The notes under the pieces: generated by a model
Seen by the model: the letters and a program-made list of their open reading frames with translations, nothing else
Told to the model about the DNA's origin: nothing
Database searches by the model: none
Made by a program: the position numbers and the translations under genes
Assembly (NCBI GenBank): GCA_905221605.1
Contig: CAJNDS010002850.1
Location: forward strand, 178,739 to 242,738
Length of the DNA stretch: 64,000 bases
Source of the DNA: Symbiodinium natans
Taxonomy: Eukaryota; Sar; Dinophyceae; Suessiales; Symbiodiniaceae
Direction of reading: 5' to 3'
Shown: in pieces, positions 1 to 64,000 of the stretch
Position numbering within the stretch: position 1 is the first letter of the stretch
Layout of the letters: each line of letters opens with the position of its first letter

Positions 1-402
1 CTTGGCGTCGTAGTTGTTCTCCTTCAGCAAGGCCTTGATTGCTCCGACCGAGCGCTTGCCTTCATGCGGGTTGACAGAGACCTGATTGTCGGTGTGCACC
101 TTCCTCAGATGCTTCATCTCTGCTTTCAAAGCCTTTCCTCGAAAATCCATTGCTTCCACAGCCTCCTTGGACATGTGGCTAAGCGCCTGCTTGCGTTGAT
201 CTGCGGCCGGCTCGGGTGGAATGACCAAGTGCGAGGTACCATCGTGAACGACCTCGGTGGACTTGCCCGAACTACCCAAGAAGTAGCCGCCGCCGAAAGC
301 TCCACACGCCACCACCAGGCCAATGACGATGCCAATGACCGGGTTGCAGCCCTTGCCCTCTGTCTTGTCACTAACAGGCTGGTACCCCTTTGTGTCAGCC
401 AT
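1..402 (-). CDS. Small single-pass membrane protein, N-terminal part (runs off window)
   Basis: An open frame of 134 codons reads from an ATG at 402-400 to the left edge without a stop. Residues about 1-20 are polar; about 21-45 form one hydrophobic glycine/valine-rich segment (NPVIGIVIGLVVACGAFGGG) with the look of a transmembrane helix or signal anchor. The rest is hydrophilic and Lys/Glu/His-rich, with a likely helical stretch around residues 70-105. No catalytic motif is visible. The start is chosen because the ATG directly precedes the hydrophobic anchor and the composition is protein-like throughout. The family is not recognised, and the role and location beyond a membrane anchor are unknown. 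The C-terminus lies outside the window. Confidence 0.65.
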   Translation of the reverse strand, partial: MADTKGYQPVSDKTEGKGCNPVIGIVIGLVVACGAFGGGYFLGSSGKSTEVVHDGTSHLVIPPEPAADQRKQALSHMSKEAVEAMDFRGKALKAEMKHLRKVHTDNQVSVNPHEGKRSVGAIKALLKENNYDAK

Positions 403-2457
403 CCAGTGATAAAAGGAGCGCGAGTTCAACGACTAGGTGCAGGCTTCGAGCCGAAAGACCTAAAGCAAAGGGCGGAGCAAGATCCTGTCGTGTCGTGTTC
501 TGTTCCTTGCTCAACGACAAGCATGTTCTTCCACCACGTCCACCCCACCCCCCGGCCTCTGCTCCTCCGTCTTCCTGCAGTCCGAGACATCAGGAGGTCT
601 CGCACAATTCATTCACTCAGGCTGAATATCCGCAAACACCGCAATCCTTGAAGCTGGGCACGGGCCGAGATTCGTCGGGAGCTTGGCTGTGGCTCTGCAA
701 AGGTCACCTCCAAATGGGCTCAGGGGTCCAAACCTCCATAGTGCAAACTTAGGGTTTAGGGTTTAGGGTTTAGGGTTTAGGGTTTAGGGTTTAGGGTTTA
801 GGGTTTAGGGTTTAGGGTTTAGGGTTTAGGGTTTAGGGCAATGTATGCAGCAGGCTTTGAGGCTACGACTGCGACTGATGCTGATACGGAGCGACTCAGG
901 GGCCTGCAAGCAGGATCCAACCGGGGCTGCGGCACGCAAGCTTGATCTTTGAAGGTAAAAAGTTCATTCCTTGCTTTGAAGCTTTCAAAACTCAACAAGG
1001 CTGCCATGACCAGATCTTATGCAAGAGCTGCGCGACAGCCTGCGGTCCAGCGAGGGTGAGACTCACATAAACCGAGCACTGAATGCACAGATTCCGTGAG
1101 CGTCTACGATGATAAACAGGCTACAGTGCTAGGGTTCAGCTCTTCGGATATATATTCGCCTGCTCTTCCTCTGTCAGGCAAGTTGCTCTGAGGCTTTGGG
1201 GCACCGCACGGAAGCTTTCGGGATTGGTAGCCACAGAAGAGGAACGCGAAACTCGACAACCTCACAGGGCATGGCCGAAGCGATAATCATGTGATAAGCG
1301 GCAGGCGTTACAATGTCAGAGTCTTGCGAAGCTAAACGCTGTGACATGGGGGCCTTGTTTCCAATTCCATGAGGCACTCTGCGGGCAGAAATCTGCGAAA
1401 AAGTTCGGAGATGGCTGCTAGCTCCGGTTAGGTTGGGGTCTTCACAACTTTGAGGACGGGTACAAGGCTTTAGGACTCCTGAGCTGACGGGTCGACAGAC
1501 CACTTGAAAGCTCGGGAAACTTGCCAGTTCTGCGTCCCTAAACACTGCATCTCCCAAGCCCCGAAGAAAGGTGTGAGACTCTGCCATAGGCTCCAGTCTG
1601 CGACAGGAGGATCCTCGTGAACGCGGCCGCAACGGATGACAGGCTCTTGTTGCACTCAGGACCAATTGTGAAGCAAAGAGCGCAAAAATCGGCTTCGAAT
1701 TCCAGAATTCGCAGCAAGATCGACAGCCCCGCCACCACTTCCCAAACCTGCAAGGGAGCATCACGCGCTCTTTGCCTCCGCAGCGTCGCCAGCTGCCTTT
1801 TCTTGACACATGGGGAGAAGCACCAAAGCTGCGTCGAAGGTCTTGAGCTGCAGCACCGAGCAATGCTCCTCGGCCACACTCTGCTGCGCAGGCTGCTAGA
1901 GCATCACAAGGGGCGTATTGGCGCTATTCCAGCTGCCACACAGCCACAGCTCGAACAGCGCAAGAGTTGAAGCCAATTGACAGAGCCGACAGGGTCATCG
2001 TCCTGCCGGATCTGCTGGGTTTCCTCAAGGTTGTTCCCGTGGCTCGGCGACGTGTGGTCACCCTGTCAACTGACAGCGGACGCCGGTGGAGAGGTGCACT
2101 TGGGGTCGGGGCAGTTCGACAGCAATAGCAAGCAGCGTTTGGTTCCAACCCTGGTATTCGGCAATGAGGGGAAGCCGCTGCCATGCCATCGTGATGCGGG
2201 GACTTGGCAGGCCAAGCAAACAGGAGTCGACGGCTACAGGGCATGCTGCAAAGACTTGATGCCAAAGGTAAACAGGGCCACAAGCACTTGAGGAGGGCCC
2301 ACACTTTCGGTCACCACCCGCCTACACAGCCGCGCAGCTGTTCGGTCACCCCGGCTGGTCCTTTTGCTGAAAGAGTCCCAATGCTCTTGACATGGGCACA
2401 CCACGTCGCATCAAGACCACAAGTCAAGAGACTTTAGATCGACAAGGAAAGGGAGCT
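403..2457. other. Intergenic stretch with one telomeric array; no supported gene
   Basis: Apart from the TTTAGGG array at 749-838, no convincing gene is visible. Open frames exist on both strands (for example 1174-1863 minus), but their composition does not separate them from chance. A short minus-strand piece near 1,370-1,440 reads like a helical exon (ELAAISELFRRFLPAECLME) but is too short to support by itself. Confidence 0.4.
749..838 (+). repeat. Interstitial telomeric array (TTTAGGG)n
   Basis: About 13 nearly perfect copies of TTTAGGG in G-rich orientation on the plus strand. TTTAGGG is the telomere unit of dinoflagellates as well as plants. Here it is internal, between unique sequences. 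Confidence 0.95.
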
Positions 2458-2625
2458 GGCATAATCCCCTCCCCTAGTATTGAAATAACACCCCCCCCCC
2501 CTACCCCCTAACCCCCTACTATTTAAATATCCCCTCCCCCCCTATATACTACAATAGAACTCTACTGTGGTCATTTAATATTGGGGTCCGGGGGGTGGTT
2601 TAATATTCGGGGGAGGGGAGTGCAC
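2458..2625. repeat. Foldback element, family 2 (copy 1)
   Basis: C-rich left half (CCCCTCCCCTAGTATTGA) and G-rich right half (AATATTCGGGGGAGGGGA) are inverted copies around a T/A-rich centre. A related copy lies at 17,866-17,990. The size and inverted structure suggest a non-autonomous MITE-like element. No coding capacity is seen. Confidence 0.6.
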
Positions 2626-2829
2626 TGTACACTTCTCAAGGGTCTCATTGGGAAGCATTCTTCTTGTGAGGATTCAGCGACTTCGCAGCTTCCGGAGAGA
2701 GACTCTGTTCCCGTGTGGTGTGGCGACTGATACTATGTGTGGCCTGGCTACTGCGCGAAGACGCCTGGGACACCCATGTTGCTAATGGCCGTGCTGCTTC
2801 TCAAAGCCTGTACACCAGCAGCATGATAT

Positions 2830-3051
2830 GCAGTGACGCATCACGGCGTCGAACGGCCCTTGCTCAGGCGTCCACTTCCATCGCATCCGCTTGCACAAGC
2901 CTTTCACAAGCGCTGGCTCCAGCTACATCTGGATGATCCAGAGCTTTCGCAGCTGCAGAGTGTCTGGCCTGGGCGGCAGCACACGCAAGCGACGTTTGTG
3001 CCTCGCCTCAGCTACTCGCTACTGTCCTTCAAACCCAGCGGAGCCGTTTAG
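2830..3051 (+). CDS. Possible terminal exon, unknown protein
   Basis: A plus-strand frame ending with a stop at 3049-3051 has protein-like composition over about 55 residues (for example AQAFHKRWLQLHLDDPELSQ). No start or splice site was fixed, and upstream frames change, as expected for an exon. No family is recognised. It could be a chance frame. Confidence 0.22.
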   Translation, partial: AVTHHGVERPLLRRPLPSHPLAQAFHKRWLQLHLDDPELSQLQSVWPGRQHTQATFVPRLSYSLLSFKPSGAV

Positions 3052-3208
3052 GGGATGGTCCCTCAGCCCGGCGCCTGCTTCTTCGAAGAGCACACATCTC
3101 CTGAGTCTTTTATTGGGAGCCTTGGGATTTACGGGGTGGGTGCCGGTACAGCCTGCCAAAAACCTGAGGCCGTCAAATCAGAAGCTGTGAGGCCCTGAAC
3201 AAGCATCG

Positions 3209-3566
3209 AACCCTAAACCCTAAACCCTAAACCCTAAACCCTAAACCCTAAACCCTAAACCCTAAACCCTAAACCTTAAGGCACCCCACGCATGGGCTTT
3301 GGCATGTTTACGGCCGGAGACAAATCCTAAGCCCATTTGGGATTCTGCGCCCCTCAACCCTAAAGCCCAAACCCTAAACCCTAAACCCTTAACCCTAAAC
3401 CCTAAACCCTCACCCCTTCCCACGCTCCTTGGAAGAGGAGGCTGAGAGGCTTGATGTGCACAACGGCTCGGAAGCCTCCTCCCGAAGCCTCTTCCTCCCA
3501 CCTGGGTTGTTTAGGGTTAAGGGTTTAGGGTTTAGGGTTGAGGGTTTACGGTTTTTGGTTTAGGGC
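3209..3566. repeat. Cluster of telomeric arrays in both orientations
   Basis: CCCTAAA copies at 3209-3275, degenerate CCCTAAA at 3355-3411, then G-strand TTTAGGG variants at 3511-3566. The orientation switches within 100-150 bp, unlike a single chromosome-end fusion, which would give one head-to-head junction. Confidence 0.85.
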
Positions 3567-3569
3567 TCG

Positions 3570-3645
3570 TTGGACTTAGTAAGTGGGGTTATCAGTACGG
3601 TAACTCTACCTGACACTTATAATCCCTGCTTACTAAGTGCCCCGA
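3570..3645. repeat. Short palindromic element, family 1 (copy 1)
   Basis: Arms ACTTAGTAAGTGGGG and CTTACTAAGTGCCCC are near-perfect inverted copies. The right part contains TATAATCCCTG, shared with the copies at 5448-5540 and 13,474-13,560. The interpretation is a small non-autonomous foldback element. Confidence 0.55.
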
Positions 3646-3705
3646 CTCTCGAGGTGCAGCTGCGAGAGCACACGGTGACACCGCACCCCCAAGTCTTCTT
3701 GCTTC

Positions 3706-3814
3706 AGGGTTTAGGGTTTAGGGTTTAGGGTTTAGGGTTTAGGGTTTAGGGTTTAGGGTTTAGGGTTTAGGGTTTAGGGTTTAGGGTTTAGGGTTTAGGG
3801 TTTAGGGTTTAGGG
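3706..3814 (+). repeat. Interstitial telomeric array (TTTAGGG)n
   Basis: About 15 uninterrupted TTTAGGG units, among the longest and most uniform arrays in the window. Confidence 0.95.
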
Positions 3815-4007
3815 CTGCTTATGAGAGATCTTCTTGTCGCAGGCTAACTGGGGGATAAGAACCCTTTCTCGACCTGGGAACAAAACTTATCGGAAACATA
3901 TTCCAAAGCATTCGTAAAGGATCATGTTTTCTACTAAGAAGAAGCATCCAACCCCTCGTACACGTTGATACGAAGTCGACGACCGTACTCGCGGGGCCTA
4001 CACCCAA

Positions 4008-4068
4008 AACCCCAAACCCTAAACCCTAAACCCTAAACCCTAAACCCTAAACCCTAAACCCTAAACCC
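4008..4068 (-). repeat. Interstitial telomeric array (CCCTAAA)n
   Basis: About eight CCCTAAA units, in opposite orientation to the array 200 bp upstream. Confidence 0.9.
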
Positions 4069-4149
4069 CGCCCTGATTGCAAGGCATGGTGACTGCAGAG
4101 CCGCGGCGTCGCATTGCCGGTACTTCTTTTGGGCCCACTCCTTGACACG

Positions 4150-4345
4150 GGGGGGGGGGGGTTTACGATACTAGGGGTACCTTATTGGGGGTTCTTACTC
4201 TAAGGGAATTCTACACTGTACCTTATTGGGGTCCTTATTCTAAGGGGTATTCTACAATTGACCTTATTGGGGTCCTTGTCACAAGGGAATCCTACAATTT
4301 GGGTCTAAATTCGGGGACCCGGTTTTTCGTAAACCTCCATTTCAT
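4150..4345. repeat. Foldback element, family 3 (copy 1), with internal tandem repeat
   Basis: It begins with a run of G followed by TTTACGATACTAGGGGTACC. Three tandem repeats of a ~45-bp unit (CCTTATTGGGGTCCTTATTC and variants, followed by AAGGG..TTCTAC) follow, and it ends TTCGTAAACCTCCATTT. The same words recur at 5640-5815 and 23,600-23,700. Confidence 0.55.
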
Positions 4346-4410
4346 GTCGAACGGTCCGAACATGAGGTCTCCAGCGTCGCTGGGCATACCCCAAGCCCTG
4401 AGCAGTTGAC

Positions 4411-4530
4411 TATGGGGTTAGGGTTTAAGGGTTCAGGGTTTTAGGGTTTTAGGGTTTTAGGATTCTAGGGTTTTAGGGTTTTTGGGTTTTAAGGTTTTAA
4501 GTTTTAAGGGCTTTAGGGTTTGAGGGGTTA
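4411..4530 (+). repeat. Degenerate telomeric array (TTTTAGGG type)
   Basis: TTTAGGG drifted to octamers TTTTAGGG and to TTTTGGG/TTTAAGG variants, consistent with an old, decaying interstitial array. Confidence 0.75.
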
Positions 4531-5197
4531 GGGCAACAGCGATAAAGAGCAGCATGGCCCAAGAATATGCTGAAGCTCGGCCCCTCAACGCAACAGCTTT
4601 ATCTTGGTGAATGGCACTGAAGACAACAAAAGTCTTCGTATACATGTCTTGGACAACTCCCTCTGTAGCGTCAGCTGCAGAAAGCAACCGTGCAAGAAGT
4701 ACCATGAAGACGACCGCTATGCAGGACTGAAGCTGCATCGAAGCGGCCACAAGGCGGGCTTTGGGGTTCGTGAGCCCCTGCCCATTCATTCCTTCCGCTT
4801 CCGCAGGACGTGGGGCACAAGAGCACATCCTTGGGGACGCAAGGCCTAAAACCCCAAGGCCCTAGATGGCAGTCGCGCAAGCCATGCCGAATCGGGGCCG
4901 TGGGCCAGGCACTCGAACTTTGAATCAAGACGCGACGGCACCCCTCGCTTGGCATAGCTGGTCGGCTGGCTGTGGTTATCCAAGCAATCCTCACCATTTG
5001 CAAAGGGCATGCTTCTCATCTTTGACATCGGACGACGACTCACCTGAGCCCGAAAGAAACACGCAACCTGCATCGCATGGATGCCTCTAAGGCCCTTAAC
5101 ACTCCACACCCTCCTCCCAAGTCTACGCAGACGTTCTCAAAAGCCAGGCTTCAGTCTTGCGAAGGCGTAATGCCACCAAGAACCTCACACTTCGTTC

Positions 5198-5250
5198 AGG
5201 GCTTAGGGTTTTCAGGGTTTTCAGGGTTTTCAGGGTTTAGGGTTTAGGGT
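5198..5250 (+). repeat. Short telomeric array with TTTTCAGGG variants
   Basis: Four TTTTCAGGG-type units followed by TTTAGGG copies. It is a local variant that was amplified before or during decay. Confidence 0.75.
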
Positions 5251-5447
5251 GTACTCCCTCACATTTTGCCAAGCTTACGGCCGGAGCGGACTTTGTGTCG
5301 AAGAACATACAGATCTGAGGCTGCCACGACAACTAGACAAGTTTATCAAAACTTGCCCTACTCAGCAGAAGTGGGTTTTTGCAAAAGCCCAAAACACACG
5401 CTTGAACTCTCAAGAAGGTTGAAATCGTCCAACTTGGGATGTTCCCC

Positions 5448-5540
5448 CCTTTACTAACAGTCCTTAATAGGGGTTCTAATGGGGGGGGGGGGTACTATAA
5501 TCCCTGTTGAGGACTGTTAGTATACTGGGGAACATCCCAA
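5448..5540. repeat. Short palindromic element, family 1 (copy 2)
   Basis: Arms GATGTTCCCCCCTTTACTAA and ATACTGGGGAACATCC, with inner arms ACTAACAGTCCT / AGGACTGTTAGT, form a long inverted repeat. The centre holds a poly-G run and TACTATAATCCCTG. It is clearly related to 13,474-13,560. Confidence 0.65.
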
Positions 5541-5639
5541 CGTCCAACAGCTTAGCGCTTGGTAAGGCTGATGTCTGGAGAAGTCTTCAAAACGGCATCT
5601 GGAGTTCAAGATTTTTGGGGTTTCCGCTGTTTGAGGTCC

Positions 5640-5815
5640 TGATTGTGAGGGAATCCTACTTGGGGCGTATATTAGGGGCCCCTTGTTTTCGTAAGCTCCC
5701 ATTTGGGGGTTTACGAAGAAGAGGGGGCCCCCAATATAGACCCCAAATAGTAGGATCCCCTTATCATAGGGACCCCAGTAAGGTACCCCCAATATCGTAA
5801 ACCCCCATTTGGAAT
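5640..5815. repeat. Foldback element, family 3 (copy 2)
   Basis: GGAATCCTACTTGGGG..TATTAGGGGCCCC pairs with GGGGGCCCCCAATATAGACC..TAGTAGGATCC, separated by a short G/T-rich loop. The right end (AAGGTACCCCCAATATCGTA) matches the family-3 copies at 4150 and 23,600. Confidence 0.65.
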
Positions 5816-7215
5816 TTTTTGGGTGCAACTGTGTAACCTTCCGGGCAAGCAACAAGAAGCAGAGCTCTTCCTTCTCTCGTTCGCTGTACCTTCGGCTGCA
5901 AGGGACTTAAAAACTCCGCCAACTCAGGAAGGCCTCGGATTCTCAAAGCCCAAACCCTACCAGCCATGCTTTTATCACCGTTGGCATTTTTGGCCGCGCT
6001 TGGAGATTAACTCCTAAACCCTAAACTTTAAACCCTAAACCCCTAACCCTCAGTGGGCTTCGATTTGTAGGGACGGGTCGAAGTCAGAAACCTCCTCTAC
6101 GAGCACCAGGTGTGTCCAGGGCCGGACGCTAAACCCTAAAACCCCAAACCTTACACTCTAGGGGTTCTACCTTAGACCCTTAAGGTTGTACCCTCGGATT
6201 TTGGGGACCAAGGGTGTACAACCTTCGGGGTACGAGTCTTAACCCCTTGATACACCCAGCAATTCCTAAACCCTAAACACTATTGGCTTCTGAGACATCT
6301 GGTCGGCTTGATTTTCCAGGTTCCCATTGTCCAGTTGGTTTTTGCACCGGTCAGCAAGTACTCAACCTCGTCCTTGCCAGCCTCTGCTAAGCCTTCACAT
6401 GGCCAAGAAAACGTAGAGTTCGAGCTCCTGTGCTACAGCAGTGCTTAGACCACGGTGCGTCCCTTCACCACAAGACCGCATAATGAGATCTGAGGCTTCA
6501 TGATGAAGAAGATCTACCAAACGACCGCACGATTCCCCATTCAGTGGAGAGGGCGCATGCACCTCACGGGTGAACAATACGACGATTATGCATTGTATTC
6601 TTGGCCCGTGGGAAAGGAGCAAGGAAAAAGACGACGAATTATGTTACAATTCTGAATATTCAAGGGAATTTTCCTCAAGGGCAAGAAGACCCTATATTCA
6701 TTGTGGGGTCATTTAAGCCCGTTCAAATAAGTAGTGCAAGCGTTACAGTTCTAACAGCTTTCACTTTTCAACCACACAGCAGGATGACTTTCAGATCCCT
6801 GAAAGAGAGTTCACAGGCATATTCGTGCTTCTGAAGCAGCTGAGGCCTTCAGCGCCTAGGCTTGGGGGCTTCCTGTGGACCCTCTTGAAGGCGCAGGGCG
6901 CCTCTTGCAACGACCGGGCTCAAAGATTCCATCGGCCAGGTCTTTCCTTCGAGGGTCCTCGGCCGAGGTCTACAAGGGTTTAGGGTTTAGGGATGTTTAG
7001 GGTTTAGAGCTTAGGAAACTCTAGCGTCCCTGAGGGTATCCGTACCTGAGGAGGCATTCCTTCATGGGAAAGCTTCCTGATTCTCTTGGCTTGAGTCAAC
7101 GCCAGTGCTGTCTGACCCTGCTGCTCTCCTTCAATTCATTCCCCAGGTCACAAAACCCACGCCTTGAACCCTGAGACCTTGACCGCCCTCCTCACCCCAA
7201 CAAAAAATAATAATT
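5816..7215. other. No supported gene; scattered telomeric fragments
   Basis: It contains short CCCTAAA pieces (near 6015-6050, 6130-6155, 6270-6282 and 6975-7010) and an A/T-richer part at 6,600-6,830. No frame has convincing protein character on either strand. Confidence 0.4.
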
Positions 7216-7252
7216 ATACTACTATACATATATATATATATATCTATATCCT
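7216..7252. repeat. (TA)n microsatellite
   Basis: ACTATACATATATATATATA-type dinucleotide run with minor interruptions. Confidence 0.8.
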
Positions 7253-7289
7253 GGAGCATCCACCCACCACCCAACCCTTGTCCAACCCC

Positions 7290-7556
7290 CACCCTAAACC
7301 CTAAACCCGAAACCCTAAACCCTAAACCCTAAACCCTAAACCCGAAACCCTAAACCCTAAACCCCACACTAAAAGGTGCCGGGATGTGCCGGGCGTCTCC
7401 ACCCCAGTGGGTGTTCACATCGTCACGGGTAACGCACTCCCAGCCTTGCAGAGGGTTTAGGGTTTAGGGTTTAGGGTCTAGGGTCTAGGGTCTAGGGTTT
7501 AGGGTTTAGGGTTTAGGGTTTGGGGTTTGGGGTTTGGGGTTTAGGGTTTAGGGTTT
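7290..7556. repeat. Two telomeric arrays in opposite orientation
   Basis: CCCTAAA/CCCGAAA units at 7290-7366, then about 85 bp of unique sequence, then TTTAGGG with blocks of TCTAGGG and TTTGGGG variants at 7452-7556. The variants occur in runs of three, which points to local duplication of mutated units. Confidence 0.85.
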
Positions 7557-8837
7557 TGGTGATTCGCCCTCTCTTGAACCAGCCGTTGAGGGTGGTTTAA
7601 GGGCTGACTTGAACCGGCACAAGCCATGTCCGCCAGCTGCCACGCAGCACGAAAATCAGGTTACTGCAAAGCAGGCTTTAGGGTTTAGGGTTTAGAGTTT
7701 CGTGCTCTTACCCGAATTGTTCCCCCTTCCCACCCTCTTGCCAATCGTGTGAGGCTTTGAGCAAGCTGCTCAATTTGCTAATATCTGAAAGATAAGAATA
7801 TATACATTAATAAAAGAAGAATATAAGAAGATACGAATATAATCACGTAACAATAGATTATAGAATAGTAGAATCATATAATGAAATAAGAATATAGGTT
7901 GCCAAAGAGTTGGCAACGACTCGCAACTCAGCGACTAAGTCATGAACCACTTCATGTGCTCCGCTGGCGTATAGGTCCCTCCCGAATAGAAGCTCCCGTG
8001 GGCGCATGAGCCCCCATCACTCTACCCGTCCTCTTGGCCAATCGTATGACTAAAAGCCTCCATCGGGTCTCCTTGTGGCCGGTTCCCAGAGCAGAAGACC
8101 CAGCAGGGAACCCCAAGGACCCTGCTGAGAATCTTACAGGACTGTAAGCCATGGGGCCCTAAACCCTAAACACCCAAAACCCCAAACTCCTAACCGTGTC
8201 ACACGGAGCATTTCTGGAGTCCCCACTCGGCACAACCCCCGGCATAAAACATAACACGAAAGTCTTTCAAAGAGGGGTTTTTGCGTGTCTATCCATTTCA
8301 CCTCATATTCAGGGCTTAGGGTTGAGGGTGTAGGGTGTATTTAGATAAAGTTTGTTTTGTTGTTGTCTTCGTTATCAAACTTATGTACCTTTCACCATGT
8401 GTCATTGTCGAACTTAGTTTAGGTGATTTCGTTTCATGTGCATAGTCAGTCTAGTTTTGTGCAAAAACATGCATTTTCTTGTGCGAGCATACTATGAAGA
8501 GGGACACCTCAGCATGTTACATTTGAGTAGCTTAAGATAGCTTGCGCAAGTACGGTAGAAACATAGTGAGACGTGTTAAGACCTTTTTCATGGTTCTGTA
8601 AGAGGAACGGTGCATAAAACAATCTATTTGGCATATGCTACCTTCTTGCCAATGCAAAACAAGCATTCTAACCCCTTCCACTTATGCATGTACAGGCCAC
8701 AAAATGAGTTGCGGAACGGAACTGCGCAGCAACAGTCAGAACTCACGACAGCACGTCATCTTGCAAAAGGGTGTACACAGCAGCGCTATTTTTCTGCATG
8801 GCAAGAACCAAATCCGTATATGGTCAGTTCTCTAAAT
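7557..8837. other. No supported gene; A/T-rich spacer
   Basis: It contains an AT-rich run (7,780-7,900) of ATAAGAATAT-like words, short telomeric fragments near 7,676 and 8,157, and an AT-rich segment at 8,330-8,640. No convincing coding frame was found. Confidence 0.4.
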
Positions 8838-8925
8838 GATGGTCCCCGTTGTGGGTACCCTAAATATTCGAGGGGCGCCCTAAGAATCGCAACCCCCCAA
8901 AGGGGACCCTATAATTCACAGAACC
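8838..8925. repeat. Small foldback element
   Basis: GGTCCCCGTTGTGGGTACCC at the left and GGGGACCCTATAATTCAC at the right form imperfect inverted arms around a C/A-rich centre. It resembles the families at 3.5 and 5.4 kb (TATAAT-containing right arm) but is more diverged. Confidence 0.4.
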
Positions 8926-8936
8926 CACCATACACC

Positions 8937-8984
8937 CACCCTAAACCCTAAACCCTAAACCCTAGACCCTAAACCCTAAACCCT
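8937..8984 (-). repeat. Interstitial telomeric array (CCCTAAA)n
   Basis: About six CCCTAAA units with one CCCTAGA variant. Confidence 0.9.
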
Positions 8985-9429
8985 CAGCTGACCCGCTCTT
9001 GGCACCCCAGGCTGACACCCTCACACCTTCGTTTCATTCCTCCTTGCCTCCTTGCTGTTAGCTTTTGTTTTCTTCTTTGATTATATGCTGAGAATGTTAG
9101 CAATAATGTGTATTGGTATACGAGTATATTATAGTATATTGTTCTACTTTTAACATCTTGAGAACATCGTACTAGTAAATTACACTATTCTGTTGGTACA
9201 TTCCTGCTTCACTATCCTCAGTATGAATATATACGCTTACCCCATGAGATCCTTGTATCATTCCGGTACCACCATGTGCCCGGCCTCTCGGAGTCGGGTA
9301 CCACACGCTCGAGATCCCAGACGCGTTGCGGGCGGTTGCGAAGCCGCGGCCCAGAACCTGAGGGGCCAGCGACTTGGTGTACTCAAGTGTCATAAGAGTA
9401 GAGCAGCTGGTATACTGAATGCCCTGATA

Positions 9430-9770
9430 TGTTTAATATACACGTGTAGGGATGTACGAATATACTAAGACACTCATACACTGATGGACAAATAGACTAA
9501 TAGACCAATAGACTAATAGACTAATAGACTAATAGACTAATAGACTAATAGGCGAATATACGAACATACGAGTGTACTTATATACTAATGTACTAATGCA
9601 CTAGTATACCAATGTCTAATGTACAAATATACTAAAAAAAACGAATATACTCATACACGAATTCACTGAGATACTGTTCTGTTCATATGCTAGTATACTC
9701 ATATAGTTGTATATATACTTGTTTATTTATTTATACATATGAAGATGAATATTATATAACTTTTGTCATG
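9430..9770. repeat. Octamer satellite (GACTAATA)n in an A/T-rich degenerate tract
   Basis: About eight near-perfect tandem copies of GACTAATA at roughly 9,488-9,552. They are flanked on both sides by diverged relatives (GAATATAC, GTACTAAT, ATACTCAT). It is a local microsatellite expansion. Confidence 0.8.
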
Positions 9771-10017
9771 ATTTACAATATCCGAAAATTCTCTGATGTA
9801 ATCATAAATATAGGGTCAAAGGCTTTAAGACTTTACGTTTTGCATGGGTTGAGGGGTTGAGATCAGCCCGGAAATCGATGAATCTTCCGAGGGCCTCGCC
9901 TCCGCACAGTACTCGCAGACAATGCTGCGACAGTTATGCCTGAGACTCCATGCTCAGCAACTCGAAATCAAAAAACACGACCCAACTTCAAGATCCTAGA
10001 ACGCTGACCTCAAACCC

Positions 10018-10285
10018 TCAACCCAAAACCCGGAAAGGGTTTCTGAACATGGGGATGCCGCGTTGCACGTTGATCAAGCCACAGTCGTCCTCCCCCCCGA
10101 AGGTGTCGCGGCCGGCCAGTCGTGCCCTCTTGCGGGCCTGCTCCTCCTCGGCAATCCTGGCATTGCGAGTTTGTGAGAGGACGCCTACTTGTACTTCCCG
10201 CATGTCAGTAGAGAACTCCACAATGCCGGGGAGCTCTCGATCTTCCTCGCGCAGAACAACTTTGGGTCGTTTCGTCGAAGATACC
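10018..10285 (-). CDS. Candidate exon, charged helical protein of unknown family
   Basis: On the minus strand an acceptor-like CTCAG|G at 10,290-10,285 opens a frame that runs to a TGA at 10,018. Composition is strongly protein-like: an acidic/basic helix (ARIAEEEQARKRARL near the middle) is followed by RDTFGGEDDCGLINVQRG. No family is recognised. The AG|G acceptor fits the dinoflagellate consensus. The last ~10 residues overlap a CCCAAAACCC telomere-like stretch, so the true exon probably ends a little earlier at an unseen donor. Neighbouring exons were not found. Confidence 0.4.
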
Positions 10286-10984
10286 CTGAGCGGCGGTCGA
10301 GGGTCAGGGAGTTGGACGGGAGCCTAGTATCTTAATAGTATAATGGCAGAATAGTATATTACTGTCGTGATAAAGTACTATACTGATAAGGTCAAGCGCT
10401 TAGGCTCTCAATCCCTGCTCTGGAGACAAAACCAAGTTCCGCAGGAGCCAAGGGCGGTGCCAGGGTTAGAAGCTTTGGGCTTCAGGGTTTCCTCGCTAAT
10501 CCTACACGGGTTTGGCAAGGGATCACTCTTAGAAACCCCCAAGAAGCCTGCAAGTCCGATGTGAAGATGCCGAATTCCAAACTCTGTGGGTTGAGGAAGC
10601 CCGAAAACGCACAAGCAAACCGTGGCACAATGCAGGCTGCGAATGAAGCTGGGCAGCATGCTTTCGGCGGCGGTCTGGGTCGTCTCAGGCTCAGCCTTGA
10701 AGCAGTAGACCTTCGTTCCAACTCATTCTGCTTGTAGGTAGCAGTACTACTTGGAGGTTCATGGGTAGTTAGAAGTAGGGTCATAAGTCCCCTCAATAGA
10801 CCAAATAAGGTAGCTACATTACTCTTACCCGTACTTGTAATCCAAGTAAGTTTCGTTCGCGGCCCTTGAAGATTGCCGGGGGAATATCTGGAAACCTTGG
10901 GCGGCACACACCCGGAGCTCCAAAAAAGGGGCTGAAAGTATCGGGGTTTGCTTATCAGGTGTAGGCTTTCGACTCGTAGGGTCT

Positions 10985-11050
10985 GGGGTTTAAGGGTTTA
11001 GGGTTTAGGGTTTGGGGTTTAGGGTTTAGGGTTGAGGGTTTGGGGTTCCT
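10985..11050 (+). repeat. Telomeric array with TTTGGGG variants
   Basis: About nine units alternating TTTAGGG, TTTGGGG and TTGAGGG. Confidence 0.85.
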
Positions 11051-11474
11051 GGTGCCTTTGCAATCTTGAGTTTCAGGGGGCATGAGGGGGTTTTGGGTCC
11101 AGAGCCAACCCTTTTTTTTGAAAGAAAACTCAAAGAAGCTGTACTGTTTAGAGGACGATCTACGACACACCTTAGCCAAGCGTTGCCAGGAGCTCTCACC
11201 TCCATGCAGGCGAATGACCAGCTTGCAATACCTACACTGCCAATCTTTCACCTGACCCCGAAAATCTAACTCATGCGAGGGATGAACGCCTAGGCCTACC
11301 CAATCCATGGTGGTTCGACAGCATGGGAGCAGCGCGAGCCCCCGGCCCCGCCGACTCCCGTGGACTTTCAGCCCACATAAGGTGCATCGCGAGAAGACCT
11401 AAACCCTAAACCCGCCTTGGCATCTGCCCCTTGCGCGAGGCCGACTCCCTGGATGACCGTGAGGGCCTGCCTTG

Positions 11475-11630
11475 CATAGCGTTTCAGATTTTAGGGTTTA
11501 GAGTTTAGAGTTTAGGGGTTCAGGGTTTAGGGTCTAAGGTTTATAGGGGTTTGGGGGTTTGTGGGGGTTTCGGGTTAAGGTTTAGGGGTTTGCGGGCTTG
11601 TGAAATTAAGAGGGGTTTAGGGCTTAGGGT
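11475..11630 (+). repeat. Highly degenerate telomeric array
   Basis: TTTAGGG-derived words with insertions (TTTAGGGG, TTTGGGGG, TTGTGGGGG) over about 150 bp. Confidence 0.7.
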
Positions 11631-11684
11631 GCTACACTCCAAGTAGGAGGATCGCCTACAACCGCCTCGAGCACCTTAAGCAAT

Positions 11685-12020
11685 TTAATCGAAGGGTTCG
11701 GGATACGGAGCCATCGACAGCCCCAGCTGCTTTGTGCGAGACTCGTCAAGGTGAATTAGCAGCTGGCACTCCGGGAGGTCGTTGCAGTCTGTCGACACAA
11801 GGACCGCGTGGGCACCATTGCGGAACTGGTGCAGCACATCACGTCGGCGCTGGCTGGGCATGCGCCCGCGCCCGCTGACGGCCACCGCAGCTTGCTGGCA
11901 CCCGGCCACGCACAAGTCCAGGGATACGATGTGCGCCAAAGCCTCTGCCATTGCCGACTCCTTGACCAGCACAAGGCAGCGCTTCGGCGGCATGCTCCGG
12001 TCGCTCGTGTCCGCCAGATC
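11685..12020 (-). CDS. SF2 helicase C-terminal domain exon (Dicer/RIG-I-like)
   Basis: The minus-strand frame opens after an acceptor-like CTTCAG|G at 12,026-12,021 and ends with TAA at 11,685. It begins with a strand resembling helicase motif IV (KRCLVLVKESAMAEAL). It continues with a Q-like/arginine-rich segment (PSQRRRDVLHQFRNGAHAVL) and a motif V/VI-like segment VLVSTDCNDLPECQLLIHLD. This order matches the helicase C domain of Dicer and RIG-I-like SF2 proteins (FR.G...LVST....LP.C..VI..D). The usual glycine/aspartate of motif V and the QRxGRxxR of motif VI are not clear, so it may be diverged or a fragment. It ends soon after the domain, without visible RNase III or dsRNA-binding parts. 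Confidence 0.5.
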   Translation of the reverse strand, partial: DLADTSDRSMPPKRCLVLVKESAMAEALAHIVSLDLCVAGCQQAAVAVSGRGRMPSQRRRDVLHQFRNGAHAVLVSTDCNDLPECQLLIHLDESRTKQLGLSMAPYPEPFD

Positions 12021-12089
12021 CTGAAGATGAATGCCCAGCCCTGGACATTTTATCAACAAGTGTATCTGCACACGTTCTCGGTCAACAAC

Positions 12090-12294
12090 CTTCCTGTCTG
12101 CGGGGGGGAGTCCTGGGTCAACAGCTCAAGCAGCTTCTCAACTTTGGCAGACATCTTCGGCAAGGAGTTCCAGTCCAGATGCTGCCTTTCGGCCCAAGGA
12201 GCCATGTCTGACCTGAGCATGGCACATGGCTTCCTCGAAGCTGCAAAGACATCGTGCCGTGCGCGTGTCGGTAGAAGAGCTCCATAGAGCTCCC
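12090..12294 (-). CDS. Upstream exon of the SF2 helicase (linker to C domain)
   Basis: It lies between an acceptor-like CCTGCAG|G (12,300-12,294) and a donor-like GGAAG|GT at 12,090/12,089. It ends with SLPKMSAKVEKLLELLTQD, the kind of segment that precedes helicase motif IV in Dicer and RIG-I-like proteins (P-K-x-x-K-x-x-x-L-x-x-x-L). Joining to the exon at 11,685-12,020 across a ~69-bp intron puts the motifs in the expected order. All three frames are open here, so the frame choice rests on the motif. Confidence 0.42.
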
Positions 12295-12552
12295 CTGCAG
12301 GATATGCAGGACGCAGCACTTGAGCAGGCAACCCTCGTACGATGCCCCCCCCTGCTTCCAGCGCTCCTTCTAGGAAGAAGTCACTCCGAGTCACGCTTCC
12401 GCTGCGAGCAGCTCTCGCAATGCTGGGAGGCATCGCGTCATCGCCTCTGCATCCGACCCTTAGCCATGCGGACCCTCATCCATCCCTGCGCACAAATGTG
12501 AGAGATGTGTTGCCGCATGCCTTGGGCAGAGTGCTCTAAAGCAACTGCAACC

Positions 12553-12633
12553 TTAAACCCTAAACCCCAAACCCCAAACCCCAAACCCTAAACCCTAAAC
12601 CCTAAACCCCAAACCCCAAACCCTAAACCCTAA
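12553..12633 (-). repeat. Telomeric array mixing CCCTAAA and CCCCAAA
   Basis: About 11 units, with CCCCAAA variants in blocks of two or three. Confidence 0.9.
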
Positions 12634-12635
12634 TC

Positions 12636-12745
12636 AAGCCCCAGGAGCTCCTTCCTGGGTCTCGGGTGCGCTGCGTCAGCCGCAAGATGGTGCCCTCCAG
12701 CTGGGTGGGAACCCCGCGCGTCAGGGCGAACACGAAGGCATCCTT
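12636..12745 (-). CDS. Candidate exon between two telomeric arrays
   Basis: The minus-strand frame reads a well-formed peptide of about 36 residues (core KDAFVFALTRGVPTQLEGTI, then an Arg-rich end), with no stop, squeezed between telomeric arrays at 12,553-12,633 and 12,751-12,869. No family is recognised. Being minus-strand and just upstream of the helicase exons, it may belong to the same gene. Confidence 0.35.
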
Positions 12746-12750
12746 GGAGC

Positions 12751-12869
12751 TTAGGGTTTAGGGTTTAGGGTTTAGGGTTTAGGGTTTAGGGTTTAGGGTT
12801 CAGGGTTTAGGGTTTAGGGTTTAGGGTTTAGGGTTTAGGGTTTAGGGTTTAGGGTTTAGGGTTTAGGGT
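12751..12869 (+). repeat. Interstitial telomeric array (TTTAGGG)17
   Basis: The longest uniform array in the window, about 17 units with one TTCAGGG variant. Confidence 0.95.
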
Positions 12870-12974
12870 TGTCGCGCCGGAGAAGGTTGCCCTGTGTCGT
12901 CATGCCCTACCAGGCGTTGCAAAAAAAGCGTTTCGAAATAAACACACAATATACATGTATATATACATACGTAT

Positions 12975-13080
12975 ATCATAATAATAATGAGAATGATAAT
13001 GACAATGAGAATGATAATGATCCTGATGATGATAATGATAATGATAATCAAAAGGATAATCATAATAACAACAATAACAT
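12975..13080 (+). repeat. (AATGAT/AATAAT)n microsatellite
   Basis: Trinucleotide and hexanucleotide repeats of AAT, GAT and GAG, degenerate. Frames through it on both strands are low-complexity only. Confidence 0.8.
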
Positions 13081-13473
13081 CAAAAAAGGCTTCAGGGATC
13101 CCGTTGAAAACATGGATTCTTGGATTACTCATGGTTCTTCATGTTCGCTGCGCGTGGTGTCGACGCAGCGCGATGTCACGATGTCTGAAAGACAACGCCC
13201 TCGAAGCTCCCTGACATCCGCTGTGTGTGGATTCACAATCTGCACCCATCATCTTCATACTTTCTCGACCTTGTACTACAGGCTGCGCTTTCAAGACAGG
13301 ACTCTTCCCATAATCGCAAACCAAGCAAGAAGCCACATCCATCTTCCACTTCCACCAAGAAGCAATCGGAAAGACAACAACGCCTCTAAGAAAACGGCAT
13401 GGACCAGTTTGGGGGCGGAAACAACAACCCCAGTCACGCCCAGCAACCCGAAACCCTAAAACCCTAGACCTCG

Positions 13474-13560
13474 GGATGTTCCCCCTTATGCTAACAGTCC
13501 TTGACAGGGACTCGAGTACCCCTATTATAATCCCTGCTAAGGGACTGTTAGTAGCATCCC
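13474..13560. repeat. Short palindromic element, family 1 (copy 3)
   Basis: GGGATGTTCCCCCTTATGCT at the left and GGGACTGTTAGTAGCATCCC at the right are inverted arms. Inner ACAGTCCTTGACAGGGACT and TATTATAATCCCTGC match the copy at 5448-5540. Confidence 0.65.
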
Positions 13561-13730
13561 AACCTCAACGCCCCCCAAGAAACGGAAGAACTCTGCCCCG
13601 AGGTACCCTGCCGAGCTCATCGAAGACCTTGGGGAGGAGGCGGAGGACCCGCTTGATGTCCTTGATGTGGCCCACTTCGCCCAGCCTCTGGCGCTTGTTC
13701 AAGGGTTTGGGGCTTCGGGCTTTTTAGAGA

Positions 13731-13776
13731 TCCACCCATCCCCCCCTCCCCCCCCCCCCAAAAAAAAAAAAAAAAA
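13731..13776 (+). repeat. Poly-C followed by poly-A tract
   Basis: C-rich run directly followed by about 18 A. It could be a retroposed poly(A) tail or simple-sequence slippage. Confidence 0.7.
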
Positions 13777-14017
13777 CCTGCAACAACCAGGCAAGCAGTA
13801 GCCCACCAGCCTCTCAACGCGCTGCATCAGCCTCCTGAGGGCCGGGTCTTTGGGCAGAGTTCCAGATCCAAGAACAGCGAGGCTGTGCTAAAGCAGGCCC
13901 CAAGTCATTCCAAGCGTCACAACCCAGTCGCCCAGGGCTTCGCAGCATCTGCGGTGCTCTTCGCTCTCTGGCGGCACAGCCACCTGGCCAGGGTTTCTGA
14001 GAGAGCTTGAGTTGAGA

Positions 14018-14101
14018 GCGTTAGGGCTAGGGTTTAGGGTTAGGGTTTAGGGTTTAGGGTTTAGGGTTTAGGGTTCAGGGTTCAGGGTTTAGGGTTTAGG
14101 G
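14018..14101 (+). repeat. Interstitial telomeric array (TTTAGGG)n
   Basis: About 11 units with TTAGGG and TTCAGGG variants. Confidence 0.9.
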
Positions 14102-14264
14102 TGTGTCAGGGGAGGGCGCGCGCTCGGGTGTGAAACACCCCGGGCCGCGCGCTCGCGTTGCCCGTCAACCCACCCCGGCCACCCAAACTATACTCTATTT
14201 GGGTTTAGGGTTTATGGAATTTACTTTCTTGTGCTCTGATGCTTGCTTTGATGTTTTTAAAGTT

Positions 14265-14945
14265 GCGCTGTTAGGGTTTAAGCTGGGGTTGGGGGTAGCC
14301 TCGGCCCTTTTCGGGCCTTCGGCGTGTCAGGGCCCGTAGAGGCCCTTATTTATTTGAAGGTCAGGGAAACCCTTTGTGTCTGCTTTTGGATTCCCCTTCT
14401 TTAAGGGCCTCAATTAAGCATCGATTTCACTACCAAAAAAACGCATTTTTCATTGCGGGTACGGGCATCCTGGGGTCCCCCTTCTTTTGGGGGCCTTTTG
14501 AAGCCTTTTGAAGTATTTTGGTGGCTCTTGGGGTCTCTCGGGGCCTTGTTCGGACCTTCGGCGTGTCAGGGGCCGTAGAGGCTTTATTCATTTAAAGGTC
14601 AGGGAACCTATTAATGAATTTTTCGCCAATGAGTCTTTCAATCGCTAGGGTTTAAGCTCGGGTTCGGGGTAGCCTCGGCCCTTTTCGGGCCTTCGGCAAG
14701 TTAGGGCCCGTAGAGGCCCTTATTTGCTTGAAGGCCTTCGTAGGGTTTTGCGGTGTTCGGGTTTAAGCTGGGGTTCGGGGTAGCCTCGGCCCTTTTCGGG
14801 CCTTCGGCACGTTAGGGCCCAGAGGCCCTTGTTTGCTTGAAGGCCGTCGTAGGGTTTTGCGGTGTCAGGGTTTAGGCTGGGGTTCGGGGTAGTTTCGGTG
14901 CTTTTCGGGCCTTCGGCACGTGGGCCCGTAGAGGTCCTTGCTGAT
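14265..14945 (+). repeat. Tandem ~109-bp repeat (with GGGCCTTCGGC core)
   Basis: Each unit carries AAGCTGGGGTTCGGGGTAGC, then CGGCCCTTTTCGGGCCTTCG, then a GGGCCCGTAGAGGCCC palindromic part. Units from about 14,645, 14,755 and 14,865 are spaced ~109 bp; more diverged copies start near 14,270 and 14,545, and another pair near 15,530 and 15,585. The GC-rich inverted words give each unit strong hairpin potential. Open frames across it are repeat translations, not genes. Confidence 0.75.
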
Positions 14946-15185
14946 TTAGGGGGAGCCATCGATTTCAATACTAAAAGGCCTAAAAACAATGTTTTCAATA
15001 TTCTCATTGTTGGCACGGACAAATCTTGTGGTCCCCCTTCTTTTAGTGGGCCTTTTGAAGCTTTTGAAGGTTTTGGTGGCTCTTGGCGCCTCTTGGGGGC
15101 TTCCTAGCCCTGGTTGGGGGGGGCCCTTGGCAGGGTGTAGGCCCTTGGTCCGGCAAGGGCCTTGGCCAGGGGGCGTATTGTTGGG
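14946..15185 (+). repeat. Segmental duplication, copy A
   Basis: The segment from CCTAAAAACAATGTTTTCAA to TTGGGGGCTTCCTAG is repeated almost identically at 15,663-15,870. A diverged relative lies at 14,435-14,560. The ~700-bp spacing shows duplication of a larger unit that includes the 109-bp repeats and the CCCTTGG array. Confidence 0.75.
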
Positions 15186-15535
15186 GGTCCTTGACTCAGG
15201 GGTCTTGGCCGGTCCTTGGCTCCCTTGGCTTGGGGGGCCCTTGGCCTGGGCCCTTGGCTGACAGGCCTGGGGGATTTTTGCTTTGGTTGGGCATTTTTGG
15301 CGGCTTGGCCCGCGGCCCCCCCTTGGCCCGGCCCTTGGCCCTTGGCCCGGGGGGGTCCTTGGCCCGGGGGGCCCTTGGCCCGGGGGGCCCTTCCCTTGGC
15401 CCGGGGCCGCTTGGCCCAGAGCCTTGGTCCGGGGGCCCTTGGCCTGGGGGCCCTTGGCCTGGGGGTCTTTGGCCCGGGGGGCCCTTGGCCCGGGGGGCCC
15501 TTGGCGCGGGGGGGGCCCTTGGCCCGGGGCCCGTA
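15186..15535 (+). repeat. GC-rich tandem array (CCCTTGGCCCGGGGGG)n, first block
   Basis: A 16-17-bp unit, CCCTTGGCCCGGGGGG, repeated many times with T/C changes. It is nearly pure G+C and self-complementary in part. Plus-strand frames give only Gly/Pro/Trp/Leu-rich low-complexity peptides. Confidence 0.8.
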
Positions 15536-15659
15536 GAGGCCCTTATTTGCTTGGAGGCCTTCGTAGGGTTTTGCGGTGTTAGGGTTTAAGCTGGGGTTCA
15601 GGGTAGCATCGGCCCTTTTCGGGCCTTCGGCACGTTAGGGCCCGTAGAGGCCCTTATTT

Positions 15660-15872
15660 GCGGGGCCTAAAAACAATGTTTTCAATATTCTCATTGTGGG
15701 CACGGACAAATCTTGTGGTCCCCCTTCTTTTAGTGGGCCTTTTGAAGCTTTTGAAGCTTTTGGTGGCTCTTGGCGCCTCTTGGGGGCTTCCTAGGCCCTT
15801 AGCCGAGCCCTGGTTGGGGGGGCCCTTGGCAGGGTGTTAGGCCCTTGGTCAGGCAATTGGCCAAGGGCGTAT
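15660..15872 (+). repeat. Segmental duplication, copy B
   Basis: Near-identical to 14,946-15,185, with a few substitutions and a small internal insertion (AGCCGAG). Confidence 0.75.
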
Positions 15873-16240
15873 TGTGGGGGGTCCTTGACTCAGGGGTCTT
15901 GGCCTGGGCCCTTGGCTGACAGGCGGCTTGGGGGACCCTTGTATTGGCGGGGACCTATTGGCCCGGCAGGCCCTTGGCCCGGGCACCCTTGGCGGCTTGG
16001 CCCGGGCCCCGGGGGCCCTTGGGGGGATCTTGGCCCGGGAGGCCCTTGGCCTGGGGGGCCCTTGGCCCGGGACGCCCTTGGCCTGGCCCGGGGGGCCCTT
16101 GGCCAGGGGCCTTGGCTGGGGGTTGGTTTGGGGGGTTCTTGGTCCGAGGGCCATTGGTCCGGGGGGCCCTTGGTGCGGGGGGCCCTGGTCCAGGAGTCCA
16201 GCTACCAGGGACCAGGGGGCCCCCAGGGGGGGGGGGCCGA
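15873..16240 (+). repeat. GC-rich tandem array, second block
   Basis: The same CCCTTGGCCCGGGG unit as the first block but more interrupted (GCCTGG, GGTCCGG variants). Confidence 0.8.
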
Positions 16241-16516
16241 CAAACCCTGAACCCAAAACCCTGAACCGACCTCCAGAGGCAAAGGGTTACGATTTGGGGT
16301 TATACTTTAGCTACGCTAAAGGTGGTCTGGGTGCCGGCCATCCCTTAGCCGAGTACTGACGTTGTCGTAAAAAAGGCCGATGTCCGTTGGCCTGTCCAGG
16401 ACAGACGGTGAGGCTTAACCCTCACCTTTCCGTTTCTCTTTTCGCTTGGGCGCTCGGGCTGTAAGGCCCTCGGCCGAGCGTTCGGGGTCTGTCGCTCGAC
16501 GGAAGCGACCCCTCAC

Positions 16517-16627
16517 TTAGGGTTTAGGGTTTAGGGTTTAGGGTTTAGGGTTTAGGGTTTAGGGTTTAGGGTTTAGGGTTTAGGGTTTAGGGTTTAGGGT
16601 TTAGGGTTTAGGGTTTAGGGCTTAGGG
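16517..16627 (+). repeat. Interstitial telomeric array (TTTAGGG)n
   Basis: About 16 uniform TTTAGGG units. Confidence 0.95.
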
Positions 16628-16790
16628 AGCGGCTGCTTACACATCTTTGACATGCGAGACACCTGCACGACGGCATCCCTCGCAGACGCACCCTCGTCCG
16701 GGAAGTCCGGGCTGCAGAGTTCGGCACGTAGCAGCTCCTGGAGCTGAAGCCTCAGCTCATCAGCCACACGCGAGGCCTTGTGGGCTTAGG
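16625..16790 (-). CDS. Candidate exon, helical peptide
   Basis: The minus-strand frame gives a clean helix (SRVADELRLQLQELLRAELC) followed by an acidic turn (DFPDEGASARD), with no stop for about 55 codons. It directly abuts the telomeric array at 16,517-16,627. No family is recognised. It may be part of the same minus-strand gene as the helicase exons at 12 kb. Confidence 0.35.
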
Positions 16791-17094
16791 GCCTTTAGGG
16801 TTTAAGGCCCTCGCCCAGAAAACAAAACACCCATAGACTCATGTACAGGGCTCACAGACTCCTAGACATCTCATAAACATCTCCAGGGAAAGGGACATGC
16901 CGGTCTGTAGCCTGGCCTCTCCCTGCTCAGAGTGCTCCTCGCAAGGTGCGGGGTTCAGGAGGTGAAGGCTCAAGAGCTTAAGTGAGAGAAGATGCTGCAA
17001 ACCATTTATTCCACAGTATCCTTGACAAGCTGCGGAAAGCTTAAACCTCAGTTGCGGTGTTCTGCTACTTCCTTTGTTGTTCAAGCCGGACGCC

Positions 17095-17222
17095 CGGCCC
17101 CGTTCTCCTTGGCAGGGCTCGATGTGAGCCCAACCACGCGAAGGGAGGCGTTGCCGTTGGAGGAGAGGTAGGGATGCAGCACGTCACGGCAGATGCCAAC
17201 CATCCTTCTGCAGCGGTTGGGT
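17095..17222 (-). CDS. Candidate exon, unknown
   Basis: The minus-strand frame reads about 40 protein-like residues (core RRMVGICRDVLHPYLSSNGN, then ASLRVVGLTSSPAK). No motif is recognised. Its orientation matches the neighbouring candidate exons. Confidence 0.33.
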
Positions 17223-17429
17223 GAGTGGGTTAGGAAGTTCAAAGTATGTTTAGGGGCCCTTAGGGCTTAGGCCGGTCTGGGTTTAGGATGTTTCGGGTGC
17301 CCAGTGCCGCAAAGAACACGCGAAAGGCTTGTGAAGCAGACAACCTCTCGCAAGTCAGAATCCAGAATCCCAGGCTGAGCGTCGCATGACCACCAACAGC
17401 ACGATCGCAATGATCAAAGACCAGAAAAC

Positions 17430-17577
17430 AGAAGAATCTCAGGTTGATGTACCTCGGAAGCCCGGCCATGGCAAACGCGTTTGCGCTGAGAGCTTCATGG
17501 CAGATGAAACCGAGAGGCGCGTTGGTGAGCGCGCGGTAGAAGCTGTCGGGCGTCCCGACCAGCACATCGTTTGACTC
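17430..17577 (-). CDS. Candidate SF2 helicase exon (motif Ib-like)
   Basis: It starts at an acceptor-like CCCAG|G (exon first base 17,577) and reads ESNDVLVGTPDSFYRALTNA, followed by a hydrophobic helix and LPRYINLRFF. A strand ending V(G/V)TP followed by a helix with YRALTN is what surrounds motif Ib in SF2 helicases of the Dicer/RIG-I group. It would be the N-terminal helicase half matching the C-terminal half at 11.7-12.3 kb. The link over 5 kb is an inference; the motif alone is short. Confidence 0.35.
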
Positions 17578-17631
17578 CTGGGCTCGGCACCCTCCCAAGC
17601 CGCCCCCTAGGCCAACTCCAGGAGTCAAACG
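17568..17631. repeat. 14-bp perfect inverted repeat spanning a splice acceptor
   Basis: CGTTTGACTCCTGG (17,568-17,581) and CCAGGAGTCAAACG (17,618-17,631) are perfect inverted copies 36 bp apart. On the minus strand the downstream arm contains the CCAG|G acceptor of the adjoining exon, so the arms could bound a very small intron. Confidence 0.6.
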
Positions 17632-17865
17632 CATGAAAAACAACAGGTTTCTGACATGTGTGCAACACTCCTCCACTGAGGTGTTCGAAGGGCCCCCCAC
17701 CATGCTGAGGGGTTCAGGGCTTAGGACTCAGGTTTCAGGGCTTAGGGTTTCGGATACGAGATTTGAGGTTCAGACGCGGGCGGAGCCGCGCAACTTGAAA
17801 CAGGCCGAAGCCCAGCAAGGCGTTGAAGACATGGGCGGGCCAGTCAACAGTTCTGGGCTGAAACT

Positions 17866-17990
17866 CCCCTCCCCCTAGAACTGACCCCCCTTACCCCCTG
17901 ATATTGAATACCACCATAAACTACAGTATATTATAACTATAGTGGGAGCATTTAGGGGGGGGTCCATATTCGGGGAGGGGATTGCAAGTC
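17866..17990. repeat. Foldback element, family 2 (copy 2)
   Basis: CTCCCCTCCCCCTAGAACTG at the left and CATATTCGGGGAGGGGA at the right are inverted arms around an ACTACAGTATATTATAACTA centre. It is related to 2458-2625. Confidence 0.6.
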
Positions 17991-18059
17991 TTTGGGATTG
18001 TCCTGGTCGAACCCAGGCATGCTTGCCGAGGCAAAAGCGACCCACAATCATAATCCCCT

Positions 18060-18152
18060 AAGCCCTAAACCCTACACCCTAAACCCTAAACCCTAAACCC
18101 TAAACCCTAAACCCTAAACCCTACACCCTACACCCTAAACCCTAAACCCAAC
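18060..18152 (-). repeat. Telomeric array with CCCTACA variants
   Basis: About 13 CCCTAAA units, with three CCCTACA variants. Confidence 0.9.
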
Positions 18153-18413
18153 CCTGAATCCCAAGCTGTTGGCTGCCAAGGGTTCGACGCATCGATCCCA
18201 GCAAGTCTTGTCCCACTGGTTCTGCCACTGCCCCAGCGGCATTACCTCGTAGACGGCTTCGGGTTTAGAGATTCACGTTTGGGGGGCGCGGGGGAGGGGC
18301 GGGGCTTGGGGTGTACGGTTTAAGGTTTAGGCCCAAACCCTGAACTCTGAGGTGAGGAGCATGGCCGTGATGGAACCCGAAATCGGAACAACAGCGCCTC
18401 CCTCTGACGATCA

Positions 18414-18612
18414 ATGAATACAAGTCGCGCGCAGTTTGCCCGCGCATTGCTGCCGGATAAGGTGGGCTTGGTGACCGACTTGTTCTGGCATCACAAGCAT
18501 GACCTCCCAGGCAAACTATTCAGTGAAGTCAATCAGAAGTTCTTCTGCCAAATCCCGCGTGACCTCGTGAACCTAGGAAATGCTGTAACGGCTCTTCTGA
18601 AGGAATGCAGGG
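18414..18612 (+). CDS. Candidate exon, unknown protein
   Basis: The plus-strand frame from the ATG at 18,414 gives about 66 protein-like residues (ARALLPDKVGLVTDLFWHHK near the start; RDLVNLGNAVTALLKEC near the end). It then meets GCAG|GGTGAG, a donor-like site near 18,610. No family is recognised. Together with 18,966-19,208 it would form a plus-strand gene, divergent from the helicase exons. Confidence 0.35.
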
Positions 18613-18837
18613 TGAGCATTCGCATCCTGCACCAAGCCTTCTGAACTCTGAAGCACAACCAGAACCCTAAGCCCGAACTTCCCGAACTCCCAGGCTCCTT
18701 GTTGCTCTCAGGTGGGGCGTCCAAGCAGAGGCGCTCGATGCATCGGGCAAGCACCGCGGACTTGCCTGGTTAGGGCTTAGGGGGGAAAACAAGCTGGGAG
18801 GGGCCCTCACAGCCACCTCATATTTGTGGTTTAAGCC

Positions 18838-18882
18838 ACCCTAAACCCTAAACCCTAAAACCTAAACCCTCAATCCTAAACC

Positions 18883-18956
<74 letters not shown>

Positions 18957-18963
18957 ACCCTAA
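18838..18963 (-). repeat. Telomeric array converted to (CCCTCAA)n
   Basis: It starts as CCCTAAA and, from about 18,885, becomes ten or more perfect CCCTCAA units. The switch from canonical to a single uniform variant implies that a mutated unit was amplified in place. Confidence 0.9.
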
Positions 18964-18965
18964 GG

Positions 18966-19245
18966 GCGGTTCGATTTCCTTGCCTGCACTGGCTGGAAGG
19001 ACAAGAATGACGTTCTTGCAGAGGATGTGGTTAATGCATTCGTGCTGATACTGATCAAGCCGATCTTCCCCTCAGCTGAAAGAAAATGACGTGAGCCCGC
19101 CCTCCAGTTCGGAGCAAGAGCAACTGGTGCTCGACATCAAGCTGGCTGCCAAGCAGCTCTGCTGGCGTTTAGCATCCAGCACGCAAAGATCCACAACCAT
19201 GGGTAGACGATGGCATCTACAAAGGCTTCTGCGGGAGCTGCATGC
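18966..19245 (+). CDS. Candidate exons of a plus-strand gene
   Basis: The first piece (18,969-19,075) reads ACTGWKDKNDVLAEDVVNAF followed by a hydrophobic strand. After a CTCAG (about 19,075) a second frame reads LKENDVSPPSSSEQEQLVLD, then a helix with IKLAAKQLCWRL. Both have good protein character, and the order is compatible with splicing. The family is unknown. Confidence 0.33.
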
Positions 19246-21560
19246 TTAATTTAGACCGCCGAGCAAAAACACCAGCAAACCAAACAGCGCATATACGCGA
19301 GCTGCAACAGAAGGGCGCGGTATCGCTCTGCGAACCCTGAGCCCTGCACCCTAAAGAGTTCAGGGTTGAGTTTGGGCTTTGGGGGGTGAGGTCCGCTCTC
19401 GCCAACCTCTACGTTTTGGCAACGTCCTAGGGGGGCAAAGTGGCTCCGCAGGTTCTTCGTGCCAGCCGGTAAGAGGAAGAGGGGGCTGTTGAGGGGGCTT
19501 TGGAGGTCTGACGACGCCATTGAAGGCACTAGCTTTGTGATGCTCATCTCCCACTGCCGACTTCCTTCTATCGGTGATGCCACTGTACTGCCTACTGGTT
19601 TGCTGAGAGTCGCTGCTGTCCCTCCTACGCGCCTTCCGCCTTCTGTCGTGCATTCGGGCGTCAGTCTGTGCGTTCTCAGAGGGTGTTTCAGGGGTGGCTC
19701 CAACACTCAGGGCTCGGCAGCAGGGTTGGTTGCTCAAAGCCTTTTTGCTCATGGACTCGTTCATGCAGTTGGGCCGCTAGTGCGGAACTGCTGCCTGGCT
19801 ACATGAGACAGGAGCCCTCCACAAGCCCCCTTCAAATCTCCGAAAGAACTGCTGCAAGTCGGACGCATGCCAAACCTCCATCTCCAAAGCTTCTTGCAAG
19901 GCCGAACCAGATGAAGCAAGCCTGCATAAGCCTGCGAATGACCTGCTAGCTACTATTTGATGGCATCTTGGAAAGCCGTCTAACAGCATGCCCTTTTCGA
20001 AACGGCCTAGGTCTTTGCCGTACCGTGTGTTGGAAAGATGTCGACAGAAGTTGATCCAAACATGCAATGCAGACCCATTGCCGCAAGCCGCCTACAATGA
20101 ATGACAGTACCCATCACATGCACAGGCCCATCACATGCACAGTGGCCGAAGGCCACACAATGCAAGATTAACGCCCTCAACCATACTCTCGGCTCTGACA
20201 GCGCCGGACCTTGGGTAAGCAGCGGGCAGCCTTCTGCTGCACAAGTGGACATGCTAGGAAACAGTGCTTCTATGCTTGTCGGTGGATTTGTTGTCCAACA
20301 GTGCTGTGCCCACGAAGTGCCCACTAAGTTCCAGATGATAACGTGAGATTCCAGATGTCAGGAACCGCACTCCTGCCAAAGCTTCTTGGTGTTTTGGCAG
20401 GCTCATGCTTCCCTGGACCAGCCTGCAAGCCGCTCATGCTCTTTCTTGCCTGCTCACGAGAACTGTCGTGAAAAGAACAGTATGAACACCTCTTGAGTCC
20501 CAGTGCGGTGATCTGAAGGTTTGTTCACTATGAATAGATTAGGCGTCCCACGCTCGAACAACTTGAGAACGAAAGGAAAGCTCGGCTTTCGCTGGATTTC
20601 TCAACTTCGGAACGGCGCAGCATCATCACGAACATCTCAACACGTTGTCCCAGCGTTTACCTGTGCTGCCTAGTTCACTTCTAACAAATGTTCGGTGTGA
20701 TGCTGCTGACGGCAAAACTGTACCGTCTACTACTGTACAGCCCGCGGCGGACTTGTCGCGGAGCATGCTACGTTGAGTTTGGCTGACGAGCCTGACAACA
20801 TGACCTCAACAATTAAGATTGAGATCGTGAACTTGACATGTTGCAGGATAACGTGAAAACTTTCTCGGCCATCACCAAATCCCATCCTGTCAGGAAACAA
20901 AAGGCCAGAACACATCCCCTGGCATATATAATTCCTCTACCTTCTTGTTTCCTGATCTATAGCACAAAACCACCTGAAACCTCACTCAGAATCTTGGAGA
21001 GCCATTTGCTTGCCGCTTCCACGTGCGCCCAGGAGAGTCGGCGGCTGGATCGACGAGCTGTCCGTGAACATGCCTTGAGTTTGTGTCTTTCTGTGGGGTC
21101 CGTCTACCAAGCCAAGCTGCTTTCAAAGAGGGGTTCTGTTCAGTATTTCAGGACTCATGACTCATGTCATGCTGGGGCTCCCAGAGCCCAGAACCATTTC
21201 CCATCTCAGACACCAGCTACTTTCTCAGTTGCAGCTTGCTGCTAAGGTGAGACTAGAACTCATGAAGTCTTGAGGGCCTCCTCCGGGGTGGGGGGGGAGG
21301 GGCCTCCGATGGACATGAAGTCAGCAAGTAGAAGACCCATCCCAACAACCGACCGAAACATCAGGTACAAAGCACCAGTGCCAAAATCATGTAGAAGCTT
21401 CTCGCCTTTTCTCAGAGGACGGTTGGATGACTTCTTTTACAAAGGCTCCTCGCTAGGTCCGGACTGCCATCCAGGGTTTTTAGGGTTTAGGGTTAGGACC
21501 CAAAGCACCCAGCACATTACGCACATTAGCCGGAGATGCGGCACAGCAGAAAGGCTTTCC
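19246..21560. other. No supported gene; last telomeric trace near 21,480
   Basis: Overlapping chance frames lie on both strands. A short TTTTTAGGGTTTAGGG remnant at 21,477-21,495 is the last telomere-like repeat I see in the window. From there to 64 kb none is apparent. Confidence 0.4.
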
Positions 21561-21564
21561 ATGC

Positions 21565-21950
21565 TCATAGGCATAACATAAGGAAACGAGGATGCTCAGC
21601 TGGGATGCTCTTGGCCTGCTGAGCCATCGAAACGAAGTCGCTCATCGGCTTGTAGATGTTCGTTCCTGTAAAAGCCGTCTTGGTCACAAATTGGCAACTG
21701 CGAGCGCACATCCCAAGCTCCCTAGTGCGGGGACGGTGACAGAAGGCTGGAAGTTCCTGTTCGGTTCCGGTTGTAAACCTAACTTCACATGGGCTGCCAG
21801 AACCCTCGTCCATCCAACAATTAAAGTCAGCTCTCCTGAACCGTGTCGTGAACCAGCCCTTAGCGGCTCTGAACAGCTTAGACCCTGCGATCAAGCGTCG
21901 AAAGGACTCGAAGGTGCTGCGCAACGCGGATTTCTCCTGATGTGCCATGC
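21565..21950 (-). CDS. Possible exon with VWA-like segment
   Basis: The minus-strand frame contains TAFTGTNIYKPMSDFVSMAQ. This recalls the threonine-containing strand and following helix of VWA domains (GGT.I...L.DAL), and it ends PRFLMLCL. Other VWA motifs (DxSxS, FLSDG) were not found nearby, so the call is weak. It sits downstream of the coiled-coil exons at 22.9-25.8 kb on the same strand. Confidence 0.2.
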
Positions 21951-22879
21951 TTTTGTCTCAGAGTCTTCTGTTCATGCGAGAAATCTTCGGAGGTGCCCTG
22001 ACAGGCAGAGCCTCTTATTGTATGTCAGTATGTCTCAGGGTTCCAGCTAGCCTGAGCAGGCTTCCAAGCAAATGCAAGACAGAGCGCGCGCATCTTGACA
22101 GCGTCCTCTTCAGCCACCTGCTCCCGAAAAGTGGTGCAGCAAATCTCAACAGCGAGCCTTGGATGCACTTGGAAGGTGCAGGGCTGATTCCCACAGCCCT
22201 TGCAGTTAGGTGCCGAACGTTCGTTATTCATCTAGATGTGGAGTTCCAACACCGTCAACGAAAGCAACTGCACAATGAGGTCTCAACAAAACGCTTTGGG
22301 AACCGGACAATGTCCTACATCCTGTGCTAACTCACCAACACTATCAGGGACGACTGAGCCTGGAAGCCTTGCGGCACAGACAACACGCAAGCCTGCCTGA
22401 ACACAACTTGCCTAAATGTCAGGCCTGCATCGGAATGCACCATCCAAGACACTGCAGTGTGCGCGTGCAGGGTTCCAACTTTTTGGCTGTTGCCTGGCGA
22501 AGGCCAGGATGGAGGTGCAGAACACATGGATGCAGAGGCCGAGTGCACAAGCTTCGAAAGTTGGAATAGCCCACAGCAGCCAACTTTCTTCCAAACTCCC
22601 GCAGGCTCACGATACCCGGCGTGTGAACGACCGGCCTCCCTGAAAGCAGATCTCCAAAGAGCCCTGATCCTGAAGGTTGCTTAAATCTATATAAACTCCT
22701 CTGAAACACCGGCGGAAGCCCGACACAGAAGCGCTGATGTCACACGGAGCTCGCTGACTCTAAAACCAGCCCATAGCCTGCTGAGCTTTCTTGAGTCCTC
22801 GGATGAAGTTTGTAAGGTGGGCCTTCATCTAAGCACGGGACTCATGAGGGGGGCTTGCGGCTTTCTTGCACCTTTAGAC

Positions 22880-23380
22880 TTCTAGATGAGGTGGGAGTGG
22901 AGCTCGGAGTGTGGGCGGCCTGCTCGCATCAGACACGCACCTTGACCGAGCAACGAAGCCACACGTAAACCAGCAAGCACGCCTTGAGGCCCTTGCAACC
23001 CAAGGGAACCCTTTACGTCTATGGCTTCAGCCACGAAACCGTTTGCTTGCCCTTCGAGGTCCTTGATGTCATCTTCGAGCTCCTCCAAAGCACACCGCAT
23101 GGGGCTTATGGTTCATATATACCTTAATCAGAATTTATGGTATGATAGGGTATATGACCCCAATTTTAAGGTTCATTTCAGCGAAGATGGCCGTTTGCGG
23201 TCTGCGGCAGGTCCTTGATTTCGTCCTTGAGGTCATCCACCTGCTCCCTCGCTTCTTCGACGACTTCCCAGGTGGAGTCGTTGTCTTCGTCACCTCCATC
23301 AGCATCGTGCAATCCACAAGTCACGTCTGGGTCGTTATCTGCCACAAAGTCTGGAACCAAGTCCTAACCTACCAGCCATC
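22880..23380 (-). CDS. Coiled-coil exons, unknown protein
   Basis: Two minus-strand pieces read acidic heptad-like helices. One, near 23,170-23,375, is an acidic linker (DADGGDEDNDSTWE) then EVVEEAREQVDDLKDEIKDL. The other, near 22,990-23,100, reads ALEELEDDIKDLEGQANGFV. The two helices resemble each other (DD[LI]K..IKDL / DDIKDLEGQ), suggesting an internal repeat. They continue the coiled-coil theme of exons up to 30 kb on the same strand. Confidence 0.4.
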
Positions 23381-23439
23381 ACAAGTATGCGAGGGGTCAC
23401 ATACAAACCCGCACTTTCGGCAATCTGCACATCCCCTGA

Positions 23440-23850
23440 AACAGAGCAGCAAAAACGAACTGCTGAACGAGCGACTTGTGCTGAGGTTGCTCTTGGAAGG
23501 AGTCTTGCGAGCTTGCTTTAACTCCGTCTCTTTCTTCGTAAGCTCAGCCTGGATGCCGAGACACCAGTCTAACCGAGTCTAGCTTGACGTGAGGGTTCAC
23601 GACAATAGGGAACCCCTAGTATAGACCCCCAACAACTAGTAGGATTCCTTTAGAATAAGGAGCCCAATAAGGTACCCCCATCTTCGTAGAGCCCCCCATG
23701 TGGCACCATAAAGTGCCAGAGAACACTTTCTGGAGTCTCAAGATATTTTTCCATTGCGTCATTTTGCTCTCTCGGAAGCCTTCTTGTTCTTGAGCTCTTT
23801 CTTCTTGCTTCTTTTCGTCTCGTCAATCTCCTCCAGGCCAAAAAAACACG
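23440..23850 (-). CDS. Coiled-coil exons (Lys/Glu-rich)
   Basis: Minus-strand peptides EEIDETKRSKKKELKNKKAS (about 23,765-23,840) and QAELTKKETELKQARKTPSK (about 23,475-23,550) are typical charged helices. They are separated by a family-3 foldback element (23,600-23,700) that would lie in an intron. The function is unknown. Confidence 0.38.
23600..23702. repeat. Foldback element, family 3 (copy 3)
   Basis: AACCCCTAGTATAGACCCCC, TAGTAGGATTCCTTTAGAAT and AAGGTACCCCCATCTTCGTA match the family-3 words at 4,150 and 5,640. It is probably intronic here. Confidence 0.6.
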
Positions 23851-25109
23851 GCAAGCACAAGAAGTTAGAAGCTCACAGGTGAGTGACTCAACCCAAGTCT
23901 GTTGACTGTCATCTCCTGCGTGTCACATTCCTCGAGTTCGAAGGCCTTCTGCTGAACCACTGAGACCAGGTCCTGGCCGCGAGCATAAGTCTGAGCTTTG
24001 CCCCTTAGGATGTATAGTTTTAGGAATTCGCCCTAAAGCCTGACCCAAACCCTAAACTCTCTACCCCAGCTAGGGCATGCCAAGAATCCTTTTCTCATGA
24101 CGACTCCTTCCAGCCTCCCCTGCCACCGCCCTCTCCGCTCCCCCTCCCCCTCCCTGGTCACTACCTCCCTCAAGCTGCAACCTCTGCTCACTCCCTGCGG
24201 CCTCCCGAGCTTTGGTTTGAAAGGCCCTGTTTCTCGTTTCGGTCAGAGCACCTGTCTCCAAACAGCCACTGAAGCTGCTCAGCCGCGAGGGTCGAAAGAA
24301 GCCCCAAACGTGCCCATAGGCGAACGAATTTGTCCAGGACACAGTCGGGCATTTCTTCCCACTTTCACGGCTGAAGAGTGTTGCTTCAGCCGGAGGCTCT
24401 TGAATAGGACCTGCCTACTCTGCAACATAGTGCTGCTCCGAACCGAGGAAGCGGGCTGAGGAAGGAAGCACACACACACACAGAGACGGCAGTAGACGAC
24501 AGACAGACTCTGCTCAGACCTGACGAAGGTGCACCCCTTCAAGAACTGACAGAAACAAGTGAGGCAACAAACGACGTGGTCAAGATACAAGCCTGTCTTT
24601 CAACGACGGTGGATGAATGAAGCGTTCATGCGTTGTGTACGGTACAGCCGCTGGCGGCAACCAGCAAATCAACTGGGCATGTACTGGAAGGAGAATGACA
24701 CATGGAGACATGAGCGTCCAGTGTGCTGGTTCAGCCGTATGCTTTCGTGACTTGTTGAGACATGTCCAGCATTCCATCCAGCATTTTTCATGTGAATGTG
24801 CCGAAACACAGATGTGCATGCATCCAGCACACGCAGGAAGGAAATATGTGCGACTTCATGATGCCCAAGTCATGCTTCCAGCCTTCTTTAGTTCTGTGAC
24901 CTTTTCGTTGTCCATCTCATCCACGGCCTCGCAAATACCTGCGCATTTTCACATACACGTCTTCATCACATACGCACATAAAACGCAGCATAGGGTCGTT
25001 TCACAGAACATGTACCAGTGTTCAATCAGAACCCTTGCGGAGAGGTAGAAGCGCTCAAGAAAAGAACTTGAGGAGTTTTGAAAACTTGGCGCTTTCAGCA
25101 TGGCCAGAC

Positions 25110-25330
25110 CTACACATCACGCGTACAACGAGCAGCTTATGGGCTGAGGTGAAGATTCCTTGTGTAGGGAGGTCAACGAAGGGCAGACGCGCACGCTCTG
25201 CAGTGATACCGGCGGACAGGATGGGCTTGCAAACGTCCTCGGGCTCACCCATGATGGACACAGCCCTAAACAGCCAGGTATGAAACTCTTGCTCGAGTTT
25301 CTTTAATTCCTCTACACGGTCTACACGATG
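25110..25330 (-). CDS. Well-formed exon of the minus-strand coiled-coil gene
   Basis: The minus-strand frame runs without stop from a charged helix (HRVDRVEELKKLEQEFHTWL) into FRAVSIMGEPEDVCKPILSA and ITAERARLPFVDLPTQGIF. The composition is convincingly protein-like for about 70 residues. No domain is recognised. It lies between coiled-coil exons on both sides in the same orientation, which supports a single long gene from about 30 kb down to about 22.9 kb, or two adjacent paralogues. Confidence 0.45.
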
Positions 25331-25623
25331 ACGATCGCTCAGGCCTACGCTGTCTGTAGCTGCTCAGTCTGGGCTAACTTCAAGACTTTTCAATCTTGCT
25401 TCACACATCCTAGATCCTTTCCGCAGGGAGTCTGGACACTCACCGTCTACCCCTACGGGCAATCTAAACCTGTGTCTCTATCCCTCAACACGACGTGGCC
25501 AACGATCAATGTCCTCTGGATCAAGGCGTTGCACCGTAGCTTCATACTTCAACCTTGGACGATGAGGACGGAACAGCTTCCAGCGGCTTCCATGACCGGA
25601 GAAGTGCTTCACACTACAGTTTG

Positions 25624-25800
25624 CGCTTTTTACTTTGAACCTCTTGCAAGCCTTTTGACAACTCCAATAGCACGTGCTTCATACCAGGCCGCAACAGGGT
25701 CTCTGAAGACTTAAGCGTGCCCAGGGGCAGAGTCTGCATGTCCTCCTCCGGCAGATCCTTGCAAGGCAACGCCCTTGCTCTTCGGTTCGGTTCAACATTG
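25624..25800 (-). CDS. Exon, helical, unknown
   Basis: The minus-strand frame reads CKDLPEEDMQTLPLGTLKSS followed by a basic helix PGMKHVLLELSKGLQEVQSK, ending at a stop soon after. It is probably an internal exon whose donor lies before that stop. Confidence 0.38.
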
Positions 25801-26807
25801 CGCAAACATTGTACGCATTTTAACCACTATGCACGGCGGACTCGACAAATGTGCAGCATGTATTGCTGCATTCAATCGCACCCCCATCAACATGTAAGCG
25901 TGATGCACAAGATGCACTTGCACACACACATGCACGACATAAACAATGACGGCAAGATGCATGCCGAGAACGTACACACGCATGCACTTTGTGTCAGGTG
26001 TCCCCTATCGGAGTTTTGCCATGCACAGCATCGGCAAGACGACTACACTTTTGAAAGCGGGGCGTTACACGTACCAATGAGCAAATTGCACTCTAGAAAC
26101 TTGTATGAAACTATCCTGCCTTGTACTCAAGATGCCGCTGCTTCAAGAGCTTCTTCAGAACAACCTCCAACTTGCACATACAGCCGCGTGGAACAGACAT
26201 GCACAGACAAGGTGAAGGGTTCCGACTGGAACCCTTGTTTGGTTGTTGTTCTTCACTGTGAGCTGCGTTGCTGCGTTACGTTGTACAAGATGCCTTGATG
26301 GCTACGTCCGCGCCTCAGGAAGCATGCTTCAGATTCAGCAACAGTTCAAAGCATATGCTCAAACAACACACCGTTCCCGCAGGCGAAGCAAAGTCCGGAC
26401 CAAAGGTACCCCATGAGCTAAAACAACGGCGATAGGCCGTCCCTGCACTCATATTCCAAATGGCCCGCAACCTCCATGGTAGCAAGCACGATCTTGGTGG
26501 CAAGCACGATCTTACACTCGGAACCTGCAACAAATCACCGGCCTTGGCTTTGGAGATCTTGGACGTGCCTGCACAGCAGGTCGTTTTTTGCAATGACAAG
26601 CTTCATCATCATTCAACATTCTACCATGCACTCTCTTAGGCTGTGCAAGGACATGTCCATGATGGGCAAACTATGACTATAACTAGCTTTGCGTCAGTCC
26701 CTGCGCATACAACCCTTACTCACAAACCCCAATACATGTCTCAAGCACCACTCGAGGCCCTGAATCCGCAGCGTTTCAAACCCCTCAGCCTCCTGGAAGC
26801 GGGTCCA

Positions 26808-26862
26808 TGATCTGATCCTTCAGGCTGTTGGTAAAGGTGACCATGCTGTGCACCATGCAGCA
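26808..26862 (-). CDS. Short exon downstream of the VWA-coiled-coil exon
   Basis: GAG|GACCTATGC.. to ..CCGCTTCCAG on the minus strand encodes DLCCMVHSMVTFTNSLKDQI plus MDPLP, a helical piece reminiscent of BAR-type or other helical bundles. Its presence suggests that the stop at 26,934 may lie in an intron and that the gene continues to lower coordinates. Confidence 0.35.
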
Positions 26863-26933
26863 TAGGTCCTCGCACAGACACGGTGGTGACAAGACGCTGT
26901 GGATCGTTTCTTTATGTTCAAGCGTACCACATC

Positions 26934-27854
26934 CTACAGGACAATATTCGGCGCACGCATCATGGCATGCCCAAACTGGCTGTCCTGTTCGATGACACTG
27001 CTGTGCTGCAGCTGCTTCGTAAGCCGGCTTAAAGTCTGCAACTGCTGCATCAAAAGCCTCGCGTCCGTGGTGCCAAACTGTTCCAGGAAGTGGCCCTGCT
27101 GATCGCCGATCTTCTCCAACTGCTTCGCTTGATTCAGACACATCTTCGAGAGGTTGCCGCAAGTCTGTTTGAACGCATCCTCACCCTGATCAAAGTCACT
27201 TTTGGCTGCGAAGAAGGCTGCCTCACTCTGTTTGCACAGGGTCTCAAGCGCCAGAACCGTTCCTTCTGCATTGTCCAGAGCCGCTTCCAGTATCCCCACC
27301 TCCTCCTGCATCTCTGCCACCATACCTGCAAACAGCTCCTGCAGCTTGCTTTGATCGTTCCTCATGCCCTTCTCGGCGATTTTGCTGGCCCTGGTGATGC
27401 TTTGTACCTGATCCCTGTACAGCCGTGTCACGGCTTTTGTCTCCTCGGTGCTCTTTGCTCTCATCTCCCTCTCTTGGGATTTGACCATGGCAAGTCTGCT
27501 CTCCAACACGCATTTCTCCATGTTGACATAGCTGGCCAATCGGTCAAAGTGAGAAGTCAAGTCTTCAGTATTCACGGGCCGAAGAAGGTCCACAACAGAC
27601 TCACCGCAGGCCTTACTGCTCTGTCCGCCATTTGCTGCCTTCACCAGCGGCATAAGATGTCCTTCAATCTGAGGGGATGGCGTGTCTTCCACATGCACGA
27701 AGAAGGCACACATAGATCTGTTCGCTGCCGCGGCATCAGCATGTACACGAGATGCCATTGCGACTGCCGCATTCATGTCGTCGATGCTGGTCAGCCCGTC
27801 GCTAAGAAACACGACAAAGATACGAGCGAAAGTTGGTTCGCCCGCGACGCGCTC
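26934..27854 (-). CDS. VWA domain (C-terminal half) plus coiled coil, large exon
   Basis: The exon opens after a GGTCAG|G acceptor (27,855/27,854) and ends with TAG at 26,934. It starts with the VWA strand FARIFVVFLSDGLTSIDDM, whose aspartate in SDG is the third MIDAS contact. A helix and a further strand (MCAFFVHVED) complete the VWA fold. From about residue 80 onward it is a ~220-residue charged coiled coil (for example KLQELFAGMVAEMQEEVGIL), likely for oligomerisation. VWA domains bind protein ligands through a metal at MIDAS; the partner is unknown. Open frames on the opposite strand here are shadows. Confidence 0.6.
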   Translation of the reverse strand, partial: ERVAGEPTFARIFVVFLSDGLTSIDDMNAAVAMASRVHADAAAANRSMCAFFVHVEDTPSPQIEGHLMPLVKAANGGQSSKACGESVVDLLRPVNTEDLTSHFDRLASYVNMEKCVLESRLAMVKSQEREMRAKSTEETKAVTRLYRDQVQSITRASKIAEKGMRNDQSKLQELFAGMVAEMQEEVGILEAALDNAEGTVLALETLCKQSEAAFFAAKSDFDQGEDAFKQTCGNLSKMCLNQAKQLEKIGDQQGHFLEQFGTTDARLLMQQLQTLSRLTKQLQHSSVIEQDSQFGHAMMRAPNIVL

Positions 27855-27921
27855 CTGACCACAAAGACTTGATGGGCAACATATCGGAACAAGCTTATCA
27901 GACTGCTCTGTGCAGGAAGAA

Positions 27922-27990
27922 ACTGCGCAGTAGCTCCTGAACTGCCTTCCACGCAGGTGCATATGCTGTTTGCCAATCTGGGGTCACCTT
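27922..27990 (-). CDS. VWA domain middle exon
   Basis: The minus-strand peptide VTPDWQTAYAPAWKAVQELL resembles the VWA loop and helix after the second strand (usually GGT.[FY]..AL..A...L), with Trp-Gln-Thr in place of the usual Gly-Gly-Thr. It lies between the VWA exons at 28,222-28,295 and 26,934-27,854. Exact splice sites were not fixed. Confidence 0.45.
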
Positions 27991-28221
27991 TCTCAAAGTA
28001 CCGACCTTGAAAACCGACACAAAGGGCGACTTACATGAAAGTGCAAGAACCCTGCACTTGCAGAACAGCTCAAGGTACGACATGCAAGCTCTGCCGACCC
28101 CTGCGTGCCCAATGCTGTATGGTAGTGGTATTCACACACGGGTGCCGGCCCAATGCGAAGCACGAAATCTAAGCTGCTGGGCTCAAGCGTTCTTGCACAT
28201 TGCCAAAATGGCCGGGTCGCA

Positions 28222-28295
28222 ATGTCAGTCGTGATCGGGGCTGCCTTCACAAGGGCTGTGGCTTGAACGTCGAAGGTTACCACACTCACCTTGTC
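28222..28295 (-). CDS. VWA domain second-strand exon
   Basis: After the acceptor GCTGCAG|GAC (exon start 28,295) the frame reads DKVSVVTFDVQATALVKAAP then ITTDIA. This is the classic VWA strand (D.V.VV.F...A..) following helix 1. It joins in frame to the preceding exon if that exon ends at CAG|GA (28,438), giving a GA-AG intron of about 142 bp, a donor type reported for dinoflagellates. Confidence 0.55.
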
Positions 28296-28437
28296 CTGCA
28301 GCATTGACAGGTACAACAAGCGCAAGGCATCATGGATGCCAGCCCATCCTAGCAGAAGAACTGCTGATGTCTTATCATATTTCTTTTCAACACATCGCTC
28401 CACACGCACGTCGCCATGCCAAACGGTCCACGCGGTC

Positions 28438-28560
28438 CTGTGAGCCCTTAGCAACGCAAGCTTTTTGAAAAGCATCGACAGCACGAAGCAATGATCTCCA
28501 GCGGCGTCCGTCCATGCTTCCACTTTTGTCTACCACGAGGATGATGTGATTGATGTTCAG
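28438..28560 (-). CDS. VWA domain first exon with DxSxS MIDAS motif
   Basis: The minus-strand frame reads INHIILVVDKSGSMDGRRWR, the hydrophobic first strand of a VWA domain ending in the MIDAS signature D-K-S-G-S, followed by helix 1 (LLRAVDAFQKACVAKGS). It ends at CACAG|GACC, a GA donor. The reading frame downstream of this point becomes non-VWA and stops, which supports splicing here. Confidence 0.6.
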
Positions 28561-28689
28561 CGAGTCCAGGTTCCTTCAGCATCACTCAGTCGGGTATGCA
28601 CACAAGATTACAACATACCGCAGCCACCCGCATTCCACATATTGATATCGTTGATACGTGTTGATCAAAAGTCTTGCTGAAACATCTGA

Positions 28690-28985
28690 TAGATTCAGGA
28701 GTTGCTTCTGGAGCTCCAAGGTTTTGTCCTGGCAGAGGTCAATGGGCGCCTTGCTTTTGGCCTGCTCCTTCTCCGCCCTTGCTCTCAGGTCCTTTCAGAA
28801 AAATCTCTTGGGGTGATAACTCGCATTAGCCGCCGACACAGGTCACGGAACAGCGCTCCTCCAACTGCTTCTCCAGCTGCAACTTCCGCTCCTTGTGGCT
28901 GCGCAGGAGGTCCTCCCGGGAGATGTTTTCCCGCGTTTGCAGCTGTTCCAGCTCCTTCTTCTTGGCATCGAGGCTGCCTGCATCA
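28690..28985 (-). CDS. Two coiled-coil exons before the VWA domain
   Basis: About 28,841-28,985 reads LDAKKKELEQLQTRENISRE and further Lys/Glu/Gln-rich helix to QLEERC. About 28,690-28,790 reads RARAEKEQAKSKAPIDLCQD then KTLELQKQLLNLSD. They lie in different frames separated by a short intron. Both are heptad-rich and immediately precede the VWA exon. Confidence 0.48.
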
Positions 28986-29084
28986 TTTGGGAAAAGATGC
29001 ACCCAGCAATACGCAGTCTCCTTGAAAATGCAACTAAGCAAAAAACATCAACCCACGCGCCACTGATTGCTGTCCCGCTGCTCT

Positions 29085-29432
29085 TTGTTCTCTGGCGATG
29101 CTCCTTGGCATGTTCCAAGCGGGTCTTGTGCGAATTCATCTCAGCCTCTGCCACCCATACAAGAGCTTGCTTCTCACCGCGCTTCAAGTGGACCTTGTTC
29201 TGCTCCTCTGCAAGGCGGCTGTGCATCTCCAAAGTCTCCGCCAAGTTGGCGAGGATGTCAGACGTACACAGCTGCTTGGACACAGCCTGGATTGCGATCA
29301 TGAGGCTCTCTCGGTGCTCTGCGCTGCTGATCTTGGACAGCGTCTGCTCAGTCTCAACCAGGTCTGCCAGCACCCCATCCAGACGCTGTAGCTCTTGTTG
29401 GACGAACTTGCTGTTAAAGCTAACATTGCTCC
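29085..29432 (-). CDS. Long coiled-coil exon
   Basis: The minus-strand frame gives about 110 uninterrupted helical residues (FVQQELQRLDGVLADLVETE; KQLCTSDILANLAETLEMHS; ALVWVAEAEMNSHKTRLEHA). The composition is typical of structural or scaffold proteins. The opposite-strand frame over the same bases is a shadow. Confidence 0.52.
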
Positions 29433-29484
29433 CAGCATTTCCAGAGCCTCCCAAGCAAAAGAAGGAAGCAGTCCTCAAGCTCAC

Positions 29485-29640
29485 TTCACACGCACACGAC
29501 CCTTGGCTCTGGAACCCTGCGCACCTGCGATGTCAAAAATCTTGTCGATCCTCTGGTACAGATCCGTCACAGCTTGAACAAGGTTTCCGCATTGGTGACC
29601 TCCCTTGCCAATGGCCAGCACAAGTTCGAAGTGCCTGCCT
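29485..29640 (-). CDS. N-terminal region exon
   Basis: The minus-strand frame after CAG|G near 29,640 reads RHFELVLAIGKGGHQCGNLV then QAVTDLYQRIDKIFDIAGAQ and a basic tail ending at TGA near 29,487. The true donor is probably just before the stop. It is protein-like, with no known domain. It lies upstream of the coiled-coil exons of the VWA gene. Confidence 0.42.
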
Positions 29641-29942
29641 GCGCAGACTGAATAGGTGGCGTGGCAGCTGGATTGCTAGTACAACAAGTGTTGACCTTCG
29701 AGCTCAAGGGAAAACTTGAGGGCAGCAATCAACAACATGAACGAGGTTCTAGGAACAGTCCTACACAATATCCCCCTTCCCTGTTACTTGTGTTCATTCG
29801 CAATTCACGCCCTACCCCTGAAGAAAACCACAACCATCCCAATCCCAGCTGGCGTTCGCGCGCGTCGATCATGTCCAGGAGACCATTGTGACACCCTTTT
29901 GACTTGTCATCCACGCAACTGAGCATGTTCTTGGTGGCCTTA

Positions 29943-30152
29943 CTTGGACTGCACAGCTGAGGGACGAGGAGAGGCTGCACCCAGAGCTGAGCTCAGGTCT
30001 CGTACCGTGTAAGCGGTGGGCTCTGACATCTGCCCCTGGAAGCTCAATATTGAACCGTAAACCGACAAACTCCCTATCCTGAACTTGCTGCTGCGAGCTG
30101 CATCACGGACCAGCTCAGCCACTTCGCATGCTTCCTGCAAGTCGGAGGATGC
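29943..30152 (-). CDS. Likely first coding exon of the VWA-coiled-coil gene
   Basis: From an ATG at about 30,152 the minus-strand frame reads MASSDLQEACEVAELVRDAA and continues through SSKFRIGSLSVYGSILSFQG to a Ser/Pro-rich end with TAA near 29,940. The N-terminal Met-Ala-Ser-Ser start and the helix are plausible for a real N-terminus. The frame stays open further upstream, so the start is tentative. Confidence 0.38.
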
Positions 30153-30259
30153 CATCTCAGACGGAAGGTTCAAGGCATAATGTTGTTCAGATTTCTGCGG
30201 GAAGTTGGAATGAACCTGGTGACTTGCTCTCGCGCATCTGTCCAGTCGTGGCAAAGGCA

Positions 30260-33200
30260 GTTTAAGAACCGAGAAACTGTGGCATCAACATGCAAAAAGC
30301 AAAACGTATCATCCTGCCACGGCCTAGCACCCTGCCAACTGCTAGCGCTTCGAAGGCTCCGCCGACTTTTACAAGAATCCGTAAAGAATGGAACTGGGCA
30401 CTGTCAAGTTCGACCTCATAAACGAGTTCACAAGCGCATTGCGAAGCCGTGATCTCCAAACCTGTTGACGACGTTGCCTTTGCAAAAGGTGCCTCAGTCC
30501 TTGCTTGCAGCAGGCAGATCGTGGCACCTCACGCAAGCAACAACATCTTGATCCTATGGCAGTTCGGAGCTTAGGCAATGACATCGCGGGACGGAGGTCT
30601 TCGGTTTTCTGCTAGTTCTCTTTCTTCAATCGACTTCTCTTAAATCTCAGAACATTCTGAAATTCACCTCCTGACACTGCACCAACACATCATTTTTGCC
30701 AGTGAAGTCCAAAATGCAGTGACGAGGTTGTATCAAGCCCCGTTTCTTGAAGACTTCCCTGCCTTTGAGCGAGAGTTTGGATCCCCTCGGCGGTCAGCTT
30801 CATCGCGGCACTCCCTGCACACAATGCTGGCGTGACTCAACAGTGAACAGAAGCCGCCCAAGAACAATCTACAACGGGATTGCCTTGGCACATGGGTCAA
30901 CCTAAGCCTCTGCCAAGTAATGATGAGCCGAGGCACGATCACGTTGCTCCTGCGCATCGTAAAACTCCGCTGCCTCTGGAACAGGTTCAGCTTGAGTTGC
31001 TTGAGCACCTGGAAGGCCAACGTCAGCTCCGTCGAAAAACCAAGCATTGTCGAGGGCGGTTCCTGACACTGCTGCCATGGCTCTTCGAAGTACTCTCTAA
31101 ACTACAGATAGCACTCGCGACAACAAACGGCTGCGAGTTGCAAATGCTCCGCATTTCACACTGGCTAAACGCAACTCGTCGCCACAGAAAAGCGGATACG
31201 GAGACGCTTCCTCGTCTGGTTGAATCCATCGTAGCCCCACATGCACCATGCCAGCGGTGCACATCCAAGTTTCGGCCACACAACCATACCGAAAATGGTT
31301 TTAAACGTTTAACTGAAATGGGACAGTGCTGCGCAAAACACAGTGGTTTAGCCGTGCCTTGGTTTGTCCGGGCGTGGTTACAGAAACGATGGTGGCCTAA
31401 AACATAATGTTGCACCCGCTTTAGTATCGTTGACCGCTATTCTAGGAAGTTCCGGAAAAACTATAGAAGGGGTACCCCGATTGCCAAGGGTTACCCGCAA
31501 TTATGCGTAGTTCGCGGCCCGGGATGAAGGGGCCGGGCCAAGAAGCCAAAACCGAAAACAAAATTTCGGACTTTTCTAGAGTCCGGCTTTACATAAATTC
31601 CTTTTGCTTTTCATTACGAAACAGGCCCAAACAATTTTCCAAGGGAGTAGTAAGAAGCCCACGAGCTGCCCTTAATCGCTTTCGTAGATTGGTTCGGTTA
31701 CCCGCATTAATCCGCAGCTCCCCTGCCCGGGGAGCCAAAACAAACCTGGAAAGCTTAGACCGTCAAGCTTCAAGGCTTCCCCTCAACCCTCGACCCCTAC
31801 CTGCCTTGCCAAGACCCCGTCCCTGTTTATGTAGAACACGCAAAAAGCCCAAAATTGTGCGGGAGGGGGTGGGGACCCCTGGATACTAAAGCGAGCACAA
31901 CTCTGAAACCCTGGGTTTGTGCGGTCCACTACGCAGCCAACTTCTTTGGCGTCAAGTGGGTTTGAACTACAAAGAGAGAAGATATTTAGGATCACGAAGA
32001 TTGGATCAAACAGATGGGTAGACCAGGAAAGAGACCCTGGCATGCCCCATGATCAGCAGCATTCAACAGCATAGCCTTTTCCGGTAGAACGTCAGGGTGC
32101 CACGTCCCAAACCCTCACTCACAACTGCCGGAGAGGCTTCGCAGGTGAATCTTGTTTTGTGCAGCCGGTGAGGCGCTGGCTGCCGAAGCTAGGATGGAGG
32201 ACTTCTGTTCAGGATTCAGTTGCACATCCAGCTGAATAAAGGTCCCTTAAGTACCCAAAACCTCATGGGATGTGAGATTGGCGATGTGGCCTGTGCAAGT
32301 CTTTCGTCCGGCAGATTGCTGGACCAAAGTTTGCCTTCGATGCCACGATCCGCATACCAAGGGAGCATCGGCTGTTGCAGGGCGCCTCAAAAGGCAGCCT
32401 CTTTGCGCCATAGCAAGTGCAGACCCCAGCATGGATCCCTGGCGACCAGGTTCTGCAAGACCTGTTTGCCTTGTCAGCATTCCAGCCGAGGAAGATGGCG
32501 CTTGGCGCAGTCCCTGCATTGCAGAGCTTCCTCGCGGACTGCACAGACTGCAAGCTTCAAACAGTGACTGACTACGCTGAAGTTGTCCTCACTTGTTCGC
32601 TGGAGATCGGACAGATTCTTGGGGCACTGCGGCTGATGCTGTGGCCATGGAGCAAGAAGAGGGAGCCCTAAGTCAAACCCTGAACGCAACAGAGAGCATT
32701 GCCGAGGGAATCTCTCGGCGGACTCGGCTTTCTTGCTGACTTGTAGCCTTTTGGGAGCCCTGTGCTACAAGCCCAAGTCTCCAGCGCAATCACCCGCTAT
32801 TCCTTCAGACCTGGCAAGCATGTGCAGGTCCTTTGCCCTGCTGTCATGCTGAGCATTGCAGAAGGCAGGTCGCCTTCCCAAGACAGCAAGGCTCCATCAC
32901 GCTTGAAAGTGGCCCAAGCCCTGGATGCGGCAGCACCACATGTTGTGACCTCCCAGGGAGATGGCTGGGCCGCTGGGCCGCTGCGTCTTTATTTCAGGTG
33001 CCACGCCCCTCCTTGCAAAATGATTCCAAATGCCGAAATCCAAAACTTAGCCTGGGCTCTTGACATTCAGTTGATATCACCAGTGGTCAAAGCTGGCCAC
33101 AGCTGGAATGCTTCCTGTGGACGGGGATCTCCGCTGCACCTCTCCACCACCTAAGCCGAAGTTGGCAAGAGCCCACAATTTGTGGTTCAGGCTTTGTGGT

Positions 33201-34880
33201 TTGGGCCGTTTACATGTTTTTCCCGGCAGCTTCCATGTGAGGGCCAGGGCTCAGTAGCATGATCTCTGCAAGCTCCCTGGTCTCCGCAACCATGAATGCG
33301 GCTTTCTGTTGCCAAGCAGCCTGTGAGGCACATCCGCAAGATGGGCTGTAAGCCTGATTCGCTGCTGCTTCCAGGAGTTTACAAGCTTGGGCCCCTTCAC
33401 CGAAAGCAGGGGAGCGTTGAGCAACTTTTGGGGGGAGTCCTGTAGAAGACCTTGCGGTGATTCTGATATTGGGGACCCCTCCTGCATCACTTCTTTAACC
33501 GAAACTTTGCGGCAGAACGGAGTTGGGGAAGTCTTTCACTGGCCAGCAGACTCGCGCCGGGCCAAAAAAGTTGATGCTACAGGACCTGCTGACATACGAA
33601 GGACAAGTTCGCAAGTGGTAGGCTGCGTCAGCATACTTTAGGGTACTTCTTGTCTATGTATACGTGGAGCACTTGACGATCTCCTGAGCTTGAAACCAGG
33701 AGAACGAGCCATCTTCCATGGCTTTCGAGTTCGGCTTTTCTGACGTGCCAAGGCATGGATCAAATTTCATGTGGGCTTTGCTGCCGGGCTGTGGATTGGA
33801 ATTGTCCTTCCGCTGAAAGCTTTATGATGACTGACAGGTATTTCCACAAGATGCTGGCGCAAGACGACGCACCGAGCCAACGGCACGGCTGTGCGTCTTT
33901 GTTTTGGGTCTCAAAATCTCCGACTTCTGCCCACCTTGAGCCTCTGGTACACTGAGCCAGATGGAGAAAGGACGTAATTGCAACGTGATGGGCGGTGCCT
34001 CAAAGGCACCCGCGCGGAAACGAACCGAGGCGGCCAAGTGGCAAAGCCAAAGCCTGACAAGGAAAGGGTGGCGAAACAGGTTGGCCGCTCGTTTCCGCTT
34101 TCTCGATGGAAGGCAAAGGCCGCAAAGCCTGGAACCCTGAGCACCATCTGCCTGCAGCCTCTTGCGTCTCTGAACGATCCTGCGCTCTTGGCTAGAACCG
34201 TAGGTTGTTTCTGAGCCGCCTGACCGACTTCATGACGCTCTCTTCGCAGCAGAAGGCGCAGTGGCAAAAAGCGACTCTTCTCTTCGGAGGGCCTTGACAA
34301 GTCTTGAAGATGCACGTTGCCCTGTCAACGCCCAGTCAATTTGATGTTGCACCGCTTGTAATCGAGCGACCCGGAATTATGTGTTTTCACCTAGGCTTTC
34401 CTGATCAAGGTCCAGGCAATGTTGCTAGCACCCGGAAAAATGCGTTTTGCTTTGCGGGATCCTAAATACTACCGGAAACCTCCCACTTCCCTTTTAAACC
34501 CCATGCCCCCAAGCGCACCCTCACGCCGAGCCCTGCCCCCCCGAAGAAGTACTCTCCGAATACAATTTCTCCCCTATTGTTAGGCGGAGGGGGGAACCCT
34601 TTTCTCAGGGAGGCGCCACATTCTGGCATGTCCTACGGTGGGAACTGCCGAGGTCAAGCTGGCTGTAAGAGTCGGCGTAATTCCAAGCTGTGAACATGTG
34701 GCCGAGATATGATTGGCGCAGAGGTCTGGCCAGCTACATTTGCAATGGGACAGTCCGCGCGCGCGAATCAGCTTGCTGTTGCTGTCCTTGCCAATTTGAA
34801 TGCGCGTCGGGGCACTCGCAGGCGAGCAGTGGCAGCAGGTGAGGACAAGTTGCAAGACATGGCAGGGCGTGTGCTGCGTG
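30260..34880. other. Long stretch without recognised genes
   Basis: Chance-like frames lie on both strands. The most protein-like are 30,880-31,407 plus (basic, with a CQRC element near its end), 32,417-32,671 plus (ALSAFQPRKMALGAVPALQS) and 33,978-34,214 plus. None shows a known domain, and none could be connected into a gene. At 31,480-31,745 the words GGTTACCCGCAATTA and GGTTACCCGCATTAA, each followed by a GCCCGGG site within 30 bp, mark a ~215-bp spaced imperfect direct repeat. Confidence 0.4.
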
Positions 34881-34890
34881 AAGAAGACAT

Positions 34891-34945
34891 CCGCGGCGGG
34901 ATTCGGACCCACAATCTTCGGATTAGGAATCGGACTTAGGCCAAG
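34891..34945 (-). tRNA. tRNA-Arg(CCT)-like remnant (pseudogene or SINE head)
   Basis: On the minus strand, TCCGA-TTCCTAA-TCCGA forms an anticodon arm with one C-C mismatch and loop TTCCTAA (anticodon CCT, Arg). The variable bases AGATT follow, then GTGGG-TCCGAAT-CCCGC, a good T arm with a TCCGAAT loop. Upstream, TTGGCCTAA recalls the D arm, but the D-loop to anticodon segment is shortened and the acceptor strand does not pair. It is therefore a decayed tRNA gene or a tRNA-derived SINE, not a functional tRNA. Confidence 0.6.
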
Positions 34946-36050
34946 GGGACTCGGCAGCTATACTAGCTACTGCTTCACATCAGGGCTTGGAGCTAGCCGC
35001 TAGCCATCCGGCACGCAGGGCCCGAAATCATCTGAGAGCAACAGAACTGTGGCAGCATGGGCATGAAGGAGACTGCCAAGTGCTCGTCACTGAAGGCTAA
35101 TGTGTTGTGATGCCCTGACTTTGCAGGCTCTCTTCATGCCCGGCTGCTGAAATCACCATTGCGGAAACCTGTCACCCAATAGAGCAACTACTGAGCAACT
35201 TGAGACTTAAGACCTGATTGTGTTGGAGGTACGGATGACCAGGCTGGGGCACGCCGTTGGACCAGAGGAACATCGCTGGCGGGGTGGTTCTGGCTTGCTG
35301 TCGCTTGTCTGGACTGCCCGTAGAGATGTGCCTCCCCAAGCTGAAGCACCAGACAGTAGGAAGCACGCATCCTGGACTTGACCACAGCCACATGCTCGGC
35401 AGAATTCTGAGAACTGGCGCTTTCCGTTTGAAGGGTAGCTGTGCGCCGGCCGGTTGGCAATCCTAGCCGGGCCCTGGTCCTAGCCGAAAGCCTGAAAGCA
35501 AACAAGAGATGCGCACGAAGCACAAAGACAAGCGTCTTGTAGGTCAGTTGTATCTGGAGCATCTGAGGGATCTAAGCGGAGGACGGGCTTTCCAACGCGA
35601 TCCAGGCGCGGGGCATCATCTCTGATCCTTTGCAGGGAAGGTGGGGAGTGCGGGTTTTCGAAATCTTCACGAGGTCCTGGAAGGTAACACCCCCCCAGCA
35701 TGCGCGCAGAAACCCTGGCATCGTTGCACACGTTTGCCAGTCAAGAATAAGAGTCAAATGCTGTCAACATGGGAGACTTGAAGACATCCCGGCACATCCG
35801 CATCGGGCAGGGGACGCAGCCAAGCTAGGAAACATGCTCAGCATCTAGGGCGCTGGAATCGCATCAAGAACGTCTGCTCTCCAGTTGCCCCGAGACAACA
35901 GGGTCTTGGAACTTTCATGCTTCAACCAACCAAAAGGAGTCTTCTCGTTCTTGAGATTTCCTCATTTGAGACAAGTTGACAAGTTTGCAACTGCCTCAGT
36001 GGAGATGCCAGCGGCTGAGAAGGGCTTGATCGTGCGGGCGGCAAGGTCTG
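34946..36050. other. No supported gene
   Basis: Overlapping chance frames only; no motif was recognised on either strand. Confidence 0.35.
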
Positions 36051-36051
36051 A

Positions 36052-36339
36052 AAAGCAGAACCCAGCATATGCTACAGCGCGGGTGCGGCAAAGCATTTCC
36101 CCCCCGCTAAGGCCAAGGGTGCCTTTCTCAAAGACGGCACCACTCGCGCATTCTTCAGAGAGGGTTTGAGGAATGGAGGGGTGGGCTCAGCTGGTGTTGT
36201 TGTACCTACCTCCGCACCGCAACAACCAGAAAGTTGGCACAGGACGCAGCTTCAGGCGGCATCCCACGAAAAGCATGCCGCAATTGCAGGGAAATGGGGC
36301 GGGGCTCTGAAGGTCATTGTACCCAATGTGGAGATGTGA
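36052..36339 (+). CDS. Candidate C-terminal exon, unknown protein
   Basis: A plus-strand frame, stop-bounded at 36,049-36,051 and ending TGA at 36,337-36,339, has no internal ATG start but excellent protein character. It contains PPAKAKGAFLKDGTTRAFFR, then GLRNGGVGSAGVVVPTSAP, and ends KWGGALKVIVPNVEM. The lack of a start fits a terminal exon. The family is not recognised. Confidence 0.4.
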   Translation, partial: KAEPSICYSAGAAKHFPPAKAKGAFLKDGTTRAFFREGLRNGGVGSAGVVVPTSAPQQPESWHRTQLQAASHEKHAAIAGKWGGALKVIVPNVEM

Positions 36340-36906
36340 GCACTACAAGCTGCAGTCATGCGTCCTGGGCGTCGTACAAATCTCTTCCTCATGCTTGTGT
36401 GAACCTTTTTTGAAACAGGACTCTGAAGCTGCGCCGGCCCCTCCAGATCTGCTCTCGTAGGAGGGCCGGAAGGGCAATGAAACACTCTCTAACACGCGGA
36501 TACCACAGTCAGCCCCCAAACAAACCCGGAGCGATCCTCTCAGTAGTTGCTGGTATGCTCAGCACAGGGATGCCCAGAAACCGGACCGGCAAGAAAGAGA
36601 ATCTACTTGTGAATCATCAGATGGGTGCCATCAAGCGCTGTCAGAATCCTGGGCTTCCATGCTTGCGCTTCTGGAGCATAGCGCAAGTCCCGGCGGCTTA
36701 CAGGTCAAAACACGAGGTCGCAGTGAAAGCTCCGCAGAAGAAGCGTCCCATGGAGAAGGATTCCCCAGCAAAGATCCCTTACATTGAGACGCCACTTATC
36801 CTAATCCTGATGCCTCTGCACTCCTGGGCCTGGACTCTGGGAGGTCAAGCTGCAGGGCTGAAGGTCCGACTCTGCAGCATGAGTACTTCTCCCCAATTGT
36901 GAGCAC

Positions 36907-37203
36907 TTAGGCCGCGCGTAGCACTTCAGCAGTCTTGTCCAACAAGTCTGTGTGACAAGAGTCGTGCAGGTTGGCATCTTCTTGAGAGAAATATGCACGG
37001 AGGCGAGTGAAGCTCCTGCCACACCCGCTTGCGCACAGTTGCAATAAGTCCAAGGTTCCGGTTCCTGAAATCGGCCGCGGGTTTCGGCAAGGCGTGAGTC
37101 TCACTGGTCGTGGCAGCCGGCTGTCCGGTCTGGTAGCCTCTGTCCGAAAAAAATCCGCAAGATCCTTGTGTGCCTTAGTCAAACAGGCCGTCCCAAATGT
37201 CAT
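36907..37203 (-). CDS. Small hypothetical protein with Cys/His cluster
   Basis: The 98-codon frame has a real ATG. The start reads MTFGTACLTKAHKDLADFFR. Near the C-terminus, CASGCGRSFTRLRAYF followed by HDSCH has the spacing feel of a degenerate C2H2 zinc finger (two Cys, Phe/Leu core, two His). It could instead be an exon with a chance ATG. Confidence 0.3.
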   Translation of the reverse strand: MTFGTACLTKAHKDLADFFRTEATRPDSRLPRPVRLTPCRNPRPISGTGTLDLLQLCASGCGRSFTRLRAYFSQEDANLHDSCHTDLLDKTAEVLRAA

Positions 37204-40200
37204 GGGATCCTCACGTGGGTATCTGATATGACACGCTTTAAAGCGCCAGCACGGAACTGCGTAAAGATCTTTCGAAATCCTGCGAGATCAGCACTCGAAG
37301 AGTCAGTGGCAAACCCAGTCACACCGGGAATCAGTCCCTGGCTTCCAGAACAGGATCCTTATGTTGTTGTGGCGCATGGGGACCTGATGGTTTGCTGATG
37401 GCCACCGATGTCATTCCCTAAGCTTTTCCGAAGCCAGTTATCCAACAACGGAATCGGCCTGTTGATGAGCTGACGCATGCATGAGGACGCTGGTGCGGCA
37501 GAAAGCTTGACTGCAACCTACTGGTACGGACATGCGTGACCGCAGGCATGCGGCAACATTTTGACTGCCTTGCACCGCAAGCAGCCTGCTGAGGGCATAT
37601 GGTCGGACGAGCAGCCCGTTATCAGCCGGTTCATTGAAGTGCTGTCGTCTTGAGCATGTGCTTTGAAGTGCCATGCGGCGGCGGGGGCAGGGACGATGGG
37701 CTGTCATCAGAACATTCGGCCTTCGCAACTCGAACCTCAAAGCCCAAGTGCCCCTTACAAGAAGGGCCATCCGCTGCTTCTGAGGACGGCGCGGAGCTGC
37801 GTATGCTGGCGGCACACAACCTCTAAAGCCAAAAACCTCCAATCACCCGCTCTCACAGTCCCTCTCGATGCTCAAACTGCGTGTGAGCTCAAACAAGCAA
37901 ACGACGGGAGCAGAAGGCGGCAAGGCTTGTCGTCCCCAAACAGAGGTGGTGAAGGCAAGGCGGCCTGACTGACCCAAGCGGAGGCCGAGGAAGGGTGGTG
38001 CTTGACAGACCCAAGCGGAGGCCGAAGGAGGAGGGGAGACGAAAAGGCCGGGTCGAGCAGGGCCAGAAGAAGCCACGTGCGCAGTGGCGGCAGGACTCCC
38101 AAGCACAATGGTGACCACAACATCACTCGAGGACGTCATTTCTGACAGTACCAGTCGAACAAACTTAGGGCATGCCACCGGTGACTCCGCAATCCCCTGC
38201 CCTAGAGTCCAAACCTAAGTAACCTAAGAGCTTTCAATCCCGAAAAGTGTACACCTTCAAACTACAAGCCCAAAAATCTCGGTGGAGGGTAGCTGTTGGG
38301 AAATAGTGTGTGGTATGTCCACAGGAGGACCCCCCAAAAGGCCATAATTCAGAACAGCCACCCCGAACTTTCAGCCCTGGACATTAAGCCGTGTCTCCTG
38401 CAAAAGGTGCTCTTACGCCGGCCTTGTGGGTCCTTGTTTCGACCCTTTCCAAGCAAGCGGACATGAGGCTGCCTCGTGGTAGCCGCAGACATGCAGCAAC
38501 ACCTCGACTGCCTGTCGCTGCAACCAACCCCGCTATGGCCACGTGGGCTGCACCGCGCCAGACCCGCAGCTCATCGACCCGGTGTGTGGTCTTGCAGACA
38601 AACTGCCACTAGGGATGCCTTTAACATGCAAGCAGCGCGCTGGAGCGATGGTGCGGCGCGAGCGACCGGACTTTGCAGTCCCCAGCGGCCCCATGCTTCT
38701 GCAGCCTTAAAGTAGCGCGCGTCGAAGTTCCAACAAGGAATGTGGGAAAGTTAGGTGCCTGTGCGAGAAACAATTTGTCATTAAAAAGTCAATGGCATGA
38801 AACGGGGGAGACATGCAGTGTCGATCTCGAACTCGAACGGTGAAGAATATCAGCAGCACCCACGAGCCTAGCAAAGCCAAAGACAAGTTCTGTTTGAACC
38901 CGCTCCGCTCAACCAAGTGCTGCTCACCTTTGCTCTCAGCGCGCGAGCAAATGCCACGGTCAGAGTTACAGATTTGTTTTGGACTTTATGCCCACATACG
39001 CGCAGTTCATGACTTTGGAATTTCAGACTGCATCATCCGGGCATTTACACGAAGCATTGTAGAACCACGTTCAACAGCTCACTAGCCAAGAAGACTCCCG
39101 AAGCCCTTTTTTTGGGCATGATCGCCATGCCCCCAAGCAGAAATTTGAGACCCTCACTCCCCATGGCCCCTGCATGCCCCTGCTGCATGGCCCTCAGCCT
39201 CAACGTCACACGGGTGCTCGAAAAGGAGGGTGGGACCCTGCGTCGTCAACTTTGATCCGGACTCTTTCCGGAACGAGGCCTCGATCCAGAGCGTCTGGAA
39301 CGTGTCTGGATATGGCCCTAGCATGGAATCCTCAGAGCAAGGATCGTAGTCTGGAGCAGGTATGGAACGAGTATGGAACGGGGTATGGAAGGAAACTCAT
39401 AGCACGATATTTTTTGGGCATGGAACGAAGGGGTCTGGATGGAGGACGCACGACTATCTTCCAGAGGGTCTGGAACAGGGTATAAAGCTGAGGGGCCCAC
39501 CGCTATGTTCCAGACCAACAACAAAGATAAACTCCCACATGCTCATCGGGCGCAGGCCTGCGATCCTATCCCAGCAAAGGGCCAATAACTGCTGATGGCG
39601 CCTGTTTCTGATGATAGGCATTGCGCCAAACCATCGGCTGAGAAGTGGGTGCGTGCTTCCTGCACCTGGTTATATAACTAAAGGCAGACCTGACGCAGGA
39701 TGCGCTTAATGTGCTGGCAACCTATTCATGTATCAATGCTCGATTTCCTTTTCAGCTTCCACGAAGCCTGCTCATGCAACGTTGTACCAAAAAGCTGGTT
39801 CCGGAAAGCGGCCGCATCTTCAAGCAGTGCTCCAGTGGCGCAGAGCAGTCTCGGGTCATTCATCGCTCACGAAACGCTCACGCCACCCTGTCTTGGAAAG
39901 AGGGGTGATCCTAACCCCTACACCCTCAAAGGTACGGCATCTCTGGCGAAGCTTCAACTCTGAATCCCTTACTTTGCAGGCTTCAAGTAGGAGCCCAGCC
40001 TGGAATGATCTGGGTCAAGGTGTTACGGCAGAGCCTTGCCTGCAGCTTCTTGGGCTTGCCCGACTGCAGGCTCAAGAGGCGCCCTTGGCCTCCAGCCTCC
40101 GGCGATATTGGCGTCAACGTTGCAGCATCGGAGTAATCCGTTGGGGCCGAAAGGCCTCAACCGCAACGAGGTGAGCAGTGCTTTCAGCGCTCTGCGGGGC

Positions 40201-42200
40201 TCCATGACTAAGGAGTATGCGGACATGGAGACTCCTGGATGGTTGCTACTACGTAGGGCTCCTGGCCCGTATGTTTGGATACTCGAGGTCCTTCATTAGT
40301 GGGGCGCCTAGCTTCCAGCGAACTAGCAGAAGCTGCCCTCCGCTAGGAACTGCTTCCGCCTTCTCCACCGTGCAGAGCTAAAGCACTACTTGAGGACGCC
40401 AGTGACCCATTGCAGTTCCGGGGTCTCTAGGGAATTAGTGAGTTTTGAATTCTGCGCTCCGAGCTGACATTCGAGTACAGGGCCCAACGACGAGGATCCG
40501 CTGTCACCTTATTCTGAACAACCCTGAAGCAGGAAATACACTTGCTCCAGATTTTCTCCATGATCTTGCCGAGGCCAAGTGGATCTCGACATCTAGAAAA
40601 GTTCATGCACAGGAAGCTGCATGATTGCAAGTCGTGGAACGAAGTGGCAATGATCGTATGGTAGGCTGCTGCACGACCGCCCGCACGTTTCAAGAGGTTC
40701 CGTGCTGTCGGCTTAACAGAAGGCGATGCCGAACACTCGAGCCTGCAACCGCATTTTGCCTTCTTCACATCCTGTGTCTCTGCCATCCATGCTTTCTTCG
40801 TAGGTCATGAAGGGGCAGACGCAACTTGAAAAACCTGGCACGGCTGCCAGGACAGCTGACGACCCACATGGTCTTCGCAGTAAGTCTGCAAAGCCCGAAC
40901 ATCTGGGTCAAGGGCAGATCACAGCGACTTGCCAGCGAATCTGCCGCAGCTATCCCAGTTTCGCTTTAAAGCACAAGCTCGCCCAAGCTGGGGATCACAG
41001 GGAAGTCTCCCAAGTCCATAACCAACTGCACCTGCATCCATAGGCAAGAGGGCTGTTGACCTGAAAACGGAAGCATGGCAAGTAGCAGGACTTCTAGCAG
41101 TTGCCCGGGTCGCCATGCAGCCAGGCACATGTTCCCAGTTGACCCTACGCGTGCAGGCGGGACCCGCATGTTAAAACTGACAAGATCAGCGGCTCACGGC
41201 CCGTGATTCAAGCTCAAGGTTTTATGGCCATGCAGCTTGCATGCCGCACTTCAACTCTTGCCGCACACATGCAACTTTGAGGACCTCGCAGGCTGGCATC
41301 CGCGTCGATGCCCTGCGAGCCTGCGGTGCTCTCGCGCAGCCTCACTGGCATGTCCTTCCAGCCGGAAGAAGTGTGAAGTTATGCAGTTCAAGGTACGGAG
41401 AGCTTCGAAGTATGGGGGCCCTACTCTGCCACCCACCTCTTGGGGCTACAGATCACGTTGCAGCCTTTGCAGGTGGAAACTTGACGAATCAGCAGCAGTT
41501 GCCCCCATGGCCAGCCACTCTACATCTGTCAAAGTTCATCTACGGAAGCTCCTGGGCTGCCCAATTCAAAGCTCTGATGCTACAAGCCCAAGAGTTTTCT
41601 GAAGTCGCGCTACGGCACCTCAAGATGTACTTCAGCTGTCCAGCTCCTTGTCCTTAGATTTCCAAACTTGAAAACATGAAAGATAGCATGAGACAGGCTC
41701 AGGCACTTACTTGTTGCAAGGGCTTCTTTGCCGCAGGTTGCCCACCGGTCGTCCCTCTTAGGGGCCCTGCAGACCTCCCAAGAAGCTTTCTTTGCTTGCT
41801 TCCGCCCAAGAAGGTAGCAACCGCCCGCAGGCGGCATGTGTGCGTACTTTTTTTTTTTGGACTGGCGCCTCTTTACTACATCAGTAGCACAGTAGGCCGG
41901 TCTTGTTGGGCTCGACGTAAAGGGTGAAACAGAGTCAGCGCACACAACCCGCCAGACACAACACGAAACCACCAAAGAACAGACACCGAAGAAACAAAGC
42001 GAGCAATCGCGCTAAACTACTAGATACCCCACGGACTCAGTACTCGAGGTCGTCAATGAAGTCCCGGTTCACAAGGAAGCACAGAGCTTGTGGGGGATTC
42101 GCAAAATGCGACATTGCCAGATTCTCAAAATCACCATCATGTAGCCACTGGTGCGACAGCGGTTAGTCAAACCGAGGTCATCAGACGAGGTTCGGATCGC
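37204..42200. other. Mostly without recognised genes
   Basis: Weak coding-like frames include 41,241-41,657 plus (ALLCHPPLGATDHVAAFAGG; FKALMLQAQEFSEVALRHLK) and 40,036-40,299 plus. A repeat of GTCTGGAACG/GTATGGAACG words lies at 39,250-39,485. A ten-base T run is near 41,851. No function can be assigned. Confidence 0.35.
39250..39485 (+). repeat. Imperfect short repeats (TCTGGAACG / TATGGAACG)
   Basis: Words such as CCGGAACGAGG, GTCTGGAACGTG, GTATGGAACGAG, GTATGGAACGGGG, CATGGAACGAAGG and GTCTGGAACAGGG recur every 15-70 bp. It is probably a degenerate tandem repeat. Confidence 0.5.
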
Positions 42201-42279
42201 TTAATCGTTGTCAAGGAAAGACAACCGACACTCAATGGCGAAAGGATGTTGCAAGTCAGACTCCCTAGGGGGGATGAAA

Positions 42280-43862
42280 GATGTGCATATGCCCCATGGT
42301 GGTCAGCCAGTGGGGACTTAACTGCAAGAACAATCCAGGCAAGACCGGCCCCGGGCACTCCATGGTGGTCAGCCAGTGGAGTAGCTCCGAGCACAGGGTT
42401 CACCAGTCAACCTGGCGCACAAGTGCCCACCCTCAAAGGTGCCCGCGCACGGCCAGAGGGGGGGCGAGAGTAGCAGCAGCTACCGATTACCTGGCTCACA
42501 AGAGCCCACCCTCAGAGGTGCCCGCGCACGGTCAGAGGGGGGGCGAGAGTAGCAGCAGCCACCGATTCCACGGGGAGAGTCCACAGCGAGTTACCAAACC
42601 CTTAACGCCACAGGGTTTATAATGACACCGAGGGACCTCCCAGTCCAGGCATCTCGCATCAGGTCCCTCCAAACCCAAACCCGCGAGGTACGTCGGTAAG
42701 GAGATGGGAGGGCTCACATCGCATCATGCAGCCACCGATGCGAGTACATTCAGCACCAGCCAAGGCCGTTCACGAGAAGGTTCACAAGTCCGCCATCACA
42801 GGTGGAGCAAAGTCGTGCCTTAGCACGGAACGTTGTAGGTGTCAACCTTCGTGTTCCGGAGTATAAAGGTGCCCCATGGTGGTCAGCCAGTGGGGACTTA
42901 ACGGCAAGAACAAAGGGGTAGGACCAGCCCAGAGTACTCCATGGTGGTCAGCCAGTGGAGCCTCTCCGAGCACAAGGCGCAACGTTCTTTTGACTCACAA
43001 GAGCTCGTCCGCCGGCCAAAGCAGGCTTGACTGCTTCGTTCCAATCAGAGCCATCAGGTAAACCAAAGTAGGCGGGGACCCCACCTGCCTCGCAGGAAGC
43101 GGGAGAGTCCCCCAGTCGAAACTTCGCGGTTCAATACCCAGAATCAGACCGTCCATGCCCAAACTGACATACGTCGGCGAGGAGATGTGAGGGCTCACAT
43201 CACGCTTGGCCACCTGAGGTAGTCCTGTATGGCTGCTTTGACGCAAGCAGAGATAGACACCAAGCAGGCAGGGAACCCCGTAGCAACCCAAGCACAGGCG
43301 AGAATGGCTCTCGTGAAGGCCAGGTTGTCCACAGGTGCTCGATGGCACATTGCCAGGGAAGTGGAAACCTGATCTCCGCATAGGAGTGCCCACAACCCGG
43401 AAGCAGCATCCCCTAGCTGGTCTCTCCCAATAGGCATGACGTCGTTGTACGCCAAGGGGGTGTCACCTTCCAGACGAGGGGTGGTCAACACTCTAGTCCG
43501 AGGGGTTCACACTCGGTCGTAGCACATAGAAGCAGGCAACCTGCCCACCTAGAGGGGGCAGAGGAAAGGAAGATTGGCCGCTTTACCGATGACAGAGCTG
43601 GAACATCCAGGCAGGACCGGTCCAGGGCAGTCCGTGGCAGATGGCCAGTGGAGCAACCACGAAAGAAAGGCCCCCCGTCACCATAGGCTCACCGCAGGGC
43701 CGACACAGAAGGGTGTTCACAGGTGCAGGCAGTGAGCACACAGAAGACAAGCACGATCCAATCCGTGGCATAGACCACGAGAGGGTTGCCAAACCAAGAA
43801 TATCCCTAGGTAGTCTTGCGGCATGTATCGGCGAGGAGATGTGAGGGCTCACATCACGCTAG
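42280..43862. repeat. Complex repeat region at the 3' side of the large coding block
   Basis: CATGGTGGTCAGCCAGTGG occurs four times (about 42,295, 42,362, 42,873 and 42,941), with a diverged form near 43,630. GTGCCCGCGCACGG followed by AGAGGGGGGGCGAGAG is tandemly duplicated at 42,438-42,560. A ~35-bp unit ending in a palindrome, TACGTCGGCGAGGA then GATGTGAGGGCTCACATC, ends three blocks: palindromes at 42,703-42,720 (one change), 43,184-43,201 and 43,838-43,855. Frames in this region are not convincing. Confidence 0.7.
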
Positions 43863-43934
43863 GCAGCATGCCATGAAAGGACTCAATGGCGCGTTCATGG
43901 CGTGCGTAGGAGCCCTCAGATGACAGCTTGCTGT

Positions 43935-46604
43935 CTATTGCCAGGAGCCATCCCAGTCCGGACGCCGGGAGCGATGGCCATCTGAGGTGGTATGGGAACG
44001 CGTACGGCTGGGCATGACCTGCATTGGAGGCAGCTCTTGCTCATCAACCCCCCACTCAGGGATGCCGTCCGGAATGGGGATACCTCTGTATCTTGTCATT
44101 GAGGTTTGGGCCGCGAGCCACATCACCCGGACAGCTTCCTGGATTTGCCTGTACTGCACAACACCTTCGTCCTTATACTGAAAGGGGAAGGAGGTAACTG
44201 CCGCACGCAGGGCCGAAGGATCAGGGTCCTTGGAGGTGCCATGGCAGTACATCTTAAACCAGAAGCTGTTGAGTCGCTGCTTGGTTGGGTGTTTAGCTCG
44301 CATGAGCCCCTTAATGGCAGCCCAGTGGGCAGTGGCTGCGTCATACCACTCATTTCGGGGACGTTTTGGCCCATGCTTGGTGGGTGTGGTGCTGATCCCT
44401 TTCCAATGCGCATCGAAGATGACTGGCAGTCGGAAAGGGGCTGAGACATCCACTTCTCGCAAAGCTGCAAGGTCAGTGGTTCGCAGCTCCGAGAAGCGCC
44501 AATCATTCACCTGTGCCTCGGGTTCGTCCTCCGCATCCGACATGTCATCCATCGGGCAGGGAGAACCTTCGTTAGTTTCGGAAGAGATGCTGACGACCTC
44601 CGGCGAGGCTGCTGCAGTGTTCACTTCCACAGGCGCAGCCAAGGGCGAGGAGAGCAAGCACTCTAGGGGCAACACTCGCCGTAGAAAAACAGCCATTCTG
44701 TGAGAAGTGTCAGGCCATTCCAAGTTATAAACTGACCAAAAGTGTTCAATGTGTTGGTTGGCCACCGAGGCCGCAAGGGCAAGCCGGATGGCGTCAAGGA
44801 AATGGGCAGGGGGGAGGTCCGGCCTAAATTCTTGATAGTGCCTTTGCCCAAGTGTCTCTGTGCCCTGCAGCGTGATGCCTAGGAACGTATTCAGGTTGGG
44901 CTGGGCAAGCCTGGCCTTTTCCACGTCCGTGTGCTTAGCAGCTGCGGCCCATGCCTGCAAGGCTTCTTGGGAGGCTTGGCCAGTGACTTGTGGCAGTCCA
45001 CTGTGCGCGTCCATCACATATTTGGTAGTAGGGCACTTGGGACACCGATAAGCGCGGCCAGCTAAGAAGGCCACCATGGCTGCGGGCGGCACATTGATCT
45101 GCAGGTCAGTAATTTTATTGTCAGATTCAGGAAAACCAATAACAATGGGCAGCCCGGCCGTTCGCTCCAGGGGACCTTTTTGGTGGGACTCGAATGCGAG
45201 CAGAAGTGCACCCAGCCAATAATCTGGGTCAGCGTAGCTGAGCATTGCAGGAAAACTGGCATTGATGACACTCGGCAAGTCCGACACCGCAGAGAAAAGA
45301 TCCGCGATGTACTGCGCTGTGGTAAGAAAGCCATACCCCACCAGGGACTCCGAAAGCCTTGCTTTGTCCAGCTGCGGGACCGGGCAATCCAACATTACAG
45401 CAAGGTCGAAATGCTGCAACGCCCCCGACAGTCTAAGACACTGCGTGATGATAGGGTCATAAACCTTCAAATACGCCGCCGGAAACGTTTCAGGCAGATG
45501 CAGTAGCGTGTCAGCGATTCCGATCAGCATCTCCGAGTCTTGCAGCTGGTTCGGTATGCCGTTCAAAAACACCTCATAGGCCCTATATGCCCGAAGCTGC
45601 TGGCAGTGTGTTGTGAGGTGTTGCGAGTCACGCAGGCTCATGTAGGGCCGAGGTTTGACATTCTTACCAAAGTGATGTCCCGCTGCAAGTGCGCGCCACA
45701 TGAGATCACAGACCGAGTCTGTGTTGCTCTGCATGATGGGTGCACAGGCTGGGGCGCTGGGGTCGCGGGTGCCGCTGGGCTCGCTAGGCCCTCGAGGCTT
45801 GGCTTTTGGTGGTTCCAGATGCTGAGAGCCGTCTTTGTCCAAAACGAGAGGCCGACTTTCCTTGCGAGCTTGGACAGCGGTGGGAGACTTAGCGCAAGGG
45901 GGCTGTGATGCCTCAACCGTCCTAATCCCCTCCGGAAATGTTGCGTGCGTGGGCCGTGTCCGGGGGCTGGGTGGACGTCGTACGCCAGGCGGCGGGTCCC
46001 TAATGTTGCCTCCACTACGGGGTGGACACGAGGCGGCGCTACTCCCTCCGATCCTGTGAGCAGCTTCACTAGAGGGAGTCGTCACACAAGCATCCAGAGC
46101 ACTAGGACTCACGGCCGTCACAACCGCAGGCTCTTTCGTTGCAGGCTCCTTCTTCCGTGGTCCTCTCTCCCGCGTTGGGGTGCCGCAGGGTGTTCGGGAA
46201 ACGTCCCGTTTAGCTGCCGGAGGTGGGCTGACAGCTGCCGCAATGGAGCCCCCCGCGGCCCGAGGCTTGAGCCATGGTGTACCCCACCGCTCACCATGGC
46301 GCGCGTTGGTGATAGCCTCGCTTTGGGCTGGTGACTGCAGCGGCGTAAGAACCTCGACTGCAGTAGCAGCTACCACGTCGGGACTGTGACTACCCGCGGG
46401 CACAGGGCTGTTTCCCGGAGAGTCCACATCAATCGCAGTTTCGGAGGCAGCCTTACCCGTACGAACAGGTAGGAGGTGAAGACCGCGGGGGGCTCGCATT
46501 ATGCCGGCCTTGTGTTCGAAAGCCGGGTCAGCGCGTTGAGCAGATCCCCGCTTGGGCGGCATCCTAATGCTGGTATCCCCTAGCAAGGTACTGGGCGACC
46601 CCAT
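43935..46604 (-). CDS. Large protein of unknown function (~875-889 aa), tightly coupled to the helicase
   Basis: A single intronless frame. ATGs occur at 46,604 and 46,562; the second (MPPKRGSAQR) begins one base after the upstream helicase stop (46,566-46,564) and is the more natural start. Residues 1-300 are Pro/Ser/Ala/Arg-rich and probably disordered. About 300-670 is an ordered all-alpha-looking domain (ADPDYWLGALLLAFESHQKG) containing CPKC (about residue 519), possibly half of a zinc site. A Ser/Asp/Glu-rich acidic linker follows near 690, then an ordered, Trp-rich end (residues 700-850) and a basic tail. No enzyme motif is recognised. Position suggests a partner of the helicase in the same element. 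Confidence 0.7.
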   Translation of the reverse strand: MGSPSTLLGDTSIRMPPKRGSAQRADPAFEHKAGIMRAPRGLHLLPVRTGKAASETAIDVDSPGNSPVPAGSHSPDVVAATAVEVLTPLQSPAQSEAITNARHGERWGTPWLKPRAAGGSIAAAVSPPPAAKRDVSRTPCGTPTRERGPRKKEPATKEPAVVTAVSPSALDACVTTPSSEAAHRIGGSSAASCPPRSGGNIRDPPPGVRRPPSPRTRPTHATFPEGIRTVEASQPPCAKSPTAVQARKESRPLVLDKDGSQHLEPPKAKPRGPSEPSGTRDPSAPACAPIMQSNTDSVCDLMWRALAAGHHFGKNVKPRPYMSLRDSQHLTTHCQQLRAYRAYEVFLNGIPNQLQDSEMLIGIADTLLHLPETFPAAYLKVYDPIITQCLRLSGALQHFDLAVMLDCPVPQLDKARLSESLVGYGFLTTAQYIADLFSAVSDLPSVINASFPAMLSYADPDYWLGALLLAFESHQKGPLERTAGLPIVIGFPESDNKITDLQINVPPAAMVAFLAGRAYRCPKCPTTKYVMDAHSGLPQVTGQASQEALQAWAAAAKHTDVEKARLAQPNLNTFLGITLQGTETLGQRHYQEFRPDLPPAHFLDAIRLALAASVANQHIEHFWSVYNLEWPDTSHRMAVFLRRVLPLECLLSSPLAAPVEVNTAAASPEVVSISSETNEGSPCPMDDMSDAEDEPEAQVNDWRFSELRTTDLAALREVDVSAPFRLPVIFDAHWKGISTTPTKHGPKRPRNEWYDAATAHWAAIKGLMRAKHPTKQRLNSFWFKMYCHGTSKDPDPSALRAAVTSFPFQYKDEGVVQYRQIQEAVRVMWLAAQTSMTRYRGIPIPDGIPEWGVDEQELPPMQVMPSRTRSHTTSDGHRSRRPDWDGSWQ

Positions 46605-47277
46605 CTCCTTCCCTCACCGGCTGGAAGGGGACACAATACACAGCATTGGGCAAGGGCTCCAGGACGAAGCCGCGCGTTTGCAGACTAGCAATGGTGCCCG
46701 AGTAGGAGTTGGAGGTGAAAGAGGGGCTCCCCCATCCTTCTTGCTTAAGTGTGCGGTAAAGAACTTCCCGCTTATCTCCCCAGGTGGCCTTCAAGGCCCA
46801 CGCTTGATGCAGGGGTGGGGCTTCAAAGAGGTCCAGCCCTACTTTGCGTTCCGCAGGCAGCACGATGCTGGCTACTGTCCGTTCTCGGAAGGCTTGCTTG
46901 TGTAATGCCTTTGCAACGCCAGGGCCATCCATGCTCCACAAGCTGGCTTGTGTGCGCACATATTCCGCGCATTCAATCAGGCCTCCGGTTGCGCAGGCCG
47001 CCATTTGGAAGCATGCACCTATACCATCAGAGTAGTGCGGTGCCACGAAAACCAAAGCCCCAAGTCCTCTCGTGAAGGAGGAGGTGGCTCGGGCAAACCC
47101 TGCCTCGCTACTAAACAGGAATCCAGAAGCCCGACAAGTCACAAAGACACCTATCCCAAATGTGGGGCCAGTGGAGCAAGCCGTGGTGATAGCGCCGAAG
47201 AAGCGTTTAAGGGACCCTATGTGATTCATGAGGAAGGTCCGAAACGTCACAAGGCTCCAAGTGGTGGGGCGCGCCAG
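46564..47277 (-). CDS. C-terminal part of the SF1 helicase, in +1 frame
   Basis: This frame opens after a TGA at 47,280-47,278 and overlaps the end of the upstream helicase frame by about 70 bases. No ATG fits as a start. It carries what the upstream frame lacks: a motif V-like strand (GIGVFVTCRASGFLF) and a motif VI-like segment EAGFARATSSFTRGLG followed by strand ALVFVAP, equivalent to the NVALTRA..GL..VG region of UPF1-like helicases. A ~130-residue tail follows. It therefore completes the helicase, through a small intron, a +1 frameshift, a sequencing error or a pseudogene lesion. It ends with TAG at 46,564, one base before the next ATG. Confidence 0.55.
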   Translation of the reverse strand: MARPTTWSLVTFRTFLMNHIGSLKRFFGAITTACSTGPTFGIGVFVTCRASGFLFSSEAGFARATSSFTRGLGALVFVAPHYSDGIGACFQMAACATGGLIECAEYVRTQASLWSMDGPGVAKALHKQAFRERTVASIVLPAERKVGLDLFEAPPLHQAWALKATWGDKREVLYRTLKQEGWGSPSFTSNSYSGTIASLQTRGFVLEPLPNAVYCVPFQPVREGDGVAQYLARGYQH

Positions 47278-50200
47278 TCAGCGGGAAATCTTCCGCGGTT
47301 TGGCAGGCTTCAAGTAGGCTCATATCGTCATCGCCCAGTGGGTCTGCGGGGAGACTCGACTGCAGCATAAACTTCATTTGAGTAACAATCCTGGCATACT
47401 GAGAGACCATCCCGATAGGGGAGTCATGATATACCTGGTGCCCAAAAGTGAGCACAATGTCCGCCAGGACCATGCTGAGGTCGTAGCTTCTGCCTAGTTT
47501 GGTTTGGGTCTCATCCTGATCTGGCACCCGTACCCATCGGCACGTTTCCATCCACCTGCCTGCAAAGCTACGCAGTGGCCGCCCGAGCAGGTGCTGCATC
47601 GTGGGACCTGGTGGCATAAGTAGCCGAGGGACCCCGCCTGTCAGATCGAAGCGGCACGCCTCCGAGTACCGACATGCGTATAGAATGGCAGCAATCTCAG
47701 GAGGGAGGCGCATGGATGAACAGAGCGAGAGGTTGATAGCCGGTCCGACAATGGCCTTCAGCCCGGCGGCCTGCATGACTGTCTCGGCTTGCTTCGGTTT
47801 GACGATGCTCATACAGAGAATCGAATCCAGCATCGAGACCGCTGAGAACAACACTTCAGACGCTCCAGAGGAACGGTGGGGCTTGCCCCAAGAGGGCATC
47901 TCGCCTTGCCCCTTTTTCCACGGGCCGGAACTTTGGGCCGTTTGCCGCAAAAGGGCCGCAGGCAAGGTGGCTGGCGTGTGGAGGTCGGCAGGGACCGCAT
48001 TGAGACCACAAATCTTTTGCTCCAACAACTCCGTGACGAAGTGGTAATTGGGCCGCGATCCTCCAGCGGGCTGTCTGTGGTCGCCAATCATGACATCGAG
48101 TGCATGCTTGATGTGCGCCAGGATGGTGTTGGAACCCGGTGTGCCCAATTGCTGGGCTTCATCTCGGAGGAGCAACTCAACATCCTTTAGACGGTTAATG
48201 AGCTGCGAGTAGGGAAAGCTAAGCCTTGCCACAATCGTACCATGCGTCGTGGCTACAAGTAGCCCCCGGTACAAATCGTGCACATCAAAGGGGAGCTTAT
48301 GTGTGTCCTTCTCCTTGTTACCCGGTATGCGAACGATGCGGCTGCGAACAAATTCATTGCTAGCAGTCGTGAGCCTATCAACCGCTTCGACATAGGTCCG
48401 AACCGATTCATTGCCATGAGCGGTGTACAGGGTGAGCCGGTTCGTCAGGCACGCAAGAAGAACTCCTAGAAACGCGCAGGATCGTGTCTTCCCGCTGCCA
48501 GGCGCCCCCGTTATGAATACAGAAGTACGATTAGCGGCCAGGCCGTACGAGCACGCTCCCAGCAGCGCTGCCAGGTGTCCATCCGCCCCCCAAAAGGTAT
48601 CACAGAGGCAAGTAAGGAAGGCGGGACCAACTGCGAGCGCAAAGATGCTGGCGCGAGTCCTCGGATCGTGCTCGTTACTCAACGAGTCCTGGGACAGGCG
48701 TAGACACTCCGCATGCCACAGCGCAGGAGTCCGGGCGTCCTCCTGGCCGGGCAGCGGAGAGTCAGGCAACGTGGCTAACACGCCACTCAGCAGCGTCGGC
48801 GTCCATTCTTTGCGATAGGTTTGTTCCTCCGCAAGCCAAAGGTTAAGGAAGCTTTGCAAGGTGTTGGAAGCCCACGGACCCGCAGTAGGCGATGCCTGCG
48901 CAGCTTGCGTTGCATGCTTGCCTCTGAAGACTTGGCAGACCTCCGGGTGAATGAGCTGTGCCCATGTGTCGTGCCAGTTCCCTCTCACCACCAGCCCGAT
49001 AATGAGGACAAGCACTAGATCTGTGAGAAAGTCCGGCAACCAATGTGGCTGCCGGATGGCATCAAGAGGCGAGTCTTCTAGCGGAACGCCCAATGCAACA
49101 TGTTGCCTTTCCCTAGGCATGTGTAACAGAGCATCCCAAAGCGGGGTAGAGGCTCCTCCGGGCAGAACTTCAAGCTGGCTGACTCTCGGCAATGAGGGTC
49201 GTTGCGCGAATTGGTTGTGCTGTTCATCAGTCAAGAGCAGGGCAATGGTTATATTGACTGGCTGCATGGCCTTACTTTCTCCAGGGCCGGTGGAAAGCTT
49301 CTTCGGGGCAAGGAGCTCTATAAACATGCCTGGGTAGGCCACATCTCCCTTGTCTTCTCTCAAGGTAACCAGCAAAGCAGTGCCCTTGGCCGGCACTTTA
49401 CCAGCGACAGCAAACCACTTTGTAGCCCAGTCAGGGACATCCGCCAACTCCGGTGTAAGGAGCATGACCGACGCCCGTGGGTAAACTCGATGGAGAAGGC
49501 AGATTGGCCACGTATGCGTGCCGGGCTTTATCGCCACAGGGGTGGCGGCCCGCTTGACCGCAGCTTGCTCTGGGTAGTGATACTGTTCCGAGGGCTCCTC
49601 ATCGATTTCTGCTTCCGAGGCCATGGCTAAAAACTGATAACCCAGCATGTCAACCAGGCGTTCTAACGACAGGTGGGGGAGCCACATACCCAAAACAAGC
49701 TTCATCGTGGGACCAAGTTCATGATACGGGGGCGGCAAATCAGCCAGATGCGGCTTGGCATCCGTCAGGAGGACTTGGGTACAGTCAGCACGGAGACTTG
49801 CAATGCTCCGGTTCTCAGCGGAAGGTATCCGGAGAAAAGCCTCCAGATCGGGGCGTTTGATTTGCCGTCCCAGCACGGAGTTGATGAAGGTTTTAGACTT
49901 ATCCGAAAGCTGGACAGAGCCACACGCAACCCCCATCAAACCTGCCCGCACTGTGCGATCCATCCGGGGGTCGGCCAAGCCACAAATGTTTTTAGTCAAT
50001 TCCTTATGCACATAATCCCCCGGCGTGAGCTGGAAGAGCTCTTCACTTTGGACAACGTGACCATAAGAGTGTCCACCACTGCCAAGTGACTCAGGTCCAG
50101 TGAAATAGTAGAGACGCGCTCCCGCGCCAATCGCTTGCGTCCTTGCTGCCTGGCTGGGCCGGAAGATACAAAGCTGGTCGCTCTCATGATGGACAAGACT

Positions 50201-50614
50201 AACAGCGTGCCGCAATTCCGAACCCAGGATATATTGCAGCATGGCCCGTGGCATGGCAATGCCGCCCAAACGTGCCTTGATGTGGACAAAATCGCCCTTG
50301 CAGTCAGGAAGCTTTTGGCGCTCATGCCAGGCGATAGCCACAGCAGCGCCCGTATACGACCCAGCAGAGAAACCCGTAACGCACAGTTTGCACTCGCCAG
50401 CTCTCCCCGCGGCGAGGCCCACATGCAGAGCGGTCAGCGCAGCAGTATGTGGCATGTGCAAGTGAGCTAGGGCCGGGCACATTGTCAGGGAGGCTTCTAC
50501 CGAGCTGATTCTAGCACGAACCGCCGCTGGCAGACCGCATCCTTCGACCTGAGGGTACAGAGCACGTGCCCACAGCCCAGAAGCCCGAAAGAACTCTAAA
50601 TAAGAAAACAAGCC
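47207..50614 (-). CDS. Hydrolase-like / UPF1-type SF1 helicase fusion
   Basis: A 1,134-codon frame with no intron. The first ATG is at 50,482, but the frame is protein-like from 50,614, so the N-terminus may come from an upstream exon. Residues about 70-250 (numbered from 50,611) contain CVTGFSAGSYTGAAVA, a GxSxG nucleophile-elbow motif as in alpha/beta hydrolases. A hydrophobic segment (DLVLVLIIGLVV, about 530) follows. The helicase begins with Walker A ITGAPGSGKT (about 700), motif II LLLRDEAQQ (about 815), motif III MIGDHRQPAGG (about 842), a motif IV-like SMRLPPEI (about 965) and GMVSQYARIV. UPF1-like helicases unwind RNA or DNA 5' to 3' with ATP. Motifs V and VI lie in the +1 frame just downstream. 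Confidence 0.7.
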   Translation of the reverse strand, partial: GLFSYLEFFRASGLWARALYPQVEGCGLPAAVRARISSVEASLTMCPALAHLHMPHTAALTALHVGLAAGRAGECKLCVTGFSAGSYTGAAVAIAWHERQKLPDCKGDFVHIKARLGGIAMPRAMLQYILGSELRHAVSLVHHESDQLCIFRPSQAARTQAIGAGARLYYFTGPESLGSGGHSYGHVVQSEELFQLTPGDYVHKELTKNICGLADPRMDRTVRAGLMGVACGSVQLSDKSKTFINSVLGRQIKRPDLEAFLRIPSAENRSIASLRADCTQVLLTDAKPHLADLPPPYHELGPTMKLVLGMWLPHLSLERLVDMLGYQFLAMASEAEIDEEPSEQYHYPEQAAVKRAATPVAIKPGTHTWPICLLHRVYPRASVMLLTPELADVPDWATKWFAVAGKVPAKGTALLVTLREDKGDVAYPGMFIELLAPKKLSTGPGESKAMQPVNITIALLLTDEQHNQFAQRPSLPRVSQLEVLPGGASTPLWDALLHMPRERQHVALGVPLEDSPLDAIRQPHWLPDFLTDLVLVLIIGLVVRGNWHDTWAQLIHPEVCQVFRGKHATQAAQASPTAGPWASNTLQSFLNLWLAEEQTYRKEWTPTLLSGVLATLPDSPLPGQEDARTPALWHAECLRLSQDSLSNEHDPRTRASIFALAVGPAFLTCLCDTFWGADGHLAALLGACSYGLAANRTSVFITGAPGSGKTRSCAFLGVLLACLTNRLTLYTAHGNESVRTYVEAVDRLTTASNEFVRSRIVRIPGNKEKDTHKLPFDVHDLYRGLLVATTHGTIVARLSFPYSQLINRLKDVELLLRDEAQQLGTPGSNTILAHIKHALDVMIGDHRQPAGGSRPNYHFVTELLEQKICGLNAVPADLHTPATLPAALLRQTAQSSGPWKKGQGEMPSWGKPHRSSGASEVLFSAVSMLDSILCMSIVKPKQAETVMQAAGLKAIVGPAINLSLCSSMRLPPEIAAILYACRYSEACRFDLTGGVPRLLMPPGPTMQHLLGRPLRSFAGRWMETCRWVRVPDQDETQTKLGRSYDLSMVLADIVLTFGHQVYHDSPIGMVSQYARIVTQMKFMLQSSLPADPLGDDDMSLLEACQTAEDFPLTGAPHHLEPCDVSDLPHESHRVP

Positions 50615-51429
50615 TTAAAGCAATGCCTGCAGCGGGGAAAGAAGCCTTATTCAAGGCATTAAACCCCTAATTCAAGGTAAAAGCAAGTAAATAAAGCCTT
50701 TAGGCCTTAAATTTTAAGGCAGCAAGCTTTAAAATCATGTAATGGTCGTTAATGAAGAAAGGTTTGTGCGGACCTTATTTAAAGAAGTTTTTCAAAAATA
50801 AGGAAGGTTCACCGGCATGCCCCGGCATGCAAGCAGAGATAGTGACGACGTGAGTTACTGCAACTGTTCCCAACATCTTTTCAAAAAATTGGGCATAGTT
50901 TTGTTCTCATGAATCACTGTTCATGCATCCAAATATCATTAAGGCACGACGTGGCCCGCTGCCTCTGCCAGGAGCATCTCCCCAAAAAAATGGGCATAGT
51001 TCTGTTCTCATTCAGCATGTCCGGATATTCATGAGAGCACCGAAAATATATAACCTTAAAAAAAATCATTAACATGCATGCATGACGTGTACATGTGTGA
51101 TCGATCAAAAGGGTGCAGCTGCAGCATCTCAAGATTTGATGCTTCCATGCTTGCAATTGCATCTGATCATTCGGTCAATGGTTCGCTCCATGAACCCTCG
51201 ATCGTGTTCCCGTGCCAGGCTGTGTGCACTACACAGCCTCGTGATCAAAAAACTCGATCTTACATGCGTGCACATGAGACATGAATTATTCTTATCTTAT
51301 CATGCAAAATATTATTATTATTAAGGAGCATTTCCCATGCATGCTCCTGCAGAATCTTAACCATGCATGCACATGCAGGAGCCTTTCAATAGCTCCTATC
51401 TGCAACCGATCATGATCATGCACATATTT
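50615..51429. other. A/T-rich spacer with direct repeats and a hairpin
   Basis: This non-coding spacer separates the transposase-like gene from the helicase. It holds a 100-bp-spaced direct repeat (AAAAAATTGGGCATAGTTTT at 50,884 and its relative AAAAAAATGGGCATAGTTCT at 50,984, each continuing GTTCTCAT), several CATGCATGC words, and a 9-bp inverted repeat GCTCCTGCA (51,343-51,351) / TGCAGGAGC (51,374-51,382). A run of AAGGC/CCTTA words lies at 50,640-50,720. It may hold the 3' end of one transcript and the promoter of the next. Confidence 0.5.
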
Positions 51430-52303
51430 TCACAAGCAGGGCACATCGTGCAAGGTGCTGAACTTGTCAAAAAAACTGCGGCCCAGAGCAACAGCAGAGT
51501 TTTTGCCGCCTCTTCGGGCAGCAAGCTGGGCAACTTTGCCTCCAAAGTCTTCGTCTCGGTACGTCCAGGCTCGGGAGGGACACACCGTGGCTGCATAGGT
51601 CAGCTCACAAAACATGTGGAGCTTCGGTTTGATGCGGAAAAGCTTAAGATCCATCGCAGCAGCTTGCGAGCTCAGGCTTACATAGCTCATGGCAAATTCG
51701 GCCCCTTTCGTTGCAAGTGTATACTGGTTGAAGACCTGGGGGCTGAGCTGCTCGTAGCAAGCATTGAAATATTGGGTTGCTGCCAAGAGGGTCTGCTCGA
51801 ACTCGTTGCTAGGATCCATGAGGCTCTGGCAAAGAAGCATCGCGAAGGGCACAAGGGCCCTGGATTCAGCTGCCTTCGCCCTGAGTTTTGCAAAAGGTTT
51901 CCCCTCAGGCTTCAACATGCTGGGTTTGAGCTCGCGGAGTCGACTTGTTACCTCATTGGACTCGTAGTAGGTCCGCATCTCCCGGTGCAAATTCCGGCAT
52001 CGTTCAGCAAAACTGTTGCCTGGCATGTGCTTGTCGCAGATATATTTCAAGGTGCTGCCAATAAAGTCCAAAGCTATGCCCAGGTCCGAGACATGCAGCC
52101 AATCAAGCTGAATAATTGACAGCTTAAAAAATGGACACCCCAGCAGGGGGGATTTGTCCTGCAAAGAACAAAGGGCTGACCAGTGGTTGTGTCTATTTTC
52201 GGGTCGCAACCAGAAAGCCGAGGTCGACACCTCGTGAACCCGATCTGGCACCATTGTGCAGTACCAACAGCAGCCTTTATTTTCGTTCCTTACTTAAGCT
52301 TAG
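51430..52303 (-). CDS. Transposase-like protein, C-terminal exon
   Basis: The frame is open from about 52,303 (acceptor-like AAAG|G near 52,290) to a stop at 51,430. It begins with a CxxC-type element (GCCWYCTMVPDRVHEVS). It continues with SIIQLDWLHVSDLGIALDFI, a D..H...LG signature like that of TNP2/Plavaka-type transposases, and a helical region. It ends with FRIKPKLHMFCELTYA, then WTYRDEDFGGKVAQLAARRG. The last segment is a hallmark of a multi-copy dinoflagellate family that I associate with DNA transposons. Joined to 52,431-53,705 it forms one protein. Confidence 0.52.
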
Positions 52304-52430
52304 GATTATATAACAATATATATATAATACACATATACTATATATAAGCTTGATCATAAGAAAAAACATATAGACATTCAAACAAATGCATTAGGAGGAT
52401 CGACATGATCCTCCTGGCTGCGAGCATCAA
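52304..52430 (-). other. Likely intron with (TA)n and a perfect hairpin
   Basis: It contains ATATATATAATACACATATA-like microsatellite and a 9-bp perfect inverted repeat AGGAGGATC/GATCCTCCT with a 5-base loop (52,393-52,415). No coding potential was found. Its position between two frames that read as consecutive parts of one protein suggests an intron; boundaries are not fixed. Confidence 0.4.
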
Positions 52431-53705
52431 TCAGCCAAGCCACCATGCAGGCAGGTACAATGTCTGCTTGAAGAATGCCCAGTCACCTCTGACCTGCCCC
52501 AAAATCGCTCGAGGACAGGGCTTGCCTTCAAGCCGGGCGCGCCACCCGTCTGTAGCATGCCACGGTGAGCCATCGTGTCGATGGCTGGGGAAGACACCTG
52601 CAGCAGCGAAACGAAAACTCCAGGCCACAACCTCCATGATGCAATTCCAGGTCGCGTTTTTGACCATGAGGTGCTTCTGGACGAGGCAGAGCGGGAAACG
52701 AGTGTCCGATCTAGAGCTACAGCTCAGGACATTCATCGAAAGGACTTCCACCACTTGGGTTCGGTCCCTGTTTAAAGGGGTTCCATCACCCCAGAGGCCC
52801 ACGGAAATGACATCCTCTGCGCCAACCTGAAGGAAGGCGGCAGCTCGTCGGAGGAATGCCTCTTCGTCTGCTTCCAGTGCATCTCTGTTTCGAAGACTAG
52901 CACGATCATGAGATTTCTGGTCGAGGCAATATAGGAGCTCGTGAGGGAGCCACATGATGATGTCCCCCTGTTCTTCTCTCTGCTCCTTATGATTCCACAA
53001 AGGTACTTGGAGGACGTATTGTTTGGGCCAGTGTCGATTTACCTTCATATTATTCAGCAGCTCTTTGTGTCGAGCTGTGCTGTCACTGCGTCTCGCACCA
53101 ACACGAGCAAGATGATCGACGTGAGCACTGCCACTGGCCTCAGCATCACGAAACAAACGACCAGTCTCTGCTGCAGAGATGGCATTGTTCAGGAACAAAT
53201 TCCCCAACCTTTTTCCGAGTCGTCTCTTCGGGTCGACATGGCTCAAATGAATTTGAGATCTTTTGTTGGAATTCATAGCAGCTGCATATATATATACTCT
53301 ATCATGCAGTGCACGGTCGATCAGTCGCATTGAAAGACAAGAACACGGAGTCCATGGATCCAAAAGCGGGCACCCTCCTTTTTGTTCTGCACTGCACACC
53401 CTCGATCCAAAAACATGTATACACGAATGCCCGGCCCGAGCAGTACTATAGGAGTCGATCATCGAAATGGAGCCGATTCTGCCAGCAGCATCCTGGCGGA
53501 CGATCGACTCCTTCCTGCAGATCTTACAATTCTCAGGAAGACGGGCCTTGTCGATACCATCGATGTTCTCGAGGGCGAAGTCGTCTCCAGATCCTTCGAC
53601 ATGATTGAAATCACTGTGGATCATCGTATGTGCATCATGATATGTTAACATGTAGCAGCAAATGTTTTGCAAAGCTCTTTCCAAAAAGCAGAGCTGGCGA
53701 TTCAT
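52431..53705 (-). CDS. Transposase-like protein, N-terminal exon(s)
   Basis: An ATG at 53,705 opens a 424-codon frame. The first ~140 residues contain CKIC and Cys-rich pieces; the conserved part starts around SQIHLSHVDPKRRLGKRLG. Further motifs are WPKQYVLQVPLW, WLPHELLYCL, VGLWGDGTPLNRDRTQVVEV (a candidate first catalytic aspartate in GDGTP) and RGDWAFFKQTLYLPAW, which leads into the CxxC of the next exon. I infer a DDE-type DNA transposase of a dinoflagellate-enriched family, not proven. The start lies only 15 bases past the end of the methyltransferase frame, so the two may share a transcript. Confidence 0.52.
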   Translation of the reverse strand: MNRQLCFLERALQNICCYMLTYHDAHTMIHSDFNHVEGSGDDFALENIDGIDKARLPENCKICRKESIVRQDAAGRIGSISMIDSYSTARAGHSCIHVFGSRVCSAEQKGGCPLLDPWTPCSCLSMRLIDRALHDRVYIYAAAMNSNKRSQIHLSHVDPKRRLGKRLGNLFLNNAISAAETGRLFRDAEASGSAHVDHLARVGARRSDSTARHKELLNNMKVNRHWPKQYVLQVPLWNHKEQREEQGDIIMWLPHELLYCLDQKSHDRASLRNRDALEADEEAFLRRAAAFLQVGAEDVISVGLWGDGTPLNRDRTQVVEVLSMNVLSCSSRSDTRFPLCLVQKHLMVKNATWNCIMEVVAWSFRFAAAGVFPSHRHDGSPWHATDGWRARLEGKPCPRAILGQVRGDWAFFKQTLYLPAWWLG

Positions 53706-53720
53706 ATGTATGTGCCGTAT

Positions 53721-56700
53721 TTACAGCTCCAAAATGGCTTTGGCCTTCTTCTGAATCCTTTGGGCAGCATCCTGGTGCACTGCACCCTCAGAAATGCATT
53801 CGGCCACCTGAGCCTTGAGCTCTTCGGTGACGTCAGTAACAGAGCACCAGGCATGCAGCTTACTGCGAATTTGACCCAACCATGTGTCGAGCTCGGTGAG
53901 AGCAGTCTGCAAATACGTCTGGACATCCTCTTTTTTGTGTTTGGCCCTGGCCAGCAAATCCTTCAAGACGATCTCCAGCTTCTCAAGCTTGCCCTTGCCC
54001 GACATGAGCACCCCGACCTGATTCTTGAACAATTTTCTTTTCCTTTCAACATGGCCGAATGTAGCTCCAGCAATATGATGGCAGCAACAATCACGTATTC
54101 CGAAGATCTGCTGAATGAAGTCCTGGTGGACGGGCTTCATAGACCCAGCATTTTCAAGGAAGATGTGCACGCACTGAAGGATACTGGGTTCAATGCTTTG
54201 GAATGCAAGCAAAATTGCGTATAAGACAAGCATGTGTTGCGAGCGGTCTCCCAGAAGTCCTAATCCACCTGAGCTGGACCCTGCAACCGTGAGATCTTGG
54301 CAGGGGGAACCGGCGGGAATGATGATGGCTGTTTTTTGTGGATGAATCCTTCCCAGGAAAGACAAACATTCACGCAGCAATCGGTAATCCTCTTTAAGTA
54401 GAGTCCAAACGTCATCGATTGCGATCGATGGCACACGATGCGAGTCAAGAGCCCATCTTTGGCTTTTGTCATAGTCATACTTATGGCATATGAGGGCGCG
54501 AAGGACGCTGTCACTTTCTGCACTTACAGCCGCAACAGGTTGTTGCTTGAGGCATTCAACGGTGACAGCACGTGATATTCCGCATCCATCAAAAAGCGAT
54601 AAGATGATGTAACGTTCAACACCGAGTGCGACCTGTATGCAGTCTTCCGACGAGACAGCATTAATTTGATTGTTCCTGCTTCCAATTTTACCGTCTTTTC
54701 TCTTGGAGACAGGCTTGGCATTGTTAAGCTTATCGAGGCTTTTCTTGACTCTTCGCATCTGAGAATCAGAGCTCAAGTCGGACTTGGCTTTAAGGGGCTG
54801 GCTGCCCCTATCAGAGCCATTCTTCTCAGAGTTCAGCGCAGTTTGAACTTCATGTTGTTGCGGTCTCTGTTCCTCATCGGAATCAGTAGCAATGGAGTGC
54901 ACTTCAGGAAGAGATGCACTATCAAGTTGTGTTGCCAAAGCAGTACTAGGGTCGGGTTGGAGACTAACACTGGCTTGGTGTTCTGACTCCTCATCGAATT
55001 TGCCCTTTTGGGCGAGAGTAAATTCAGTACCGCTTTTACATTCCTGTGCTTGTGGCAGAAGATGGACACAGGCCGGATTAGGCAAGCCAAAATCGTCCTC
55101 TGAGGTGATGGTCATATAGGTTGCAGAAGGGACAGGGCTGTCCCAGCTTGCAACCTTCATTATCTTAGCTTGCTCAATAGTGAGTGCTTCACTACTTATA
55201 TGCTGTTCTGCGTTTTCACTGGGATCAGCATGATGCCGGATAATCTCATTAAAAGAGTTAATGAGAGCAGTGGCGGGGTAAAGCTGATTGACACAAGCAC
55301 TTCTGATGAAGATGGCTTCGATGTAGTGCTCAGCCTTAATCAATTGTGCCCACAAGTTTTCTTTACGGACTCCATAGATTGAGTCATAAAGAAGAATTGA
55401 GTCTCCTGCTTGTTCTTTGGCATGGTGTAGCACTAAGTAGTGCTTAGCACTAGGATCATGCAGAACGAGTGCAACGACAATATATGCCTGTTGCATGACT
55501 GATACCGTACTGCCAAGAAAGCTTTGGATGTCCGCCTCGCTTTTGCAGACTTGCGCAAAAGAGCTTTTCTGAGTCTTCTGTGTGAGAAGGCAGAAGAAAG
55601 ACGGGAGTCTTTGAATGGCAAGTTTGCACGTGTCATTGCGAGGGCTCAAGTTTTGCTGCATGCACGCAATCGCAAGATCAGCAAGTTGACCTAGATCAGC
55701 GAGGATACTGATCTGATCAGAGGAGTCCTGTTCAGAATGCAACGGCAGAGCAAGAATGGGGTGTGGCTGCTGGCACATGGAGCACTTGCAGTGGATCTGG
55801 ACAAGCATGGTGTATTGCTCCTTGGCCGGAATAGCCCACATGGCCTTACTATACACCTCAGTAAAGCTCTGAAGCTCCAACGGTGTAGCACTTGCCAATT
55901 GAAGATAGGTCAGACCAAGTATGTGTGCAAGCTTGGCTCGAGCGGCCTCACGTATATTATATCCAACCGCAGCAAGGACAAGAGCTGCTTGTTTAGGAAA
56001 GGGGGCGTAATGCTGGCATTGCTCTTTGTTCCATTGAGCACACGAGATGACCCGATAAGCAGCAGCAACAGGGCAATAAAGGCCAGCAATGCGCCTTTGC
56101 ACTTCTTCTTGAACGTTGGCCGGGACTTCCGCCTGAAACCTTAAGACAGTATTACGTCTTCTAGCAATCTCAACTTTTTCTTTGCTACTCTCAATATTTC
56201 TTTTGCCAGTCCCACCTTCTTGACTCAACTGTGCTGAGGCAGGATTTTCCGGTAACATGTTGGCAGCCGTATCATCACCTTTAACAGCAGGAGGCTTTCC
56301 ATGGAGCAAAGTCGGGCGCTGGGCAGTATCCGATTGCTCCATGGCAACCTTGCTTGACTTCCCATCCTGATGATTGGCACATCTGGCTTTGTTCGGCTTA
56401 TTGGCTGCAGTAGCCTTAAGTCTATCATCAGTGCGGATGTTAAAAGCATAGATGACGCTAGTATTAATCCCTATCAACTTGATGATATCACATGAGTGAC
56501 ATCGTGGCAGGAATAGAAGCGCGCCCTGATGTAGGGAGACGAGAACATTGTTACTCGCAGAAGATCCCGGGTGACAAGCGAGATGTTGGCCGTTCTTGAG
56601 AACTAGCGGGATTTCTAGTTCAGTCTTACCAGTAATGCGGACAAGCAGGTACTGGATAGATCCAAGTTCAGCAGTAAAGTCTTCATCCTCTTGGGAAGCC

Positions 56701-58247
56701 TTAGGAAGGTTTTCTGGCAATCTCCAACCTTGAAAGGCTTCATTTTGGCTGAGAAACGTCTGGACACTCTGCAGCTTCACTAGTTCGGGAACATCCTCAC
56801 ATTTACCAGTCATAACAACGTAAGGTGCCTGTCTGTCGATGATCAGGAAATGTGTTTCAAGGTCATCCTTGTGCCAAATTGTACTAGCAATTCGTTGCTT
56901 GGACAAGGGGTGATACTCATCCCTTGCTCTGACGTGGATCAATCTTCCTTGCCCAATCTTATCGCTCCCAGAGTGGCAATTCAAAAAATGTTCTCTAGGG
57001 TTCTCGGAAATGTGATTAATGGGTTTGTTGCTCCATCTTGGGGCATCAACAACCTCTTGCAGCAATTGCACTTCAGTTCTTCCACAAGGAAGGTCGAAAT
57101 ATTGACATTGAACGAGCGCATCGGCAGCGGCGACAGTAGCAGTTACATGGACAGCAGGTATGACAACATCAGTGCCAGCTAATACATGTACGATTCCTCT
57201 GTATTGCACCGGAATTTTGATGTACTCGAGATCCTGAATAATGTCTTGCATGTCTCCGGTGCAATTGTGAAAGGTGATCTGCAGAGAGACCTCTGTAGAG
57301 TTGAAAGGTTGAGTCACCTTCCAAGCAAAGATTTCCTGTGAGTTCTTCACATTGCAAATGTGAAATCTTGCGGCATGCAACGCGAGGCTGTCAGGGATGG
57401 TAAGCTGCTTTTGCCGAAGACCCAGGATAGCCTTCTGAAGCTGATAGGGGTCCGCAAAGATTCTCAGATACTTTCCAGGAGCAGTGTGGAACGCATTCAT
57501 AAGCCTGTGCTGATTGAGAATGCAATGCACTTGAAAGGCTTCATCCTTAGTTCGGGCAGAGTTGATAGCATACGGAAGGTCAACGAAGTTGACACTATTG
57601 CCCGGCATCCCTTCAAGAGGCGCAAAGCGATACCAGACCTGGAGCTCAATTTGTGATTTGCCTTCAGTTTGTTTGAGCACCTTATCATACATCTCTTCAA
57701 CCTTCAGCATTAGAGCTTGAAGTTGACTTACGCTGATCTTAGGCGCTCTGAGGCAAACAACACATCGATTCTCCTGATCAGTTAACGCAACGATGGGCTG
57801 CTGTGGCTTCCTAATGTGAGCTAATCCAAAGTCTCGACTGAGGTGTTTAACTTCCTCGTCAAATGTTCCAACAGTGCCAGCGATGATGACTTCAGTATTG
57901 GCGGCTTCTTGCTTCATGGAAGGCGTTATGGCAATGTAGTAGCAAGTGTGATGGACAGGGTAGCTGCTGGGAATGTAAGTGACCAAGTATACAAGTTCCC
58001 GTTTGCCCTGCACTTCAATGGCACCAATAACCGTCAAGCTGTGGATTTGACGAAGGAAGTCTTCATCATAACTCCTGAAGAGTACACATGGGATGTCTGA
58101 TATGGAAAGTGAGCTGTGCAAATTACTCACGATCGTTATACTCGTCTGTTGTGTAAGACCCCTCCTTAGATTGTGAAGGAAATTCTTACTAGGGTTGACG
58201 AGTAAGATAGATTGGAGCTCTGAGCCCTGCACTTGGCGCAATTCTTA
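53721..58247 (-). CDS. Multidomain protein with C-terminal Dnmt3-like DNA C5-methyltransferase
   Basis: An open frame of about 1,506 codons with no ATG at its 5' edge; a spliced first exon upstream is likely. Residues 1-600 are ordered but unrecognised. A Ser/Lys-rich linker (about 630-690) follows. About 900-980 contains AKHYLVLHH..LLYDSIYG, resembling the His and Asp parts of Ulp1/C48-type cysteine proteases. After an acidic/basic linker (about 1,060-1,190) comes the methyltransferase: motif I ILSLFDGCG (about 1,210), motif IV AGSPCQDLT with the catalytic Cys (about 1,313), motif VI FLENAGSM (about 1,363) and a motif VIII-like GHVERKRKLFKNQ. The SPC-[NQ]-DL pattern is typical of Dnmt3. A basic coiled coil ends the protein; motif X was not recognised. 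Nuclear DNA methylation is inferred. Confidence 0.72.
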
Positions 58248-58410
58248 CAGTTTGTGTAGACACGATGCATCCATCTCTAAGATACTCCAGCAAATGTGTT
58301 GATGGTGTTCTGGCAAAGAGGGCATCATACTCAGTGAGATGACCCAACATAAAGTCGGCAAGACACTGAAATGTGCTTCCATCGATGTTGCTAATTCGAT
58401 CTTGCGACAT
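58228..58410 (-). CDS. Likely first exon of the methyltransferase gene
   Basis: From an ATG at 58,410 the minus-strand frame reads MSQDRISNIDGSTFQCLADF and MLGHLTEYDALFARTPSTHL with good protein character, then meets a canonical donor-like GTAAGA at 58,252-58,247 that coincides with the in-frame TAA limiting the long frame. Candidate acceptors (TATCAG, TTCAG) lie about 130-160 bases into the long frame. The joining phase was not resolved. Confidence 0.42.
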
Positions 58411-58522
58411 GGTGCAGATACCTTACGCCGAAGCTATCCGTACTGCACAGTGCGCAAGACAAATTTGCCAAAAGGTGCAAGTAAAGTAAAGAGGCTCCCA
58501 CCCTTAAGAAGTCTGCAAGAGA

Positions 58523-58745
58523 GAGAACGTGCGTTCACACTCAGCAACTTAACAAGGAAGGAGACGGGCGCTCCCAACTTCGATAAAGAAAGGGAACACA
58601 ACGTGAAAAGTAAGAGAAAGAGAACGGGCGTTCTCAATCTCAGCAAGTTGCAAGAAAGAGAAGCGTTAGAGAAAGAGAACGGGCGTTCTCAATCTCACTA
58701 GTAAAGCAAGAAAGAGAAACAAAGAGAAAGAGAACGGGCGTTCTC
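58523..58745 (+). repeat. 55-bp tandem array of the palindrome GAGAACGGGCGTTCTC
   Basis: Perfect palindromes (7-bp arms, GG centre) at 58,620-58,635, 58,675-58,690 and 58,730-58,745, spaced exactly 55 bp. Diverged copies are at 58,523-58,538 and near 58,560-58,575. Spacers are AAGAAAGAG-rich. The array lies just upstream of the methyltransferase start, as expected for binding sites of a dimeric regulator or of a transposase near an element end. Confidence 0.7.
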
Positions 58746-58776
58746 AGTCTCGAATAGTTAGAGAAAGGTGGCAGGA

Positions 58777-58794
58777 CAACTGAGGGCTCAGTTG
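58777..58794. promoter_or_regulatory. Palindrome CAACTGAGGGCTCAGTTG
   Basis: Perfect 8-bp arms around GG, followed by ACGC. It shares the core TGAGGGCTCA and the trailing ACGC with the palindromes GATGTGAGGGCTCACATC + ACGC at 43,184 and 43,838, on the other side of the coding block. The role (terminal or protein-binding site) is inferred. Confidence 0.45.
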
Positions 58795-58799
58795 ACGCA

Positions 58800-60530
58800 A
58801 CTTTCGAGGGGGCCCCTGATTTTGAGGTTTCAGTCTGGGCGAGGACAGCACGCGCTAAGCGTCCCTCTTTGACTGAGGCAACATGAATGCAACCATTGCT
58901 GGCACGGCTGGTTCATGGCGCATTTTATGGAGCATGTTCTCGCTGACACAGTCATTGCCCTGCGCACACCTACCGCATGCCACATCTGTGTCCTATGCTT
59001 GGTCGGGCATGGGCTGAAAATCCGCTCCAGCATCAGCTGCTGCAAATGTCTCGGTCCAATCCACGCACACCCGACCTTAGTAACGAGACTATACCTGCAA
59101 AGTGCGGAACATGGCGAACAGTATGAATCACCGCATTCCACCTCAAACACATGGTTTCAGGGTAATGCCTTGTCCGACGAACAGTTCTTCAATACTCATT
59201 CCTCTACGGGACAATCCTGATCCCGATGACCTTTGTGCCCGTTTATGCACTTCCTGCCCTCTGCAGATCCTACCGCAACGCTTTCGGCGATTGGTAGTTC
59301 TGAAAATCAGGGTCACTATAAACCTCGTCCAGCTGCAATGCCTGCTACAGGGACCCACTTTGCCAACAAAAAACAGACATGTTCGAAAGCAATTCCAAGG
59401 TGCCTGAGCGACCATCAAGGCTTTATGGGTCGGCAGGCCTCACAGCTAAGCAAACTGATGACATGCAGCCCAGTATCCATCACTTGGCTTGTGTCTCACG
59501 CCGAAGCCTCCGCGCTTTCTGCCTTGCATTGACAAGCCCATGAACCCGAGTCAGCTTCTGCAAACCCTCAACATGTCGGCGGAAAGGTCCTTGAAGGTGC
59601 GTGTTGGGGTTGAACATTGTTGCTCTTCTTGGGCTTTCGACTCGACCTGTCTGCATAAAGCCTCAGGCGACTTTCAGGTTAAGACCCTCGTGTGGGGAAA
59701 GCTCCGCATTCGGGTCTCAAAGCTTTGGTGGTCTTTGGCGAACAGTTTCCTATTGCGGTTTCATGGTTTGACGAGATTGCCATGATACCGAACGGCTGCG
59801 TCATTCCCCGGCTTATAACTTGTGGTCATCTTCTAATTACAATTGGGGTTGCACTTGGACCCTTACGAGCCATGCTCCAGATTAATCCAAGGACCAAAAG
59901 GGGGCTTGGCAGCTTGGTGCTTGGCACCTACGTGCTCGCTTCGCTCGTTGCGCGTTGCAGAAACAAAACCATGCTGACAATCGAGAAAGAAAAAACGTTA
60001 ATAACCCGTCTCTCTGACCTGGCACAACGATGGCTTCGATGCAAAATCCAATCCTCGTTTCCAAAGACCTACCCGGCAACACGATAAGAAAAACTGAACC
60101 CCGGCCAAGCCCAAAGATTCCGCCTGGAAGGCGGGCTTTGGTCTACGCCTCGGAGACTTCAGGTCACTTCCGAACAGCAAAACAGCGAAGCTTCAGAGTC
60201 CACTCTGCACTCCTACTCCCATCCAAGAGCTTGCATCATTCCAAGAGCTTGCACATTTGCATGGAGCCACAATTTACGAGAGACGGGTCTTTGGCCTCCG
60301 TCGCTCCGTGTGGCAGAGGCTTGCAGTTGCATTGTTCTTTTGCTTTACCTCCTTTGTAGAACAAAGTTTAGATGGAATTCGTAGCTTTCTGGAGCCCTCA
60401 GCTCGAGAAAGCTTGCTGCAAGAACTGAAGCTTGCTGAACACTTTGTTTTTTGGCTCAAGTGCAAAGTGAAAAAGAGACTGCTGCGCGAGCTCGTTTTCA
60501 CATGGTAGCGGAGCACTGAGAGTGACTCCA
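58800..60530. other. No supported gene
   Basis: Several open frames on both strands (for example 58,915-59,220 plus; 59,692-60,087 plus) lack recognisable domains or consistent coding character. The A/T-rich part at 60,000-60,480 leads into the Copia-like remnant. Confidence 0.35.
60449..60460 (+). other. Possible relict of the dinoflagellate spliced leader 3' end
   Basis: TTTTGGCTCAAG matches the last 12 bases of the conserved dinoflagellate trans-spliced leader; the upstream bases (GTAGCCA expected) do not match. Relict leaders occur in retroposed cDNAs. A 12-base match in 64 kb has a chance probability of the order of 1%, so this is suggestive only. Confidence 0.25.
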
Positions 60531-60554
60531 GCCCTGTGTTAAGTTCCTCCACGC

Positions 60555-61440
60555 CATGTCTGCTCCTGAGCAAGGCGGAAGTGCATAGAAGCCCGCAGGG
60601 TTCTCCGGTGCACGTGCCGTTGACTGCGAAGGAAGTCCGCGTCCCTGACAACACTTCCAAGAAGGAAGTCTTGCTGTTTGGAACCGGTGAGACTCCGGTG
60701 GGACAGCAACCGAAACCCCTTTGCTACCTTTGGAACTCAAGGAGTTCCGACCTCAACGCCAGCGACGAGTTCACAGCCAGTCACCGCTCCAGGTGGTGGT
60801 GCTGTTGGAGAAAGTTTGGTGGTTGAGATGATGCGAGTAATGCAGCAGCAGAGACAGCAGGAAGCCATGATGGACCAGTCCCGGAAGCAGTTGGAACAGA
60901 ACCAACAGCTTGTGGCCACCATGCTTCGTCGCAAGCTGCTAAGGCGAAAGCCAAGGCGGAAGCCGGCAACATCTGCACCAAGTGACCCGTTCCTCGCTGC
61001 AACTTCGTCCACAGGAAGTTCCCTTCCTTCTTCAAGGCCTAAAGATACTGGAAGTTCATCTGGTGGATACGTTTTCCAACCGTGCCGACAAGTACCTTCC
61101 ACAGCTACCTGTCATAGCCCACCAGGAGATGGGTAGAGACAGAATGCGAGAGATTGAGGCCTGGCGGCTTCCTGGAGACGATGAGTTCATGGTTGGCCTT
61201 GCAAGACGAGGTCGATGTGAACGAGATTCGCCTCTGCATCAGTGTCAAGGATGAGATCCGAGAGGACCGTTTGCCTCCTGACACTGCAGCTCGGTCGGCG
61301 AAGTTGTTTTACCTGCTTTCCCAGAGCTTGGCGAAGTGGAAGCGTGGTTTGGAGTTGCTTCGAAGCTGTAGCAAAAAAAGGCAGAGCATGTCTGCTACTG
61401 GCCACGAGGCAGTTCGCACCTTGCACCTGAACTACTCCAT
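60555..61440 (+). pseudogene. Copia-like gag, N-terminal part, frame-broken
   Basis: Successive plus-strand frames carry gag-like segments: a Gln/Met-rich helix near 60,820-60,930 (MMRVMQQQRQQEAMMDQSRK), a Ser/Pro linker, then about 61,180-61,370 LPPDTAARSAKLFYLLSQSL and KRGLELLRS. An early stop follows the first ATG (60,555), and there are at least two frame changes before 61,440. This identifies a decayed capsid gene of a dinoflagellate LTR retrotransposon. Confidence 0.5.
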
Positions 61441-61901
61441 TGTGTCTCAAATGGGAAGCCGTCTACGTGAGAGACGGTTGCATGAAATTGCATGCCCAGT
61501 GTTTGGGGCTCAAAAAGCCCATGGACATGGAGGACGAAATCGCCAAGGCGGAGATCAAGTTGAGCAACTTTCCCGAGTTGAAGCTCTCCGAAGCAGATCG
61601 CTGTTCCATCCTGCTGCAGGCCGTTTCACATCCGGTGAGACAGTATGTGGCGCTGCACGGCAACGCCAACAGCTGGAGTGAGCTCACGAAGAGCCTCAAA
61701 TACTTCGAAGAACAGCTAAGGATGTGCGACGTGCCGACTGCAGCCAATCGTGGAATGGACGGCAAGCTTTGCGACCATTGCGGCAAGCATGGTCATGTGG
61801 CAAAGAATTGCTGGTCACGACAGCGTGAGGCTGGAGAGGGCGGCAAAGGCGGCAAGGGCGGCAAAGGAGAGTCGAAGTGGAAAGGGCACCAGTGGCCCTG
61901 A
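61380..61901 (+). pseudogene. Gag C-terminal part with CCHC zinc knuckle
   Basis: The frame reads a capsid-like helical region (KAEIKLSNFPELKLSEADRC; ALHGNANSWSELTKSLKYFE) and then CDHCGKHGHVAKNC at about 61,769-61,808, a perfect C-x2-C-x4-H-x4-C zinc knuckle as in retroviral-type nucleocapsids, followed by Gly/Lys-rich repeats and a stop at 61,901. It overlaps the protease frame by about 150 bases. Confidence 0.65.
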
Positions 61902-62982
61902 AGGGCAAAGGTCCCCCACTCCGAAGGGAGCGCCTTGCTCTCCAACGCCGAAAGGAAAGCCCGCCTCCAAGGGAGAGAAGGGTGAAAAGGGAGTGAAAGG
62001 CGAGGGCAAGGGCAAGAAGAAGAAGAACCGCGCCCGGGCTATGGGAGAACCAGAGTCCGAGGCGGAAGCAGAGCCTACACAGGGTGTGATGGCGATGCGC
62101 TTTGCCCAACGAGGTCCTGAACTGAGCCTTTCTGAGTCGCATGAGCGTAGGGTAGGTTTTTCACTCGACAAGCAACGTTTGGGACCTGTTAGCAACTCTT
62201 TGACTGCGGGGGATGTAGAGCGCGTCTGCGCCAGCTTTCAGCTAGAACCGAGAGACGTTTGGTTAGTGGATTCTGGAGCCACGTGTCATGTGGTTTCCTC
62301 TGAACACCTCAGCGGATTCAGAGTGGTCAAGAAGCACGAGAGAGAGGTCACTCTGTACAACGCTTCAGGGGGGAAGATCCCCGTATCGGACGTCGTCGAC
62401 TTAGAGGTCGTTTTCGGTGATTGTAGCCTTCTTTTGACTGAGGTTCTCGTTGCTGCGGAAGTTACGTTTAACGCCAGTAGTCCCTGGGCGGCGGTGGAGA
62501 AAGGGTGGAGAACGTATCTCTACAAAACCGGGTCTAGGTTGTACAAAGGCAAACGCAACGTGAAACTTGTATGCGCTAATCGGGCCTGGTGGGCTTTGAG
62601 CGGGGGTCGCCGCCAGAAAGCGGGGAAAGGTCGTTCTCCGCGCCAGCCTTCGGGCTCGGACACGGAAATAGACGCGATTACCTGCCTGCAGGACTCTGTT
62701 GTTAAGCCACAGCCAGGACCGAGCATCCTCAAGAAAGCGACGACAGGAGGAAAGAAGGCGGAAGTCGAGAAGCCACAAGGAAGAGAGAGCGGTGATTGCC
62801 GGCATGCTTTGCTTGAGACGCCGTTTGCTTTCTTGCTGCGAGGGCTTAGAGCCGAAGTATCCCCGAAAGTGGTCCCTGAAGTTCCTCAAGAATACCCCGC
62901 AAGCACCCTGAGCGTGCCCGAAGTGCACAGAGCTTACCCCGAAACACCGAAAATGCCCGAAAGTACCCCGAAAATGCCCTGA
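61750..62982 (+). mobile_element. Copia-like retrotransposon gag-protease frame (truncated pol)
   Basis: The frame covers the Lys/Gly/Pro-rich linker after the zinc knuckle (PTPKGAPCSPTPKGKPASKG) and then WLVDSGATCHVV at about 62,260-62,295. That is the DSGA active-site motif of a retropepsin with the C-H-V-V that is common in Copia-type elements. It ends in a Pro/Glu repeat (VPEV, PETPKMPESTPKMP) and a stop at 62,982. No integrase, reverse transcriptase or RNase H follows, so pol is truncated or was replaced. The pattern is a dead or non-autonomous copy. Confidence 0.62.
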
Positions 62983-63247
62983 AATGGCCCAGAAGTCTTT
63001 AGGAAAGTCTTGCTGGCATATTTTGGCATGGTTCTTGGCATGGCTTGTGGCATGTTTTGTGGTGTGTTGGCATGAGAGTTTTGTTTTCGAAGAAGGAAGG
63101 ATCGGCGCATGCGGAGCGCAGCTCTGTTTTGGGGGTTGGAAGAATGACGCGCTAGACGCGCGAGCCAAAAAGAGCAAGGAGGAGATGTTTTACCATGAAT
63201 TTCAAGGGTCCCAAGCCTTAACGCAAGGCAGCGCTGGCATGTTTGGC
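62983..63247. other. GGCATG-rich spacer after the protease frame
   Basis: Multiple TTGGCATG/TGGCATGTTT words (62,990-63,080 and 63,235-63,250) and a 48-bp-spaced imperfect repeat (GTGCTTGTGTTGGGCATGAC at 63,258; GTGCTTGTGTGTGGCATGAC at 63,306) just beyond. It may be an LTR remnant. No gene is seen. Confidence 0.4.
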
Positions 63248-64000
63248 ATGTTGTCTTGTGCTTGTGTTGGGCATGACGTCCCTAGAACCCTTAAGCATGG
63301 CACGTGTGCTTGTGTGTGGCATGACGAATCGCTCCCCTTGCTTGTTGCCAGAAGCAGAAGCGGCAGCAACTATGGCCCTGGAACCTTGACATGGCTTGAC
63401 TTGATTTGTTTGGGATGGAGTGGCCAAGAGACCTCAAAAATAGCCGACCTGCGTCGTCCCTTTGGAAATCTGGCCACAGGGGGCGTAGAGGGGATTAGGC
63501 CCCTCTCACTCCTGCCTAAACCCTCCGGAGAGAGGACAGCAGGGATTAGGCCCCTCTCACTGCTGCCTAAACCTTCCGGAGAAAGGCCAGCGGGGATTAG
63601 GCCTCTCTCACTCCTTCCTAAACCTTCCGGAGAGAGGATAGCAGGGATTAGGCCCCTCTCACTCCTTCCTAAACCCTCCGGAGAGAGGACAGCAGGGATT
63701 AGGCCCCTCTCACTGCTGCCTAAACCCTTCGGAGAAAGGCCAGCAGGGATTAGGCCTCTCTCACTCCTTCCTAAACCCTCCAGAGAAAGGCCAGCAGGGA
63801 TTAGGCCCCTCTCACTGCTGCCTAAACCCTCCGGAGAAAGGCCAGCAGGGATTAGGCCTCTTTCACTCCTTCCTAAACCTTCCGGAGAAAGGCCAGCAGG
63901 GATTAGGCCCCTCTCACTGCTGCCTAAACCCTCCGGAGAAAGGCCAGCAGGGATTAGGCCTCTCTCACTCCTTCCTAAACCTTCCGGAGAGAGGACAGCA
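63248..64000 (+). CDS. Open frame with ten 17-residue tandem repeats (runs off window)
   Basis: From an ATG at 63,248 a frame runs without stop to the window edge (251 codons). After ~81 non-repeat residues it reads GIRPLSLLPKPSGERPA ten times (63,491-64,000). The period is 51 bp, a multiple of three, so the frame is kept. Of ten variable sites among copies, seven are synonymous third positions (Pro, Leu, Leu, Leu, Pro, Glu, Ala codons), which is more than chance would give. The unit is basic, proline- and leucine-rich, with no known family. It could be a real low-complexity protein or a satellite whose period happens to be open. Confidence 0.35.
   Translation, partial: MLSCACVGHDVPRTLKHGTCACVWHDESLPLLVARSRSGSNYGPGTLTWLDLICLGWSGQETSKIADLRRPFGNLATGGVEGIRPLSLLPKPSGERTAGIRPLSLLPKPSGERPAGIRPLSLLPKPSGERIAGIRPLSLLPKPSGERTAGIRPLSLLPKPFGERPAGIRPLSLLPKPSRERPAGIRPLSLLPKPSGERPAGIRPLSLLPKPSGERPAGIRPLSLLPKPSGERPAGIRPLSLLPKPSGERTA
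63491..64000 (+). repeat. 51-bp tandem satellite, ten copies, dimer-like higher order
   Basis: Units begin GGGATTAGGCC at 63,491, 63,542, 63,593, 63,644, 63,695, 63,746, 63,797, 63,848, 63,899 and 63,950. Two subtypes alternate in the second half: CCC..CTGCTG (copies 2, 5, 7, 9) and CCT..CTCCTT (copies 3, 6, 8, 10), so the array probably expanded as 102-bp dimers. It continues past the window. Confidence 0.92.

Follow-up and report, generated by a model that had tools for sequence, protein, structure and literature searches.

LINEs are usually shorter than 10 kb. The closest known system to the element described below is SymbioLINE-Dnmt (de Mendoza et al. 2018, PMC5890265). As described in the text of that paper, SymbioLINE-Dnmt has a methyltransferase ORF that precedes a separate reverse transcriptase ORF, an endonuclease, a reverse transcriptase and an RNase H, target-site duplications, a high copy number and no poly(A) tail, and a methyltransferase acting on new copies was proposed for it. 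SymbioDIRS-Dnmt3, another dinoflagellate retrotransposon with a methyltransferase in the same text, has a tyrosine recombinase and A-B-A-B repeats. Lepidopteran TRAS LINEs are described as carrying a virus-derived RNA helicase domain in ORF2 (PMC5563155), so the combination of a LINE with a helicase has a precedent in moths. Among the matches listed in the open-licence literature, none reported a helicase polyprotein in a methyltransferase LINE.

The window is the whole 64,000-nt stretch analysed here (C2538:178739-242738), and the genome searched is the 759.4-Mb assembly of 2543 contigs that contains it. The original prediction placed all large frames of a mobile element in this region on the minus strand. 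Five such frames were re-found between 43935 and 58241: 889 aa (43935-46604), 1134 aa (47207-50611), 274 aa (51430-52254), 424 aa (52431-53705) and 1506 aa (53721-58241). A 228-aa frame (46564-47250, minus strand) and a 250-aa frame (51367-52119, plus strand) also lie inside the block. None of the minus-strand frames is an intact gene of the giant element or of the transposon nested in it. The most likely reading of the block is a damaged single copy of a LINE-type retrotransposon of giant size, running on the minus strand from 58808 to 41848, and much of the middle of this copy has most likely been lost. We consider it probable that this non-LTR element inserted once here, with its 5' end almost complete, and was damaged later. 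For the wider proposal of a non-LTR retrotransposon of ~30-32 kb, moving as a single RNA with its own methyltransferase, endonuclease, reverse transcriptase, RNase H and a hydrolase-helicase polyprotein of ~3150 residues, we see the case as evenly balanced.

The ends of the window copy were fixed by comparison with other copies. The 3' end of the giant element is a poly(A) tail of 11 A on the minus strand (41848-41858, read as T on the plus strand), where homology with the copies in contigs C1874 and C1887 stops. The sequence ...CAGTCC followed by 11-12 A is common to these three copies, and the sequence after it differs in each. The 3' UTR (41859-43934, minus strand) contains a 79-bp tandem repeat and hairpins, two of them with a TGAGGGCTCA core, and is conserved in L041 and L044. 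The count of TGAGGGCTCA is 3 (0.30 expected), a value reached in 1 of 100 shuffles. The 5' UTR (58411-58808, minus strand) contains 55-bp tandem repeats (58612-58751) and a palindrome (58773-58798). It was recognized by a match to L052, in which positions 1337-2400 correspond to 57747-58808 of the window at 98%. The 5' end at 58808 is 75 nt short of that of the C1874 copy. The ends proposed earlier, 42280 and 58800, are replaced by 41848 and ~58808. A target-site duplication was sought around the window copy and none was found (score 6; chance mean 6.4 and maximum 11 in 500 draws). The missing duplication counts against the simple story for the window copy itself. Adjoining the block, two plus-strand frames (61750-62982 and 62984-64000), the first with a sub-threshold Pol_BBD match, are probably a Copia-type retrotransposon, and a 51-bp tandem array fills 63491-64000. 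Elsewhere in the window, many interstitial TTTAGGG-type arrays are found in both orientations at 749-18961, and GC-rich tandem arrays with units of GGCCCTTGGCCCGGGG and of 109 bp at 14647-16191.

ORF1 of the LINE, with the first part of a putative C5 methyltransferase, was located at 54028-58410 (minus strand) by tblastn homology to P0004 and P0005. The 1506-aa frame shows 84% identity to P0004, 97% to P0005 (a cluster of 89 member sequences), 66% to P0006 and 34% to P0007 (over 13% of the query). In the tblastn search, residues 1-56 of P0004 match 58410-58243 and the next part matches from 58244 in another frame. Because the match switches frame at 58243/58244, ORF1 has a frame change near 58243. 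Residues 1-781 of P0005 match 56342-54006; residues 782-1409 gave no tblastn match in the window at E values up to 0.01. By eye, these last 628 residues of P0005 hold the rest of the methyltransferase. The later part of the enzyme, the endonuclease and the reverse transcriptase are absent from the window copy, which does not contain all the catalytic and target-recognition parts of a C5 cytosine methyltransferase. The 1506-aa frame is a chimera: methyltransferase homology ends at 54006 at the protein level and at 54026-54028 at the DNA level, and the remainder is the transposon's own frame. Three things underlie the name putative C5 methyltransferase: motifs recognized by eye, the literature and a PF00145 match below threshold, which came from one distant relative only (P0007, 34% identity). 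The motifs and the P0007 match do not establish the label 'Dnmt3-like' used in the original prediction.

The putative helicase is found downstream of the methyltransferase on the same strand. The part of the polyprotein at 47207-50576 (minus strand) includes a GxSxG stretch and lacks its N-terminal side; homology with C1874 and C1887 ends at 50576, which is the nested transposon's own end. A continuation in another frame (46564-47277, minus strand) is motif V/VI-like by eye, and the same residues follow the helicase in P0010 and P0017. The '889-residue protein' (43935-46604, minus strand) is the C-terminal part of the polyprotein. In C1887, the helicase, the 46564-47277 stretch and the 889-aa part form one 3149-aa frame. 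The helicase and the 889-residue protein, taken earlier for separate proteins, are pieces of one frame that is broken by a frame change in the window. The 1134-aa frame gave weak AAA matches, all below the Pfam cut-offs; together with motifs seen by eye, they suggest a helicase, and the putative SF1/UPF1 type comes from the motifs. A 'YWDDG' in the polyprotein was inspected as a possible reverse transcriptase motif and, by eye, dismissed. Visual inspection alone hinted at glycosyltransferase-like and Ulp-protease-like stretches, for which no claim is made. A 73% similar stretch is present near the start and in the 3' UTR of the helicase part (L039:8179-8465 and L044:3679-3966). Neither Pfam nor NCBIfam assigned the methyltransferase frame, the transposase-like gene or the 889-aa part to a family at scores above cut-off. 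Sequence searches of the PDB were uninformative, two AlphaFold models were unusable (mean pLDDT 26.6 and 30.9), and viral contigs searched with P0007 and P0010 gave no matches.

A genome search with the 1134-aa query (41 of 971 candidates scored) returned 44 rows, mostly 95-98% identical, with open frames of up to 3149 aa. The helicase dN/dS is low, with a median of 0.22 over 231 pairs from 22 sequences (pairs not independent). The median dS is 0.015, and 0.069 for the window against the others. The set consisted of the window and 21 of the 30 fetched helicase loci, all with a length of exactly 3324 and free of stops; the loci not used were L009, which is the window itself, and L010, L013, L016 and L034-L038. 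These values point to selection on the helicase frame and to a young age of the copies.

Between the methyltransferase and the helicase of the window lies a fragment of a foreign DNA transposon (50576-54027, minus strand) with an intact left end at 50576 and the right part lost. The left boundary is exactly common to C2266 (L045:2224) and C2204 (L046:499). Two large open stretches of a transposase-like gene were found in it, the first at 52431-53705 (from the frame listing and genome matches) and the second at 51430-52254 (by comparison with L005), both on the minus strand; in the paralogue L005 both are within one 582-aa frame. The transposase-like frame has 62 genome matches, a few at 89% identity or more and most near 25-38%. 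The last part of the chimeric 1506-aa frame (53721-54027, minus strand) is derived from the transposon, with the same residues in the transposon frame of L002 and L003. The 15-base gap, earlier placed between methyltransferase and transposase genes, separates two frames of the transposon (L002). C2266 tracks the window to 54030, where the L002 match ends, and continues with its own sequence, common to C2263. C2266 and C2263 diverge at L048:2411 and L049:2124, and the transposon span in C2266 is ~8.3 kb. In the C2263 copy (L006, L007), a 424-bp stretch is inverted compared to the window. The transposon ends are CCCAGAAG... and ...GCTTTTG with no clear inverted repeat by eye, and a possible 3-bp duplication (ACC) was seen in C2266 only. 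CMC/CACTA transposons have terminal inverted repeats starting with CACT and a 2-3 bp duplication. The motif layout of the transposase-like gene, judged by eye, resembles that of CACTA/Plavaka-type DNA transposons; the gene and two paralogues have no Pfam match above cut-off, and the transposon is not a member of this type by any test made.

The methyltransferase frame and the transposon interior join at 54006-54030, most plausibly a deletion scar. A 600-base query across this join had 75 candidates, of which 40 places were scored. The window alone spans the join; the other 39 match the LINE half only (bases 1-303 or 1-305). Since the join is found only here among the scored places, the proposed linkage of the methyltransferase to a DNA transposase is refuted: the transposase is part of another element, whose own boundary lies at 50576. 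The original prediction that one mobile element unites the methyltransferase, the DNA transposase and the helicase fits their adjacency on one strand in the window. Its full form receives almost no credence from us, as the join is restricted to the window among the 40 places, no match to the methyltransferase LINE was seen in the transposon loci that were aligned to the window (L002-L004, L006, L007, L045-L047), and C1874 and C2504, where read, have no match to the transposon. The alternative split into two nested elements (43.9-50.6 and 51.4-58.8 kb) fails as well, the outer parts being most likely one element with the transposon between them. The transposon may have inserted into the helicase frame after the giant element itself had inserted. 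A deletion would then have fused the methyltransferase to the transposon interior and removed the rest of ORF1, ORF2, the middle region and the start of the polyprotein. The lesson for annotation is that a tidy methyltransferase/transposase gene pair can be a deletion scar.

What the window copy has lost is seen in C2504, where the order is methyltransferase, endonuclease-like part, reverse transcriptase, RNase H, ~6 kb and helicase part. The P0005 match (23484-27710, one TAG inside) is followed by L051:985-5727 with RVT_1. Pfam matches to RVT_1 (6.5e-13) and RVT_3 (7.1e-11) are above cut-off; Exo_endo_phos (E 6.1e-4, 20 bits vs a cut-off of 24.5) and RNase_H (19.7 vs 25.8) are below. No domain was found in the three frames scanned in the ~6 kb before the helicase part. 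C2504 and C1874 are colinear at 98-99% from the ORF1 end through the helicase part, with ~2.7 kb of ORF2 missing and ~1.7 kb extra at the start of the helicase part in C1874. The C1874 copy extends from C1874:325262 (5' end) to 354762 (3' end), 29,501 bp with the methyltransferase LINE, the helicase-like polyprotein and poly(A) in this order. It was read except for bases 326401-334000 (7.6 kb). A methyltransferase match at 329817-330119 lies inside this stretch, and its spacing is exactly that found in the window (3417 bases, 57747 to 54330). The target-site duplication GCCGTAAAAATTGAAAAG is present just before the 5' end and again directly after the poly(A) 29.5 kb away. The flanking match is 25 bp (24/25), of which 18 bp are beyond the A-run. 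Its local score is 22; none of the first 105 of the 110 neighbouring stretches scores above 9. A duplication bracketing the whole C1874 copy is the mark of one target-primed insertion; both outer ends were tested for this one composite copy.

The methyltransferase and the helicase recur together in the genome. Helicase places with a methyltransferase upstream on the same strand within 40 kb number 9 of 41, compared to 0.05 expected under a uniform spread. The 41 places derive from the 44 rows after second pieces at C1024, C2042 and C1646 were dropped and the window's own was kept; the methyltransferase places are 46 after the results of the P0005 query and of the 600-base query across the join were merged, with the window's own left out. 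The P0005 query gave 34 rows (33 of 266 candidates scored). C1874 and C302 have an identical methyltransferase-helicase distance of 15,952 bp. The helicase place in C47, one of the nine, has a methyltransferase downstream as well as upstream, and in C114 and C454 the methyltransferase is on the opposite strand within 40 kb. In C1745, C1935 and C2194, the two are 27.5-28.2 kb apart vs 16-18.5 kb at four others, perhaps a longer form of the element. The prediction of a methyltransferase-bearing mobile element with a putative UPF1-type helicase is supported by this recurrence with order and strand preserved, and by C1874, where one target-site duplication encloses the whole. The expected recurrence of the genes as a group held for methyltransferase and helicase, and failed for the transposase, which among the 40 scored places is joined to the methyltransferase in the window only. 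The block could instead be a nest of repeats, assembled as chance neighbours or by segmental duplication. The transposon is indeed foreign, repeats may cluster in this genome, and the window copy is without a detected duplication; the count of 9/41 against 0.05, the duplication bracketing the whole 29.5 kb in C1874, and the different post-poly(A) sequences in C1874, C1887 and the window make this explanation very improbable. The LINE and the helicase unit as unrelated neighbours had also been considered, and this was dropped after the gene order and colinearity of C2504 and the reading of C1874.

Alternatively, the LINE reverse transcriptase could mobilize in trans a 13-kb helicase element that is distinct from the LINE and has its own poly(A), with an occasional template jump from the 5' end of the helicase RNA to the LINE RNA that gives same-strand composites with the LINE upstream. 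The LINE/helicase junction is CTGTAWTGTCATGC, and the best support for a jump comes from C1887, where the helicase part is alone as a 13-kb unit beginning exactly at this junction, as an independent element would; the 11 kb that were read upstream of it do not match the LINE. The C1887 unit has no target-site duplication that the search could find. A Copia-type reverse transcriptase (L042:5853-9005; RVT_2, E 5.1e-25) is located ~2.4 kb upstream of this helicase-only copy. No reverse transcriptase was found by Pfam in the 3149-aa frame, and a jump, too, would give a single bracketing duplication. The first-look candidates were more numerous for the helicase query (971) than for the methyltransferase query (266), although ordinary 5' truncation would likewise leave more 3' sequences. 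Against a jump, C2504 (CATTCCTGTAATGTCA) and C1874 (CATTCCTGTATTGTCA) have the same junction, alike at 15/16 bases, and the spacing in C302 is identical to that in C1874. The composite thus seems to be copied as a unit, and template jumping is in our judgement possible and rather unlikely.

The preferred reading remains one giant LINE-type element. Both its size and its set of genes would be unusual for an element of the LINE type. Its order would be a 5' UTR with repeats; ORF1, with a C5 methyltransferase and, after it, an APE-type endonuclease; ORF2, with the reverse transcriptase and RNase H; ~6 kb in which no domain is recognised; a hydrolase-helicase-like polyprotein of ~3150 residues; a 3' UTR and poly(A). 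It would most likely move as a single RNA by target-primed reverse transcription, in which DNA is nicked by the endonuclease and the reverse transcriptase starts copying the RNA at its poly(A) end, leaving target-site duplications. Possible roles are methylation of the new copy for the methyltransferase and, for the helicase, unwinding of the very long RNA or of the RNA-DNA hybrid.

Compared to SymbioLINE-Dnmt as described in PMC5890265, the giant element shares the methyltransferase ORF placed before a separate reverse transcriptase ORF (present in C2504, lost in the window copy), the likeness to endonuclease, reverse transcriptase and RNase H (RVT_1/RVT_3 above and Exo_endo_phos and RNase_H below cut-off) and the high copy number. 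Of the duplications known from that system, one of 18 bp was found at C1874 and none at the window or C1887. It differs in the 11-12 A at the common 3' end of three copies and in a further ~13 kb with the helicase-like polyprotein and poly(A); the word helicase has no occurrence in the main text of PMC5890265. Because SymbioLINE-Dnmt is described as without poly(A), the giant element is treated as a variant and is not counted as a member. The likeness to SymbioDIRS-Dnmt3 of the same source is the methyltransferase in a dinoflagellate retrotransposon; here the methyltransferase and the reverse transcriptase are in different frames, and neither a tyrosine recombinase nor A-B-A-B repeats were seen in the sequence read. 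No phage integrase domain was found in the scanned subset of frames and the 3' end is poly(A), so the features of SymbioDIRS-Dnmt3 were not seen in this element. From the TRAS LINEs, as described in PMC5563155, it differs in having the helicase in a separate long downstream frame with a hydrolase-like part, in a dinoflagellate; the helicases are compared by description only.

If this reading is true, the element is a LINE several times the usual length that carries its own epigenetic and RNA-unwinding tools. A LINE-type unit of 29.5 kb with one duplication would test the limits of target-primed reverse transcription, and whether the helicase permits such a LINE length. The Symbiodinium LINEs with a methyltransferase published so far would be extended to a larger element, and such a unit would bear on the growth and heavy methylation of dinoflagellate genomes.
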